From assembly GCA_037501455.1 (NCBI GenBank), contig CM074865.1:51912501-51976500 (forward strand): a DNA stretch of 64,000 bases, given 5' to 3'. The notes beneath the pieces were generated by a model that made no database searches, was not told the origin of the DNA, and saw only the letters and a program-made list of their open reading frames with translations. The position numbers were made by a program, and so were the translations under genes. Positions 1 to 64,000 of this stretch are shown in pieces; positions within the stretch are counted from its first letter, which is position 1, and the number at the start of each line of letters is the position of its first letter. The stretch comes from Lantana camara (taxonomy: Eukaryota > Streptophyta > Magnoliopsida > Lamiales > Verbenaceae).

Positions 1-482
1 TCTAGTATATGCTATGATCATGTGATATGGTTGTTATATTATGAGAATTGATGCATGATTATGGAATTTAAATTATGTTCATGCATGCTAGCTAATGGAA
101 TAGTGATTTACAATTAATTATGTCACAACTTGTTACATGTTGATATTGGAAATAAATTGTTACATGTTACATGCCTAAAGGTTCATGATATATGATATGA
201 TATGATATGAGATATGTTGTGACATGTTGTCACATTATTATATGACTCTTGAATTATGAATTGAGTTTATGTTATGATTTGGATTAATGGATTAGTACCT
301 TGATCATGTTATACACTTTAATAGTGTCACATGTTATAACCTAAGATAGATTAGTGTTTCATAACTTGATCTTATGCCTTAATTGGATCTCTTAACTATA
401 GGTTATACCTTTAACCTAGATCACACTTGATTATATTAACATGAACTTGAAACTATAGGTTATAATCAAGATCATAATTTGA

Positions 483-484
<2 letters not shown>

Positions 485-514
<30 letters not shown>

Positions 515-590
515 CATGCCGTGTGGGTGTGTGTGTTCGTGCATGGTGTGTGTGTGTACCGTGTGTGTGTGGGTGTGTGTATAGTAAGGG
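485..590. repeat. (TG)n microsatellite inside the TEK1 LTR
   Basis: A TG/GT tract is interrupted by short variants. The same tract in the 3' LTR (about 10866-10955) is shorter and accounts for much of the length difference between the two LTRs. On the minus strand it gives long His/Thr runs that should not be read as a protein. Confidence 0.9.
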
Positions 591-1727
591 TTTGACCCGA
601 CCCTTTGACCCGACATGTGAATAGTAACCTGTGAATAGTAATCTGGAATAGTACTTTTGAATAGTGCTTTTGAATAGTAAAAATGAATTAAAACTTGTGC
701 TTTCTCTATAGACATTTGCACCTAGGGTTTCCATATCCAGGGCCTAAAATGTGTTTTCTTTCGTGGACTTGTTTCTTAACCTAAGGTTTGCGATAGGATT
801 CATAATTTGACTAAAGCTTACTCGGTTATAGTAAGATCATAGTCTAACGTTAAGAGTAACTCACTTTGACGTATTCCTTTGTGTGTTACCTTACTTGAAT
901 ACCTTAAATGGTATTACTCTCTTGTGTTACATGTTCTTTACATGCTCCTTGTTCATTGTTCTTGCATTTCATATGCATCTTGGTTAGTAGTGGGTCTTAG
1001 TTGTTAAGCTCACTCTAGTACACCACCTACAGGAGTTAAAGTTGAGCACTGGGATTCCCAGGGCACCGCTTAATCTGTCTACCTACCTTTGTTACTGTTA
1101 GGTGAGGTAAAGTTATAAATGTTTTCCAACTGGAACCACGATTATACTATTGTATCATATGTTTTGAAATTCAAAGCTAAACCTCGTTTTGAACTACTCC
1201 CTTTTATCGGGACATTCTCTTGAAAGGATCATTCATACTTTAATAGTATACCTTGATCTACAGCACATGTTTTCCAAAGTTCTGCATTCTTGTTCAAAGG
1301 CAGTTACATGTTTTGCATATGTTTTCAAAGTACAGTTTACAGACAGTTTCACATGTTTTCAGACTGAATCATATGTTTTCAGACTGAATCATATGTTACA
1401 GTTACAGTTTCACATGTTTAGTTAGCATACTGGACTGATACTCTGGTCACTGCTAATCTTAAATGCAAGCATACAGTTTACAGTTTGGGCCCGGCGGTTA
1501 TGTGTGGAGGTGATGCTCGGGAGGTGAGCGCCAACGACATCACCAATACCGGCCGCCACACTTAGACAATTGACACCGACTTTTAACAGGAGGTTTGTTA
1601 AGTCAGGACAATCTGTCTGGGAACGGACAGCAAATCTGTTCCCATTACATGTTTACAGGTCGCCTAGGGCTAGCTACCCGAAGTGACAACCGGTGGAGGA
1701 TGGTGCATGTTTGTATGTGTTGGTAAG

Positions 1728-1886
1728 AGTTGTTGTTGACCTTGGTCCAATAGTCTACTGTGTGCGGAGTTGTTGTTGACCTTGGTCCAATGCTCTACTT
1801 TATGTGGGGTTATTGTTGATCTTGGTCCGATACTCTACTATACGTGGAATTATTGTTGATCCTGGTCCGATGCTCAACCAAATCAT
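1728..1886 (+). repeat. 40-bp tandem repeat x4 in the TEK1 LTR
   Basis: Four head-to-tail units of 40 bp start near 1728, 1768, 1808 and 1848. Each has the core TTGTTGACCTTGGTCCAA or a close variant; units 3 and 4 are more diverged. The same array is at about 12085-12243 in the 3' LTR. The GACC-TT-GGTC core is itself a small inverted repeat. Confidence 0.85.
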
Positions 1887-2202
1887 GTTTTCTGGAGTAA
1901 GGATGGAGAAGCCTAGCTTGCGGGCAAAATTCTGTTTCATAAAGGATGGTTCATATCTGGAAAAGTTCACTTTACCCTTATCCCGTTTTATGAAAGAATT
2001 ATGAACCATCAACAGCATATGTGTGCGCGTGTGATAGCATTCATGAAAATGTTTTATAACGTGCATTCTTTTACAGCATCGCATTCAAAGAGTTTTATCA
2101 ACCGAACTTGTTTCAAGTTCTTCTTTAAAGCATTGCATTTAACAGTTTCGAACTTTACTTCAAGTTCTTTAATTCAGTACTTTCTTTAAAGTATTCCCTC
2201 AC

Positions 2203-2219
2203 TTAGTCCTTTTGACTAA
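2203..2219 (+). promoter_or_regulatory. LTR hairpin following CCCTCACT (TEK1)
   Basis: TTAGTC-CTTTT-GACTAA is a perfect 6-bp hairpin placed directly after TCCCTCAC. It is repeated at 12560-12576 in the 3' LTR. Other gypsy families here have a hairpin with a different stem in the same context (15778, 23558, 34114, 50938, 56356). Its role is unknown; it may belong to an RNA processing or termination signal in the LTR transcript. Confidence 0.5.
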
Positions 2220-2753
2220 TACCTCTCCCGTTTTCTTGCCTCGTGGTTTCAAGTCTTACAGCCGCAGTCTAGAGGTATCTTGAAGCTCTAGATTGTCATT
2301 TTTGTTTCTGTCAGGACTTAGTATTACTTCCTCTTTTGTGTCCTGCATATGTTTTATGGCTGCATCACTTTATGTTTCTGTATATGTTTCTGAATACTTG
2401 AGTATCTTTGTTATACTCTTTCTGCTACTCTGTTACCGATATTTTGAACTCTGTTGTATCGGTACTTATATGTGAATCTGTTATATGTTCTGTTATGCCG
2501 AGTCTCTCTTACACGATCAATATGTTCTTGCTTATTACATGCCATCACGCACATGTTTTGAAAAGTTTTAAAATACTCTGATTTTCCGCTGCATAGCCAC
2601 ATCGTTGTACATGTATAGTTCTGATAGACAGCCATTCGCTGGAGTATTTCTTGAGTGATGGCTCACACCATTACTTGAGAGGTGCTTCAGTGCGGGGGTT
2701 GAGACGCCGCTCTCCTCTTGTTCTGGTGCGGGTGGGGGTGTTACAGCCTGAGG

Positions 2754-2765
2754 TGGTATCAGAGC
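2754..2765 (+). other. TEK1 primer binding site (initiator Met tRNA)
   Basis: TGGTATCAGAGC is complementary to the 3' end of plant initiator tRNA-Met. It starts eight bases after the LTR end and marks where minus-strand DNA synthesis is primed. It is followed by an imperfectly conserved leader containing a GGTTAAG...CTTAACC inverted repeat. Confidence 0.95.
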
Positions 2766-2932
2766 ATCGGGTTAAGTAAGAAGAGACTTAACCTAGATTG
2801 CTTTCATGTTGCATCATAGATTGTTCACGCATTGCATCCAGGATCATTCTCATATTGCATCGAGACAGGATATTTGGGGATTGCATGGTTCTGTTATCTG
2901 GATTTCATATTTGTGGTATCTTCTGTATAGCT

Positions 2933-3613
2933 ATGGTAGTTCAGCCACACCAGGATCCTAATCAGCAGATGGATGAGGCTTTCTTTGAGCAGTTTGAGGC
3001 CCCGCGTACTGTGGCAGTTTCTCGCCGTGGAGGCACTCGTTTCTACACTTGGCGTAGGTCTAGGAACAGTGGCAGACCTGGGTATTCCTATCCTAACAGA
3101 GTTGTGCACTATCTCGAGTCTGACAGAGATGGTTACTTTCAGGAGTATCAGAGGACCCGTGAGGTCAGGTTGGAGTCTCTGCGCTATCAGGATCAGTCAC
3201 TGCAGTACCAGATTGATAGGGACATCGCTCGTGAGCATGCTGCAGAGATGACTCATATTGCTGATCAGAGGGCTGCTCGTATTGCTGAGCTGGAGGCAGA
3301 TCTTATGCAGATGACTATTGATCGCGACACCTCTATGGAGCGTCACCAGCACTACCGTGCCCGTGTGAGAGCTCGCCTGTATGATACATATCACTTATCC
3401 GATGAGCAGGCAGTTGAGGAGGTCGAGGGTCAGGATGTCAGTCAGGCTTCTCTGGAGCCCGAGCCTATGCAGGAGCAGTCTGATGGAGGCGATGGACGAT
3501 CTGATGATGATGATGATGGCGGAGATGAGCCAGCAGGACACGGACAGGGTGAGGTCGTTGTCGTTTCTGATGACACCACCAGGGGTTCTTTGGACCACAG
3601 TTATCAGGGTTGA
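2933..3613 (+). CDS. Extra ORF between primer site and gag, function unknown
   Basis: An uninterrupted reading frame of 226 codons starts at ATG 2933; an in-frame ATG at 2798 would add 45 residues. It is not gag, which lies 0.8 kb downstream with its own zinc knuckles. The first part is basic and aromatic. Residues ~70-160 are rich in Arg, Glu, Gln and Leu with heptad-like spacing, suggesting a coiled coil. The C-terminal ~60 residues are very acidic, with a run of five Asp. I see no signal peptide after the 2933 start and no enzyme motif. Extra ORFs upstream of gag are known in Tat/Ogre-type gypsy elements, but I do not know this one in Tekay-like elements. It could be a captured host fragment or an accessory protein. 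Confidence 0.6.
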   Translation: MVVQPHQDPNQQMDEAFFEQFEAPRTVAVSRRGGTRFYTWRRSRNSGRPGYSYPNRVVHYLESDRDGYFQEYQRTREVRLESLRYQDQSLQYQIDRDIAREHAAEMTHIADQRAARIAELEADLMQMTIDRDTSMERHQHYRARVRARLYDTYHLSDEQAVEEVEGQDVSQASLEPEPMQEQSDGGDGRSDDDDDGGDEPAGHGQGEVVVVSDDTTRGSLDHSYQG

Positions 3614-4428
3614 TTGCTGATGGGAGATTTCTGTATATAGTACTGATGCATATATATCTATCTATGGATGGCGAACGTATAGCCGGGACAGTTCAGGACT
3701 GACTTTTGGATGAGGGGATGTATAGCTCTGGTAGATGATCCTCGACTTTTGGCACCACGGATGACGGTTCAGATGACTTGGTACCTACTAGGTTATTTTC
3801 AGCAGGGTTGGACGGATTGGTAAGGCCTGTAAGGGAGTCAACTCGATAGTATCGGGTCCTCCCCATTTTGAATTAATACTGTTAACATGTGGCCTGTAGT
3901 AAATTTTACCAAACCTTACACAGTTATAACACTTTCGGCTTTATGTTGAATATCTGTTTACTGCTTTCCATAACTGTCATTGCATGAGTCTTAGAGTTGC
4001 TTCAAGATACCATTAGGACCGTTGATAGGATCATGCCATTTCATTTATTGTTAGCATGCTATTATTCTTGATATGTTGAATACGCTTCTGGATATGTTGA
4101 TCATGCTACAGTTCTTGTTGTTATGACAGTACACGTTCTGTTCCCGTTTACATGTTGATCATGTTTTGGGATATGTTATACATGTTTCTGATATGTTGAT
4201 ATGTTGCCCGAGCTTCTGTTCTTGTTTACATGTTGTCTGACAATTGTTTCTGATTATATAATGTTTGGAGATCTTGAATCTTTGCTGACATGCTGTTATG
4301 GGAATGTGTTATTCTCATACTTATGTGTGACTACGTGAGAATGTGAATACGTGGTTACGGATTCTGTGAATCATTATATGTCATGCATCGAATATATGTA
4401 TCTGAATGCTTGTGAATTCAGTAACAAT
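3614..4428 (+). other. TEK1 leader between extra ORF and gag
   Basis: This is about 815 bp with no coding sequence I can support. The second half is a loose repetition of ATATGTTGATCATG-like words (about 4070-4240). The stretch is AT-rich with many short ATG-stop frames, which would hinder simple scanning to gag from the 5' end. Confidence 0.7.
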
Positions 4429-5478
4429 ATGCCACCAAGAAGAGCACCCCGGAATCGTGTACCGCCACTGCCACCACAAAGAGATGTCACGCCACCCTCT
4501 GAAAGAGAAAGAACTCCGGAATTAAGGGATGTGCTACGACAATTTATGAGGGCTTGTGCACCGAGAGATAATCCTCCTAATGAAAGGTCATTGGAGAAGT
4601 TTCTGAGGATGAATCCGCCTAAGTTCTATGGAGAACCGAACGACATAAAGGCTGAGAATTGGATTACCAGTCTTGAGAAGATTTTCGAGGCTATGGAGAT
4701 CTACCCAGAGGATCGTGAACGAGTTCGGTATGCTACTTTTCTTATGGAAGGAGCTGCATACAATTGGTGGAAGCACGTTCAGCATATGTGGATTGAGAAT
4801 AACGTTGAAGGAAGTTGGGATGAGTTTATTAGAGAGTTTCAGCAGAAGTATACGCCTCAAGTGACTCGTGATGCACGGGAGGCTGAGTTTATGAGTCTGG
4901 TTCAGGGAACAATGAATGTGATGGAGTATGAAGCTAGGTTTGTGTGGCTGATCAAGTTTGCGCCTCATATTCTGAATGATGAGCGTCGCAAGACGAAGGG
5001 GTTTATCGATGGACTGAAGCCCGAACTTCGGTTGGCACTTGCTTCTTTGGTTATTGAGACCTACAACCAGGCTGTTGATAGAGCGCTAAGGGTTGAGGCT
5101 GCACACAAGGAGATCAAGATAACTACTGCCCGTCAAGGACCTTCTAACCCTAAGCCTTATCAAGGTAATAAGCGACCTTCCGGATCTTTTCCCCAAGGAA
5201 CTGGAAAGAGGTCAATGGTAACACCACAGCGTCAGCAGCAGAATGCTCCACCGAAACAGCAAGCACAGAAGCAGAAAGCGCCACAGCAGTATCAGAAGGC
5301 GCCACAACCGCAGAGAGCACCTCAGCCAGGTCCAGAGGAAATTGTTTGCCGATATTGTCGCCGAACGGGACACACTGAGGAGAACTGTCGCAAGAAAGCT
5401 GGACAGTGTTTCGCGTGTGGTTCCCCTGAGCACCAGATGGATAGTTGCCCGCACAAGATCAGGAGATTTGGGGTCTAG
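4429..5478 (+). CDS. gag: TEK1 gag (capsid-nucleocapsid)
   Basis: Structural protein that would assemble virus-like particles and bind element RNA. I prefer ATG 4429 because the product then starts MPPRRAP, typical of plant gypsy gag; the frame is open from 4351. About 349 residues. It contains a retrotransposon gag domain (around residues 60-200, with the NWW signature), a Gln/Pro-rich linker, then two CX2CX4HX4C zinc knuckles at 5350-5391 and 5410-5451. It ends at TAG 5476-5478, in the same frame as the protease region, so gag and pol are separated by a single stop codon. Whether that is decay or a read-through site cannot be decided here. Confidence 0.9.
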   Translation: MPPRRAPRNRVPPLPPQRDVTPPSERERTPELRDVLRQFMRACAPRDNPPNERSLEKFLRMNPPKFYGEPNDIKAENWITSLEKIFEAMEIYPEDRERVRYATFLMEGAAYNWWKHVQHMWIENNVEGSWDEFIREFQQKYTPQVTRDAREAEFMSLVQGTMNVMEYEARFVWLIKFAPHILNDERRKTKGFIDGLKPELRLALASLVIETYNQAVDRALRVEAAHKEIKITTARQGPSNPKPYQGNKRPSGSFPQGTGKRSMVTPQRQQQNAPPKQQAQKQKAPQQYQKAPQPQRAPQPGPEEIVCRYCRRTGHTEENCRKKAGQCFACGSPEHQMDSCPHKIRRFGV

Positions 5479-7266
5479 GATAAAGGAAAAGGAGTGGTGG
5501 GTACGACGAACAAACCGGTGGTCAGAGACAGAGCTTATGCTTTGGATGGTAAGGAGGAGGTTGATCCTTCGTCTGTTATGGAAGGTATTGTGCCCATTCT
5601 TAACACGCCAGTTAAGGTCTTGTATGACCCTGGTGCTACACATTCGTTTGTTGCTTCTGAATTATGTGCGCATTTACAGTTTCCGCTTGAATACTTGCCA
5701 TATAAATTTGAAGTGAGTTCTCCTTTGGGAACTTGCCTTGTTACGGATCAAGTATATAAACGCTGCCCTATATGTATTGGTACCCGTTGTTACCCGACGG
5801 ATCTTATTGAGTTACCGATGACAAGATACGACGTTATACTTGGTATGGATTGGTTGTCTAAGTACCGAGCTAAGTTGGATTGTTACAAGAAAGAGATCAT
5901 CTTGGAAGAAGATGAAAGTGGGACATCAGAAGGGAAAGTTGAGAAGTTATCAGTGATTTCTTCGATGGAAGCTAAAAAGTTGATTCAGAAAGGAGCTATT
6001 GGACTTGTTGCTTATCTTTTGAATAGACCGAAAGATCAACTTAAGATCGAAGAAGTGGAAGTGGTGAACGAATTCCTAGATGTGTTTCCTGAGCATTTGG
6101 ATTCGTTACCTCCTGACCGAGAGTTGGAATTTACAATCGAGACGATATCAGGAGCTGAGCCGTACTCGAAGACACCTTATAGAATGGCACCAGCTGAATT
6201 AGATGAACTGAGAAAGCAATTGGACGAGTTGATTGAGTCAGGATATGTTCGACCAAGCACATCGCCTTGGGGAGCGCCTGTACTTTTCGTTAAAAAGAAG
6301 GATGGATCATTGCGTTTATGCATTGACTATCGGGAGCTGAACAGGATGACAATCAAGAATAAGTATCCTCTCCCTCATATCGAAGAGCTGTTCGACATAC
6401 TACAAGGATCGAAGGTCTACTCCAAGTTAGATCTTAGACAAGGGTATTATCAATTGAAGATCAGGGAAGCAGATATTCCGAAGACTGCTTTCAACAGCCG
6501 ATACGGACATTATGAGTTTGTAGTAATGGCGTTTGGTTTGACGAATGCACCAGCTGCATTCATGGATATGATGCACCGTATATTCAAGCCGTTTCTTGAC
6601 AAGTTTGTAGTGATCTTCATCGACGATATTTTGGTATTTTCAAAGACACCGGAGGAACATGCTGAACATCTTCGAATCGTGTTACGCACTTTGCTGGATC
6701 ACAAGCTATATGCAAAGTTCAGTAAATGTGAGTTCTGGCTTGAGAGAGTTACATTTCTCGGACACATCATATCAGGATCTGGAATCGAAGTAGATCCCTC
6801 GAAGATCGAGACGATTATGGATTGGAAGTCACCGAAGAATCCTTCAGAAGTAAGGAGTTTTCTGGGATTAGCTGGTTACTACCGGAGGTTTGTCCAAGAT
6901 TTCTCGAAGATAGCTACACCTCTCACTAAGTTGACAAAGAAAGAAGGGAAGTTTGAATGGACTGAGAAGTGTGAGCAAAGTTTTCAAAGATTGAAGGAGA
7001 TGCTAACAACTGCACCCGTGTTAGCGTTACCAAAAGGAAAAGAAGGATATACTGTTTACACCGATGCTTCGAAAGAAGGACTAGGAGGAGTTTTGATGCA
7101 GAATGGAAAAGTGATTGCGTATGCATCAAGGAAACTCAAAACGCATGAAGTCAACTACCCGACACATGATTTGGAGTTAGCAGCGATAATTTTTGCTCTG
7201 GGAAAGTGGAGACATTACCTGTATGGAGTTACGTTTGTGATCTTTACTGATCATAAGAGCCTGTGA
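5479..7266 (+). pseudogene. pol: TEK1 pol, part 1: protease, reverse transcriptase, start of RNase H
   Basis: It continues the gag frame after TAG 5476. The protease shows DPGATHSF at 5626 (Asp catalytic, Pro where Ser/Thr is more usual) and the ILGMDWL flap-side motif. The reverse transcriptase spans ~6160-6700 with [16 protein letters not shown], the LDLRQGYYQ block and the FIDD catalytic motif at 6616-6627. RNase H begins near 7048 with [11 protein letters not shown]. The frame is cut by TGA at 7264-7266 inside RNase H, in a position where relatives have a basic residue codon. Apart from the two stop codons the domains look intact, consistent with a young element. Confidence 0.92.
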
Positions 7267-8397
7267 TATCTATTCACTCAGAAGGAGTTGAATATGCGAC
7301 AGAGGAGATGGATGGAATTTCTGGAGGACTACGATTGCATTATTCAATACTATCCAGGAAAGGCGAATGTTGTAGCAGATGCTCTAAGCAGGAAAGTTCA
7401 TTTGGCACAGATTTCTGCCAATCCCGAGGTTGAACAAAGAGAGAGAATGGAGGTGATAACTAAAGCTCGAATCGCGAACGTTGTGATGATATCACCTTTG
7501 AAAGAACAAGTGCTAGAGGCACAGAAGAACGACGAGTGGATTAAGAAATGTCTCGAATCTAAGGAGAAAGATGATGAGACTAAGTTCAGGGTTGATGAAC
7601 ATGGAATATTGAGGTACAAAGGTCGAGTATGCGTACCAACTGTTTTGAGGAAGGAGATTCTCGATGAAGCGCATAAGACTAAGTACACGATACATCCCGG
7701 AGGCACTAAGATGTATCAAGATGTTAAGACGCATTTCTGGTGGAATGGAATGAAGAGAGACATAGCCAACTATGTCAAGAAGTGCTTAACTTGTCAGAAA
7801 GTTAAAGCTGAGCACCAGAAACCGAGTGGGAAGTTGCAACCATTACCGATTCCGACTTGGAAGTGGGAGCAAATCACGATGGATTTTGTCACTGGATTAC
7901 CCAAAGTCAGAGGAGGACAAGATAGTATCTGGGTGATCATTGATCGATTGACCAAGTCAGCGCACTTTTTGCCGGTAAAGACGACGGATAAGGTTAGCAC
8001 GTTGGCAAAGCTGTATCAACAAGAGATTGTTAGATTACATGGAGTTCCGAACAGTATAGTCTCGGACAGAGATCCGAAATTCACGTCACATTTGTGGAAA
8101 GAAATTCAGTCTTTGATGGGAACAAAGTTGAACTTCAGTACTGCAGCGCATCCTCAGACGGATGGACAATCAGAAAGGATGATTAAATACTTGGAAGATA
8201 TGCTAAGAGCTTGCACTTTCGACTTCCAGGAAAGTTGGAAAGATTGTTTACCTCTTGTGGAGTTTGCATACAACAATAGTTATCAAGCTTCTATTAAAGC
8301 TGCTCCGTATGAAGCTCTGTATGGAAGGAAAGTAGATCCCCGTTATACTGGGATTTGGATGAAGCGAGATGTACTGAGGAAGGACCGATCAGAGTGA
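7267..8397 (+). pseudogene. pol: TEK1 pol, part 2: RNase H end and integrase core
   Basis: Same frame as part 1 after the TGA. It holds the rest of RNase H, the integrase HHCC zinc domain (His pair at ~7671-7691, CX2C at ~7783-7794) and the DDE core with Asp at 7882, Asp at 8065 and Glu at 8173. Integrase would join element cDNA to chromosomal DNA. Near 8331 one base is missing compared with the YGRK...SPLYW region of related elements. The frame therefore drifts and closes at 8395-8397, while the correct protein continues in another frame from about 8355. Confidence 0.9.
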
Positions 8398-8948
8398 ATT
8401 CTGCCAAATGGATAAGAGAAGCGACAGAAAAGATTCAGATCATTCGCCAGAGAATGAAAGCTGCCCCGGACAGGCAGAAGAGTTATGCTGATCGACAAAG
8501 AAGGGATTTGGAATTCGCAGTGGGCGAAAAGGTATTTCTGAAGGCATCGCCAAGGAAAGGGTTTTCCCAAATTGGGAAAGGAGGAAAGTTAAACCCGAGA
8601 TATGTTGGACCGTATGAGATACTAGAGAGAGTCGGACCGACAGCTTATAGATTGGATTTGCCTATAGGTCTAACAGGAATCCACAACGTATTTCATGTAT
8701 CTCAGCTTCGCAAGTGTTTCTCGGATGAGACAGAGGTTGTGCCGGTAGAGGAGATACCGTTGGAACCGGATCTGACTTATGTTTTGAAGCCCGCTAAGGT
8801 TCTAGACAGGAAGTTTCAAGAAGCTGAGGAATAGGAAGATTCCTTTAGTTAAAGTCCTTTGGAAGGGACATGGGACAGAAGAGGCAACCTGGGAGACAGA
8901 AGAGAAAATGCAGAAACATCACCCTGAGTTGTTTGCAGTTACAGCGGA

Positions 8949-8968
8949 AGAATCTGAGGACAGATTCT
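8949..8968 (+). promoter_or_regulatory. Hairpin abutting the polypurine tract (TEK1)
   Basis: GAATCTG-AGGA-CAGATTC is a perfect 7-bp stem (8 with the flanking A-T) and an AGGA loop, ending 17 bases before the LTR. The same loop with different but paired stems lies at the same place in family B, LARD1, LARD2 and family M, so it is probably a structural signal. It also overlaps chromodomain-tail codons here. Confidence 0.65.
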
Positions 8969-8970
8969 CT

Positions 8971-8985
8971 TTAAGGAGGGGTGAT
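8971..8985 (+). other. TEK1 polypurine tract
   Basis: TTAAGGAGGGGTGAT directly precedes the 3' LTR start TGTAACAG. This purine run is the expected primer for plus-strand DNA synthesis. Confidence 0.9.
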
Positions 8986-11900
8986 TGTAACAGCCCAAAA
9001 CAGGGCCTGGATGAAAACAGTAAGTTAAGGCAGTGGTAAAGCGTTTATAGACCGTGATCCAACTTTTTGAATCATCGTGCATTGCATTCTTACATGAACT
9101 TTGTGCTCGTATTTGTTCTGACATGTTTTAAGGGGGAATTCTTGACCTTTGATACAGTTTACTATTCGTCACCCGAGCCTACCTTGTTCATATTGCTACT
9201 CGAACCCTAGAGGTTCATCACACATGTTTCCCAATCGTTTGAACTTGTTTCCCGAATTCAGAAAGTCTTTCTTGAGCCATAAGGGTATTTTTGGAACTTA
9301 CCGACCAAAGTTACTATTCATCAGAAAATGAGCTTTTGATTCTGATACCTTTTTCTACCCAAGTTACAGTCGAATCGATCCTTGAATCGAGACGAGTCTT
9401 TTAAAATCATTCTTGGCTTGGAAATCCATTCCGGAACTTTGTTTTATTGAAAACGTTTTTGAAAACCCTAGTTTACTATTCCTTTTACGAACGGTTTTCA
9501 TTCGAAAAATGTTTTCTCTTTGGATTTGCACTACTTGAGCTATTTCAAGATTTTTGAGATGTTTTACAACTCTTGATTCAAGCCCTAGCTTGAAATTTTG
9601 AAGCGTACGTTCGTACGTGAGAATTCACTATTCATCCTACGTTTTCAACTTTTTAACGGTAAAACGTTTTATAGTCGATTTTGGACTCAAAACGCTTCTC
9701 GATTTATTTCTTGAATTTTAGAAGCAATCCGGACTTGAAAATCATTTTAGAAAGTCGTTTTTCACTCATGTCGAGTTTCGAGCTCAAAACTTTTATTCAC
9801 TAAAACTAATGTATCTTTCAAACGGTAAATCCGATTTCGATGAATGAATATGCGTTTCGAAGCTAATTTTCTTGCCGTCGGAATGGTTAGACTTCCAGCC
9901 ACTTACCCTCGAGCCTTCGGGGACGAAATTACAGGATTACCCCCAGCAGTCCCATTTTTAGCTTCAACATCCCTAAAGCTTCTAGAAGATACAAGTGGAT
10001 GAACTCTTGTTTTGCTCTCCTACCCTTAAGCCATCTCTAATTGCAAGGTGAGGGGCTTCTTCACACCTATAAATACCCCTCCCATGGCATTTCATTCCTT
10101 GCTCAAAGTTGTGTTGACAACACCCTTTCTTCTCTCCCTCTCCCCCTCATTGCCGTTGGCACCCCCCCATTAGTTTGTTTTGTTTTTATGTTATGTTAGT
10201 TTAGTTTATGTTTTTATGTTATGGTATGTTTATATTATGTTTAGCTTGGGTCTTAGGGTCTTCCCTAAGCCATATAGGATTTTATTTTATGCATTTAATA
10301 TATAGTTTTTATGATATGTTTTGATAGTTGTTTATATGTTTTAATTGTTTAGTATATGCTTGAATATGTTATGAATTGCTCTAGTATATGCTATGATCAT
10401 GTGATATGGTTGTTATATTATGAGAATTGATGCATGATTATGGAATTTAAATTATGTTCATGCATGCTAGCTAATGGAATAGTGATTTACAATTAATTAT
10501 GTCACAACTTGTTACATGTTGATAATGGAAATAAATTGTTACATGTTACATGCCTAAAGGTTCATGATATATGATATGATATGATATGAGATATGTTGTG
10601 ACATGTTGTCACATTGTTATATGACTCTTGAATTATGAATTGAGTTTATGTTATGATTTGGATTAATGGATTAGTACCTTGATCATGTTATACACTTTAA
10701 TAGTGTCACATGTTATAACCTAAGATAGATTAGTGTTTCATAACTTGATCTTATGCCTTAATTGGATCTCTTAACTATAGGTTATACCTTTAACCTAGAT
10801 CACACTTGATTATATTAACATGAACTTGAAACTATAGGTTATAATCAAGATCATAATTTGATTAGGGTGTGTGTGTGTGTGTGTGCATGCCGTGTGGGTG
10901 TGTGTGTTCGTGCATGGTGTGTGTGTGTACCGTGTGTGTGTGGGTGTGTGTATAGTAAGGGTTTGACCCGACCCTTTGACCCGACATGTGAATAGTAATC
11001 TGGAATAGTACTTTTGAATAGTGCTTTTAAATAGTAAAAATGAATTAAAACTTGTGCTTTCTCTATAGACATTTGCACCTAGGGTTTCCATATCCAGGGC
11101 CTAAAATGTGTTTTCTTTCGTGGACTTGTTTCTTAACCTAAGGTTTGCGATAGGATTCATAATTTGACTAAAGCTTACTCGGTTATAGTAAGATCATAGT
11201 CTAACGTTAAGAGTAACTCACTTTGACGTATTCCTTTGTGTGTTACCTTTCTTGAATACCTTCAATGGTATTACTCTCTTGTGTTACATGTTCTTTACAT
11301 GTTCCTTGTTCATTGTTCTTGCATTTCATATGCATCTTGGTTAGTAGTGGGTCTTAGTTGTTAAGCTCACTCTAGTACACCACCTACAGGAGTTAAAGTT
11401 GAGCACTGGGATTCCCAGGGCACCGCTTAATCTGTCTACCTACCTTTGTTACTGTTAGGTGAGGTAAAGTTATAAATGTTTTCCAACTGGAACCACGATT
11501 ATACTATTGTATCATATGTTTTGAAATTCAAAGCTAAACCTCGTTTTGAACTACTCCCTTTTATCGGGACATTCTCTTGAAAGGATCATTCATACTTTAA
11601 TAGTATACCTTGATCTACAGCACATGTTTTCCAAAGTTCTGCATTCTTGTTCAAAGGCAGTTACATGTTTTGCATATGTTTTCAAAGTACAGTTTACAGA
11701 CAGTTTCACATGTTTTCAGACTGAATCATATGTTTTCAGACTGAATCATATGTTACAGTTACAGTTTCACATGTTTAGTTAGCATACTAGACTGATACTC
11801 TGGTCACTGCTAATCTTAAATGCAAGCATACAGTTTACAGTTTGGGCCCGGCGGTTATGTGTGGAGGTGATGCTCGGGAGGTGAGCGCCAACGACATCAC

Positions 11901-13102
11901 CAATACCGGCCGCCACACTTAGACAATTGACACCGACTTTTAACAGGAGGTTTGTTAAGTCAGGACAATCTGTCTGGGAACGGACAGCAAATCTGTTCCC
12001 ATTACATGTTTACAGGTCGCCTAGGGCTAGCTACCCGAAGTGACAACCGGTGGAGGATGGTGCATGTTTGTATGTGTTGGTAAGAGTTGTTGTTGACCTT
12101 GGTCCAATAGTCTACTGTGTGCGGAGTTGTTGTTGACCTTGGTCCAATGCTCTACTTTATGTGGGGTTATTGTTGATCTTGGTCCGATACTCTACTATAC
12201 GTGGAATTATTGTTGATCCTGGTCCGATGCTCAACCAAATCATGTTTTCTGGAGTAAGGATGGAGAAGCCTAGCTTGCGGGCAAAATTCTGTTTCATAAA
12301 GGATGGTTCATATCTGGAAAAGTTCACTTTACCCTTATCCCGTTTTATGAAAGAATTATGAACCATCAACAGCATATGTGTGCGCGTGTGATAGCATTCA
12401 TGAAAATGTTTTATAACGTGCATTCTTTTACAGCATCGCATTCAAAGAGTTTTATCAACCGAACTTGTTTCAAGTTCTTCTTTAAAGCATTGCATTTAAT
12501 AGTTTCGAACTTTACTTCAAGTTTTTTAATTCAGTACTTTCTTTAAAGTATTCCCTCACTTAGTCCTTTTGACTAATACCTCTCCCGTTTTCTTGCCTCG
12601 TGGTTTCAAGTCTTGCAGCCGCAGTCTAGAGGTATCTTGAAGCTCTAGATTGTCATTTTTGTTTCTGTCAGGACTTAGTATTACTTCCTCTTTTGTGTCC
12701 TGCATATGTTTTATGGCTGCATCACTTTATGTTTCTGTATATGTTTCTGAATACTTGAGTATCTTTGTTATACTCTTTCTGCTACTCTGTTACCGATATT
12801 TTGAACTCTGTTGTATCGGTACTTATATGTGAATCTGTTATATGTTCTGTTATGCCGAGTCTCTCTTACACGATCAATATGTTCTTGCTTATTACATGCC
12901 ATCACGCACATGTTTTGAAAAGTTTTAAAATACTCTGATTTTCCGCTGCATAGCCACATCGTTGTACATGTATAGTTCTGATAGACAGCCGTTCGCTGGA
13001 GTATTTCTTGAGTGATGGCTCACACCATTACTTGAGAGGTGCTTCAGTGCGGGGGTTGAGACGCCGCTCTCCTCTTGTTCTGGTACGGGTGGGGGCGTTA
13101 CA
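8986..13102 (+). repeat. TEK1 3' LTR (complete, 4117 bp)
   Basis: Begins TGTAACAG and ends GTTACA, the expected TG...CA ends. The last 2.7 kb equals the visible 5' LTR. The first 1.4 kb (U3 side) has no counterpart in the window; it contains several ACTATTC words (9161-9633) and a TATA box. Divergence from the 5' LTR is about 0.5% by manual count, so the insertion is recent. Directly after the LTR comes the broken end of a family B chromodomain, so TEK1 is nested in that family. Confidence 0.95.
10067..10075 (+). promoter_or_regulatory. Likely TATA box of the TEK1 LTR promoter
   Basis: CTATAAATA followed by ACCCCTCCC lies 1.08 kb into the LTR, in front of a CT-rich stretch (CTTCTCTCCCTC) typical of plant transcript leaders. 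Transcription would begin about 30 bp downstream. Inferred from sequence alone. Confidence 0.6.
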
Positions 13103-13107
13103 TGTGG
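13103..13107. other. Probable 3' target-site duplication of TEK1
   Basis: TGTGG follows the LTR. The intact relative at about 20835 reads CTTGTGGCGTGATCAG through this point, so TGTGG is the expected 5-bp duplicate. The 5' partner lies outside the window. Confidence 0.6.
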
Positions 13108-13200
13108 CATGATCAGAAATCCAAAGAAGCCACTAGGGAAACCGAGGAAAAGATGAAACAGTTGTGCCCAGAGCTTTACAAGACCTCGCTTCGGACCTGA
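13105..13200 (+). pseudogene. pol: Family B int0: last codons of chromodomain-like tail
   Basis: The frame from TGG 13105 reads WHDQKSKEAT then TEEKMKQL, and stops at TGA 13198-13200. It matches the ends of int1 (20838-20933) and int2 (28581-28676). A Trp typical of this motif is Arg here. The rest of this internal region lies left of TEK1, outside the window. It shows that the tandem array continues further left. Confidence 0.85.
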
Positions 13201-13221
13201 GGACAGGTCCTTTTGAAAAAG
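13193..13221 (+). promoter_or_regulatory. Hairpin and polypurine tract of family B int0
   Basis: GGACCTG-AGGA-CAGGTCC (13193-13210) is a perfect 7-bp hairpin with the same AGGA loop as TEK1 but a different stem. It is followed by TTTTGAAAAAG, the likely polypurine tract. The gag-pol stop codon lies inside the hairpin, so coding does not explain its conservation. Confidence 0.65.
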
Positions 13222-16200
13222 GGTAACATCCCGATCGTTCAAACTTTTAGGTATGCCTTTACGAGTGTCATACATGCGTAATTTAATTATTTACTTATGT
13301 AATTATGTGATATTTTAATCTTTATTTGATTAATTAAATTTATTTCAAATTATTTGCTTCAGTATGAATTTGAAATTTTTGAATGTTTATGCCCTTATGT
13401 TGTAATTTGCTGTATTTGCATCCGATTTTAATTCTGTTTCTTGTGAATTTTTGATATCTGTGAATTATGTGTGTTATGAACTTGATATTATGTTTGTTTT
13501 ATGTTTCAGAGTTCGTTTGGTTTAGTTTTGGGTCGTTTATGTTTTACTGGACCTAAAGGAGGCTAAAGAGCAATTAGAGCACCTTGGGTTCCGGGAGGCG
13601 TAACTTGAGCTCGGGAATTTGGATTCCAATTCCGAAAGATGCGTTGGACTCATAACGAGATTTAGAAGCTTTGGAACCTAACCTCATATTTTTCTAAGAT
13701 CATTTGGACCTCCGAATTTCCACCGAAACGAGCGCCTCGCACCAAAATGACACATTTCACTAGTCTTGAGCTTGTGGACCCCATCTTAACCCCAATTAAA
13801 CTCAAACCTTGACTAATATACTTCGAGTTAATCCTTCTTCTCCCACCTATCAGCTCCATTGAAACCACCCCACCAAATAAGAAGAAAATTTAGCTCCATG
13901 TGAAGAAAGAAAGAAGAAGAAAAGGCGCTTTGCCAACTTTGTGATTTTCAACGCAATACTCTTCCATACTCCCTCATTTCTTGAAGGTAATTGTATTTTT
14001 GTATTTCTAACTCTTCTATACTTCTTTTAACCCATGAAATTCGTGTTTTGATGATGGTTTGATATAACCTTGAACAGATGCATGAATAGTAAGGGTTAGC
14101 TTCCATTTCTTGAAACTTTGCCAGAGCTTGAGGTTATAGCTGAATTTATGCAAATTTGTTGATCATATGAACTTGTTAACTTCATTTCTTCTCACTTAAC
14201 ATTTGTTAGTTATGTAATAAAGGATATGCCATTAATGAACTTGAGTTAGAGCTTGGAAGAAACTTGGAATTGTTCCAATATTCATGAACTCATGCATCTT
14301 TTAAGTGATAGTTGACGTTTAGCTTGATTTTTTGGCATTTGGTGAGTTGTTTGCTACAATCTTCTGCTCCTTTTCCTTCCTTTCTTGCTGCTGCTACTGC
14401 GTTGAAGTTGGAACAGGGGAAAATCTCCGTGGCTGCTGCTCGAGAAGGAAGCTGCAAAGGGTAATGTACGTTACCCCGTTTGTGCTGAGGGAGAGTAACG
14501 CCCGTTACTCTCCTACTCTGCGTAACTTCCTCTATTAATGGGGGTGAAGCTCCTGGAACAGGATCTTAGTAACCCCCGTTACCTCCTGGATGTGTTGCTA
14601 CTGGGTGCTTGAACGGGAGTCACCACATTTAGCTTGGATAGGAGTGACCCCCATTACCCTCTTTCTTCTTGTGTGTAATGTTTGTGTTGCTTTGTTCTTT
14701 AATGTTTGCATTATATATGTGAATTATATGCTTCTATTATGTTTTAATTACATTGTTAACATGTTAATGATGTGTTATTATATATGTTTTAATCGACAAA
14801 CCTGGTTTAAGTGCTCACATGCAAAGTATGAACTTATGTGACCTAGGTGTGATTTCATTCCATCTCATTTGCATCATTGACAAATATACACATTTTTGTT
14901 ATTTGTTGGTACACTTAACCCTCCCGTTGACAACGAAGTTGATCCTTAGGCGTCCGATTTGAACTTTTATCCTCACTACACGCATATTCAAGGTGAGGTT
15001 TTGTTCTTTTCGATATAACAACCTAAATCCCTACTTGTATTGAATCCCGTATGCGAGTTATGTATATTATATGTTAGATACGTGTATGATATATACTTTG
15101 AGGGGTTGTCCCATTTGTTATAAGTCTTCGAAAACGATTTGTATACGTATGTAAGCTATTTTACCTTTAATTTGAAAACGTTTGATAAGAGTGTGTCGGT
15201 GCGAGCTTTGAACTTTGAAAGAAAATCTTTGTGGGAAATGTGATTTTCAACTATGATTTGGGCCCCGGAGAGTGGCATGTTATCTCGGGACGGCCGTGGG
15301 ATCGCCAAGCTCTCCCATCAACACTTTCCATTGAGAGTCTCGTCTAACCTTAGGAGGTTGAGGAAGGGCATTTCTCTTGAGCCGACGGAAGCAACTATTG
15401 ATGGTTTCAAGGACGTAATTAAGCCTTGTCTCATGTGAAATTTGATCAATAGTTAGGGCCTTCAACCCTTCTATCACCCGGAGAAAGGATGGTTTATGAA
15501 TTTTCATTTTCATTATGCCTTTGTTTAGCAGTTAGAGGATTAACTCGTAGTCGCCGAGTTATGTGAATTTGTATGATCTATGAAACGGGAATAGATTCCT
15601 AAATACTTAAAATTTGTGGTTTTCGCCTAGGGCCCTTGACTTCTTTTAAGTATATATATAATACCACGGTAAACGTTTTAGCTTGCAAAAACCATTCTCG
15701 CTTCATGGATCTCTTTACGAATTTTGTTAAGTGCTTTGCTCTATAAGTATTATGAGTATGTGTGTTAGCCCCCTCACTAGTCATTAGGACTAACCCTTGT
15801 GTTATTTCTCTTTTTTCCCTTTTCTTATGAGTTGCAGGTACAATTTGAGTCGAGCTACGCGGCAAGTGTCCGTCGAGTCTTACTTGTGGTTTAGCTCCAG
15901 TCGCATTTGCATTGTAATGGTTATTAACTTTGATACTTATGATCTATTTTGGATATATGTATTATGAGTACTTCGCTACACTTTGATACTTGTTATATTT
16001 TGGCCCCGGATGGGCAATATACATTTGTATATGATTGCAGCATGCTAGTATGGATTTATTTTGACATATATGTTAATCTTGGGATTTTTATTTTGTTGTT
16101 TTATCACTTCCGCTATATTATTGGTTTGATATGCACTCTAAATGAGGGTTTAGGCTGCCTAGCTAGAGCGTGAGTTTTGTTTGTCACCCTGTTCGCTATT

Positions 16201-16288
16201 GTTTGATGCGTGTACGGACATTCCATTCCGTTACACGTGTCGGACTCTAGTTCGGGGGATGTGGTGCCCTTTGCTCGGGGGTGCTACA
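13222..16288 (+). repeat. Family B LTR 1
   Basis: About 3.07 kb, homologous to 20956-24050 and 28698-30322. It ends GTGCTACA before a primer site. The 5' end reads GGTAACATCCC instead of the expected TGTAAC, so the terminal TG appears changed. It lacks roughly 60 bp near 14880 that LTR 2 and LTR 3 have. It carries a short palindrome array at 14459-14586 and the CCCTCACT hairpin at 15778-15792. Short ORFs within it are not genes. Confidence 0.9.
14459..14586. repeat. Short palindrome array in family B LTR 1
   Basis: Imperfect and perfect inverted repeats with GTAAC/GTTAC arms follow one another: 14459-14477, then 14490-14513 with perfect 11-bp arms around CC, then 14568-14586 (GTAAC-CCCC-GTTAC). 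Counterparts are at about 22196-22322 and 29738-29863. Confidence 0.75.
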
Positions 16289-16296
16289 TCCTAAAG

Positions 16297-16310
16297 TGGT
16301 ATCAGAGCTC
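16297..16310 (+). other. Primer binding site, family B int1
   Basis: TGGTATCAGAGCTC lies eight bases after LTR 1 and is complementary to initiator tRNA-Met. A conserved leader box (GGTCGTTCGGCTTAGGAA) follows at 16355-16372. Confidence 0.93.
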
Positions 16311-16496
16311 TTGGTTGTAAAAACGGAGCTCTACAGTCGTGTCAGGCCAGTCTAGGTCGTTCGGCTTAGGAAAACGTGGATATTTGCATTCACTTGCATA
16401 TTTATGTGAACTATTTGTTTAAATTCATATTAATTGTTGACATGAACATTTACAGAACCCCATGCATCTATATTTCCTTGATTTGTGATTTTTAGG

Positions 16497-17500
16497 ATGC
16501 CTTCGCGAATGAGAGACTGGGAACAAACACTAGACCATAATCAACCTCCTCCACAAGCACCACCACGACCATTGAATGCCAAGAATATTGTTCAGGCTCT
16601 TCTAAATCAACTCCATTAGAATTAAAGAAATAACCCTCAAGGGGAAGCACAAGAAGGATAGGTTACACCGGCTTTCAGGCAATTTCCGAGCAATAATCCT
16701 CCGAAGTGGTACGTGGGTGATGATATCAAATATGAAGAATGGTAATCAGAAATTTTCGGGATTTTGGAGATATGTCTGCACCTTCTCATGAGAAAGTTGT
16801 CCATAGGGCTCATTTTGTTCAAGGTCCGGCATCTAATTGGTTGAAAGCTATGAGGGCTCGGTTGGAGAGGATGGGTGGAGAGTTTAATTGGGAAAGTTTT
16901 ACAATATAGTTTCACCAGAAGTGTATTCCCCCGAGTTCCCGAGAAAGAAGACTCCAGGAATTCACGGAGTTAAAATGAGAGGATCGATCTATTGAGGATT
17001 ATATCTTGGAATTTGAGAGGCTAGCTCCGTATGCTCCCCACATCACCAATGACGACAATCAAAAAGCTCAGAATTTTGTTCACGGGTTAAGGTATGAGAT
17101 TCAATTTGCCTTAGAAGCCGCCACCGTTGACACTTGGGAAAAGGCTACGAGGAAGGCACTAAAAGTTAAAGCTCATAGGTTAAGGTTAAAGCCTCCAACA
17201 TATTCTTCGGGGCAGGGTTCAAGCTCCGGATCAAACTTGGGTAAGAGGCCGGCTTCACAGGGGGGCATCCGGTCTTCAAGCCCCAAGGTTTTAACACTTC
17301 TAACAAGAAAGTCCGACCTCCTGTATCGGCTGTACCCGCCCTACCGGCGCCGATACAATGTTTCTATTTTAAAGGCCCCAATCATACCGAGGCGACATGT
17401 CAAAAGAAATTGGAGAGATGTGATGGATGTGGAGAACCCGGTCACATGATCAATGCTTGTCTGAAGAAAAACTACCCACAACCCTTGAATGTTATACCTC
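16497..17500 (+). pseudogene. gag: Family B int1: gag remnant
   Basis: The frame starts at ATG 16497 (MPSRMRDWEQ) and is soon broken by stops at about 16617 and 16623 that int2 shares, and by others unique to this copy. A readable piece at 17006-17449 carries the end of the gag domain (YAPHITNDD, FVHGLR). The first zinc knuckle near 17360 has lost a Cys (Phe instead), while the second (CGEPGHMINAC) survives near 17420 in another frame. Not translatable as a whole. Confidence 0.85.
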
Positions 17501-17868
17501 CGAGAGCCCCTATTCAAGCTAGGGCATACGCTTTAGAAGGAGAGGAAGAGGATGTCGAGGTCGATGCCAATGTCGTTGTGGAAGGTACCATTAGCATTCA
17601 TGGTATTCCATTGCATGCATTGTTTGATCCTGGAGTAACACATTCTTTTATTGCTTCCCGACTTGTTCCTACTTTTTTCTTACCTGTTGTTTGTGTTGCT
17701 GATACTTTTGTGATAAGTTCTCTTCTCGGGGGGAGCTTGGTGATGGACCGAGTGTTCCGAGATCGCCCGGTGTGTATTGAGGGCCAAGAGTACCCGGTAG
17801 ACTTGATCAAGATGCCCATGAAGAAGTATGGGGCGATTTTTGGGATGGATTGGTTATTCCGGCAATGA
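17410..17868 (+). pseudogene. pol: Family B int1: protease remnant
   Basis: Readable 152-residue stretch from the second zinc knuckle through the aspartic protease. DPGVTHSF occupies the catalytic position and GAIFGMDWL ends the domain. It closes at a TGA after DWLFRQ that the other copy also has. It would have processed the polyprotein. Confidence 0.85.
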
Positions 17869-17999
17869 GCGAAGATGGATTGTTTTGCTAAAAAGGTTTC
17901 TTTAGGTTCTATGGTGTTTTCGGGTCAGAGGTTGAAGACCTACCTATTTATTTCCTTTATAGAAGCTAATAGGATATTCGGGACGGCGCAACGGGCTAC

Positions 18000-19272
18000 G
18001 TGGCCTATCTTTTAAATAAAACAAAAGATCAAGCCAAGCTCGAGGAGACGGAGATTATAAAGGAATTTCTCGATGTGTTCCCGGAGAGTTTGCGATATCT
18101 ACCCCCGGATCGGAACATTGAGTTTGTAATCGATCTCTATCCCGGAGCTGAACCTTATGTGAAATCTCCCTATAGGATAGCTCCGACTGAGTTGAAGGAG
18201 CTGAAGGCGCAACTCGACGAGCTCTTGGAATTTGGTTACATTTGTCCGAGCACTTCTCCGTGGGGTGCTCCTGTCCTATTTGTAAAGAAGAACGATGGGA
18301 CATTGCGGATGTGTATTGACTACCGTGAGCTGAACCGGTTAACGGTTAAGAACAAGTGCCAACTTCCTCACATTGAAGAGCTGTTTGATGTCCTTGAGGG
18401 TTCGTGTGTCTACTCCAAGCTGGATTTGAGGGAAGGGTATTATCAGTTGCGTATCCAGGAGGAAGACATACCAAAGACAAGTTTTAATACTCGTTATGGG
18501 CATTTTGAGTTTGTGGTCATGCCTTTCGGCCTTACAAATACCCCAGCTGCATTTATGGATATGATGCACCGAATATTCCGGCCTTACCTCAATAAATTCG
18601 TGGTCATCTTTGTAGATGTTATTCTGGGGTATTCGAGGTCCGTGGAAGAGTACGCGCAGCACTTGAGAACGGCATTGTCAACATTTCGAGTGCACAGACT
18701 GTTCGCCAAGTTTAGCAAGTGTGAATTCTGGATTGATCGAGTTTTCTTTTTGGGTCACTTCATTTCCGAGAAAGACGTGGAAGTGGTTCCAGCGAAGATA
18801 GAAACAGTCATGTATGGAAACAGCCGAAGAATGCCTTGGAAGTGAGAGGTTTTCTTGGGTTGGCGGGGTACTATAGGCGCTTTGTGAACGATTTCTCGAG
18901 GATTGCCTCCCCGTTGACCCGGTTAACAAAGAAATAGGCTGAGTTCGAGTGGGATGAGGCATGTGAGAAGAGTTTTCCAACCTTAAGGAAAGGTTGACTA
19001 CGACACCGATCTTAACCCTATCCAAGGGTCCTGAAGGCTACTCAGTTTACACCGACGCGTCGAAGGAAGGCCTCGGTTATGTGTTGATGCACAATGGCAA
19101 AGTTGTAGCCTACGTCTCTAGAAAGTTAAAAGATCACGAGAAGAGCTATCCCACTCATGATTTGGAGCTTACGGCAGTTGTCTTTACTTTGATGAAGTGG
19201 CGTCATTATCTTTATGGAGCCACTTTTTATGTGTTCACCGACCACCAAAGCCTCAAGTATTTCTTTACTTAA
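18000..19272 (+). pseudogene. pol: Family B int1: reverse transcriptase and RNase H remnant
   Basis: 18000-18845 covers the reverse transcriptase ([41 protein letters not shown]). The catalytic FxDD motif reads FVDV: the second Asp codon at 18618-18620 is Val. A 1-base loss near 18811 shifts the frame, and a TAG near 18936 is shared with int2. RNase H is readable at 18994-19272 ([13 protein letters not shown] to FTDHQSL). The enzyme would be inactive even if translated. Confidence 0.88.
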
Positions 19273-20936
19273 AAGGATTTGAACGTGAGACAGCGACATT
19301 GGGTCAAGCTACTTGAGGATTATGATTGTCGGATTCAATACCACCCGGGTAAGGCTAGTGTGGTGGCATATGCTTTGAGCTGGAAAGCTAGTGTTTCAAG
19401 TGTGGAAGCAAGTTCAAGCAAGCAGAGTTCAGTGGTTTTGGTTTCAGAGGCTCGATTGGCGAATATCTCTGTTTAATCAGACTTGAAGCAAAGATTGATT
19501 GAAGCTCAATCTAGTGATCCGAAAATTCAGGGACTGGTACCAAAAGCAAGGATCGAGCCGGAGACCAAGTTTGGGTTGGATGAATCAGGGTTGTTTTAGT
19601 TCAAGGCTCGGGTTTGTACTCCGAAAGAGCTTAAGAGGTTGATTCTTGAAGAGGCATATAGGTCGGCGTATACTGTACATCCTGATACTACGAAGATGTA
19701 TAAAGATTTGAGGACTTTGTATTGGTGGAATGGCATGAAGAGAGACGTCCCTAACTTTGTGAGAATATGTCAAACATGCCAAGTGGTGAAATTTGAGCAC
19801 CAAAAACAGGGAGGAACTCTCCAACCACTTCCATTTCCCGAATGAAAGTAGGAGCAAGTGACAATGGACTTCATGTCCGGCATGCCAAGGACCAAAGGAG
19901 GTTTCGATGGGATTTGGTTCATAATTGATCGGTTCTCGAAGTCGGCCTATTTTCTCATTGTCCGGATGTCCGATAAGGTGCCTAAGCTAGCCAAGTTATA
20001 CCGTAAGGAGATCATGAGATTATATGGTGCACCGCTTAGCATTGTTTCAGACAGAGATCCACGTTTCAGGGTGAGTTTTTGGCAAGAGTTGCAAAACTGT
20101 TTGGGTACTAAGCTCCAATTCAGCACCGCATCTCACCCACAAACGGATGGTTAATCAGAGTGGTGAATAAAATATCTTGAGGACATGCTTAGTGTTTGTG
20201 CCATGGATTATCAAGATACGTGGGATGAGCATTTGGACTTAGTCGAGTTCGCCTATAATAACAGCTTTCAATCATCCATCGGTATGGCTCCGTATTAGGC
20301 ACTGTACGGAAGAAAGTGTTGGTCACCTCTATTTTGGGACATTGATGAGTGGAGGTGGACTAAAGATGCTAAGCTCGACAGAGCTAAGAAACCTATGGAG
20401 ATTTAGGATACCATTGAGAAAGTGAAAGTGATCCAACAAAGGTTAAAGGCGGCTCAGAACCGATAGAAAAGTTATGCGGATAAGAGAAGATGACCTTAGA
20501 ATTTGAAGTGGAAGATAAGGTTTTCTTAAAAGCATCTCCTAGAAAAGGGTTTGCTCGGATTGGTAAAGGCGGGAAGCTTAACCCGCGCTACTTAGGCCCC
20601 TTTGAGATTCTGGAACGAGTTGGGGAAATAGCCTACAGACTTGACTTACCACCGAGCTTGACCGGGATTCAAAATGTTTTCCATGTATTTCAGGTTCGGA
20701 AATATTATCCCTATGAGTCATCTATACTTCCCATTGAAGAGGTACAACTAGAGCCGGATTTGACAATCAAGAAGCACCCGGTTGAAATCTTGGACTGGAA
20801 GATGCAAGAGGTGAGAAACAGGTTGGTGAAAGCCTTGTGGCGTGATCAGAAATCCAAAGAAGCCACTTGGGAAACCGAGGAAAAGATGAAACATTTGTAC
20901 CCAGAGCTTTACAAGACCTCGCTTCGGACCTGAGGA
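19273..20936 (+). pseudogene. pol: Family B int1: integrase and chromodomain-like tail remnant
   Basis: Readable pieces are 19279-19476 (RNase H end), 19639-19845 (HHCC zinc domain, [13 protein letters not shown]), 19858-20154 (DDE core, MDFMSGMP, VSDRDPRF) and 20490-20933 (FLKASPRKGF, HNVFHVFQVRK, EATWETEEK). Stops between them at 19270, 19474, 19846-19857, 20152, 20297, 20404 and 20465 are mostly shared with int2. A small in-frame loss removes residues just before the chromodomain-like tail compared with int2. Confidence 0.85.
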
Positions 20937-20955
20937 CAGGTCCTTTTGAAAAAAG
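20926..20955 (+). promoter_or_regulatory. Hairpin and polypurine tract, family B int1
   Basis: GGACCTG-AGGA-CAGGTCC at 20926-20943, then TTTTGAAAAAAG up to LTR 2. Same arrangement as at 13193 and 28669. Confidence 0.65.
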
Positions 20956-23900
20956 GGAACATCCCGATCGTTCGAACTTTTAGGTATGCCTTTACGGGTG
21001 TAATACATGCGTAATTTAATTATTTACTTATGCAATTATGTGATATTTTAATCTTTATTTGATTAATTGAATTTATTTGAAATTATTTGCTTCAGTATGA
21101 ATTCGAAAGTTTTGAATGTTCATGCCCTTATGCCTTGTAATTTGCTGTATTTGCATCCGATTTTAATTCTGTTTCTTGTGAATTTTTGATATGTGTGGAT
21201 TATGTGAGTTATGAACTTGATATTATGTTCGTTTTGTGTTTCAGAGTTCGTTTGGTTTAGTTTTAGCTCGTTTATGTTTTACGGGACCTAAAGGAGGCTA
21301 AAGAGCATTTAGAGCACCTTGGGTTCCGGGCGGCGTAACTTGAGCTCGGCAATTTGGATTCCAATTCCGAAAGATGCGTTGGACTCGTAACGAGATTTAG
21401 AAGCTTTGGAACCTAACCTCATATTTTTATAAGTACATTTGGACCTCTGAATTTCCACCGAAACGTGCGCCTCGCACCAAAATGACACATTTGACTAGTC
21501 TTGAGCTTGTGGACCCCATCTTAACCCCAATTAAACCCAAACCTTGACTAATATATTTCGAGTTAATCCTCCTTCTCCCACCTATCAGCTCCATTTAAAC
21601 CACCCCACCAAATAAGAAGAAAATTTAGCTCCATGTGAAGAAAGAAAGAAGAAGAAAAGGCGTTTTACCAACTTTGTGATTTTCAACGCAATACTCTTCC
21701 ATACTCCCTCATTTCTTGAAGGTAAGTGTATTTTTGTATTTCAAACTCTTCTATACTTCTTTTAACCCATGAAATTCGTGTTTTAATGATGGTATCATAT
21801 AAGCTTGAACAGATGCATGAATAGTAAAGGTTAGCGTCCATTTCTTGAAACTTTGCCATAGCTTGAGATTATAGCTGAATTTATGCAAACTTTGATGATC
21901 ATATGAACTTGTTAACTTCATTTCTTCTCACTTAACATTTTTTAGTTATGTAATAAAGGATATGCCATTAATGAACTTGAGTTAAAGCTTGGAAGAAACT
22001 TGGAATTGTTCCAATATTCATGGACTCATGCATCTTTTAAATGATGGTTAACGTGTAGCTAGATTTATTGGCATTTGGTGAGTTGTTTGCTACTATATTC
22101 TGCTCCTTTTCCTTCCTTTCTTGCTGCTGCTACTGCGTTGAAGTTGGAACAGGGGAAAATCTTCGTGGCTGCTGCTCGAGAAGGAAGCTGCAAAGGGTAA
22201 CACGCGTTACCCCGTTTGTGCTGAGGGAGAGTAACGCCCGTTACTCTCCTACTCTGCGTAACTTCCTCTATTAATGGGGGTTAAGCTCCTTGAACTGAAT
22301 CTTAGTAACCCCCGTTACCTCCTGGATGTGTTGCTACTGGGTGCTTGAACGGGAGTCACTACATTTAGATTGGAGAGGAGTGACCCCCATTACCCTCTTT
22401 CTTCTTGTGTGTAATGTTTGTGTTGCTTTGTTCTTTAATGTTTGCATTATATATGTGAATTATATGCTTCTATTATGTTTTGATTACATTGTTAACATGT
22501 TAATGATGTGTTATTATTTATGTTTTAATCTATAAACCTGATTTAAGTGCACACATGCAAAGTATGAACTTATGTGACCTAGGTGTGATTTCATTTCATT
22601 TCAGTTGCATCTTTGACATTCATACACATTTGTTGCGTGTATATTTGGTACATTTTAAGTCTAAGAGTATCCTTTGTTATTTTTTGGTACACTTAACCTT
22701 CCCGTTGACAACGAAGTTGATCCTTAGGCGTCCGATTTGAACTTTTATCCCCACTACACGCGTATTCAAGGTGAGGTTTTGTTCTTTTCGATATAACAAC
22801 CTAAATCCCTACTTGTATTGAATCCTGTATGCGAGTTATGTATATTATATGTTAGATACGTGTATGATATGTACTTTGAGGGTTTGTCCCATTTGTGATA
22901 AGTCTTCGAAAACGATTTGTATACGTATGTAAGCTATTTTACGTTTAATTTGAAAACCATTGATAAGCGTGTGTCGGTGCAAGCTTTGAACTTTGAAAGA
23001 AAATCTTTGTGGGAAATGTGATTTTCAACTATGATTTGGGCCCGGAGAGTGGTATGTTATGTCGGGATGGCCGTGGGGTCGCCAAGCTCTCCCATCAACA
23101 CTTTCCTTTGAGAGTCTCGTCTAACCTTAGGAGGTTGAGGAAGGGCGTTTCTCTTTAGCCGACAGAAGCAACCGTTGAAGGTTTCAAGGACGTAATTAAG
23201 CCTTGTCTCATGTGAAATTTGATCGATAGTTAGGGCCGTCAACCCTTCTATCACCCGGAGAAATGATGGTTTATGAATTTTCATTTTTATTATGCCTTTG
23301 TTTAAGAGTAGTTAGAGGATTAACTCGTAGTCGCCGAGTTGTGTGAATTTGTATGATCTATGAAACGGGAATAGATTCCTAAATACTTAAAATTTGTGGT
23401 TTTGGCCTATGGCTCTTGACTTCTTTTAAGTATATATATAATACCACGGTAAACGTTTTAGCTTGCAAAAACCATTCTCGCTTCATGGATCTCTTTACGA
23501 ATTTTGTTAAGTGCTTTGCTATATACGTATTATGAGTATGTGTGTTAGCCCCCTCACTAGTCATTAGGACTAACCCTTGTGTTATTTCTCTTTTTTCCCT
23601 TTTCTTATGAGTTGTAGGTACAGTTTGAGTCGAGCTAGGCGGCAAGTGTGGTTTAGCTCCAGTCGCATTTGCATTGTAATGGTTATTAACTTTGATACTT
23701 ATGATCTATTTTGGATATATGTATTATGAGTACTTCGCTACACTTTGATACTTGTTATATTTTGGCCCGGGATGGGCAATATACATTCGTATATGATTGC
23801 AGCATGCTAGTATGGATTTATTTTGACATATATGTTAATCTTGGGATTTTTATTTTGCTGTTTTATCACTTCTGCTATATTATTGGTTTGATATGCACTC

Positions 23901-24050
23901 TAAATGAGGGTTTAGGCTGCCTAGCTAGAGCGTGAGTTTTGTTTGTCACCCCGTTCGCTATTGTTTGCTGCGTGTACGGACATTTCATTCCGTTACACGT
24001 GACGGACTCTAGTTCGGGGGATGTGGTGCCCTTTGCTCGGGGGTGCTACA
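20956..24050 (+). repeat. Family B LTR 2 (shared by int1 and int2)
   Basis: About 3.09 kb. It is followed directly by a primer site and a second internal region, so this one LTR is both the 3' LTR of int1 and the 5' LTR of int2. It resembles LTR 3 more than LTR 1: both carry the extra ~60 bp near 22620 that LTR 1 lacks. It has the palindrome array at 22196-22322 and the CCCTCACT hairpin at 23558-23572. Confidence 0.9.
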
Positions 24051-24058
24051 TCCTAAAG

Positions 24059-24072
24059 TGGTATCAGAGCTC
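24059..24072 (+). other. Primer binding site, family B int2
   Basis: TGGTATCAGAGCTC lies eight bases after LTR 2. The conserved leader box follows at about 24112-24133 (TCTAGGTCGTTTAGCTTAGG). Confidence 0.93.
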
Positions 24073-24258
24073 TTAGTTGTAAAACCGGAGCTCTAAAGTC
24101 GTGTCAGGCCTGTCTAGGTCGTTTAGCTTAGGACAACGTGATTATTTGCATTCACTTGCATACTTATGTGAACTATTTGTTTAAATTCATATTAATTGTT
24201 CACATGTGCATGTACAGAACCCCATACATCGATATTTCCTTGATTTGTGATTGTCAGC

Positions 24259-24978
24259 ATGCCTCCAAGAATGAGAGACTGGGAACAAACACCAGACCTT
24301 AATCAACCTCCTCCACAAGCACCACCACGACCGTTGAATGCCAAGAATATTGTTCAGGCTCTTCTAAATCAACTCCATTAGAATTAAAGAAATAACCCTC
24401 AAGGGGAAGCACAAGAAGGACAGGTTACACCGGCTTTCAGGGAATTTCGGAGCAATAATCCTCCCAAGTGGTACGGGGGGTGATGATATCAAAGATGAAG
24501 AATGGTTATCATAAATTTTCGGGATTTGGGAGATATGCCTGCACCTTCTCATGAGAAAGTTGTCTATACAGCTCATTTTGTTCAAGTTCCGGCATCCAAT
24601 TGGTTGAAATCTATGAGGGCTCGATTGGAGTGGATAGGTGGAGAGTTTAATTGGGAAAGTTTTACAAGAGAGTTTCAACAGAAGTATATTCCCCCGAGTT
24701 CCCGAGAAAGAAGACTCCAGGAATTCACGGAGTTAAAATGTGGGGATCGATCTATTGAGGATTATATCTTGGAATTTGAGAGGCTAGCTCTTTATGCTCC
24801 CCACATCACCAATGACAACACTCAGAAAGCTCAGAATTTTGTTCACGGGTTGAGGCATGAGATTCAATATGCCTTAGAAGCCGCCACCGTTGCCACTTGG
24901 GAAAAGGCTACAAGTAAGGCACTAAAAGTTAAAGCTCATAGGTTAAGGTTAAAGCCTCCAACTTATTCTTCGGGGTAG
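24259..24978 (+). pseudogene. gag: Family B int2: gag remnant
   Basis: ATG 24259 (MPPRMRDWEQ) is followed by the same early stops as int1 near 24378-24384. An extra base in a G run near 24477 shifts the frame. The gag core is readable at 24502-24978 (FQQKYIPPSSRERR, EFERLALYAPHIT, FVHGLRHEI) and ends at a TAG absent from int1. Confidence 0.85.
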
Positions 24979-25037
24979 GGTTCAGGCTTCGGATCAAACT
25001 TGGGTAAGAGGCCTGCTTCATAGGGGGGCATCCGGTC

Positions 25038-25628
25038 TTGGAGCCCCAAGGTTTTAACACTTCTAACAAGAAAGTCCGACCTCCTGTACCGTCTGTACCC
25101 GCTCTACCGACACCGATACAATGTTTCTATTGTAAAGGCCCCAATCATACCGAGGCGACATGTCCAAAGAAATTGGGGAGATGTTATGGATGTGGAGAAC
25201 CCGGTCACATGATCAATGCTTGTCTGAAGAAAAAGTACCCACAACCCTTGAATGTTATGCCTCCGAGAGCCCCTATTCAAGCTAGGGCATATCCTTTAGA
25301 AGGAGACGAAGAGGATGCCGAGGTCGATGCCAATGCCGTTGTGGAAGGTACTATTAGCATTCATGGTATTCCATTGCATGCATTGTTTGATCAGGGAGTA
25401 ACACATTCTTTTATCGCTTCCCGGCTTGTTCCTACTTTTTCCTTACCTGTTGTTTGTGTTGCTGATACTTTTGTGATAAGTTCTCTTCTCGGGGGGAGCT
25501 TGGTGATGGATCGAGTGTTCCGAGACCGCCCGGTGAGTATTGAAGGCCAAGAATACCCGATAGACTTGATTAAGATGCCCATGAAGAAGTATGGGGCGAT
25601 TTTTGGGATGGATTGGTTATTCCGATAA
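25038..25628 (+). pseudogene. pol: Family B int2: zinc knuckles and protease remnant
   Basis: A 196-residue open stretch. Two intact CX2CX4HX4C knuckles (CFYCKGPNHTEATC and CYGCGEPGHMINAC) are followed by the protease, whose active site reads DQGVTHSF. The residue after the catalytic Asp is Gln rather than Ser/Thr. It ends with TAA beside the TGA shared with int1. Confidence 0.87.
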
Positions 25629-25762
25629 TGAGCGAAGATGGATTGTTTTGCTAAAAAGTTTTCATTGGGTTCTACGGTGTTTTCGGGTCAGAGGTTGAAG
25701 ACCTACCTGTTTATTTCCTTTATGGAAGCTAATAGGATGTTCAGGACGGCGCGACGGGCGAC

Positions 25763-27036
25763 GTGGCCTATCTTTTAAATAAAACAAAAGATCAAGCCAA
25801 GCTCGAGGAGACGGAGATTATAAAGGAATTTCTCGATGTGTTCCCGGAGAGTTTACGATATCTATCCCCGGATCGGAACATTGAGTTCGTAATCGATCTC
25901 TGTCCCGGAGCGGAACCTTATGCGAAATCTCCCTATAGGATGGCTCCGACTGAGTTGAAGGAGCTGAAGGCGCAACTGGATGAGCTCTTGGAATGTGGTT
26001 ACATTCGTCCGAGCACTTCTCCGTGGGGTGCCTCTGTCCTATTTGTAAAGAAGAAGGATGGGACATTGCGGATGTGTATTGACTACCGTGAGCTGAACCG
26101 GTTAACGTTTAAGAACAAGTGCCAACTTCCTCACATTGAAGAGCTGTTTGATGTCCTTTAGGGTTCGTGTGTCTACTCCAAGCTGGATTTGAGGCAAGGG
26201 TATTATCAGTTGCGTATCCAGGAGGAAGACATACCAAAGACAAGTTTTAATACTCGTTATGGGCATTTTGAGTTTGTGGTCATGCCTTTCGGCCTTACAA
26301 ATACCCCAGCTGCATTTATGGATATGATGCACCGAATATTCCTGCCTTACCTCAATAAATTCGTGGTCATCTTTATAGATGTTATTCTGGGGTATTCGAG
26401 GTCCGTGGATGAGTACGCGCAGCACTTGAGAACGGTATTATCAATATTTCGAGTGCACAGACTGTTCGCCAAGTTTAGTAAGTGTGAATTCTGGATTGAT
26501 CGAGTTTTCTTTTTGGGTCACTTCATTTCCGGGAAAGGCGTGGAAGTGGTTCCAGCGAAGATAGAAACAGTCATGCTATGGAAGCAGCCGAAGAATGCCT
26601 TGCAAGTGAGAGGTTTTCTTGGGTTGGCGGGGTACTATAGGCGCTTTGTGAACGATTTCTCGAGGACTGCCTCCCCGTTGACCCGGTTAACAAAGAAATA
26701 GGCTAAGTTCGAGTGGGACGAGGCATGTGAGAAGAGTTTTCAAACCTTAAGGAAAGGTTGACTACGACACCGATCTTAACCCTATCTGAGGGTCCTGAAG
26801 GCTACTCAGTTTACACCGACGCGTCGAAGGAAGGCCTCGGTTATGTGTTGATGCACAATGGCAAAGTTTTAGCCTACGTCTCTAGAAAGTTAAAAGATTA
26901 CGAGAAGAGCTATCCCACTCATGATTTGGAGGTTACGGCAGTTGTCTTTACTTTGATGAAGTGGCGTCATTATCTTTATGGAGCCACTTTTTATGTGTTC
27001 ACCGACCACCAAAGCCTCAAGTATTTATTTACTTAA
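25763..27036 (+). pseudogene. pol: Family B int2: reverse transcriptase and RNase H remnant
   Basis: 25763-26161 and 26189-26701 cover the reverse transcriptase, separated by a TAG that int1 lacks (GAG in int1). The catalytic motif reads FIDV, with the same Asp-to-Val change as int1 (codon 26381-26383). The TAG after LTRLTKK is shared with int1. RNase H is readable at 26758-27036. Identical inactivating changes in both copies show common descent from a dead copy. Confidence 0.88.
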
Positions 27037-28676
27037 AAGGATTTGAACGTGAGACAGAGACATTGGGTCAAGCTACTTGAGGATTATGATTGTCGGATTC
27101 AATACCACCCCGGTAAGGCTAGTGTGGTGGCAGATCCTTTGAGCTGGAAAGCTAGTGTTTCAAGTGTGGAAGCAATTTCAAGCAAGCAGAGTTTAGTGGT
27201 TCTGGTTTCAGAGGCTCGATAGGCGAATATCTCTGTTTAATCAGACTTGAAGCAAAGAATGATTGAAGCTCAATCTAGTGATCCGGAAATTCAGGGATTG
27301 GTACCAAAAGCAAGAATCGAGCCGGAGACCACGTTTGGGTTCAATGAATCAGGGTTCTTTTAGTTCAAGAGGTTGATTCTTGAAGAGGCATATAGGTCGG
27401 CGTATACTGTACATCCTGATACTACAAAGATGTATAAAGATTTGAGGACTTTGTATTGGTGGAATGGCATGAAGAGAGACGTCGATAACTTTGTGAGAAG
27501 ATGTCAAACATGCCAAGTAGTGAAATTTGAACACCAAAAACAGGGAGGAACTCTCCAACCACTTCCATTTCCCGAATGGAAGTAGGAGCAAGTGACAATG
27601 GACTTCAAGTCCGGCATGCCAAGGACCAAAGGAGGTTTCGATGGGATTTGGTTCATAATTGATCGGTTCTCGAAGTCGGCCCATTTTCTCAATGTCCGGA
27701 TGTCCGACAAAGTGCCTAAGCTAGCCAAGTTATACCGTAAGGAGATCGTGAGATTACATGGTGCACCGCTTAGCCTTGTTTGAGACAGAGATCCACGTTT
27801 CACGGTGAGTTTTTGGCAAGAGTTGCAGAACTGTTTGGGTACTAAGCTCCAATTCAGCACCGCATCTCACCCACAAACGGATGGTTAATCAGAGTGGTGA
27901 ATAAAATATCTTGAGGACATGCTTCGTGCTTGTGCCTTGGATTATCAAGATACGTGGGATGAGCATTTGGACTTAGTCGAGTTCGCCTATAATAACAGCT
28001 TTCAATCATCCATCGGTTTGGCTCCGTATTAGGCACTGTACGGAAGGAAGTGTTGGTCACCTCTATTTTGGGACATTGATGAGTGGAGGTAGACTAAAGA
28101 TGCTAAGCTCGACAGAGCTAAGAAACCTATGGAGATTTAGGATAACATTGAGAAAGTGAAAGTGATCCAACAAAGGTTAAAGGCGGCTCAGGACTGATAG
28201 AAAAGTTATGCGGATAAGAGAAGATGACCTTAGAATTTGAAGTGGAAGATAAGGTTTTCTTAAAAGCATCTCCTAGAAAAGGGTGTGCTCGGATTGGTAA
28301 AGGCGGGAAGCTTAACCCGCGCTACTTAGGCCCCTTTGAGATTCTGGAACGAGTTGGGGAAATAGCCTACAGACTTGACTTACCACCGAGCTTGATCAGG
28401 ATTCAAAATGTTTTCCATGTATTTCAGGTTCGGAAATATTATCCCGATGAGTCTTCTATACTTCCCATTGAAGAGGTACAACTAGAGCCGGATTTGACAA
28501 TCAAGAAGCACCCGGTTGAAATCTTGGACTGGAAGACACAAGAGGTGAGAAACAGGCAAATTCCTTTGGTGAATGTCTTATGGCATAATCAGAAATCCAA
28601 AGAAGCCACTATGGAAACCGAGGAAAAGATGAAACAGTTGTGCCCAGAGCTTTACAAGACCTCGCTTCGGACCTGA
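27037..28676 (+). pseudogene. pol: Family B int2: integrase and chromodomain-like tail remnant
   Basis: Readable pieces: 27373-27585 (HHCC domain), 27592-27783 (DDE core start), 28224-28676 (integrase C-terminus and chromodomain-like tail, ending KTSLRT). It carries the same series of stops as int1 (e.g. near 27034, 27238, 27584, 27885, 28030, 28138, 28198), plus its own stop at 27781-27783 and a ~20-bp loss near 27369. It keeps the QIPLV residues that int1 has lost. Confidence 0.85.
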
Positions 28677-28697
28677 GGACAGGTCCTTTTGAAAAAG
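28669..28697 (+). promoter_or_regulatory. Hairpin and polypurine tract, family B int2
   Basis: GGACCTG-AGGA-CAGGTCC at 28669-28686 followed by TTTTGAAAAAG. Third copy of the arrangement in the array. Confidence 0.65.
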
Positions 28698-30322
28698 GGT
28701 AACATCCCGATCGTTCGAACTTTTAGGTATGCCATTACGGGTGTAATACATGCGTAATTTAATTATTTACTTATGCAATTATGTGATATTTTAATATTTA
28801 TTTGATTAATTGAATTTATTTGAAATTATTTGCTTCAGTATGAATTCGAAAGTTTTGAATGTTTATGCCCTTATGCCTTGTAATTTGCTGTATTTGCATC
28901 CGATTTTAATTCTGTTTCTTGTGAATTTTTGATATGTGTGGATTATATGAGTTATGAACTTTATATTATGTTCGTTCTGTGTTTCAGAGTTCGTTTGGTT
29001 TAGTTTTAGCTCGTTTATGTTTTACGGGACCTAAAGGAGGCTAAAGAGCATTTAGAGCACCTTGGGTTCCGGGCGGCGTAACTTGAGCTCGGCAATTTGG
29101 ATTCACATTCCGAAAGATGCGTTGGACTCGTAACGAGATTTAGAAGCTTTGGAACCTAACCTCATATTTTTCTAAGTTCATTTGCACTTCCGAATTTCCA
29201 CTGAAACGAGCTCCTCGCACCAAAATGACACATTTGACTAATCTTGAGCTTGTGGACCCCATCTTAACCCCAATTAAACCCAAACCTTGACTAATATACT
29301 TCTTTTAACCCATGAAATTCGTGTTTTGATGATGGTATGATATAAGCTTGAACAGATGCATGAATAGTAAAGGTTAGCTTCCATTTCTTGAAACTTTGCC
29401 ATAGCTTGAGGTTATAGCTGAATTTATGCAAACTTTGATGATCATATGAACTTGTTAACTTCATTTCTTCTCACTTAACATTTGTTAGTTATGTAATAAA
29501 GGATGTGCCATTAATGAACTTGAGTTAAAGCTTGGAAGAAACTTGGAATTGTTCCAATATTCATGGACTCATGCATCTTTTAAGTGATGGTTAACGTGTA
29601 GCTAGAGTTATTGGCATTTGGTGAGTTGTTTGGTACTATCTTCTGCTCCTTTTCCTTCCTTTCTTGCTGCTGCTACTGCGTTGAAGTTGGAACAGGGGAA
29701 AATCTTCGTGGCTGCTGCTCGAGAAGGAAGCTGCAAAGGGTAACGGGCGTTACCCCGTTTGTGCTGAGGGAGAGTAACGCCCGTTACTCTCCTACTCTGC
29801 GTAACTTCCACTATTAATGGGGGTTAAGCTCCTTGAACTGAATCTTAGTAACCCCTGTTACCTCCTGGATGTGTTGCTACTGGGTACTTGAACGGGAGTC
29901 ACTACATTTAGATTGGATAGGAGTGACCCCCATTACCCTCTTTCTTCTTGTGTGTAATGTTTGTGTTGCTTTGTTCTTTAATGTTTGCATTATATATGTA
30001 AATTATATGCTTCTATTATGTTTTTATTACATTGTTAACATGTTAATGATGTGTTATTATTTATGTTTTAATCTATAAACCTGATTTAAGTGCACACATG
30101 CAAAGTATGAACTTATGTGACCTAGGTGTGATTTCATTTCATTTCATTTGCATCTTTGACATTCATACACATTTTTTGCATGTATATTTGGTACATTTTA
30201 AGTCTAAGAGTATCCTTTGTTATTTTTTGGTACACTTAACCTTCCCGTTGACAACGAAGTTGATCCTTAGGCGTCCGATTTGAACTTATATCCCTACTAC
30301 ACGCGTATTCAAGGTGAGGTTT
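28698..30322 (+). repeat. Family B LTR 3, truncated
   Basis: Homologous to the first part of LTR 2. It stops at GGTGAGGTTT (30322), where unrelated sequence begins; the last ~1.3 kb of the LTR is missing. About 250 bp is also missing at 29295-29302 compared with LTR 1 and LTR 2. The join falls on TATACTTC, a word present at both edges of the missing piece in LTR 1. It keeps the palindrome array (29738-29863), with GGGTAACGGGCGTTACCCC as its first unit. Confidence 0.9.
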
Positions 30323-32352
30323 CATGTATCTCAATTTAATATTGGAAACACAATTTACAACAAATATAACATTGAGAACGTCTCAAATCCATATAGAGAA
30401 ATCACAACATGTTCGTTCTTCTAAAATATCATTCAAGTTCATTTAGTCACATAAAAGATTAGTTTCTAGATATTACACTAACACCCCTTCATATCTAAAC
30501 ACATAGTATAAATTCATCACATCGGGATTCAAATTGTAAATTAAAACATTCATGCATATCACAATCCATTCAATCCATGTTTTCATATACGATTGGAATA
30601 CATCTCGATCAACAAACCAACAATAACCAATTTATTTGCACTTAAAACAATTAACTCAAATAATCACAATTACGCAAAATAATTCGTAATAAATAGATCG
30701 AGTGTCCGATTAACGAACGGAAAGTGGCGTTGAACTCACCACAACGAGACGAACATTCTGACCAAACGCGGCCGGAACGCCACCACTGTAGCTGCCGGAA
30801 TTTGGCCGGACCGCCGCCGGGCCGCCACCGAAGGTTGCCGGAAAAATCCTGAAAAATCAGTCCTGAATGAAGTCTTCGTGCCCGTTCCGAATCCTCTATC
30901 AATTTCTGGAAATTCCAAGCCGATTGTCGTAGATCTGAAATCTAAGAACACGAAAACCCTAAATCTTCAAACTCAAATTACTTCCAAACCGGTGAACCAA
31001 AATGCGATCCGTAAAAGCCATTGTCTTACCCATGACGAGCTCTTCGAAAGCCCTAAGGTAGCTCGCCGGAAAAATCCTCGGAGCTAGTGCCGCCGTTGCA
31101 CCGCCACTTTGCCGCCGCGATCCGCCGCCAAACCACCGAATCTGGAGTCACCTGATCACAGGCCACTAGTTCTCGTCGTTCCGAATAACTTTCGTGAAGA
31201 GCCCGAGGCCAAAAGATGGCCGGAAAAGGCCCCCATTGGCCGCCGAAGTTTTTGCCGCCGCCTACGTCACCGGAACCACCACCTATGGCCATGTTCTGGT
31301 GAAATTGATGCCGTAAATGGACTCAGGAGGTCGAAAAACCTTGGGAACCATCAAGCCCCGTCGAAAAACCCCGCCGGAAGGCGGCGAAACCCGTCGCTAC
31401 AGTAACGGCCGCCGCCGCCGCGAGTTTTTTGGGCGGCGCGTGTGGCGCCGTCTCTGCTCCGATGGCCGCGCCGTCGACGTCACGCACTGTGTAGGGAAGT
31501 CCACTTTCTGGTCATGTGGCGCGTGTCTCAAGATTAGGGCCGGAAACCGCCGCGAAACGTCGGCGAAGTGGCGGCGGTCTGACAGCTCTGCCGCTGCTAC
31601 TAAAATCCGGCCATAACTCCGCCATCGTTTGTCGTTACGCTGTGAAATTGGTACTCTTGCGTACGTCTCACCGAGATAATCGAAATGGACTATTCGTTTG
31701 TTGAATTCCATGGAGAAACGATCGAGTTATGGGCTCGTAACCGAAGCCCCGCATAGTACCCGCGGGAAAGAGAGAGTGGGAGAGGAGAGAGAGAGAGAGA
31801 AAAGGGATCGGGAGAAATGTGTCGTGTGCACAAGCTATATACAACCGGGTATCCTTATCGCGTTGCAAAGAGAAATATCGCATACAAATAATCGTAAATA
31901 AAATCGTTAAAGTTACGACTAAACATTCAAGCTCCGCATAAATTTATAAATTAAAATGAAATAGAGATTTACCAATTTGAGTTTAATTCAATTTAATTTT
32001 GGAAACCTTTCGTACAATTTAACGACACTTCGTAAACACATAATTGACAATTAATCTCAAGGAATTCAAGTAAATCGAAATTAAACAAGTTAAGTAACAT
32101 GATGGATTTAAAATCAACTTGACAATTATTTCATGGAATAAATTGAATTAAATCAAATTAGAAGGTTAGGGTTAAATATGCGCGTAATTAATCAAGTTGG
32201 CAATTAATCTTAGAATAATTCGAATGAACACATATTAAATTGAATTTACATTAAATCACATAATTCAAAAACTCTTAAATTAAACACGCACAAGTGTAGA
32301 GACTTACTAGTAAATATCGTCAGGACGCCCTTCGAGAATACGGGGCGTCACA
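30323..32352 (-). repeat. Antisense LTR-like fragment of another element family
   Basis: Read on the minus strand it starts TGTGACGCCCCG at 32352, a typical plant gypsy LTR start, and runs leftward until it is cut at the junction with family B LTR 3. It is AT-rich at both ends, with a GC-rich block (about 30720-31650) full of CCGCCG words, and a GA/CT-rich tract at 31778-31802. Several overlapping short ORFs in the GC-rich block are low-complexity, and I do not accept them as genes. No primer site or polypurine tract is adjacent, so the assignment rests on the terminus and composition. Confidence 0.55.
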
Positions 32353-33044
32353 TTGGTTATCGAAGCATAACAATCCGTTTCCAAACTGACCCTGGAGAAG
32401 GTCATTGGACTGTCGTGAAGAACATCCTAAAGTACCTGAGAAGTACTAAGGATTTGTTCTTAGTATATGGAGGACAGAAAGAACTAATTGGCGAATGATA
32501 TTACGATACAAGCTTTGCACCAGACTTATATGATTTCAAGTCAATGTCAAGATACATTTTCTACCTTAATGGCGGAGCAGTGAGCTCGAAAAGTTCCAAG
32601 TAATCAACCACTGCAAATTCAACCACTGAGGTCGAAGACTTAGCTGCAAATGATGTAGCTAAGGAAGGAGTTTCGATTAGAAACTTCATTCAAGAGTTGA
32701 ATGTCGTTCCTAGCATGAAAGACCCCATTACTGTGTTTTGTGACAACACTGGGGTGGTTGCTCAAGCAAGAGAACCAAGATCTCACCAACGGACCAAGCA
32801 CATTATGAGGAAGTATCACCTAATTCATGATATCATCAAACGAGGTGATGTGCAAATAGAGAGGGTCGCATCAGCAGAGAACGTGGCATATCCACTTACT
32901 GAACCCCTTAGTCGAGAAGCTTTCCAAGGTCATCTTGCGAATATGGGACTTAGATTAGCTCATGAGTGGCTTTGACGGGCAAGTGGGAGATTGTTAGGAA
33001 TAGAACCCTGAAAGCCACTGTAATAGTCTGCTTAGTGCTTTTCT
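32353..33044 (+). pseudogene. pol: Decayed copia fragment (RT/RNase H end plus start of LTR)
   Basis: Homologous to 42500-43170 of COP1. It covers the end of the reverse transcriptase and RNase H (NVVPSMKDPITVFCDN at 32697 onward, HQRTKHIMRKYH, SREAFQGHL), with stop codons near 32497 and 32601. At 32992 the sequence TGTTAGGAATAG marks the start of a copia LTR, of which only about 50 bp remains before family M gag sequence begins. It is clearly older than COP1. Confidence 0.88.
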
Positions 33045-33454
33045 CTCGTTCTTTCCCACCAATTATAAGCTTCACCATCCAATTGAAATATGGCGAATTG
33101 AGCTTTCTCATGAGTAGTAAATTGCCGAACACTGAAAATCCTTTCTATCCTTGTCAACCACCCCTCCGTGACCGCATCATCTGTAGAGCCAAAAAACCAA
33201 GGGGGATTATAACTCAAAAATACTCCGCGTGGATCCCGATTGTTTGGTGGAGGTGCTGGTTGCTCAGCCGGTTATGGTGATGGAGGAGCTTGAGCCTTGT
33301 AATCCTCAACATAATTAAAGACCGCGTCCATGAAGTTCTCCATGTTCATTGGAGGCGGTTGCGGTTGTTGTGGCTCTTGTTGTTGTGGCGTAGGAGAAAG
33401 GTCACGACGACGGCGCCGCTATGGAGATATATCTCAATGTCTACGAGGAGGCAT
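33045..33454 (-). pseudogene. gag: Family M gag N-terminal fragment
   Basis: On the minus strand the frame starts at ATG 33454 (MPPRRH) and passes through stops in the first residues and another about 65 codons on. It reads NMENFMDAV, then SYNPPWFFGSTDDAVTEGW and EAYNWWERT, the N-terminal half of a gypsy capsid domain. It is cut where the copia fragment begins. The matching primer site and LTR lie to the right, so this is the 5' side of a minus-strand element. Confidence 0.85.
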
Positions 33455-33648
33455 CCTATCAAAGAAACACTGAAATGCATGCTATTTTTAGTCCATGCAT
33501 GAGAGTGCAAATAATTCAAGCAAAAACCAAGAATTGAAGCACATAATCATATAAGAAATGCATATGCAACATGTTGACAGGTTGTTCCTAAAGCCGTATG
33601 ACTTAGACTGACTTAAAACGACACGAGAGCCCGGGTTTTACAACCCTA
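33455..33648 (-). other. Family M leader
   Basis: About 190 bp of untranslated leader between primer site and gag. It contains the conserved box (minus strand of 33584-33606, GTCATACGGCTTTAGGAA) and the GGGTT-GTAA-AACCC hairpin (33633-33646) next to the primer site. Both recur in LARD1 and LARD2; the box also occurs in family B. Confidence 0.7.
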
Positions 33649-33661
33649 GGCTCTGATACCA
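33649..33661 (-). other. Family M primer binding site
   Basis: The minus strand reads TGGTATCAGAGCC, complementary to initiator tRNA-Met, eight bases from the LTR end CTACA at 33670. Confidence 0.93.
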
Positions 33662-33669
33662 CTTAAGGA

Positions 33670-34981
33670 TGTAGCACCCGAGCGCACGACACCACATCCC
33701 CTACACAAAGACCCGACCCGCATATGAAATGGAAAGTCCATACGCATGTCAAATCCCAGCGAACGGGAACACAACTTATACGCTATGCTAGGTGGGAGCT
33801 AACCCTTAAACCATTCAAGGACGAGAAGTAATAAAATCAGAATAAAGACATTAAAGCGGAAGCAAATCATACCATATAATATTTAAAATGAGCATCCAAG
33901 CTCCAAAATATCCAAATATACAAATACTATCAAGTATTCCACGGCCGACACGGCCTACATAATAAAAATACGCCCAACATTGATAATCATATTACAAAAT
34001 AATGATATGAGTGTAAAAGAAAGTGCTAGACCCAAATGCAAGACCTAGACGACTCGTATTCCAGCCTAGCACTCCCCAAAATCTGCACAGCACAAACTGA
34101 AAACAAACCGGGTTCAGTCTAAAGGAGACTGAGGGGTACAAAGTGTATAAGATATATAATATCGTAGAATTTAAACATATACATGCAAGTCATAATCCCG
34201 TATGAAGTTTTTATTATAATTTCCCAAGTGGGTAAAACAAAGAAAGACATCAACGAGATTACAACTATCATATTTATTCATTAGGGATATTCGTGGCCCG
34301 GCGACTGGGCGTGCATAATCTCCAACCAACTCCTTGTGTAATCATAAACATTATTCATTCGTTATGACACGTATAATCTTTCTTGCACATTCATACGATT
34401 CCTTCATAATCATACATATACACCTTTTTCCTCCGAGTTGTGGACGGGTTTGTAGGCCCGACCACCCATACATAACGGCAAGTGGGGGTACATGAATCCC
34501 CCAAAAGCCTCAGCTCCCATTCCCCGCTAATCTCCTAGCGAGGGCCGGTATCACCGTAGTTTGGTTGGAACTAGTGCAAGGGATCATCGTCGGCCCTTGC
34601 CTCCCCGGATAGCCACTTGCACTATGTTTCTGGGCCCGTGCATTCATTCATGTCTAGCCAAAATCATAAGGTTGGGATACATAAAAGAAAGGCTTATGTT
34701 CGAAATCATTTACTCCTGAAAAAACTCGGTAAATAAATATACTAGTTTGGCTTAAAACTTTTCACATAAGGGATCTATCGGGATATCATAACTATTAGAA
34801 CAGAAACCCACCTTGAAAGGCAAAAGAGAAGTACAAGTGCTTCAAGGATCGCCCACGTCTCCGATTGGACCTAAATCTGTGCAAGAAAGGTGAACTGAGA
34901 CTCAAAATGACCATATACGACGCACGGCAATGCGATGCATATGATATGTGATGCATAAGGAGTAAAGTCATGTCATGAAGC
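33670..34981 (-). repeat. Family M LTR, 3' part (split by COP1)
   Basis: Minus-strand LTR whose end is at 33670 and which continues at 45059-47149 beyond COP1; total about 3.4 kb. The part homologous to 63840-64000 (LARD2 LTR) is at about 34470-34640. The CCCTCA hairpin is perfect here: TCAGTCT-CCTTT-AGACTGA on the minus strand of 34114-34132. Confidence 0.88.
34977..34981. other. Target-site duplication of COP1, left (GAAGC)
   Basis: GAAGC precedes the COP1 LTR here and follows the other LTR at 45054-45058. A matching 5-bp duplication confirms COP1 as one complete insertion into the family M LTR. Confidence 0.95.
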
Positions 34982-36126
34982 TGTTAGGAATAGTGCCCTA
35001 GAAAGCCGATTGTATATCCGCTTTGTGCTTTTCCTTATTGTAATCACAGACAATCTTTGAATAAAATAACGAATTGAGGCAACACTTCTTTATATGCTCT
35101 TGTTTGGTATGCGTTTACTTTAGCTGTGCATGTATGAGAACTCCCCTAATCCTGATGACTTTAGGACTCTACCATTTAGGTGAAATGGTTCATGAAACGA
35201 GCCCTATATCACATAAGTCATGATTAGTAAAATACTCCAAGCCGATGAGTCCTACAGACAGTGGGAGTGTCAACCTGACTCCTCTAAGGCTTGCTTGTGG
35301 GATCACGCCCTTAAGAAGGACCACCTTGTTTCATGGAGGTGCAAAGTGTATAGTTGATACGTGCGTGATACATGAGGGTGCTTACTTTAATAAGTAAGTT
35401 CATTGAGGTGCCCCGTGTGAGAACATTCCTAAATGGGAAAGGAAGTTTCTATTTCAGGAAATGGAAACTTCCAGATTAGGAAATATCTCACGAGTCATTG
35501 ATGTGATTAATTGATCCTTAGACTTGAGGTTCCTTGTCACTTTATGAGTTAACTCTGTAGTCTTAGGTATAAGCTTTAAAGGGTGTCGCCTTAGACAACT
35601 GATTCAAGGCTTATGCTGGGGCTGCACAAGTGATTCATGAAAGTGAATGAGAATCAAGAAAGGACCTACACTTGCATTTGCAAGGTGATCTCTTATTGTA
35701 TAAATCATTCATATGCCATATGGAGTCCTTGGCCAAGGCAGTAGATCAAGACATCAAGAAAAGTGTTTCTTGGATTGAGATCAAATGGATATGAAATGCA
35801 CTTAGCTTTAAGACCGGATTATTAGGGTTCTGATTATTCCCTTACCCTAGATCTTGGTTGAGAGATAGTAAGTAGGAGGATTGTATCTCACATGAATCAA
35901 TGACTTAAAGGTTCTGTCGAATCCGCACATTCCAATTCAGCTAGGGGTTAAACACCTGTTGCTAGACTATGGTCGTTTAATCTGTGGACTGATTAATTAA
36001 TTAGTGAATTAATTAATTAGGGTCACTGCTAATTGAATTGAGAACCTAGAGGGTCACACACAACAACTTGGTTACATGAGTTGAGGCTTGAAAATGATTA
36101 AACGAGTTAATCGGGCCAAGAGGGTT

Positions 36127-36197
36127 CCACACGTGTGAATTCACACGTGTGGCTCGCGTGAGTGACACGTGTCACTGTGACACGTGTCACACACGTG
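36127..36197 (+). promoter_or_regulatory. G-box cluster in COP1 5' LTR
   Basis: Five CACGTG hexamers at 36130, 36144, 36166, 36181 and 36192, all within ACACGTGT or CACACGTGTG contexts. The first two form a perfect 26-bp palindrome (36127-36152). CACGTG with these flanks is a binding site for plant bZIP and bHLH factors (abscisic acid, light and stress responses). It lies about 340 bp upstream of the TATA box. The 3' LTR has four copies (44266-44318) because of the 15-bp indel. Confidence 0.75.
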
Positions 36198-36539
36198 TGT
36201 GTATATATATTATATATATATATTAAATAATTAATTAGTTAATTATTTAATAGACTTTGGTTTAATTTTGAATTAAAAAGAAAGTCTAATTTTGGAGAAA
36301 ATAATCTAGTTAATTAATTACGAATTAATTAATTAGATAAAAATAAGTTATTTATTTTATAATAAATAAAGTATAAAATTATCCAAAAATAGTTTGGATA
36401 TTTTTAAGCTCTCTTAAAAGTTGACTAGAATTAGAATTCAAAGTCAAAGTTGGAAAATACTTGATGATCAAGTAATAGGAGAGAGAGGGACCAAATCCTT
36501 TGTCCATTAGGACTAGGTTCGGCCGCCCCTCCCCTTTCC

Positions 36540-36547
36540 TATATATA
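36540..36547 (+). promoter_or_regulatory. TATA box of COP1 LTR, followed by hairpin
   Basis: TATATATA in CCTATATATAGGGG, then GGGGAGC-TCAT-GCTCCCC (36548-36565), a perfect 7-bp inverted repeat between the TATA box and the expected transcript start. The same is at 44661 in the 3' LTR. It would leave about 360 bp of R-U5. Confidence 0.75.
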
Positions 36548-36934
36548 GGGGAGCTCATGCTCCCCTTTAGAGCTAAGTGACAATTCTTGGTTCATGTGTT
36601 GAACACCTTCCTTTCTCCAAGATTAAATTAAACCCTAGGTTAAGCCTAAACACTAACTAGAGAACTAGCATCCTTACTAGTTAGATTGTGATCAAGTTGG
36701 TGGACTTTCTCTAGAGACTTCAAGTTAGAAGTTTGAAGATTCGAGCTTTACCAAGGAGAGGGGTCAAGCCGCGAGAAGAGCGTTCTTGGGTGGCTTGAAA
36801 CGCTTCAAGAAAGAATAAAAGAAAAGTAAGTTTTCTATCTTTACGAATTTGGTTACACGATTGCGAGTTCAAGGTCCTTTTGTTGGGAAAATTTTTTAAA
36901 TTCCGCTGCTTTCTGATTCGTGTTTTCCAACAAG

Positions 36935-36947
36935 TGGTATCAGAGCC
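36935..36947 (+). other. COP1 primer binding site
   Basis: TGGTATCAGAGCC starts two bases after the LTR and is complementary to initiator tRNA-Met. Confidence 0.95.
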
Positions 36948-39181
36948 ACCTCGTTAATCGTGTTTCTGATTCGTCTCCATTATTTCTGAATTTGGTAGAA
37001 ATTCTTAGGCTTAGATGCGAATTAGGTATTCATGAGTTCTTTTAGAAAGCCTGAATTACGAAACTGTAATTTTTCCTGAATTTCTAAAACTGTTTTCTCA
37101 AATCGTGTTTTTGAAAATTGTTTTAGTTGAAATTTGTTTAAATCGAATTTTTTAATTTTTGGATTGAACTGGTTTTTCGAGAAACCCAGAAACACGAAAC
37201 GAACACGAAAAGCAACGAGCCTAGGCGTGCTAGCACGTCGCACGCCCAGGCCCGTCGCCGCCGCCCAGCTCCTCCCGCAACAGCGCGGGAGCCGTCCCGG
37301 GCGCGCCTAGTCCGTCCCGTAACCGCGCGGGACGCCTACCCAGTCCATGCCGGGCGCTGCTCCGCGCAGGCGCGCGCATGATGCACGCCCAGCGTGCGCA
37401 CGCGAGCGGCTCATCCCGCCCGCTGTGCGCGCGGCTGCGCGGCGGTGCCTCGCACGGCTGGGCCCTTTTTCCGGGCTCGTTTTCGTGTTTTCGTGTTTCG
37501 TGTTTTTCGGTCCATAAAATCCCGATTTAATTTTATTTTAATTTTATCCTTTTAAAATCAGTTTTGTTAAAATAAAATTATTTTAAAATTTTGATTAAAT
37601 TGGGATTTTTGAGAAATTAAAGCGATTTGGTTTTTGGGAAAATTATGAATATTATTTTCTGAAAATAATGAAAGAATAAAATTATTAATTTTGGAAATTA
37701 ATTGGAATTTTATTAGTTTAATGTTTTTCGGGTTTTATTGAAAAGGCTCTTGAACAAGAATTGCATCTAAGTCGTGTTTTGAGTCATTAGGACTTGAAAC
37801 GAGAATTTTAATTTATTGGCTAAATTTAAATTCTCGCAAAAGCATGTTAGGTGATCATGGGTTTAGATCTATGTATGGTTTTAATTTATGCACATGGATG
37901 GTTTAAATTGGGGTTGGAGCCCTATAGTTGCGTTTTTCAATTGAGGTTGGAGCCTCACTTATGTGCGTACTGTTATGTGATTTATTATGTGGCTTTCCAT
38001 ATTACTGTTTTTGAGGCCGGGGTATGCCCCGTGTAATTGTCTAAGGCCAATATGAAGATTGAGCCTTATTACTTTATGTCTTTTTCTTTTTATTGTAATT
38101 TGAGAGTAGAGATAGGTGGTGAGGTTTTATTTTCATTTTGGAGACAATGCACCCATGGAGTAAGATGGACCACATTCAAGTAACAAGGAGGCCATAAGTG
38201 AAGACCCCTCAACATGTTAGGGAGGGGAATCTCAATTCTTAAATGTAATAGAGATAGGGCTCGTATTTTGTTACTGCTTTCCCTTATGTGATTTGAACTG
38301 TTTATGTGGCATGTATGTTAGAACTTGTGATTGTGGAGTGGCTCCCACATATCACGCATAAGATAGGTAGAACCCATGATCATTACATGTTAGTATCATG
38401 CTAGGACATGTTATCTGTTTATGTGCTTGTTTGAAATGCATTTAAGTGTACTTGCATTAATCAAGACTAATAAAATTGGATAACATATATGTTGGTGAGG
38501 TCGAACCGGACAACTCTCCGGTTGATTCGAAAATTCCCATTAAATATTAAGCTAATTTCGAACAAATAGGTGTTTAATTCGAGATGCAAGTTTTGAATTA
38601 AATTCCTAGCATTCCATCAATAGGTTTTAAGTTTAGTAAGTAAAACTAGTTATTGTCCGCGAGTCGTGGGATAGCTAGTGGAGCTTATTAGTTCTTAGTT
38701 ACCTGATTAATCATTTTAAATGATCAATATTTCGTGGTCAATTTTAGCGAGGGCGATGTCCGCGAGTCGTGGGTCGTTCAAACTAAGTTTTGGTCATGAT
38801 CTTATGATTGATGGGTCTAGCTTAACGCCTAAGTAAATATGGATGTCGCACGAGTCGTGGGTCCATATTGAAAGATAGGTGATGCAAAAAACAATTACTA
38901 AGAGTTCTAAAGGTGTTAGAATTGGTAAGTTGTACCTACCGAGGGTTCTTACTTAGAATGTCCGCGAGTCGTGGGTTCGAGGTAAAATGCCTAGGATCTT
39001 AGTACCCATTGGGAAACGTGTTCCTTTTAGATCTTTGGGAATTCTAGATCTTTGAAAAACAGTGGGAGCTACAATAGATTAAAGACCTTATCTTTTGTAT
39101 ATCGTTATAATTCAGCATGCTCACTAGTTCTCTGTTTTACCATTTAGGTCGTAGATTCTGTGATTCTCTACGTGTTTTGAA
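36948..39181 (+). other. COP1 leader (2.2 kb, untranslated)
   Basis: Unusually long stretch between primer site and gag with no substantial ORF. It contains a GC-rich island (37220-37470) with two related hairpins (37272-37291 and 37314-37333), AT-rich sequence, and near the end four stem-loops with the same loop (38646-38985). Length and repeated structure suggest RNA-level functions such as packaging, dimerisation or internal initiation; that is inference. Confidence 0.75.
38646..38985 (+). promoter_or_regulatory. Four stem-loops with a constant loop in the COP1 leader
   Basis: Loop TGTCCGCGAGTCGTGGG occurs exactly at 38654-38670, 38757-38773 and 38959-38975, and as TGTCGCACGAGTCGTGGG at 38844-38861. 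Each is enclosed by a different complementary stem: ACTAGTTAT/ATAGCTAGT (one G-U), GGGCGA/TCGTTC (two G-U), AATATGGA/TCCATATT (perfect 8 bp) and TTACTTAGAA/TTCGAGGTAA (one G-U, one mismatch). Stem sequences differ while pairing is kept. Spacing is 87-115 bp. Confidence 0.75.
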
Positions 39182-42175
39182 ATGGCAACCAAAAACCCTC
39201 TTGTATCGATCCTCGAGTCAAATAAGTTGACTGGTCCCAACTATTCTGATTGGCTGAGGAATCTGAAAATCATTTTAGATTCTGAGAAGAGAACTTATGT
39301 TCTCTTCGAAGGGGAGCCTACTCCTGAAGGGGAGGCTCCCACTCGGGCCGAGCGGGATGCGATTCAGAAGTGGAAGGATGATAATCTCCAAGCCCGTTGC
39401 CTTATGTTGGCTAACATGTCTCCGGACTTGCAAAGACAACATGAGGCCATGGAATTTGCTTGGGAGATTTACGACCACTTAGAGCAACTTTACCGCCCTC
39501 ATGAACGTGTTACAAGGTATAACACTTCAAAGGAATTATTCCACTTGAGAATGAGGGAAGGTTCAAGTGTCCATGAATATGGACTCAAGTTTCTTGCCCT
39601 TACTGAGAAACTTGCTTCCATGGACATGCCGCTGAAAGATGAGCTTTCAGTGGATTTGTTGCTAGCTTCGCTCCCACCATCATTCAACCCATTTGTCCTT
39701 AACTTCAACATGAATCATGCTGGTGCTACTGTAGCTGAGCTGATTAGTCAGCTTGTGACTGCTGAAAGCACGATCAAGAAGGACAATAAGGTTTTGATGG
39801 TGAATGCTCCATCTTCCTCTTCTGGGCCTTCTAAAGGTAAGGGCAAGAAAGCCCAAAAGAAGAAGAAGAAACCCCTTAGGCCCACTGGTGGCATTTCGAA
39901 GGGGAAGGCCCAAAAGAAGAAGCGTGATCAGAAAGAGGATGTTTGCTTCCATTGTGGCAAAGCGGGACATTGGAGGAGAAATTGCCCAGAGTACAAGGCT
40001 ACTCTAAAGAAAGGTATCTTTCTCGTTGAAGTAAATCTTTCTATTAATTCTAGTTCTTGGGTACTTGATACCGGTTGTGGGACTCATATCTGTAATGATG
40101 TACACATGCTAAGTGAAGTCCAACAACTCAAAGAAGGAGAATGTGTCTTGAAGATCGGCGATGGCTCAAACGTTGAAGCTCGAGCTTTAGGCACAATTAG
40201 ATTAGATTTAGGTAGTTTTGAGTTAGTATTAAATAAAGTCCTTTATGTACCGAACATTATTCGTAATATAATTTCAGTTCCAATATTAGATTGTGAAGGT
40301 TATGAAACTTATATTAAGAATGGTAAATACTTTATCAAACGGAACAACTCTTCCGTTCATATCGGTACTCTAAGTAATGGACTTTACCTAACTCAAAATA
40401 TTAATATTATGAATATACAACGAGAAACAAAGCGTAAGAGAGATGACAAAGTTTCAGCTCCCTTATGGCACGCTAGATTAGGACACATTTCCAAGAACAG
40501 AATTAGCAAGATAAACACTTTAGGATCATTCTCTGAAAGTGATCTCAAAGAGTTAACTTCTTGCGAATCCTGTCTCAAAGGAAAGATGTCCAAAGTTCCT
40601 TTTAAAGGAACTGTGGAACGTGCCACTAAGGTTCTAGATTTGATCCATACTGATGTTTGTGGACCGCTTAGTGTAAGCACTAGAAGCAATCATCAGTATT
40701 TCATAACCTTTACTGATGACTTTAGTCGGTATGGTTATGTATACTTAATGAAGTATAAATCTGAAGCTTTTGAGAAATTCTTAGAATTTCAAAAGGAGGT
40801 TGAGAACCAAACTGGTCACAAGATCAAAGCACTTCGATCTGATCGAGGAGGCGAGTATCTTAGTGAAGAATTCCTTAATCATCTCAAAGATAATGGGATT
40901 ATCTCTCAGTGGACTCCTCCGGGAACTCCTCAACTTAATGGAGTTTCTGAGAGAAGGAATCGAACCCTACTTGATATGGTTCGTTCCATGATGAGTTTTA
41001 CTGACTTACCACCTTCTTTCTGGGGTTATGCCCTAGAAAGTGCAGCAAAGATTTTGAATCTAGTTCCCTCTAAGTCAGTCCCTAAAACGCCCTATGAAAT
41101 GTGGCATGGTAAAATCCCTAGTTATTCTTACTTAAGAATTTGGGGTTGTCCTGCTTACGTGAAGAGGACAGTGGGAGATAAGTTAGAATCTCGTTCTAAC
41201 TTATGCTACTTTGTAGGTTATCCTAAGGAATCCATAGGATACTATTTCTATGATCAATCTGAACAAAAGGTGTTTGTTTCCAGAAATGCTACTTTTCTGG
41301 AGGAACCGTTCCTTAAAGAAAAGAAGGGCAAGATCATAGAATTAGAAGAAGTACAAAATGACCCCACACCACCCACTGAAGAAACGTCCCACTCTGATCA
41401 ACCACAACCAATCACGAATTTCGATACACACGAAAATCCTCCTCTAAGGCGTTCTGAACGTACTCCTAGACAGCCGGAGAGATGGTATGGATTCTTCCAT
41501 GAAATCTCTCAAAAGGATAATGATCCTTTAACATATGAGGAGGCACTTTCAGATTCTGACTCTGAACAGTGGATAGAAGCCATGAAATCCGAAATGGATT
41601 CCATGAACTCCAACCAAGTTTGGACCTTGGTAGATTTGCCTGATGGGGTCAAACCCATAGGTTGCAAATGGATCTTTAAGAGAAAGCTTGGAGTTGATGG
41701 AAGCATTGTAGCCTACAAAGCAAGACTGGTAGCAAAAGGATTCACTCAGAGACCCGGCGTGGATTTTGATGAAACCTTTTCACCAGTTGCAATGCAAAAG
41801 TCTATTCGGATCATGCTTGCCATTGCTGCATATTATGACTATGAGATATGGCAAATGGATGTGAAAACTGCCTTTCTCAATGGTGACATTGACAAAGACA
41901 TTTATATGGAGCAACCCATAGGTTTCACATTCAGTGGGAGTGAGCAAAAGGTTTGCAAACTCCAAAGATCAATCTATGGATTGAAACAGGCTTCTAGGAA
42001 TTGGAACATTCGATTTGATGAATCGGTCAAAGCTTTTGGCTTCATCCAAATTTCGAATGAATCATGTGTGTATAGAAAGGAATTGGAGACCTCAGTGCAA
42101 TTCTTAGTACTTTATGTTGATGACATCCTTCTTATTGGGAATTCGAAAGATGACATGAAAGTGACTAAGTTATAG
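39182..42175 (+). CDS. gag-pol: COP1 gag-pol polyprotein, main part
   Basis: A single 997-codon frame of a Ty1/copia element. It opens MATKNPLVSILESNKLTG, with a UBN2-type gag domain and one zinc knuckle (CFHCGKAGHWRRNC, about residue 255). Protease has DTG at residue 296. Integrase has an HHCC region and the DDE core (HTDVCGPL, LRSDRGGEY, NGVSERRNR). Reverse transcriptase has QMDVKTAFLNGD and YVDD at 42113-42124. The order PR-IN-RT-RH is diagnostic of copia. It is interrupted by TAG 42173-42175, where the conserved position is normally an aromatic residue. The lineage may be Tork/Angela-like, but I am not sure. Confidence 0.95.
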   Translation: MATKNPLVSILESNKLTGPNYSDWLRNLKIILDSEKRTYVLFEGEPTPEGEAPTRAERDAIQKWKDDNLQARCLMLANMSPDLQRQHEAMEFAWEIYDHLEQLYRPHERVTRYNTSKELFHLRMREGSSVHEYGLKFLALTEKLASMDMPLKDELSVDLLLASLPPSFNPFVLNFNMNHAGATVAELISQLVTAESTIKKDNKVLMVNAPSSSSGPSKGKGKKAQKKKKKPLRPTGGISKGKAQKKKRDQKEDVCFHCGKAGHWRRNCPEYKATLKKGIFLVEVNLSINSSSWVLDTGCGTHICNDVHMLSEVQQLKEGECVLKIGDGSNVEARALGTIRLDLGSFELVLNKVLYVPNIIRNIISVPILDCEGYETYIKNGKYFIKRNNSSVHIGTLSNGLYLTQNINIMNIQRETKRKRDDKVSAPLWHARLGHISKNRISKINTLGSFSESDLKELTSCESCLKGKMSKVPFKGTVERATKVLDLIHTDVCGPLSVSTRSNHQYFITFTDDFSRYGYVYLMKYKSEAFEKFLEFQKEVENQTGHKIKALRSDRGGEYLSEEFLNHLKDNGIISQWTPPGTPQLNGVSERRNRTLLDMVRSMMSFTDLPPSFWGYALESAAKILNLVPSKSVPKTPYEMWHGKIPSYSYLRIWGCPAYVKRTVGDKLESRSNLCYFVGYPKESIGYYFYDQSEQKVFVSRNATFLEEPFLKEKKGKIIELEEVQNDPTPPTEETSHSDQPQPITNFDTHENPPLRRSERTPRQPERWYGFFHEISQKDNDPLTYEEALSDSDSEQWIEAMKSEMDSMNSNQVWTLVDLPDGVKPIGCKWIFKRKLGVDGSIVAYKARLVAKGFTQRPGVDFDETFSPVAMQKSIRIMLAIAAYYDYEIWQMDVKTAFLNGDIDKDIYMEQPIGFTFSGSEQKVCKLQRSIYGLKQASRNWNIRFDESVKAFGFIQISNESCVYRKELETSVQFLVLYVDDILLIGNSKDDMKVTKL

Positions 42176-43101
42176 TTATCGAACCAATTCGAGATGAAAG
42201 ATCTTGGTGATGCGTCCTATATCCTTGGAATTAAAATCTATAGAGATAGATCTAGAAGGTTAATAGGACTATCACAGTCGATGTACATTGACAAAGTATT
42301 GAAGAGATTCAATATGGAGTCAGCAAAGGTTAAGAACCTTCCTATGAGTGTAGGAACATGTCTTTCAAAGAAGATGTGTCCTAAGACTAACCTTGAGAAG
42401 GAAAGAATGACTCATACATCTTATGCATCAGTAATAGGTAGCATAATGTATGCAATGTTGTGTACTCGACCGGATGTGGCTTATGCACTTAGTGTAACGA
42501 GTCGTTTCCAATCTGACCCTGGAGACGGTCACTGGGCTGCCGTGAAGAATATTCTTAAGTACTTGAAAAGTACTAAAGATTTATTCTTAGTTTACGGAGG
42601 TCAGAAAGATCTTACTGTCGAAGGATACTGCGATGCAAGCTTTGCATCTGACTTAGATGATTTTAAGTCAATGTCAGGATACATTTTCTGCCTAAACGGC
42701 GGAGCAGTGAGTTGGAAGAGTTCTAAGCAAACAACCACTGCAGATTCGACCACTGAGGCCGAATACTTAGCTGCAAATGATGCAGCTAAGGAAGGTGTTT
42801 GGATTAGAAACTTCATTCAAGAGTTGAATGTTGTTCCTAGCATGAAGACCCCATTACTGTGTTTTGTGACAACACTGGGGCGGTTGCTCAAGCAAGAGAA
42901 CCAAGATCTCACCAACGGACCAAGCACATTATGAGGAAGTATCACCTAATCCGTGATATTATCAAAAGAGGAGATGTGCAAATTGAGAGGGTCACATCAG
43001 CAGAGAACGTGGCAGATCCACTTACTAAACCCCTTAGTCGAGAAGCTTTCCAAGGTCATCTTCAGAAGATGGGACTTAGAGTAGCTTTAGAATGGCTTTG
43101 A
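42176..43101 (+). pseudogene. pol: COP1 pol, end of RT and RNase H (frameshifted)
   Basis: Continues the same frame after the TAG (SNQFEMKDLGDASYILGIKI, VEGYCDASFASD, KQTTTADSTTEAEYLAANDAA). Near 42844 one A is missing from the run after PSMK; the older copy at 32720 still has it. The remaining RNase H (FCDNTGAVAQAREPRS to VALEWL) is therefore read in another frame, from 42859 to TGA 43099-43101. With the TAG, this is one of only two visible lesions in the element. Confidence 0.93.
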
Positions 43102-43102
43102 C

Positions 43103-43117
43103 GGGCAAGTGGGAGAT
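43103..43117 (+). other. COP1 polypurine tract
   Basis: GGGCAAGTGGGAGAT lies directly before the 3' LTR start TGTTAGG. It is the likely plus-strand primer. Confidence 0.85.
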
Positions 43118-45053
43118 TGTTAGGAATAGTGCCCTAGAAAGCCGATTGTATATCCGCTTTGTGCTTTTCCTTATTGTAATCACAGACAATCTTTGAATAA
43201 AATAACGAATTGAGGCAACACTTCTTTATATGCTCTTGTTTGGTATGCGTTTACTTTAGTTGTGCATGTATGAGAACTCCCCTAATCCTGATGACTTTAG
43301 GACTCTACCATTTAGGTGAAATGGTTCATGAAACGAGCCCTATATCACATAAGTCATGATTAGTAAAATACTCCAAGCCGATGAGTCCTACAGACAGTGG
43401 GAGTGTCAACCTGACTCCTCTAAGGCTTGCTTGTGGGATCACGCCCTTAAGAAGGACCACCTTGTTTCATGGAGGTGCAAAGTGTATAGTTGATACGTGC
43501 GTGATACATGAGGGTGCTTACTTTAATAAGTAAGTTCACTGAGGTGCCCCGTGTGAGAACATTCCTAAATGGGAAAGGAAGTTTCTATTTCAGGAAATGG
43601 AAACTTCCAGATTAGGAAATATCTCACGAGTCATTGATGTGATTAATTGATCCTTAGACTTGAGGTTCCTTGTCACTTTATGAGTTAACTCTGTAGTCTT
43701 AGGTATAAGCTTTAAAGGGTGTCGCCTTAGACAACTGATTCAAGGCTTATGCTGGGGCTGCACAAGTGATTCATGAAAGTGAATGAGAATCAAGAAAGGA
43801 CCTACACTTGCATTTGCAAGGTGATCTCTTATTGTATAAGTCATTCATATGCCATATGGAGTCCTTGGCCAAGGCAGTAGATCAAGACATCAAGAAAAGT
43901 GTTTCTTGGATTGAGATCAAATGGATATGAAATGCACTTAGCTTTAAGACCGGATTATTAGGGTTCTGATTATTCCCTTGCCCTAGATCTTGGTTGAGAG
44001 ATAGTAAGTAGGAGGATTGTATCTCACATGAATCAATGACTTAAAGGTTCTGTCGAATCCGCACATTCCAATTCAGCTAGGGGTTAAACACCTGTTGCTA
44101 GACTATGGTCGTTTAATCTGTGGACTGATTAATTAATTAGTGAATTAATTAATTAGGGTCACTGCTAATTGAATTGAGAACCTAGAGGGTCACACACAAC
44201 AACTTGGTTACATGAGTTGAGGCTTGAAAATGATTAAACGAGTTAATCGGGTCAAGAGGGTTCCACACGTGTGAATTCACACGTGTGGCTCGCGTGAGTG
44301 ACACGTGTCACACACGTGTGTGTATATATATTATATATATATATTAAATAATTAATTAGTTAATTATTTAATAGACTTTGGTTTAATTTTGAATTAAAAA
44401 GAAAGTCTAATTTTGGAGAAAATAATCTAGTTAATTAATTACGAATTAATTAATTAGATAAAAATAAGTTATTTATTTTATAATAAATAAAGTATAAAAT
44501 TATCCAAAAATAGTTTGAATATTTTTAAGCTCTCTTAAAAGTTGACTAGAATTAGAATTCAAAGTCAAAGTTGGAAAATACTTGATGATCAAGTAATAGG
44601 AGAGAGAGGGACCAAATCCTTTGTCCATTAGGACTAGGTTCGGCCGCCCCTCCCCTTTCCTATATATAGGGGAGCTCATGCTCCCCTTTAGAGCTAATTG
44701 ACAGTTCTTGGTTCATGTGTTGAACACCTTCCTTTCTCCAAGATTAAATTAAACCCTAGGTTAAGCCTAAACACTAACTAGAGAACTAGCATCCTTACTA
44801 GTTAGATTGTGATCAAGTTGGTGGACTTTCTCTAGAGACTTCAAGTTAGAAGTTTGAAGATTCGAGCTTTACCAAGGAGAGGGGTCAAGCCGCGAGAAGA
44901 GCGTTCTTGGGTGGCTTGAAACGCTTCAAGAAAGAATAAAAGAAAAGTAAGTTTTCTATCTTTACGAATTTGGTTACACGATTGCGAGTTCAAGGTCCTT
45001 TTGTTGGGAAAATTTTTTAAATTCCGCTGCTTTCTGATTCGTGTTTTCCAACA
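43118..45053 (+). repeat. COP1 3' LTR (1936 bp)
   Basis: Nearly identical to 34982-36932. It lacks 15 bp of the G-box cluster and therefore has four CACGTG sites. It ends CCAACA and is followed by GAAGC, the right target-site duplicate. Confidence 0.97.
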
Positions 45054-45058
45054 GAAGC
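45054..45058. other. Target-site duplication of COP1, right (GAAGC)
   Basis: Matches 34977-34981. Family M LTR sequence resumes immediately after. Confidence 0.95.
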
Positions 45059-47149
45059 CATATAATCAAGTAACTCATCTAATACATTAAGGTTTCATAC
45101 TCATTCATTCATATCATTCATAAATCACATCAATTCACGTCATAAGTCCCATACAACAATTATAACACATAATAAATAAATTCATAAAATTAAAATGAGT
45201 CTTATAATAATTATCAGTCATTTAAATCAAATTCATAAATTGAAATAAGGTTCATAATTATATTATATAACAAATTATTATTATATAAATATAATAAGCA
45301 AAGCTAGTATATAATATAATAGACAGATATTACATATACTTAGTAAATAAAGGGGGACAAAGAAAGGGGTAGAATTTAATGATAAAAACAAACCGTGCAT
45401 GCAACACTTATACACACAAGCACATGCCATCACGTACAACATCAAAAATTTAGAAAATATGCAACAAATATAATCTCTTGCAATCACGTACACACACCCA
45501 CATGCATGCACCAAAGTTCATGAAATACGCAGCAGCAGGTACGTATACAAACACATGCACATACACACGCCAAAAACATGAAATGCAACAATTAAATCCT
45601 CATGCATGAAGTTCCCCGCCCGGGGAACTTTTCTTGCACAAACGTCCCCGCCCGGGGAAAGGGATTGCAGAAACTTTCTGCATAAAAATCCCCTCCCAGG
45701 GACAAAATCAACACAAAATCCCCCTACCCGGGGAGATCGTTACAGCAGGCAAAGAGCAGCAGCAGGGGCTGTTCGAAGCTGGGAAAAAACTCAAGGCAAC
45801 AGCAGCTGAAATAGGGCTGCAATTAAGCACAAAATCCAGGCCAATATCATGCATATATTAATGCCAAAACGCACAAGAAACAGTAGCAACAACGCAGCAA
45901 TGACAACAGCTGAATTCATGCTCTAACCCATCATATATGTAGCTGAGATGGAGGTTAATTGCAGGGCAATAACAATGTACATCAGGGAAGCCAATAATAC
46001 ATCATGTTCAGACCTTAGTCCATGCATTTCATGTGCAAAATTCATGCAAAAACTCACTAAAACAGCCTGCTCAACCACGTTCAACATGAAGCCATGACAG
46101 CAGTTCGGTTTTGTGCCAAACTCCCCAATTTCAAGTTCATAAACTCAAGTTCATTAATGGTAGATGTTAATACACACAACAACCCAAAATTTAATGCAAA
46201 GAAACAAGATAAAGAAGTATAAATAAGTCAGTTAAGGCCATAAAACTCAAGAAATGCATATGTAGAGCAAGTATTGAAAATTTGAAGAAAGCCTAACTAT
46301 TCATTCAAATATTCATAAGTCAATCAATACCAAGCCAAAACCTAAAATCCATGTATTAAAATGACCACAAGTGAGTGGAGAAAATAATCATAAACTTATA
46401 TCTTGAATTCGGTTGAGTTTGGTTGAGATTTGAGCTCAAAATCTCTCAAGATGAATAGTGATGGGAATAGCGACTTTTCTCCAAGTTTAACTGAGTTTTC
46501 CCCTTCTTCTTGCTTGGTTCAATTGTGACGAGAGTGATGGAGTGTAGGGTTATGTTTTAAGGAAGTGTGGGGCCAAGAATTAGATAAAAAGCTTAAGTAT
46601 TGAGGGAGATATAAGCAAAATGGTGAAATGTGGTCATTTAGCACGAGATCAGTCTTTCGGTGAAAGTTCGGAGGTCCAAAAGGGCTTAGAAAACTATAAG
46701 GCTTGTTCCATTGGCTCGAAATCATCCATTCAAATCCGAATTCCCGAGCTCGAGATACGGCGCCCGGAACCAAAGGTGCGCTAAATGCTCTTTAGCCCCA
46801 TTTTGGTCCCGTTCAAACAAAATAAATCCGAAACCAAGTCAAACAAGTTCGAAATCAAACGTCGAGCATACGAGCTAATCATAACTCACATAATTCATGC
46901 ATACCAAGTTTTCACAAAAATCAAAATTGAATTCGAATAAGAACAACACGTATTTCATAATCATAGGAACATTTCATTCATAAATTCAATAATAAATAAA
47001 TTCCATTTTCAAATATTTATAAAATTATTACGAATTAAAACAAATAAAATAATTATAATAAAAAATTAATTACATAAATAAATAATTTAAATGCGCAATT
47101 AATATGTACATATGTCATACCTGTACGACCGAAAAGTCAGGGAGTTACA
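45059..47149 (-). repeat. Family M LTR, 5' part (split by COP1)
   Basis: The minus strand starts TGTAACTCCC at 47149. It is homologous to the LARD2 LTR from 60967 and, in the block at 46741-46800, to the family B LTRs (GGCTAAAGAGCA...GAGCTCGGGAATT, as at 13561). It contains a palindrome array at 45609-45738. This LTR has a polypurine tract on one side (47150) and a primer site on the other (33649), so it is shared by two internal regions. Confidence 0.88.
45609..45738. repeat. Short palindrome array in family M LTR
   Basis: 45609-45630 has perfect 10-bp arms around CC (AGTTCCCCG...CGGGGAACT). TCCCCG-CC-CGGGGA is at 45644-45657, TGCAGAAA-C-TTTCTGCA at 45666-45682, and degenerate CCCC...GGGG units run to 45738. 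A diverged equivalent is in the LARD2 LTR at 62591-62716. Confidence 0.75.
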
Positions 47150-47184
47150 ACCTCTCCCCCTTAAAAGAATCCGTCCTCAAATTC
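47150..47184 (-). promoter_or_regulatory. Family M polypurine tract and adjoining hairpin
   Basis: The minus strand reads TTTTAAGGGGGAGAGGT up to the LTR. Before it is GAATTTG-AGGA-CGGATTC (47167-47184), whose stem pairs fully if two G-U pairs are allowed. Same position and loop as in the other gypsy families. Confidence 0.7.
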
Positions 47185-48743
47185 ACTGCTCGTATTCCAG
47201 CCTAGCACTCGGGGTGGAACTTCTTCATCATTTCCTCTGTTTCCCACGTAGCCTCTTCTATCCTATCACTTCTCCATAACACCTTGACTAGAGGAATATG
47301 CCAATTTCTGGGTTCTTGAAACTTCCGATCCAAAATCTTAATCGGCTTCTAAACGAAGGTGAGATTAGGCTCTAGTTCCACTTCTTCAACCGATAAAACC
47401 TTAGATTCATCTCGGTAGTACTTCCGAAGTTGAGAAACATGAAAAACATTATGAATCTCGGTCAAATTCGGAGGTAAATCCAAACAGTAGGTTGTATCCC
47501 CAATCTTCTCCAAAATCTCAAACTGTCCCAAGCAACGAGGGTTCATCTTTCCTCCTCTACCGATCCTTGAAAACCCTTTTCATGGAGAAGCCTTCAAAAA
47601 GACTCTATCCCTAACCTCAAACTCAAGATTCTTTCTACGGTGGTCAGCATAGCTCTTTTATCGATCTTGAGCTGCCTTCATCCGTTGTCTAATCAGTTGG
47701 ACCTTGTCTATTGCATCTTGGACGGCCTTAGAGGGTTTCTCCTTCTTCTCTCCTCTTTTCACGCCTTCTTGTTTGGTCCAATTCCATTCTTCCAAGTCAA
47801 AGAACAACGGTGACCTGCACTTCCGTCCGTATAAAGCTTCATAAGGTGCTATCTCTATCGAGGCTTGGTAGCTATTATTGTAAGCAAACTCGATTAAAGG
47901 TAACTGCTCATTCCACGAGCTCTAAAAATCTAAAGCATACGCCCTCAACATATCCTCTAAGTACTTGATTAACCTCCCTGACTGCCCATCTATTAGAGGA
48001 TGGAAAGCTGTGCTAAACTGAAGTCTTGATCCCAAATTTTTCTAAAGCTCTTGCCAAAATCTTGAAGTAAACCTTGCATCTCGATCTGACACGATACTAA
48101 CAGGTACTCCATGAAGTCTAACAATCTCATCACAGTACTTCTTGGCTGTTTACTCACTTTGTCGGACATCCGGATGGCAAGAAAATGGGCCGAGTTCGTC
48201 AACCGATCTACAATCACCCAAATCCCATCAAGGCCACCCTTCACTCTTGGCAAACCTAAAATGAAATCCATCGCAATATGTTGCCATTTCCACTCCGAAA
48301 TAGGCAGTGGCTGAAGTAGTCCCGATAGCTTTTGATGTTCTGCCTTCACCACCTGGCAAGTCATACAATGCTTCACGAAGTTGATCACATCCCGTTTCAG
48401 ACCATTCCACCAATAATACCATTTCATATCCTTATATATTTTATTCCCTCCGGGATCTATCGAATATCCTAACCGATGAGCTTCTTCAAGAATGATCTGT
48501 TTTAATTCTCTAGGCACAACAATTCTGTTCTTAAACCTCAAGACTCCCGTATCATCGAACCCAAATGGGCACTCCAGATTGGCCCTAGCTTTCTCTGTTA
48601 ACTTCTGAACCTCGGGATCAATTCTTTGAGCCTCAAACAACCTCTGCTGATGATCTGGCTGAACCAAAATATTTCGAACACTAGCCCTTAACTTGAATGA
48701 CTCTCCTTCATTCCCAATTTCCACTTTTACATTGGACACGCTA
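47185..48743 (-). pseudogene. pol: Family M pol: integrase and chromodomain-like tail remnant
   Basis: On the minus strand from 48743 leftward: a spacer after RNase H, the integrase zinc domain (YYWWNGLKRD, CMTCQ; the second His of HHCC is Asp), the DDE core start (MDFILGLP), a frameshift near 48120, then the C-terminal part at 47349-47546 (CLGQFEILEKIG, HNVFHVSQLRKYY) and a chromodomain-like end with stops. It is cut on the right by LARD1; the upstream half continues at 56796. Confidence 0.87.
48739..48743. other. Target-site duplication of LARD1, left (CGCTA)
   Basis: CGCTA here and at 56791-56795 flank LARD1 exactly, showing a single insertion into family M pol. Confidence 0.95.
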
Positions 48744-49675
48744 TGTAACGCCCCGATTTTCAGATAGTCAGGTACGCTCGACACGTGTGGGTTTCGAGCG
48801 CAGGATTTTATTTTATTATTTACATTTATTCAATTTATACATGTTATAATAATTCTTGTAAATTGTATTTTGACGTGAATATGTGAAAATGCATGAAATA
48901 CGTGTCAAGTTGAGAATTCTTGTATGAATGGAATTTAATTGTTACATGAATTAATTATCCAAATTTGTATTAATTGCATGAATGTCCTTAATTGTTCATT
49001 TCCTTTCCTTTAAGGACCCAATTGCATGAAAACCTTTTGGACCTAATTGATCATTTTCCAAACTTGCTATACTTAATTGCATGAACTTATATTCTTAAGG
49101 ATTTGATTGCAAATATTACAATGTTTCCCCAAATATATCGGTATATCATATGCATCTCTTCCACAAGCTTCATTTCCTTTTCATGCCAAAACCATATTTG
49201 CTTCCTTAACTACTGAACCAACTTCATGAAAGAGAACAAGAGAAATCCTTCATCTTCAAGCTAGAATTTGCTAGGAAATTCATGATTCAAGATCAAGCAG
49301 CCATACTCATCATCTTCTTTCATCTATTTTCATCTCAAGGTATATATGATCATTTATATGATTTCTTGGAATTTATCTCTTGAAGCTAGGGTTAAGAATT
49401 ATTGAGGTAAATGGATTATTTGTTGAAAGGAGTATGAATAATTGATCATAGCTTGGGAATCATGCATGAATTCTTGGAGAATTTGAAATTGATGATTTAA
49501 GTTGATCAAGAATGAAACAAGTGTTTGTATTGTGTTTTATTGCACTTTAAGCATGTATACTTATTTCATTTTATGAATTATTATGTTTGGAATTGAATTA
49601 TGTGAGTTTGTTGAGGATTGGAGGTAGTTTCGTGCGTCCCCTGTTCTTCTCCCCTGCTTCTGCACCTTCTGTAAA

Positions 49676-49881
49676 ACGGGAACGGCCCTTCCAGTTCGCT
49701 TTGCAATTGGGGAACGGCCGTTCCCATTGATTTGAATAACATGCAGGCGGCGAAGAGGGGAACGACCGTTCCCACTTTGTCTCACAGATGGGAACGGCCG
49801 TTCCCATCTTCGGGGAGCATTTCTGGACTAGGGAACGGCCCTTCCGATTTTACACTAAAACCTGGAACGACCGTTCCCAGG
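49676..49881. repeat. Six-unit palindrome array in LARD1 left LTR
   Basis: Six copies of GGGAACGGCCGTTCCC or a variant at about 49678, 49710, 49758, 49790, 49831 and 49863, spaced 32-48 bp. The fourth extends to a perfect 24-bp palindrome (49786-49809). The right LTR has the same series at 55095-55301 with scattered substitutions. Confidence 0.85.
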
Positions 49882-50340
49882 CTCCTGGAAGTGTAGAAAT
49901 ATTCTACATAAAATTACATTTTTAGCCCCTCGATCCGATGGTTTATTTGACCCCAAATTACTATTATATGATTGATTACATGCCAAAACAAGATGTTATT
50001 ATGCTACATTGTGTATTGATCGATGTCTCGTGTATGATCACGGCGTACGTCTTATATGAAGTAATTGTCTTGAATTATGGTCTCATGCACGTACATTGTC
50101 CCGTTTCTTGTCCAGTTATTCTCCAGGGCGGAGATTATCAAGCATGAACACGTTCACACATTCACGAGTCGTGTGTCGCCTGTGAGGTGATGTTTAATTT
50201 CTAGTTATATTATATAGAACCCGTATAACCTTTACGTGATTTTTGGCCAAAGGTATTTATAGTTATAATTTCATGAAATCACTTATCATTTCAAGTATGT
50301 TATTGTTCACGAATCAAGCATGTCATGTTCATGAAAGCAA

Positions 50341-50650
50341 GTACGTGTGTTCTCTTGGCTAGGTCCTACTTAGTGAGGGTGCTGGGCTGGTCTTCGGGCT
50401 GGTGGTTGTCCGTCCAACCACAGGAAGAACAATACCCTATCGTGTACGTGTGTTCTCTTGGCCAGGTCCTCCTTAGTGAGGGCGCTGGGCTGGTCTTCAG
50501 GCTGGTGGTTGTCCGTCGAACCACAAGAAGAACAAAGCCTTATCGTGCACCTGCGTTCCCCTGGCCAGGTTCTCCTTAGTGAGGGCGCTTGGCTGGTCTT
50601 AGAGCTAGTGGTTGTCCGTCCAACCACAGGAGGAACAAACCCTATCGTGT
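50341..50650 (+). repeat. 103-bp tandem repeat x3 in LARD1 left LTR
   Basis: Units start at 50341, 50444 and 50547. Each contains GTGTTCTCTTGGC, GTGAGGGCGCTGGGCTGG and an inverted repeat GTGGTTG-TCCGTC-CAACCAC or variant. The right LTR has the same three units (about 55759-56066). Because 103 is not a multiple of three, ORFs crossing it change frame from unit to unit, which argues against coding. Confidence 0.9.
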
Positions 50651-51379
50651 TACAAGCAAGCCATGTATTGATTTCATAATTTCCATCCCATGAATGTGCT
50701 AATTTGAGTACACTACCGCACGATTGCACGGTACTTGAATTGCATGATCACCTAATGATTAACAAGCAAGCAAGCATGTTTATCGATTGCATGAAAGAAC
50801 AAGTATTTAATATTGATAGTTGTATTCTCGGGCGAAGCTATATTATTCTTGAACTTGTATATTTATCTTTTATAAATCTTTACCCGAAAATATGACTTGC
50901 ATGTTATCTGCGCTAATATGTATATAAACCCCTCACTCGGTCTTCACAGACTGACGCCTCCACCTTTCAGGTTATTGCAGGTGCACGCTAGACGGGAGTT
51001 GAGTCGAGTCGAGTCCAGTTCATGTAGTCGAGTCAACCATGGTTCGTGTATTTAATTGCTTGTTGTTAATTATGAAATTGTAGTTATTGTTATTGTTTTA
51101 ATTGAAGATGATAATGAATTGATATGTAATAATAGAATATACCTTATTTGGTAAATGAGAAATGTCATGATTGGGTAAATGGAAATATTGGACAGAACTA
51201 ATTATGCTTCCACTTTGTTTTGTTGCGTATGTTAGTAATCCCGCCTAGCTCGTCGTGTATTGCATTGTTACCCGTTCGCTATAGGTTGGTTCATGTACGG
51301 ATTGGCCGTTTTGTATGTGGATTGACCTATAGTGTGGGGGTGTGGTACCTCCACGTGTTAAGGGGTGCTACATCTAAGG

Positions 51380-51399
51380 TGGTATCAGAGCCCGGTTGC
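51380..51399 (+). other. LARD1 primer binding site and adjoining hairpin
   Basis: TGGTATCAGAGCC begins seven bases after the LTR. CGGTT-GCAA-AACCG (51393-51406) overlaps its end. The conserved leader box TAGGTCGTACGGCGTAGGAA is at 51435-51454. Confidence 0.92.
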
Positions 51400-52502
51400 A
51401 AAACCGAGGTTCTAGTGTTGTGTCGTGTCGAGTTTAGGTCGTACGGCGTAGGAATTACTTGATAATATGAGAGTCTTGCATTTTATTTGAAATTATTTGG
51501 CTACTTGGATTCTTTGAATTACCAGAAATACTTGATAGCTTGTACTTTGTATTAATTCATGCTATTAATTGCCATTGAGTGATCTTGAATTGTTTGGAAA
51601 TTTATCTGACCAACGTGTTTATTTTTAAATATTGATGAAATAGTTGTTTCAATTTATATTAAATTCTTGTTATCAGCATCAATTATGTGACAATTACGTG
51701 ACATGAACACGCTTCACCCACATGCATCTATTTGCAAAATAAGTTGTGCGTGACAGGTTTGGAAATGTATTAATCAAGGCCGGAGGATTATGAAGATTTA
51801 AGAGGTTGATTAACCGTTCGAACTAAGTTGCAATTTGGTCAACAAGGAAGGGACACCGGTCTTAAACTTAACATTACTACGGTGCCAGGTTCTTCAATGC
51901 ATTCATAACCACGTGCACCACATTTACTAATTAATTGCTTCTCATTTATAAATGTTGTTCTCCTTGTATTTAAAATTTCCTACTTGATGCCTTGGATACC
52001 TGTTCAAATTATTTACATTATTTACATTCCCTTACTTATAAGAATATCTTCGAAATAATATAATTGTTCGAAAATGTTGCATTTTAAACCGGTGGCAATA
52101 TGCGCATTGACACTTTAATCATCATGCATTATTTAGTGTTTATTGTGAATAGGCTCTTCTATACTCTGCACAATCATTGCTCCTGTTTCTACAACTTGAA
52201 TTTTAAAGAGGAGATTTCTGAATCATTGGGTATCGTGTGGGAATCGGGTCATTTGATTTCGCTGGAAAGCATTAGGTGAGGGTAGAATGTTGAAGAATAT
52301 TAACATCAAACCAAATTGGTGACAGTCAAGGAGCTCCAAGTTGAGTATGTTGATAACAGAAAGAATTAGAAAAGGATCATCAATCAAAATTTTGATTAAC
52401 GACCAGAGGAACGAGGAAAAGGTTACGGGAATGGAATCAGCAGAGAAGCTTGCAAGTGGAAAAGGACAGAATAAATCTAAAGAACAAGAAAATTCTATTT
52501 TC

Positions 52503-52515
52503 TTAAGGGGGAGAG
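52503..52515 (+). other. Internal polypurine-tract-like sequence, LARD1
   Basis: TTAAGGGGGAGAG, identical in its 13 bases to the terminal tract at 54115, 1.6 kb upstream. It is followed by a stretch resembling that after the internal tract of LARD2 (59653). Confidence 0.6.
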
Positions 52516-53777
52516 TAAGTCTAGGAATAAATTGAAGTCTGCAGTTAGATAGCACTCGGGAAGTTGGAAACCTCAAGAAAACCGATTTTCCTAGAAACCT
52601 CTATCAGAACCATGTGAGGGAAGTTCCAATAACTTGAACTTTCCTCCCTCTTATTCAAAGAAAAATCCCATCATCGACAGTACCTTGTTATAGCCGTTCT
52701 CCGTTAGGTGGATACACTGTTTATGATTTTCTGGTGGACTCAGGATATCATTTGACTCAGTAAATAGAAAGGATTCAGTTGGGTAATACTCGGAAGCACT
52801 CTTCAGTTTTAGTAGGTTAACTCCGACAAGAGTTTTCTTACGAAGTTATTACTTATACCCTAGAGATGTCTGTGAATGCACAACGTGCTTCCATCCGTGT
52901 GGTTGTCGTTGTCTCCATGAATATACCAGTTACCATGAACACTTCAGAAAGATGAAAGCTTGAAAGCTTGGGCAATCCTTCCTTTTAAGATATTTCGCAG
53001 AGTGTTGGGTACGTCATCAAAATTCCCGGGATTAAAGGGAAGACATTTTTCAAGGATTTAATTCCTTCGGTCCTATGTAAAAGTGCTTGTTCGGGTATTC
53101 TCATAAGATAACCACCTGGATTCCCTTCCGTATTAAATATCCGCCGTGTTATTTGCTAAGGGAATAAGACCGCAACTTTCGAATTTCAAATAATGGGTTA
53201 AGACTTGTACTTCAGGAACATGTTTTACTTGGATTATCGAAGTATAGAAAAAGAAATCCAAGGGTTACTTGCAATTCCAAAACCGGAAGGTGAATATGGG
53301 AATCGAAGAAAAGTTCAACCGGCAAATCTGAGGATATAAACGGGTATGAAGATGTGATGATTAATGATGATTTACGGATTATGTTAGAAAATAGCACAAG
53401 GGCAGAGATGGTTACTAGAAATGGGAATGTCGAACCGTAACGGTACCAAGCGAGCAAAACCTCAACTAAAGAATCAAGTATTCAACTGAATCAATTCAGT
53501 GACAGAACTGCAATCCTCGGTGAACGGTACACATAATGATGCATACCATGTGCACTATTACTCTATTATTATCATTATCTTGTTATTTATGTACCTGACT
53601 CCTTGTTTATTATTAATTATTAATATTATTATTTCATTGTTTTTGCATATGATATATTGATTGTTATTACTTATTACGTGAACGATTATTTGCATAAGTG
53701 ATAAATTTTATTTGATCCTTATGTGTTAATTGTAAATAATTGTCTAAGTGCTTGCTTGAATTTTATTTCCTGTGCGT

Positions 53778-53882
53778 GAGAGACGGGGATTCTCCCGGGG
53801 TTGTCAAGAGACGGGGTTCTCTTGTTCCTTGCTCGGGGAGACGGGGTTCTTCTGTTAATTGTTTGAGAGTCGGGGCACTCTC
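53778..53882 (+). repeat. Hairpin array in LARD1 (4 units)
   Basis: Units at 53778-53796, 53806-53823, 53836-53853 and 53865-53882 fit GAGAGA-CGGGGY-TCTCTC. Unit 2 has AAGAGA/TCTCTT and unit 4 GAGAGT/ACTCTC, both fully paired by double changes. Unit 3 uses G-U pairs, and unit 1 keeps a shorter stem. The array is about 230 bp upstream of the polypurine tract. Confidence 0.8.
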
Positions 53883-54094
53883 ACTATCTTAATTACTTGT
53901 CAACTTGTGTAGTGGAAGGCTAGATTTTCTTACAAGTGTTTAGAATCCCGGAAAGTTGAGGGTCGTGATTTAATAGCATTGCAATGAATCTCAAGGATTG
54001 AAGATCTCTTTCGAACTAATCCCTGACGGGGAGTAGCTAACCGGCGTAGGATGAACACGTAAGAGCCAATTAAATTCCAAGAATTCAGGACATG

Positions 54095-54129
54095 GAATCC
54101 GAGGACGGATTCTCTTAAGGGGGAGAGAG
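54095..54129 (+). promoter_or_regulatory. LARD1 terminal hairpin and polypurine tract
   Basis: GAATCCG-AGGA-CGGATTC (54095-54112), then TTAAGGGGGAGAGAG directly before the right LTR. The hairpin is kept although there is no coding sequence here. Confidence 0.75.
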
Positions 54130-54130
54130 T

Positions 54131-56790
54131 TGTAACGCCCCGATTTTCAAACAGTCAGGTACGCTCGACACGTGTGGGTTTCGAGCGTAGGATTTTATTT
54201 TATTATTTACGTTTATTCAATTTATACATGTTATAATAATTCTTATAAATTGTATTTCGACGTGAATATGTGAAAATGCATGAAATACGTGTCAAGTTGA
54301 GAATTCTTGTATGAATGGAATTTAATTGTTACATGATTTAATTGTCCAAATTTGTATTAATTGCATGATTGTCCTTAATTGTTCATTTCCTTTCCTTTAG
54401 GGACCCAATTGCATGAAAACCTTTTGGACCTAATTGATCATTTTCCAAACTTGCTATACTCAATTGCATGAACTTATATTCTTAAGGATTTGATTGCAAA
54501 TATTACAATATTTCCCCAAATATATCGGTATATCATATGCATCTCTTCCACAAGCTTCATTTCATTTTCATGCCAAAACCTTATTTGCTTCCTTGACTAC
54601 CGAACATACTTCAAGAAAGAGAAGAAGAGAAATCCTTCATCTTCAAGCTAGAATTTGCTAGGAAATTCATGATTCAAGCTCAAGCAGCCATACTCATCAT
54701 CTTCTTTCATCTATTTTCATCTCAAGGTATATATGATCATTTATATGATTTCTTGGAATTTATCTCTTGAAGCTAGGGTTAAGAATTATTGTGGTAAATG
54801 GATTATTTGTTGAAAGGAGTATGAATAATTGATCATAGCTTGGGAATCATGCATGAATTCTTGGAGAATTTGATGACATATGATGGATTTATGTATGAAC
54901 TTGAAATTGATGATTTGAGATGATCAAGAATGAAACAAGTGTTTGTATTGTGTTTTATTGCACTTTAAGCATGTATACTTGTTTTCTTTCATGAATTATT
55001 TTGTTTGGAATTGAATTATGTGAGTTTGTTGAGGATTGGAGGTGGTTTCGTGCTTCCCCTGTTCTTCTCCCCTGCTTCTGCACCTTCTGTAAAACGGGAA
55101 CGGCCCTTCCCGTTCCCTTTGCAATTGGGGAACGGCCGTTCCCATTGATTTGAATAACATGCAGGCGGCGAAGAGGGGAACGACCATTCCCACTTTGTCT
55201 CACAGATGGGAACAGCCGTTCCCATCTTCGGGGAGCATTTCGGGACTAGGGAACGACCCTTCCCATTTTACACTAAAACCTGGAACGGCCGTTCCCAGGC
55301 TCCTGGAAGGGCAGAAATATTCTACATAAAATTACATTTTCAGCCCCTCGATCTGATGGTTTATTTGACCCCAAATTACTATTATATGATTGATTACATG
55401 CCAAAACAAGATGTTATTATGCTACATTGTGTATTGATCGATGTCTCGTGTATGATCACGCCGTGCGTCTTATATGAAGTAATTGTCTTGAATTATGGTC
55501 TCATGCACGTACATTGTCCCGTTTCTTGTCCAGTTATTCTCCAGGGCGGAGATTATCAAGCATGAACACGTTCACGCATTCACGAGTCGTGTGTCGCCTG
55601 TGAGGTGATGTTTAATTTCTAGTTATATTATATAGAACCCGTATAACCTTTATGTGATTTTTGGCAAAAGGTATTTATAGTTATAATTTCATGAAATCAC
55701 TTATCATTTCAAGTATGTTATTGTTCACGAATCAAGCATGTCATGTTCATGAAAGCAAGTACGTGTGTTCTCTTGGCTAGGTCCTCCTTAGTGAGGGCGC
55801 TGGGCTGGTCTTCGGGCTGGTGGTTGTCCGTCCAACCACAGGAAGAACAATACCCTATCGTGTACGTGTGTTCTCTTGGCCAGGTCCTCCTTAGTGAGGG
55901 CGCTGGGCTGGTCTTCAGGCTGGTGGTTGTCCGTCTAACCACAAGAAGAACAAAGCCTTATCGTGTACCTGCGTTCCCCTGGCCAGGTTCTCCTTAGTGA
56001 GGGCGCTGGGCTGGTCTTAGAGCTAGTGGTTGTCCGTCCAACCACAGGAGGAACAAACCCTATCGTGTTACAAGCAAGCCATGTATTGATTGCATAATTT
56101 CCATCCCATGAATGTGCGAATTTGAGTACACTACCGCACGATTGCACGGTAATGGAATTGCATGATCACCTAATGATTAACAAGCAAGCAAGCATGTTTA
56201 TCGATTGCATGAAAGAAAAAGTATTTAATATTGATAGTTGTATTCTCGGGCGAAGCTATATTATTATTGAACTTGTATATTTATCTTTTATAAATCTTTA
56301 CCCGAAAATATGACTTGCATGTTATTTGCGCTAATATGTATATAAACCCCTCACTCGGTCTTCACAGACTGACGCCTCCACCTTTCAGGTTATTGCAGGT
56401 GCACGCTAGACGGGAGTTGAGTCGAGTCGAGTCCAGTTCATGTAGTCGAGTCAACCATGGTTCGTGTATTTAATTGCTTATTGTTAATTATGAAATTGTA
56501 GTTATTGTTATTCTTTTAATTGAAGATGATAATGAATTGATATGTAATAATAGAATATACCTTATTTGGTAAATGAGAAATGTCATGATTGGGTAAATGG
56601 AAATATTGGACAGAACTAATTATTCTTCCGCTTTGTTTTGTTGCGTATGTTAGTAATCCCGCCTAGCTCGTCGTGTATTGCATTGTCACCCGTTCACTAT
56701 AGGTTGGTTCATGTGTGGATTGACCGTTTTGTATGTGGATTGACCTATAGTGCGGGGGTGTGGTACCTCTACGTGTTAAGGGGTGCTACA
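54131..56790 (+). repeat. LARD1 right LTR (2660 bp)
   Basis: TGTAACGCCCCG...GGTGCTACA, homologous throughout to 48744-51372. It is followed by CGCTA, the right target-site duplicate, and then family M pol. Confidence 0.95.
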
Positions 56791-56795
56791 CGCTA
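56791..56795. other. Target-site duplication of LARD1, right (CGCTA)
   Basis: Identical to 48739-48743. Confidence 0.95.
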
Positions 56796-57729
56796 GCCTT
56801 CCTACTAAGCGTATCCACGACCACGTTGGCTTTGTCGGGATGGTACCGGATTCTACACTCAAAATCCGCTAGAATTTTCATCCAATGCCTTTGTCTCTTG
56901 TTGAACTCCTTCTGAGAGAATAAGTACTGGACACCCTTGTGGTGGGAAAAGATCTGAAAGGAAATCCGTAGAGATAATGTCTCCACTTACCCAAAGCAAA
57001 GATCACCGCTGCTAATTCGAGATCATGAGTGGGGTAGTTCTGTTCATGCTCCTTCAACTTCTTCGAGGCGTAGGCAATCACTTTCCCATTATACATCAAA
57101 ACGCATCCCAAACCCTCCTTCGAGGTATCTGTATACACTATATATCCTTCTGTACCTTCAGGAAATGCTAGCACTGGTGCAGTTATTAACTTCTCTTTCC
57201 AGAGCTGAAAGCTCGCCTCATCCCACTCAAATTTAGCCTCTTTCTTAGTCAATCGGGTCAAAGGGGCAGCAATCTTCGAAAAGTCCTGAACGAATCTCCG
57301 ATAATAGCCATCCAGACCCAAGAAACTTCTTACCTCTGAGGTATTCTTCGGACTTTGCCACTGTAAGACGGTCTCAATCTTCGAAGGATCTTCTTCTAGA
57401 CCTCTACTGGAGATAATGTGGCCTAAGAAAGTTACCCGGTCAATCCAAAACTCTCATTTAGTGAACTTAGCATACAACCGGTGTTCTCTCAAAGTATCCA
57501 AAACCACTCTGAGATGTCGGGCATGATCTTCCGAAATCTTTGAATACACGAGTATATCGTCGATGAAGCTAACCACAAACTTGTCGGGGTAGGGACGAAA
57601 AATCTGATGCATCATATCCATGAAAGTCGTTGGGGCATTAGCTAATCCAAATGGAATTACTACAAACTCATAATGCCCATACCGGGTGTTAAATCCCGTC
57701 TTTGGAATATCCTCTTCCCGAATTTTCAT
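56796..57729 (-). pseudogene. pol: Family M pol: reverse transcriptase and RNase H remnant
   Basis: On the minus strand from 57729: [34 protein letters not shown] and the intact FIDD active site (57454-57729). A stop follows, then the connection and RNase H ([27 protein letters not shown]; 56878-57321), and [16 protein letters not shown] (56786-56986). Several stops and frameshifts. The N-terminal part of RT, the protease and gag are missing because the sequence is joined to LARD2 LTR at 57729. Confidence 0.88.
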
Positions 57730-57783
57730 ATGCGGGTCGGGTCTCGGTGCGGGGGATATGGGGTCTTCCGTTGGGGCGCTACA
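57730..57783 (+). repeat. LARD2 5' LTR, last ~55 bp only
   Basis: TGCGGGTCGGGTCT...GGCGCTACA matches the end of the family M LTR (minus strand of 33670-33725). Everything before is lost at the junction with family M pol, where both sequences share TTTCA. Confidence 0.8.
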
Positions 57784-57791
57784 TCCTTAAG

Positions 57792-57804
57792 TGGTATCAG
57801 AGCC
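57792..57804 (+). other. LARD2 primer binding site and adjoining hairpin
   Basis: TGGTATCAGAGCC lies eight bases after the LTR end. CTGGTT-CCAA-AACCAG follows at 57804-57819 and the leader box TATAGGTCGTACGGCTTAGG at 57845-57864. Confidence 0.9.
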
Positions 57805-59652
57805 TGGTTCCAAAACCAGTGTTCTCGTGTCGGGATTGAGTCAGTATAGGTCGTACGGCTTAGGAACTACGTGATAATGTGTGCATCGCATCGATTTTGA
57901 ACATGAAATTGTCTTTCCTTTTTGAATCTTGTCGAATTACCTGTTACATTTTGATATTGGTTGAATATGCGCCATGGGCATGCATTAATCGCATGCATAT
58001 ATCTTTGGAATGAGTTATGATTTATAGGGTATGAAGATAATATCAAAACACGGCCAAGTTCCACGATAAAGATGATCGATTGCAACCTCTTTCTGAGACA
58101 TGGAAGATAGGAAGGATACACCGGGGAAGAATGTAGAGAATTCGAGATGTGAGGCTTCCTAGATGGAGCTAGAGTTCAAGGATTAGGAGCCGAAATGGGA
58201 GGTTCGACTTTGGAGATGCAATGGTAGAGGGACACTTGATGAAATAAGGGTTGATCGTGGAATGTTGTGACTCAGAAGATCGATTTATACGGATCTACTA
58301 CATAGGGTGCTTTAATCGGAGTCAACGGGATCGTTCAACCTACAGAATCAAGTGAACAAACCGTGAAGGTATTTTGGTTCCCGATTTGGATCATTGAAGA
58401 GGTATCAATAATTAAAAGGAGTCAAGATAAAATGGTCCCGGTAGGAGTTATGCACCAAGGGTCGACAAAAGAAGGATTTCTAACTACGCCTAGTGATTTG
58501 AAATCGGGTTTCTAGAAGTCAAGACCGGGAAGAGTTGGATTTGGGTGCTCTAGATTTCGATTAAGATGGAAAACGAGTCTGGAAGGGAGTATAGAAAGGC
58601 AAGTAACTGGGTAAATACAAATTTAGGGAACGTGGCGATATTGAGGACGAGATTTGAGTTCGTTTTTCCAAATCCAAGCTGAATTTTCGTGTTGTGAAGT
58701 TGAATTGGAAGATATGGAGCAATAAATGGATACGATAAAGAAAGGCAAAGACTCTTTGGAAGGAAATCATGCGCTCAAGTAGAAGCAATTGGAACACAAG
58801 TTCAATGCACCAATTGAAACTCATAAAGGATAACCAGGGGAATCTTGATCAAGGTGATGACTAGAAGTAAGGGTCGATTTTCGAGGAGAAGTTTGGATGT
58901 TAACCCTGTGGATGTAGACGAATTGAGGATCATGAAATTGCAATCCCGGATGGTGGAAGGTACAATTTGATGTACAAGAATTCTTAGAAATCTTAAAGAC
59001 CGTGGCAAAGGCAAGGAATAATCAGCAAGTCAAAGTAACTTCGGAATTCGGAGGAACGAGGAAAAGCTACCGAGTTAACAGCTTACTAAACTGGTGACAG
59101 GTTCCAAAGCATTCATGGCACGTGCATCATACTTGGCATCAAATTGTTTGTTTTTCTTTACTTATGTTCGTGCGCGTATTTCTATTTGATTTCGTTGCTC
59201 TAATGTGCTGCATATTTAATTGTCTCAAGTGTGCCACATGCATCGTCATTTTAACCCGACATACATTCAAGTGTTTATTTGATAGGAAATTCTTTCATCT
59301 CACTTATCAAGTATCTCTTCGATCGGGCCACATCTGAGTTAAGAGGAAATGAAATAATGGGATGGTACGTTACAAGGAAGGTGACGCCGGGAAAAATAAA
59401 GAATTTCAAGTAAGGGATAGGTCGATGGAAACAGGAATTCATAAAGAGAAGCAAGATTAGATTTGACTGCGAGGTGTTTCGATCGGACAAGAATAGGAAA
59501 GGGGTTTCAGACATCAAGCGAATTAGAAGGGAAGTTGAAAGGCAAAACCTTGGGGTTGCCATTTTGATTAAAATCCTCCCTAATGGAAGTTATTCATCAA
59601 GAATTTCGATAAAAGAAGAATTGATGGAATTCGACATGTAAGGACGAAAAAT

Positions 59653-59665
59653 TTAAGGGGGAGAG
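59653..59665 (+). other. Internal polypurine-tract-like sequence, LARD2
   Basis: TTAAGGGGGAGAG preceded by AAGGACGAAAAA, 1.3 kb upstream of the terminal tract. The following ACTAAGAGATAAATTGGAAG resembles LARD1 after 52515. Confidence 0.6.
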
Positions 59666-60743
59666 CATGACTAAGAGATAAATTGGAAGGTTGGAATTGA
59701 GTCTGAAGAAATATTTTAGTAGGAACAACGAAATTGAAAATTAAGGAAGACCTGGAAGTCCTAATGGTGGTGGTTAGAAATGAATAAGACGGCTTGAATG
59801 GTTAAACTGTTAAGAGGAGAGCTAAGTTACTAAATCCGGGTTGAAGTTTATCACTAGGTATAAAGGAAATGGCTTGGAGAATATTCTCATGTATGGAATT
59901 TTGATTTGGGGATGACAAAATTATAAGGGAGCTTCTGTGACCTCCTAAGTCAGAATTGACAAGATAAAATCGAGTCAAGTTAGCATATAATGGGATGGTG
60001 TCAATCAAGATTAACCAAATGAAGTACAAAGGGGCCAAATACCGAATATAACCTGGAGGGGGTCAAAGAGAATGAACGAAAGATGGGAAAGGATTCGTGT
60101 TAAGATAGACCATAATGATAAATATCTCAAGGTCGGGATTGAATCATCAAGGTTGTCAAGAGTAGTTATTTTCGAGGATATATTAGACTCCGATAGGGGT
60201 AAGATAGTAGCTATGGAGCTAACTTCGAGACGGTTGGTCTAAGGGTATACGGAAAGGTCAAAGCCCGGTTGTTTCAAAGAGTAGGTCTGGTTGAATGAAG
60301 ATTATAGGAAATGATGAAAGATCGAAGAGAATTAGGAGCAGTAAAAGTCATAAGGGAATCAAGAATAATATTCGAAGAGGATCAATCATTGCTTCACCGG
60401 GGCATACTGAAGAAATTAAAGACAAATCAAGCTCTCCACTCACTTTCAAGGCAGATCATGCATTGTATAACGAAACTCCCAACTCCAAGTTTTTGTACAT
60501 CGATGAACGGTACATGAAGCATCCATGACACATGCATACATGCAATTCTAATTTAAATAATTTTAATACCAGGTGCTGTAGTCGCTTATTGTATTAAATT
60601 GCTTTGTGTATTTGTTGATAGCTGCGAGTGATACGTAGTACCTGGCCTTGAATGAATTATGTGACTTTAATTGTTGTAAATGATGTGTGATATTTCCTTT
60701 TTGTAATTGTTCTTTAATGTAACTATTTTGTGTTGTGGGGCTC

Positions 60744-60909
60744 GGGAGTATTGGAGACTCCCATGTATTGTTGTTTGAGAGACTGGGTTCTCTTCTTGTT
60801 GTTTGAGAGACGGGGTCCTCTCCTTGTAGTTTGAGAGATGGGGCTCTCTCATTGTTGCTCGAGAGACGGGGCTCTCTCCTTATTGCTTGTGGGAGAAGGG
60901 GAATCTCTC
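60744..60909 (+). repeat. Hairpin array in LARD2 (6 units)
   Basis: Units at 60744-60762 (GGGAGT/ACTCCC), 60777-60794, 60805-60822, 60833-60850, 60861-60878 (GAGAGA-CGGGGC-TCTCTC) and 60891-60909 (GGGAGA/TCTCTC with G-U), separated by TTGTTGTTT-like linkers. Period is about 28-33 bp. It ends some 20 bp before the terminal hairpin. Confidence 0.82.
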
Positions 60910-60931
60910 ATTGTTTGTTTGAGTGAGTAGT

Positions 60932-60966
60932 GAATCCGAGGACGGATTCTTTTAAGGGGGAGAGGT
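60932..60966 (+). promoter_or_regulatory. LARD2 terminal hairpin and polypurine tract
   Basis: GAATCCG-AGGA-CGGATTC (60932-60949), then TTTTAAGGGGGAGAGGT up to the LTR start at 60967. Confidence 0.75.
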
Positions 60967-62590
60967 TGTAACGCCCTAGTTTTTCGGTCGTATAGCATGA
61001 CGTATATTAAATGTTTATCAATTTGCGCAAATTAATTATTCATAAGTATTTTATATATTTTTTTATATTAAATGTTATATATTTATATCTTAAGTTTATT
61101 TAATATTAAAATTATGTTAATTAGTTGACACGTAAATCTTAATGTATTACTACTAAATATATATATATGTAATTCGTGTTATTTGATTTTAAAATATATG
61201 TAATTATTGTATTTTAGTTTAATTATAATTAATTCATGCACTTTGATTTTATATTAAATTTAAATCTTGCACTTGGATTTACTTGTTTAAAAATGAGTTT
61301 AAGTTTTGTTAATTATTATGAAATATTATGAGTTTTATAAATGTATTGCTCATGAGTGTTATAAATGAACTTCGTTCTTATATGATTTGATACCGAAATT
61401 TTGTGCAACTTTAATATGTCGAAGATATACGTGTCATGAATATGAATATATGTTCGTTTCATGTTTTCGGGTTCATTTGCATGAGTTTCGAATTTATTTT
61501 GATTCTGGAATCCAAATCGGGGGCTAACGAGCAATTAGCGCACCCTTGGTTCCGTATTTGATATTTTGAGCTAGGAAACTCAGATTCGAGTTTCGTCAAC
61601 TTCGCTAAACTCGTAAGAAAAATTCGAGTTTAATGAACTTAGCCTTATATTTTTCCAAAGTTATTTGAACCACCGAAATTCAACCGAAACGTGCAACAGA
61701 CACCAAAACTGCCACATTTTACTAAAAGAGCCATAACTTTCTCAAACCTTGACCAAATTAACCATGGTTTGATCCCTTGGAACTCTAACTCAACCCTATA
61801 ACCAACCTTAATCATCCCAAACCGAGATAACCCTCATCACTTAGAGAAAAAACAGCCAAAACCTTCTGCTCTCCAGTTTTCCCATAGCTCTTGCCAACCT
61901 TGGAGATTCAAGGCTCAAATCTCTTCCAAACTTCATCCAATCCACAAGGGAAGCTTAGGGTTGTAATATACATTCATTGTGAGTCATTTAGATCCATTCA
62001 TCACCAATTCTGATCATGCTTTCATGGGTTTATGGCTGAAATGATGAATAGTTAGATTTAGAAAAATATGTTGATTTCTTTCATTTCTTGATGGATTTGG
62101 TTGATTCAAAGCATGAACATGATTGTCTTGACTTCTTCTTTGCATTTATGATCATTGATTATGTGGTAGTTGAAGATTTAATGAGATTTCATTAATGGCA
62201 CTTTGAGAAAATGAAAGAAATGATCATATCTTATCTTCCTTATTTACCGAACTGCTGCTGTTGCGTTTTAGCCTGACTTCTTCCTATCAATTGCTGCTTC
62301 TTTTGCCTTGTTTGTTGCTTGTTGGTTGGTCTTGTTACGCATGGAGTTGCTGCTCTGTATTTTCCTGCTTTTGCCCTGTTTTTCGGCCTGGTTTGCTGCG
62401 ATTTGTTGCTGTCAACTGCCGCTCATTTCCCTTGCTTAACTGTTGTTTATTATCAGTCATTTGTGGGAGCTTTATGTCCCGTTTTGCTGTTGAATAAGGT
62501 GCCTTAAGTGCTGCTACCGTTGCTGTGTATTTATATATTGAAAACTGGGGATTGTTTCGTTCTTGAAATGCTGCTGCGTGACTGGAATGG

Positions 62591-62716
62591 ATCTCCCCGG
62601 GCGAGGAAATTTTGGCCGTAAAAAGTCCTGGCCGGGTAGCTTTTGTGCAGAAACCTTCTGCACGAAGCTCCCCGGGCATGGACTTTTGGTGTGCAAAATC
62701 TACCCGGGCGGGGAGA
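62591..62716. repeat. Short palindrome array in LARD2 LTR
   Basis: CTCCCCGGGCGAGG, CCTGGCCGGGTAG, GTGCAGAA-ACC-TTCTGCAC (62645-62663), GCTCCCCGGGCATGG and CTACCCGGGCGGGGAG follow one another. Same place in the LTR as the family M array, with different unit sequences. Confidence 0.7.
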
Positions 62717-62971
62717 TTGAATGGGAGCTGCTATGAGTTGTCGTTTTGCTGCTATCTTTTTCCCTTCTTTCTTTGCATGAAATGCATGTAATGTTTCTGT
62801 GCATGTGTAACCTTAATTTCATGCAGGGTGTGTGTGTGTACATAGTATATAAAGATTTAGGTGTTGAATGCATGCATATGGTTGATTATTAATACTTGCA
62901 TGCTATATACATACATTTATATATGTAATAAATCCATGCATATATGTTAATTAAATGCATGCAATGTTGTA

Positions 62972-63012
<41 letters not shown>
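62972..63012. repeat. (TA)n microsatellite
   Basis: About 40 bp of uninterrupted TA repeats in the LARD2 LTR. Confidence 0.95.
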
Positions 63013-63014
<2 letters not shown>

Positions 63015-63141
63015 CAGGTTGATATATATATTATTATTTATTTAATGCATGGTTTATTATATATCTATAGTATTGATTTAAATTGTTTTGTTTTAGTATA
63101 TGCATGTATGGGTAATTTGCATGATAATGTACATACACATA

Positions 63142-63144
<3 letters not shown>

Positions 63145-63193
<49 letters not shown>
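63145..63193. repeat. (TA)n microsatellite
   Basis: A second TA run of nearly 50 bp, about 130 bp after the first. Confidence 0.95.
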
Positions 63194-63195
<2 letters not shown>

Positions 63196-64000
63196 TAATA
63201 GATATTAAATATTATTTGATTTAATAGAATTATGGAAATTAAATTGTTATCTATTTCATATTCCTTTCTAATTTTCAATCTTGAATTGAATGTAATTATT
63301 TGTCTATTCTATAATGGTAAACGTGTTATAGTACGTGATATGACCGTTATGTGAAATTCTTGAATTGATTTGGTATGAAATGTGAAAGTTATGAACTTAA
63401 TGAATATGAACACTTCCTTGAACGAATGAATGGCTCGTTTATATGATTTAAATACATTAATCGTGCACATAAACGTGTTCATTATATATTATCATATTTT
63501 TATGCATCTCATATCATAACATGCCGTGCATCGTATATGGTTCATATGGAGTCTTGAGTCTCACGTATACACTATGTTGTCTTTATACAGTTTTCTCCAG
63601 GGCGGAGATGCCGGGTTCATAGGTCACTTTCGACTCTCCTTTTCTTTTGGTGTTGTTCGGTAAGAGGTGTACAGGTAGGTTTCTCTTCTACTAGATATGA
63701 ATCGACCCGATATATCCATTATGTGAAAATTTTAAGCCAAATATGTAATTATTATATATATATCTCGAGTCTTTCAAAAACTCTATGATTTTAATGTTAA
63801 GCCTTTTATTTAGTGATACCCTACCTAATATTTTGGCGAGTATTGGATGATTGCACGTATGGGGGCCCGGGGCTTGGTACATATGGCTATCCGGGGAGAC
63901 AAGGGCCGACGGTGATCCTATGTGCTAGTCCCAACCAATTTACAGATTCCGAAACTCGCTAGGAGATTAGCGAGGGAAAGGGGCTGAGCGCCTTTGGGGA

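Follow-up and report, generated by a model that had tools for sequence, protein, structure and literature searches.

A covarying hairpin directly upstream of the polypurine tract in Ty3/gypsy and non-coding LTR retrotransposons of Lantana camara

It has long been asked how reverse transcriptase (RT) selects the polypurine tract (PPT) among purine runs and cuts at one base. A review of 2012 described the structural basis of PPT recognition as still elusive (PMC3362945), and a paper of 2013 urged that PPT hairpins be searched for systematically (PMC3601003). The locus reported here, a 64-kb stretch of the Lantana camara genome that was analysed over its whole length and is called the window below, raises the matter in a concrete form, with a small hairpin standing directly upstream of the PPT in one LTR retrotransposon after another. 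What keeps the hairpin at this place, and is it the letters or the shape that is kept?

Hairpin sites and their elements in the window

The window consists of nested LTR retrotransposons, in a host genome of 1.27 Gb in 378 contigs. It holds seven sites at which a 7-bp stem with an AGGA loop lies directly upstream of a PPT, representing five element types, the three family B sites being copies of one family. All seven hairpins that the original prediction had placed in TEK1, family B (three times), LARD1, LARD2 and family M are present at their loci. The TEK1 hairpin occupies 8950..8967 of the plus strand; the predicted start at 8949 holds only if an extra A-T pair (8949/8968) is counted, which makes 8 bp, and the 7-bp arm itself begins at 8950. 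Its PPT (8973..8981) and LTR start (8986, TGTAAC), both on the plus strand, were read from the sequence, the 5' LTR start lying outside the window. The family B hairpins are also on the plus strand, at 13193..13210 (copy 1, B1), 20926..20943 (copy 2, B2) and 28669..28686 (copy 3, B3), as are those of LARD1 (54095..54112, with the PPT at 54117..54129) and LARD2 (60932..60949, with the PPT at 60954..60965 and the LTR start at 60967). The 3' LTR of LARD1 starts at 54131 and is matched by a 5' LTR at 48744, making this the only one of the elements whose LTR start is proven by a second LTR. The family M hairpin lies on the minus strand at 47167..47184, with the LTR start at 47149.

Six of the seven hairpins are fully Watson-Crick, the exception being family M with two G.U pairs. 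Across the 64 kb there are six fully Watson-Crick 7-bp stems with an AGGA loop, every one of them at a PPT; three AGGA stems lie away from a PPT, and all three require G.U pairs. As had been claimed, the stem letters vary between families and the pairing is kept, through compensatory changes across diverged elements. The claimed distance of 11-18 bases to the LTR was likewise recovered, the gaps being 18 nt in TEK1 and LARD1, 17 nt in LARD2 and M, and 11, 12 and 11 nt in B1, B2 and B3, where the LTR begins with GG and its start is therefore uncertain. Pairing that is preserved once through G-U pairs, a further element of the prediction, is indeed found in M, but these two pairs are probably the result of C-to-T decay, because its relative LARD2 has C-G pairs there, and they are therefore not good evidence for an RNA. 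The window's single copia element, which provides one control, has no such hairpin 17-19 nt upstream of its 3' LTR; a 7-bp stem with a different loop is found about 45 nt upstream. As a measure of background, TGTAA/TGTGA sites of the window other than these junctions have a stem at that distance in 8/332 cases.

TEK1 is a Ty3/gypsy LTR retrotransposon, in which an RT/RNase H open reading frame (5479-7266, RT motifs recognised by eye) precedes an integrase (7267-8397) with Integrase_H2C2, rve and SH3_Tf2-1 domains. LARD1 is a complete non-coding insertion with CGCTA flanking both sides; its 5' LTR is followed by TGGTATCAGAGC, which we take to be a tRNA-iMet primer-binding site. With its two LTRs, target-site duplication, primer-binding site and PPT, and with no gag or pol match in its interior, it is a LARD. 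Only the 3' end of LARD2 is visible, a second LTR was not found in the window, which may cut the element, and the 3 kb upstream gave no gag or pol match. The prediction that both LARDs are non-coding at the hairpin is borne out by the lack of gag or pol matches in 51373-54094 and 57900-60931. Within 48744-56790, LARD1 appears to be inserted in the minus-strand M element, between its integrase (47.1-48.7 kb) and its reverse transcriptase (56.8-57.7 kb). M (47044-47191) and LARD2 (60925-61080) share a similarity that begins about 7 bases before the hairpin and extends into the LTR, and no further shared sequence was found upstream of it. Family B (13103-29302) forms a tandem array with a spacing of about 7.7 kb and a similarity of about 94.5% between copies; the PPT is shortened and the LTRs start with GG, not TG.

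Recurrence in diverged elements and in the host genome

Diverged elements were sought with a degenerate integrase pattern, blind to the stem, in bacterial genome contigs. Eight of the 17 stretches obtained encode a gypsy integrase of the same type (L001, L004, L006, L009, L011, L012, L013 and L017); L011 was typed by its identity to L001 (99.3% over 5.76 kb), and the two count as one element. The PPT/LTR junction is reached in seven of the eight, L013 ending before it, which leaves six distinct elements. All six carry the stem at the same place, 7 bp long and fully paired (GATTTCG, GATTCCG, GATTTTG, AATTTTG, TATTTGG and GATTCGG, with the loops GGGA, GGA, GGGA, AGGA, AGGA and TGGA in the same order). 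At random positions in the same contigs such a stem occurs 17-19 nt upstream in 1.2% of cases (694/57,230), and TGTAA/TGTGA sites of the six external contigs other than these junctions have one at that distance in 5/131. Among the nine elements with pol, integrase identity is 45-66%, and the elements therefore belong to separate families. The gypsy contigs sit in assemblies of Geminicoccus, Labilibacter, Mycobacterium, Solirubrobacter, Streptomyces, Robertmurraya and Acidobacteriota, an apparent contamination, presumably by plant DNA. Pattern scans of viral contigs (4 and 174 matching stretches) yielded no relatives and no usable loci, and a separate protein scan of genome contigs (81 stretches) yielded no relatives.

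Within the Lantana camara genome, a pattern for the PPT and LTR start that contains no stem gave 8,965 matches, against one for the reversed control. The 100 matches listed fall within the first 30 Mb of contig C1, and 70 of these junctions were sampled (L030-L099), made up of the first 65 in list order and five picked from the remainder, in part because their PPT takes a rarer form. At 61 of the 70 the stem pairs in full and at eight it is damaged, through the deletion of one base or the loss of one or two pairs, so that the hairpin is recognisable in 69 and lacking in one (L086). Among the first 30 sampled junctions, the 1.5 kb upstream lacks a pol match in 25. The 16 members of the LARD1 LTR cluster carry three stems, GAATCCG/CGGATTC, GGACCTGG/CCAGGTCC and GGATCTGG/CCAGATCC, with full pairing in 13 and one broken pair each in L039, L046 and L057; a recombinational swap of 3' ends between families could gather different stems in this way, without explaining why they pair. 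A protein search of the same genome with the L001 integrase as query returned 39,728 candidates, of which 112 places were scored and 20 loci obtained. The junction is reached in 19 of them (L119 runs into another sequence), and all 19, judged by eye, have the hairpin, fully paired in 17 and with one mismatch in L110 and L116; they add two further stem types, with AGGA, AGGG and AGGC loops. Among the junctions examined outside the window, then, absence of the stem is the exception, the hairpin being seen in 94/95.

The gap between stem and LTR measures 17-19 nt in all of 11 elements but B1, where it is 11 nt. In 50 sampled copies from the host genome, searched over 14-22 nt, it was always 17-19 nt (18 nt in 32 copies, 17 nt in 17 and 19 nt in one). 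Both arms of the hairpin are upstream of the PPT, and a short pyrimidine-rich linker followed by the PPT separates the stem from the LTR. Such fixed spacing might merely reflect a hairpin that abuts a PPT of fixed size. The loop is purine-rich, NGGA or GGA in most cases and AGGG or AGGC in some, and single host-genome copies depart from the usual form, AGGG, AGGC, AGAA and ATGA all occurring. In some copies a 5-nt GGGAC replaces the 4-nt loop and allows GGA to be taken as the loop, closed by an eighth pair, G-C.

Compensatory change and the pol reading frame

Covariation was measured in two alignments. The first, A2, comprises 11 elements (B2, B3 and L011 left out) and has standard pairs in 98.7% of cells, with a covariation of 0.681 as against 0.247 in shuffled alignments and at most 0.208 in slid ones. 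Its sole unpaired cell is an alignment gap that MAFFT placed in the stem of L004; with the gap moved to the loop, L004 is fully paired and one listed U-G cell vanishes. The second, A3, comprises 12 sequences with a 4-nt loop, among them the close relatives L100, L101 and L105, and leaves out L004 (3-nt loop), LARD2 and M. All 84 of its pair cells are standard and Watson-Crick, six of the seven pairs have changed on both sides, and all 12 sequences have a loop-closing G-C pair and GG as the two middle loop bases. Covariation in A3 is 0.879, against 0.323 shuffled and at most 0.180 when slid, but two further measures did not clearly beat shuffling, the six pairs changed on both sides being equalled by 47/500 shuffles and the number of further pair types by 493/500.

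As kinship among the sequences can mislead shuffles, a tree-based null was also run, in which the two arms evolve independently, at fitted rates, along the integrase tree from a perfect ancestral hairpin. This null, a Jukes-Cantor model on a nine-tip tree, is rough but generous. All 63 of 63 paired cells were reached in 0/2,000 and 0/200,000 runs at the fitted rates, in 0/200,000 with the rates halved and in 3/200,000 with the rates quartered. The covariation that the original prediction called for thus rises above shuffles, slides and the tree null, in a small alignment of 11-12 sequences. The hairpin is a conserved structured element, with compensatory changes beyond what any of the three produces, and since the letters differ between families mostly in matched pairs, the shape itself appears to matter.

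Several simpler explanations were rejected: chance, in view of the 1.2% rate at random positions; spread through the three B copies alone, in view of the different stems of other families; and common descent from one ancestral hairpin, by the tree-based simulations.

Coding does not account for the hairpin either, as had been argued beforehand, given that the pol stop falls before, inside or after the stem and that copies without pol keep it. Among 16 elements in which the position of the stop relative to the stem was examined, it starts ahead of the stem by 1 nt in L001, L006, L017 and L040 and by 3 nt in L009; in L113, L115 and L118 it lies 5 nt inside the stem, in L004, L012, L101, L105 and L106 21-23 nt past the stem start, and in L100 119 nt past it. 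In L044 and L055 the longest frame stops short of the stem by 190 and 88 nt respectively, which looks like decay. The stop predicted within the family B hairpin is also there, the pol frame of B3 (28218-28676) ending in a TGA at 28674-28676. One might suppose that a conserved peptide at the C-terminus of integrase happens to be palindromic, and an open frame does cross the site in TEK1, L004, L012, L101, L105 and L106. In TEK1, however, the integrase frame upstream stops at 8834 and a different frame crosses the hairpin into the LTR; in other families pol finishes within the stem, at its first base or ahead of it, and the stem is covered by another frame and peptide from one family to the next (ESEDRF in TEK1, DSGTES in L004, YLEDQI in L012, KFRGRN in L105). 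Together with the hairpins of copies without pol, the varied stop positions contradict a coding by-product, whose probability we regard as negligible. It is also very improbable that the stem is a translation signal affecting termination or read-through of pol, which the stops 1 nt before and 5 nt inside the stem would suit, but the stops 21-23 nt and 119 nt past its start, and the stems of copies without pol, would not. In the L001 (L001:5550), L006, L017 and L040 junctions the last two letters of the pol TGA are the first two of the stem, as if pol ends where the cis element begins.

Known structures, possible roles and the strand concerned

The original prediction knew of no description of such a hairpin, and none was found in a literature search that covered open-licence main texts without supplements, so that an earlier mention is possible; a search by hairpin sequence strings produced no fitting title among the papers listed. 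Retroviral Psi lies in the 5' leader, unlike the present hairpin at the 3' end beside the PPT. The two are alike in being a short stem that exposes purines, mainly G, in Psi as a GGAG tetraloop (PMC7599994). The inverted repeat that surrounds the PPT of Sireviruses comes closest, again a conserved inverted repeat placed precisely at the plus-strand primer of plant LTR elements, which its authors proposed to help RNase H form that primer (PMC2829016). The arms of that repeat, however, flank the PPT, the left one lying upstream of it and the right one within the 3' LTR, whereas the present hairpin, in Ty3/gypsy elements, has both arms upstream, normally 17-19 nt from the LTR, the PPT outside and a loop of 3-4 nt. 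With both arms upstream of the PPT it is not an inverted repeat of the Sirevirus type. The genomic RNAs of HIV-1, SIV and Ty3 also have structure at or near the PPT, but there the PPT's own bases are partly paired, and excerpts of the two reports describe no covarying hairpin directly upstream of it (PMC3616985, PMC11381356). Work on plant chromovirus PPTs concerns the same kind of element, with a PPT directly before the 3' LTR, and the strings "hairpin" and "palindrom" are absent from both main texts (PMC3605345, PMC6317226).

From the sequence comparisons we give a probability of roughly 55% to the reading that the hairpin is a cis-acting stem-loop forming part of the plus-strand-primer signal of these plant Ty3/gypsy elements; a role tied to the PPT is preferred because of the narrow spacing. 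During reverse transcription, synthesis of the minus strand proceeds from U3 across the PPT and on into the region upstream (also reviewed in PMC5371799). If the hairpin folds on genomic RNA, RT copying the minus strand would meet the stem just after passing the PPT and might pause there, alone or aided by Gag nucleocapsid bound to the exposed loop purines. The paused enzyme would keep its trailing RNase H site near the PPT/U3 boundary, and the primer-making cut, and hence the LTR end, would fall at the right base. Since the stem would melt in an RNA/DNA hybrid, protection of the finished primer seems less likely than action during minus-strand copying. The active sites of HIV-1 RT are 17-18 bp apart, and a similar spacing in the enzymes of these elements would fit the 17-19-nt gap directly. 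Those of Ty3 RT are about 13 bp apart (PMC5371799), so that a 17-19-nt ruler would need the polymerase to stop 4-6 nt before the stem, or a longer enzyme. The 11-12-nt gap of family B also counts against the reading, and for SIV and HIV-1 RNA structure has been judged unlikely to modulate PPT primer function as such (PMC3616985). We regard as rather doubtful the more specific proposal that plant chromoviruses and the non-coding elements mobilised by them share a structural ruler, a hairpin free in sequence and fixed in shape, its distance to the LTR setting the RNase H primer cut and the left LTR end. If true, it would mean a plus-strand-primer signal that is read by shape and distance besides the purine tract. 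In a genome with 8,965 PPT/LTR matches, nearly every sampled copy has a second, shape-coded signal by its PPT, which points to a cis-acting requirement kept by non-coding elements and may serve to mark, independently of sequence, where these elements and their LARDs have their 3' end.

Of the original proposal, an RNA or hybrid structure helping to select or protect the plus-strand primer, the comparisons support a structure that is real, compensatory, tied to the PPT and present in non-coding copies; the proposed role at the primer is helped neither by the test for G.U pairs nor by folding energies. If the RNA strand matters, T.G variants of the commonest stem are expected to outnumber C.A variants. 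Counts at one pair in the host genome were 6,143 perfect, 159 T.G, 229 C.A and 12 T-A; there is no excess of T.G over C.A, and the RNA reading gains no support from this comparison, which says little since most single changes are probably decay after insertion. The double changes (T-A) exceed the 5.9 predicted by independence, though weakly. G.U pairs are nearly absent, every independent stem except that of M being Watson-Crick only, which is odd for an RNA. Relative to shuffles the folding energies of 56-nt pieces are ordinary (z-scores of -1.03 to +0.92). L006 and L017 reach their energy minimum in another fold, in which the PPT is paired with bases that directly follow the loop or stem.

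The main rival reading is that nucleocapsid binds the loop purines, which would suit the hairpin, either for packaging or to assist priming. In a signal for packaging or dimerisation, the loop would show its purines to the Gag zinc knuckle that selects genomic RNA, and its proximity to the PPT would be incidental. A near-constant purine loop on a stem of free sequence is the usual mark of loop recognition, and the hairpin is retained in LARD-like copies, which must be packaged by the Gag of other elements. Yet retroviral packaging signals lie near the 5' end, the narrow spacing to the LTR better fits action at the PPT, and AGGG, AGGC, AGAA and ATGA loops are found; we consider a packaging role unlikely. 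In HIV-1, NC can bind the GGAG loop of a Psi hairpin tightly, but replacement of that loop had no significant effect on packaging (PMC7599994). An element acting at the level of DNA, either a hairpin in minus-strand single-stranded DNA by the primer or a double-stranded inverted repeat for a dimeric protein, would agree with the Watson-Crick stems and with the larger number of C.A copies, which are G.T on the minus strand. The centre, however, is asymmetric and largely conserved, unlike that of a dyad site, the loop varies between 3 and 4 nt, the several stems within one LTR cluster would not readily be allowed by a dimer that reads sequence, and the 229:159 excess may be mutational, the sampled hairpins having 11 G-to-A and no C-to-T changes. 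A DNA-level element thus seems improbable to us, and a stem-loop within the plus-strand-primer signal remains the preferred reading.

Counted on the element's plus strand, the substitutions in the 70 sampled hairpins comprise those 11 G-to-A, 3 G-to-T and 0 C-to-T. This strand asymmetry is unexpected from methylation decay alone, and the 229 C.A against 159 T.G copies lean the same way, to a lesser degree.
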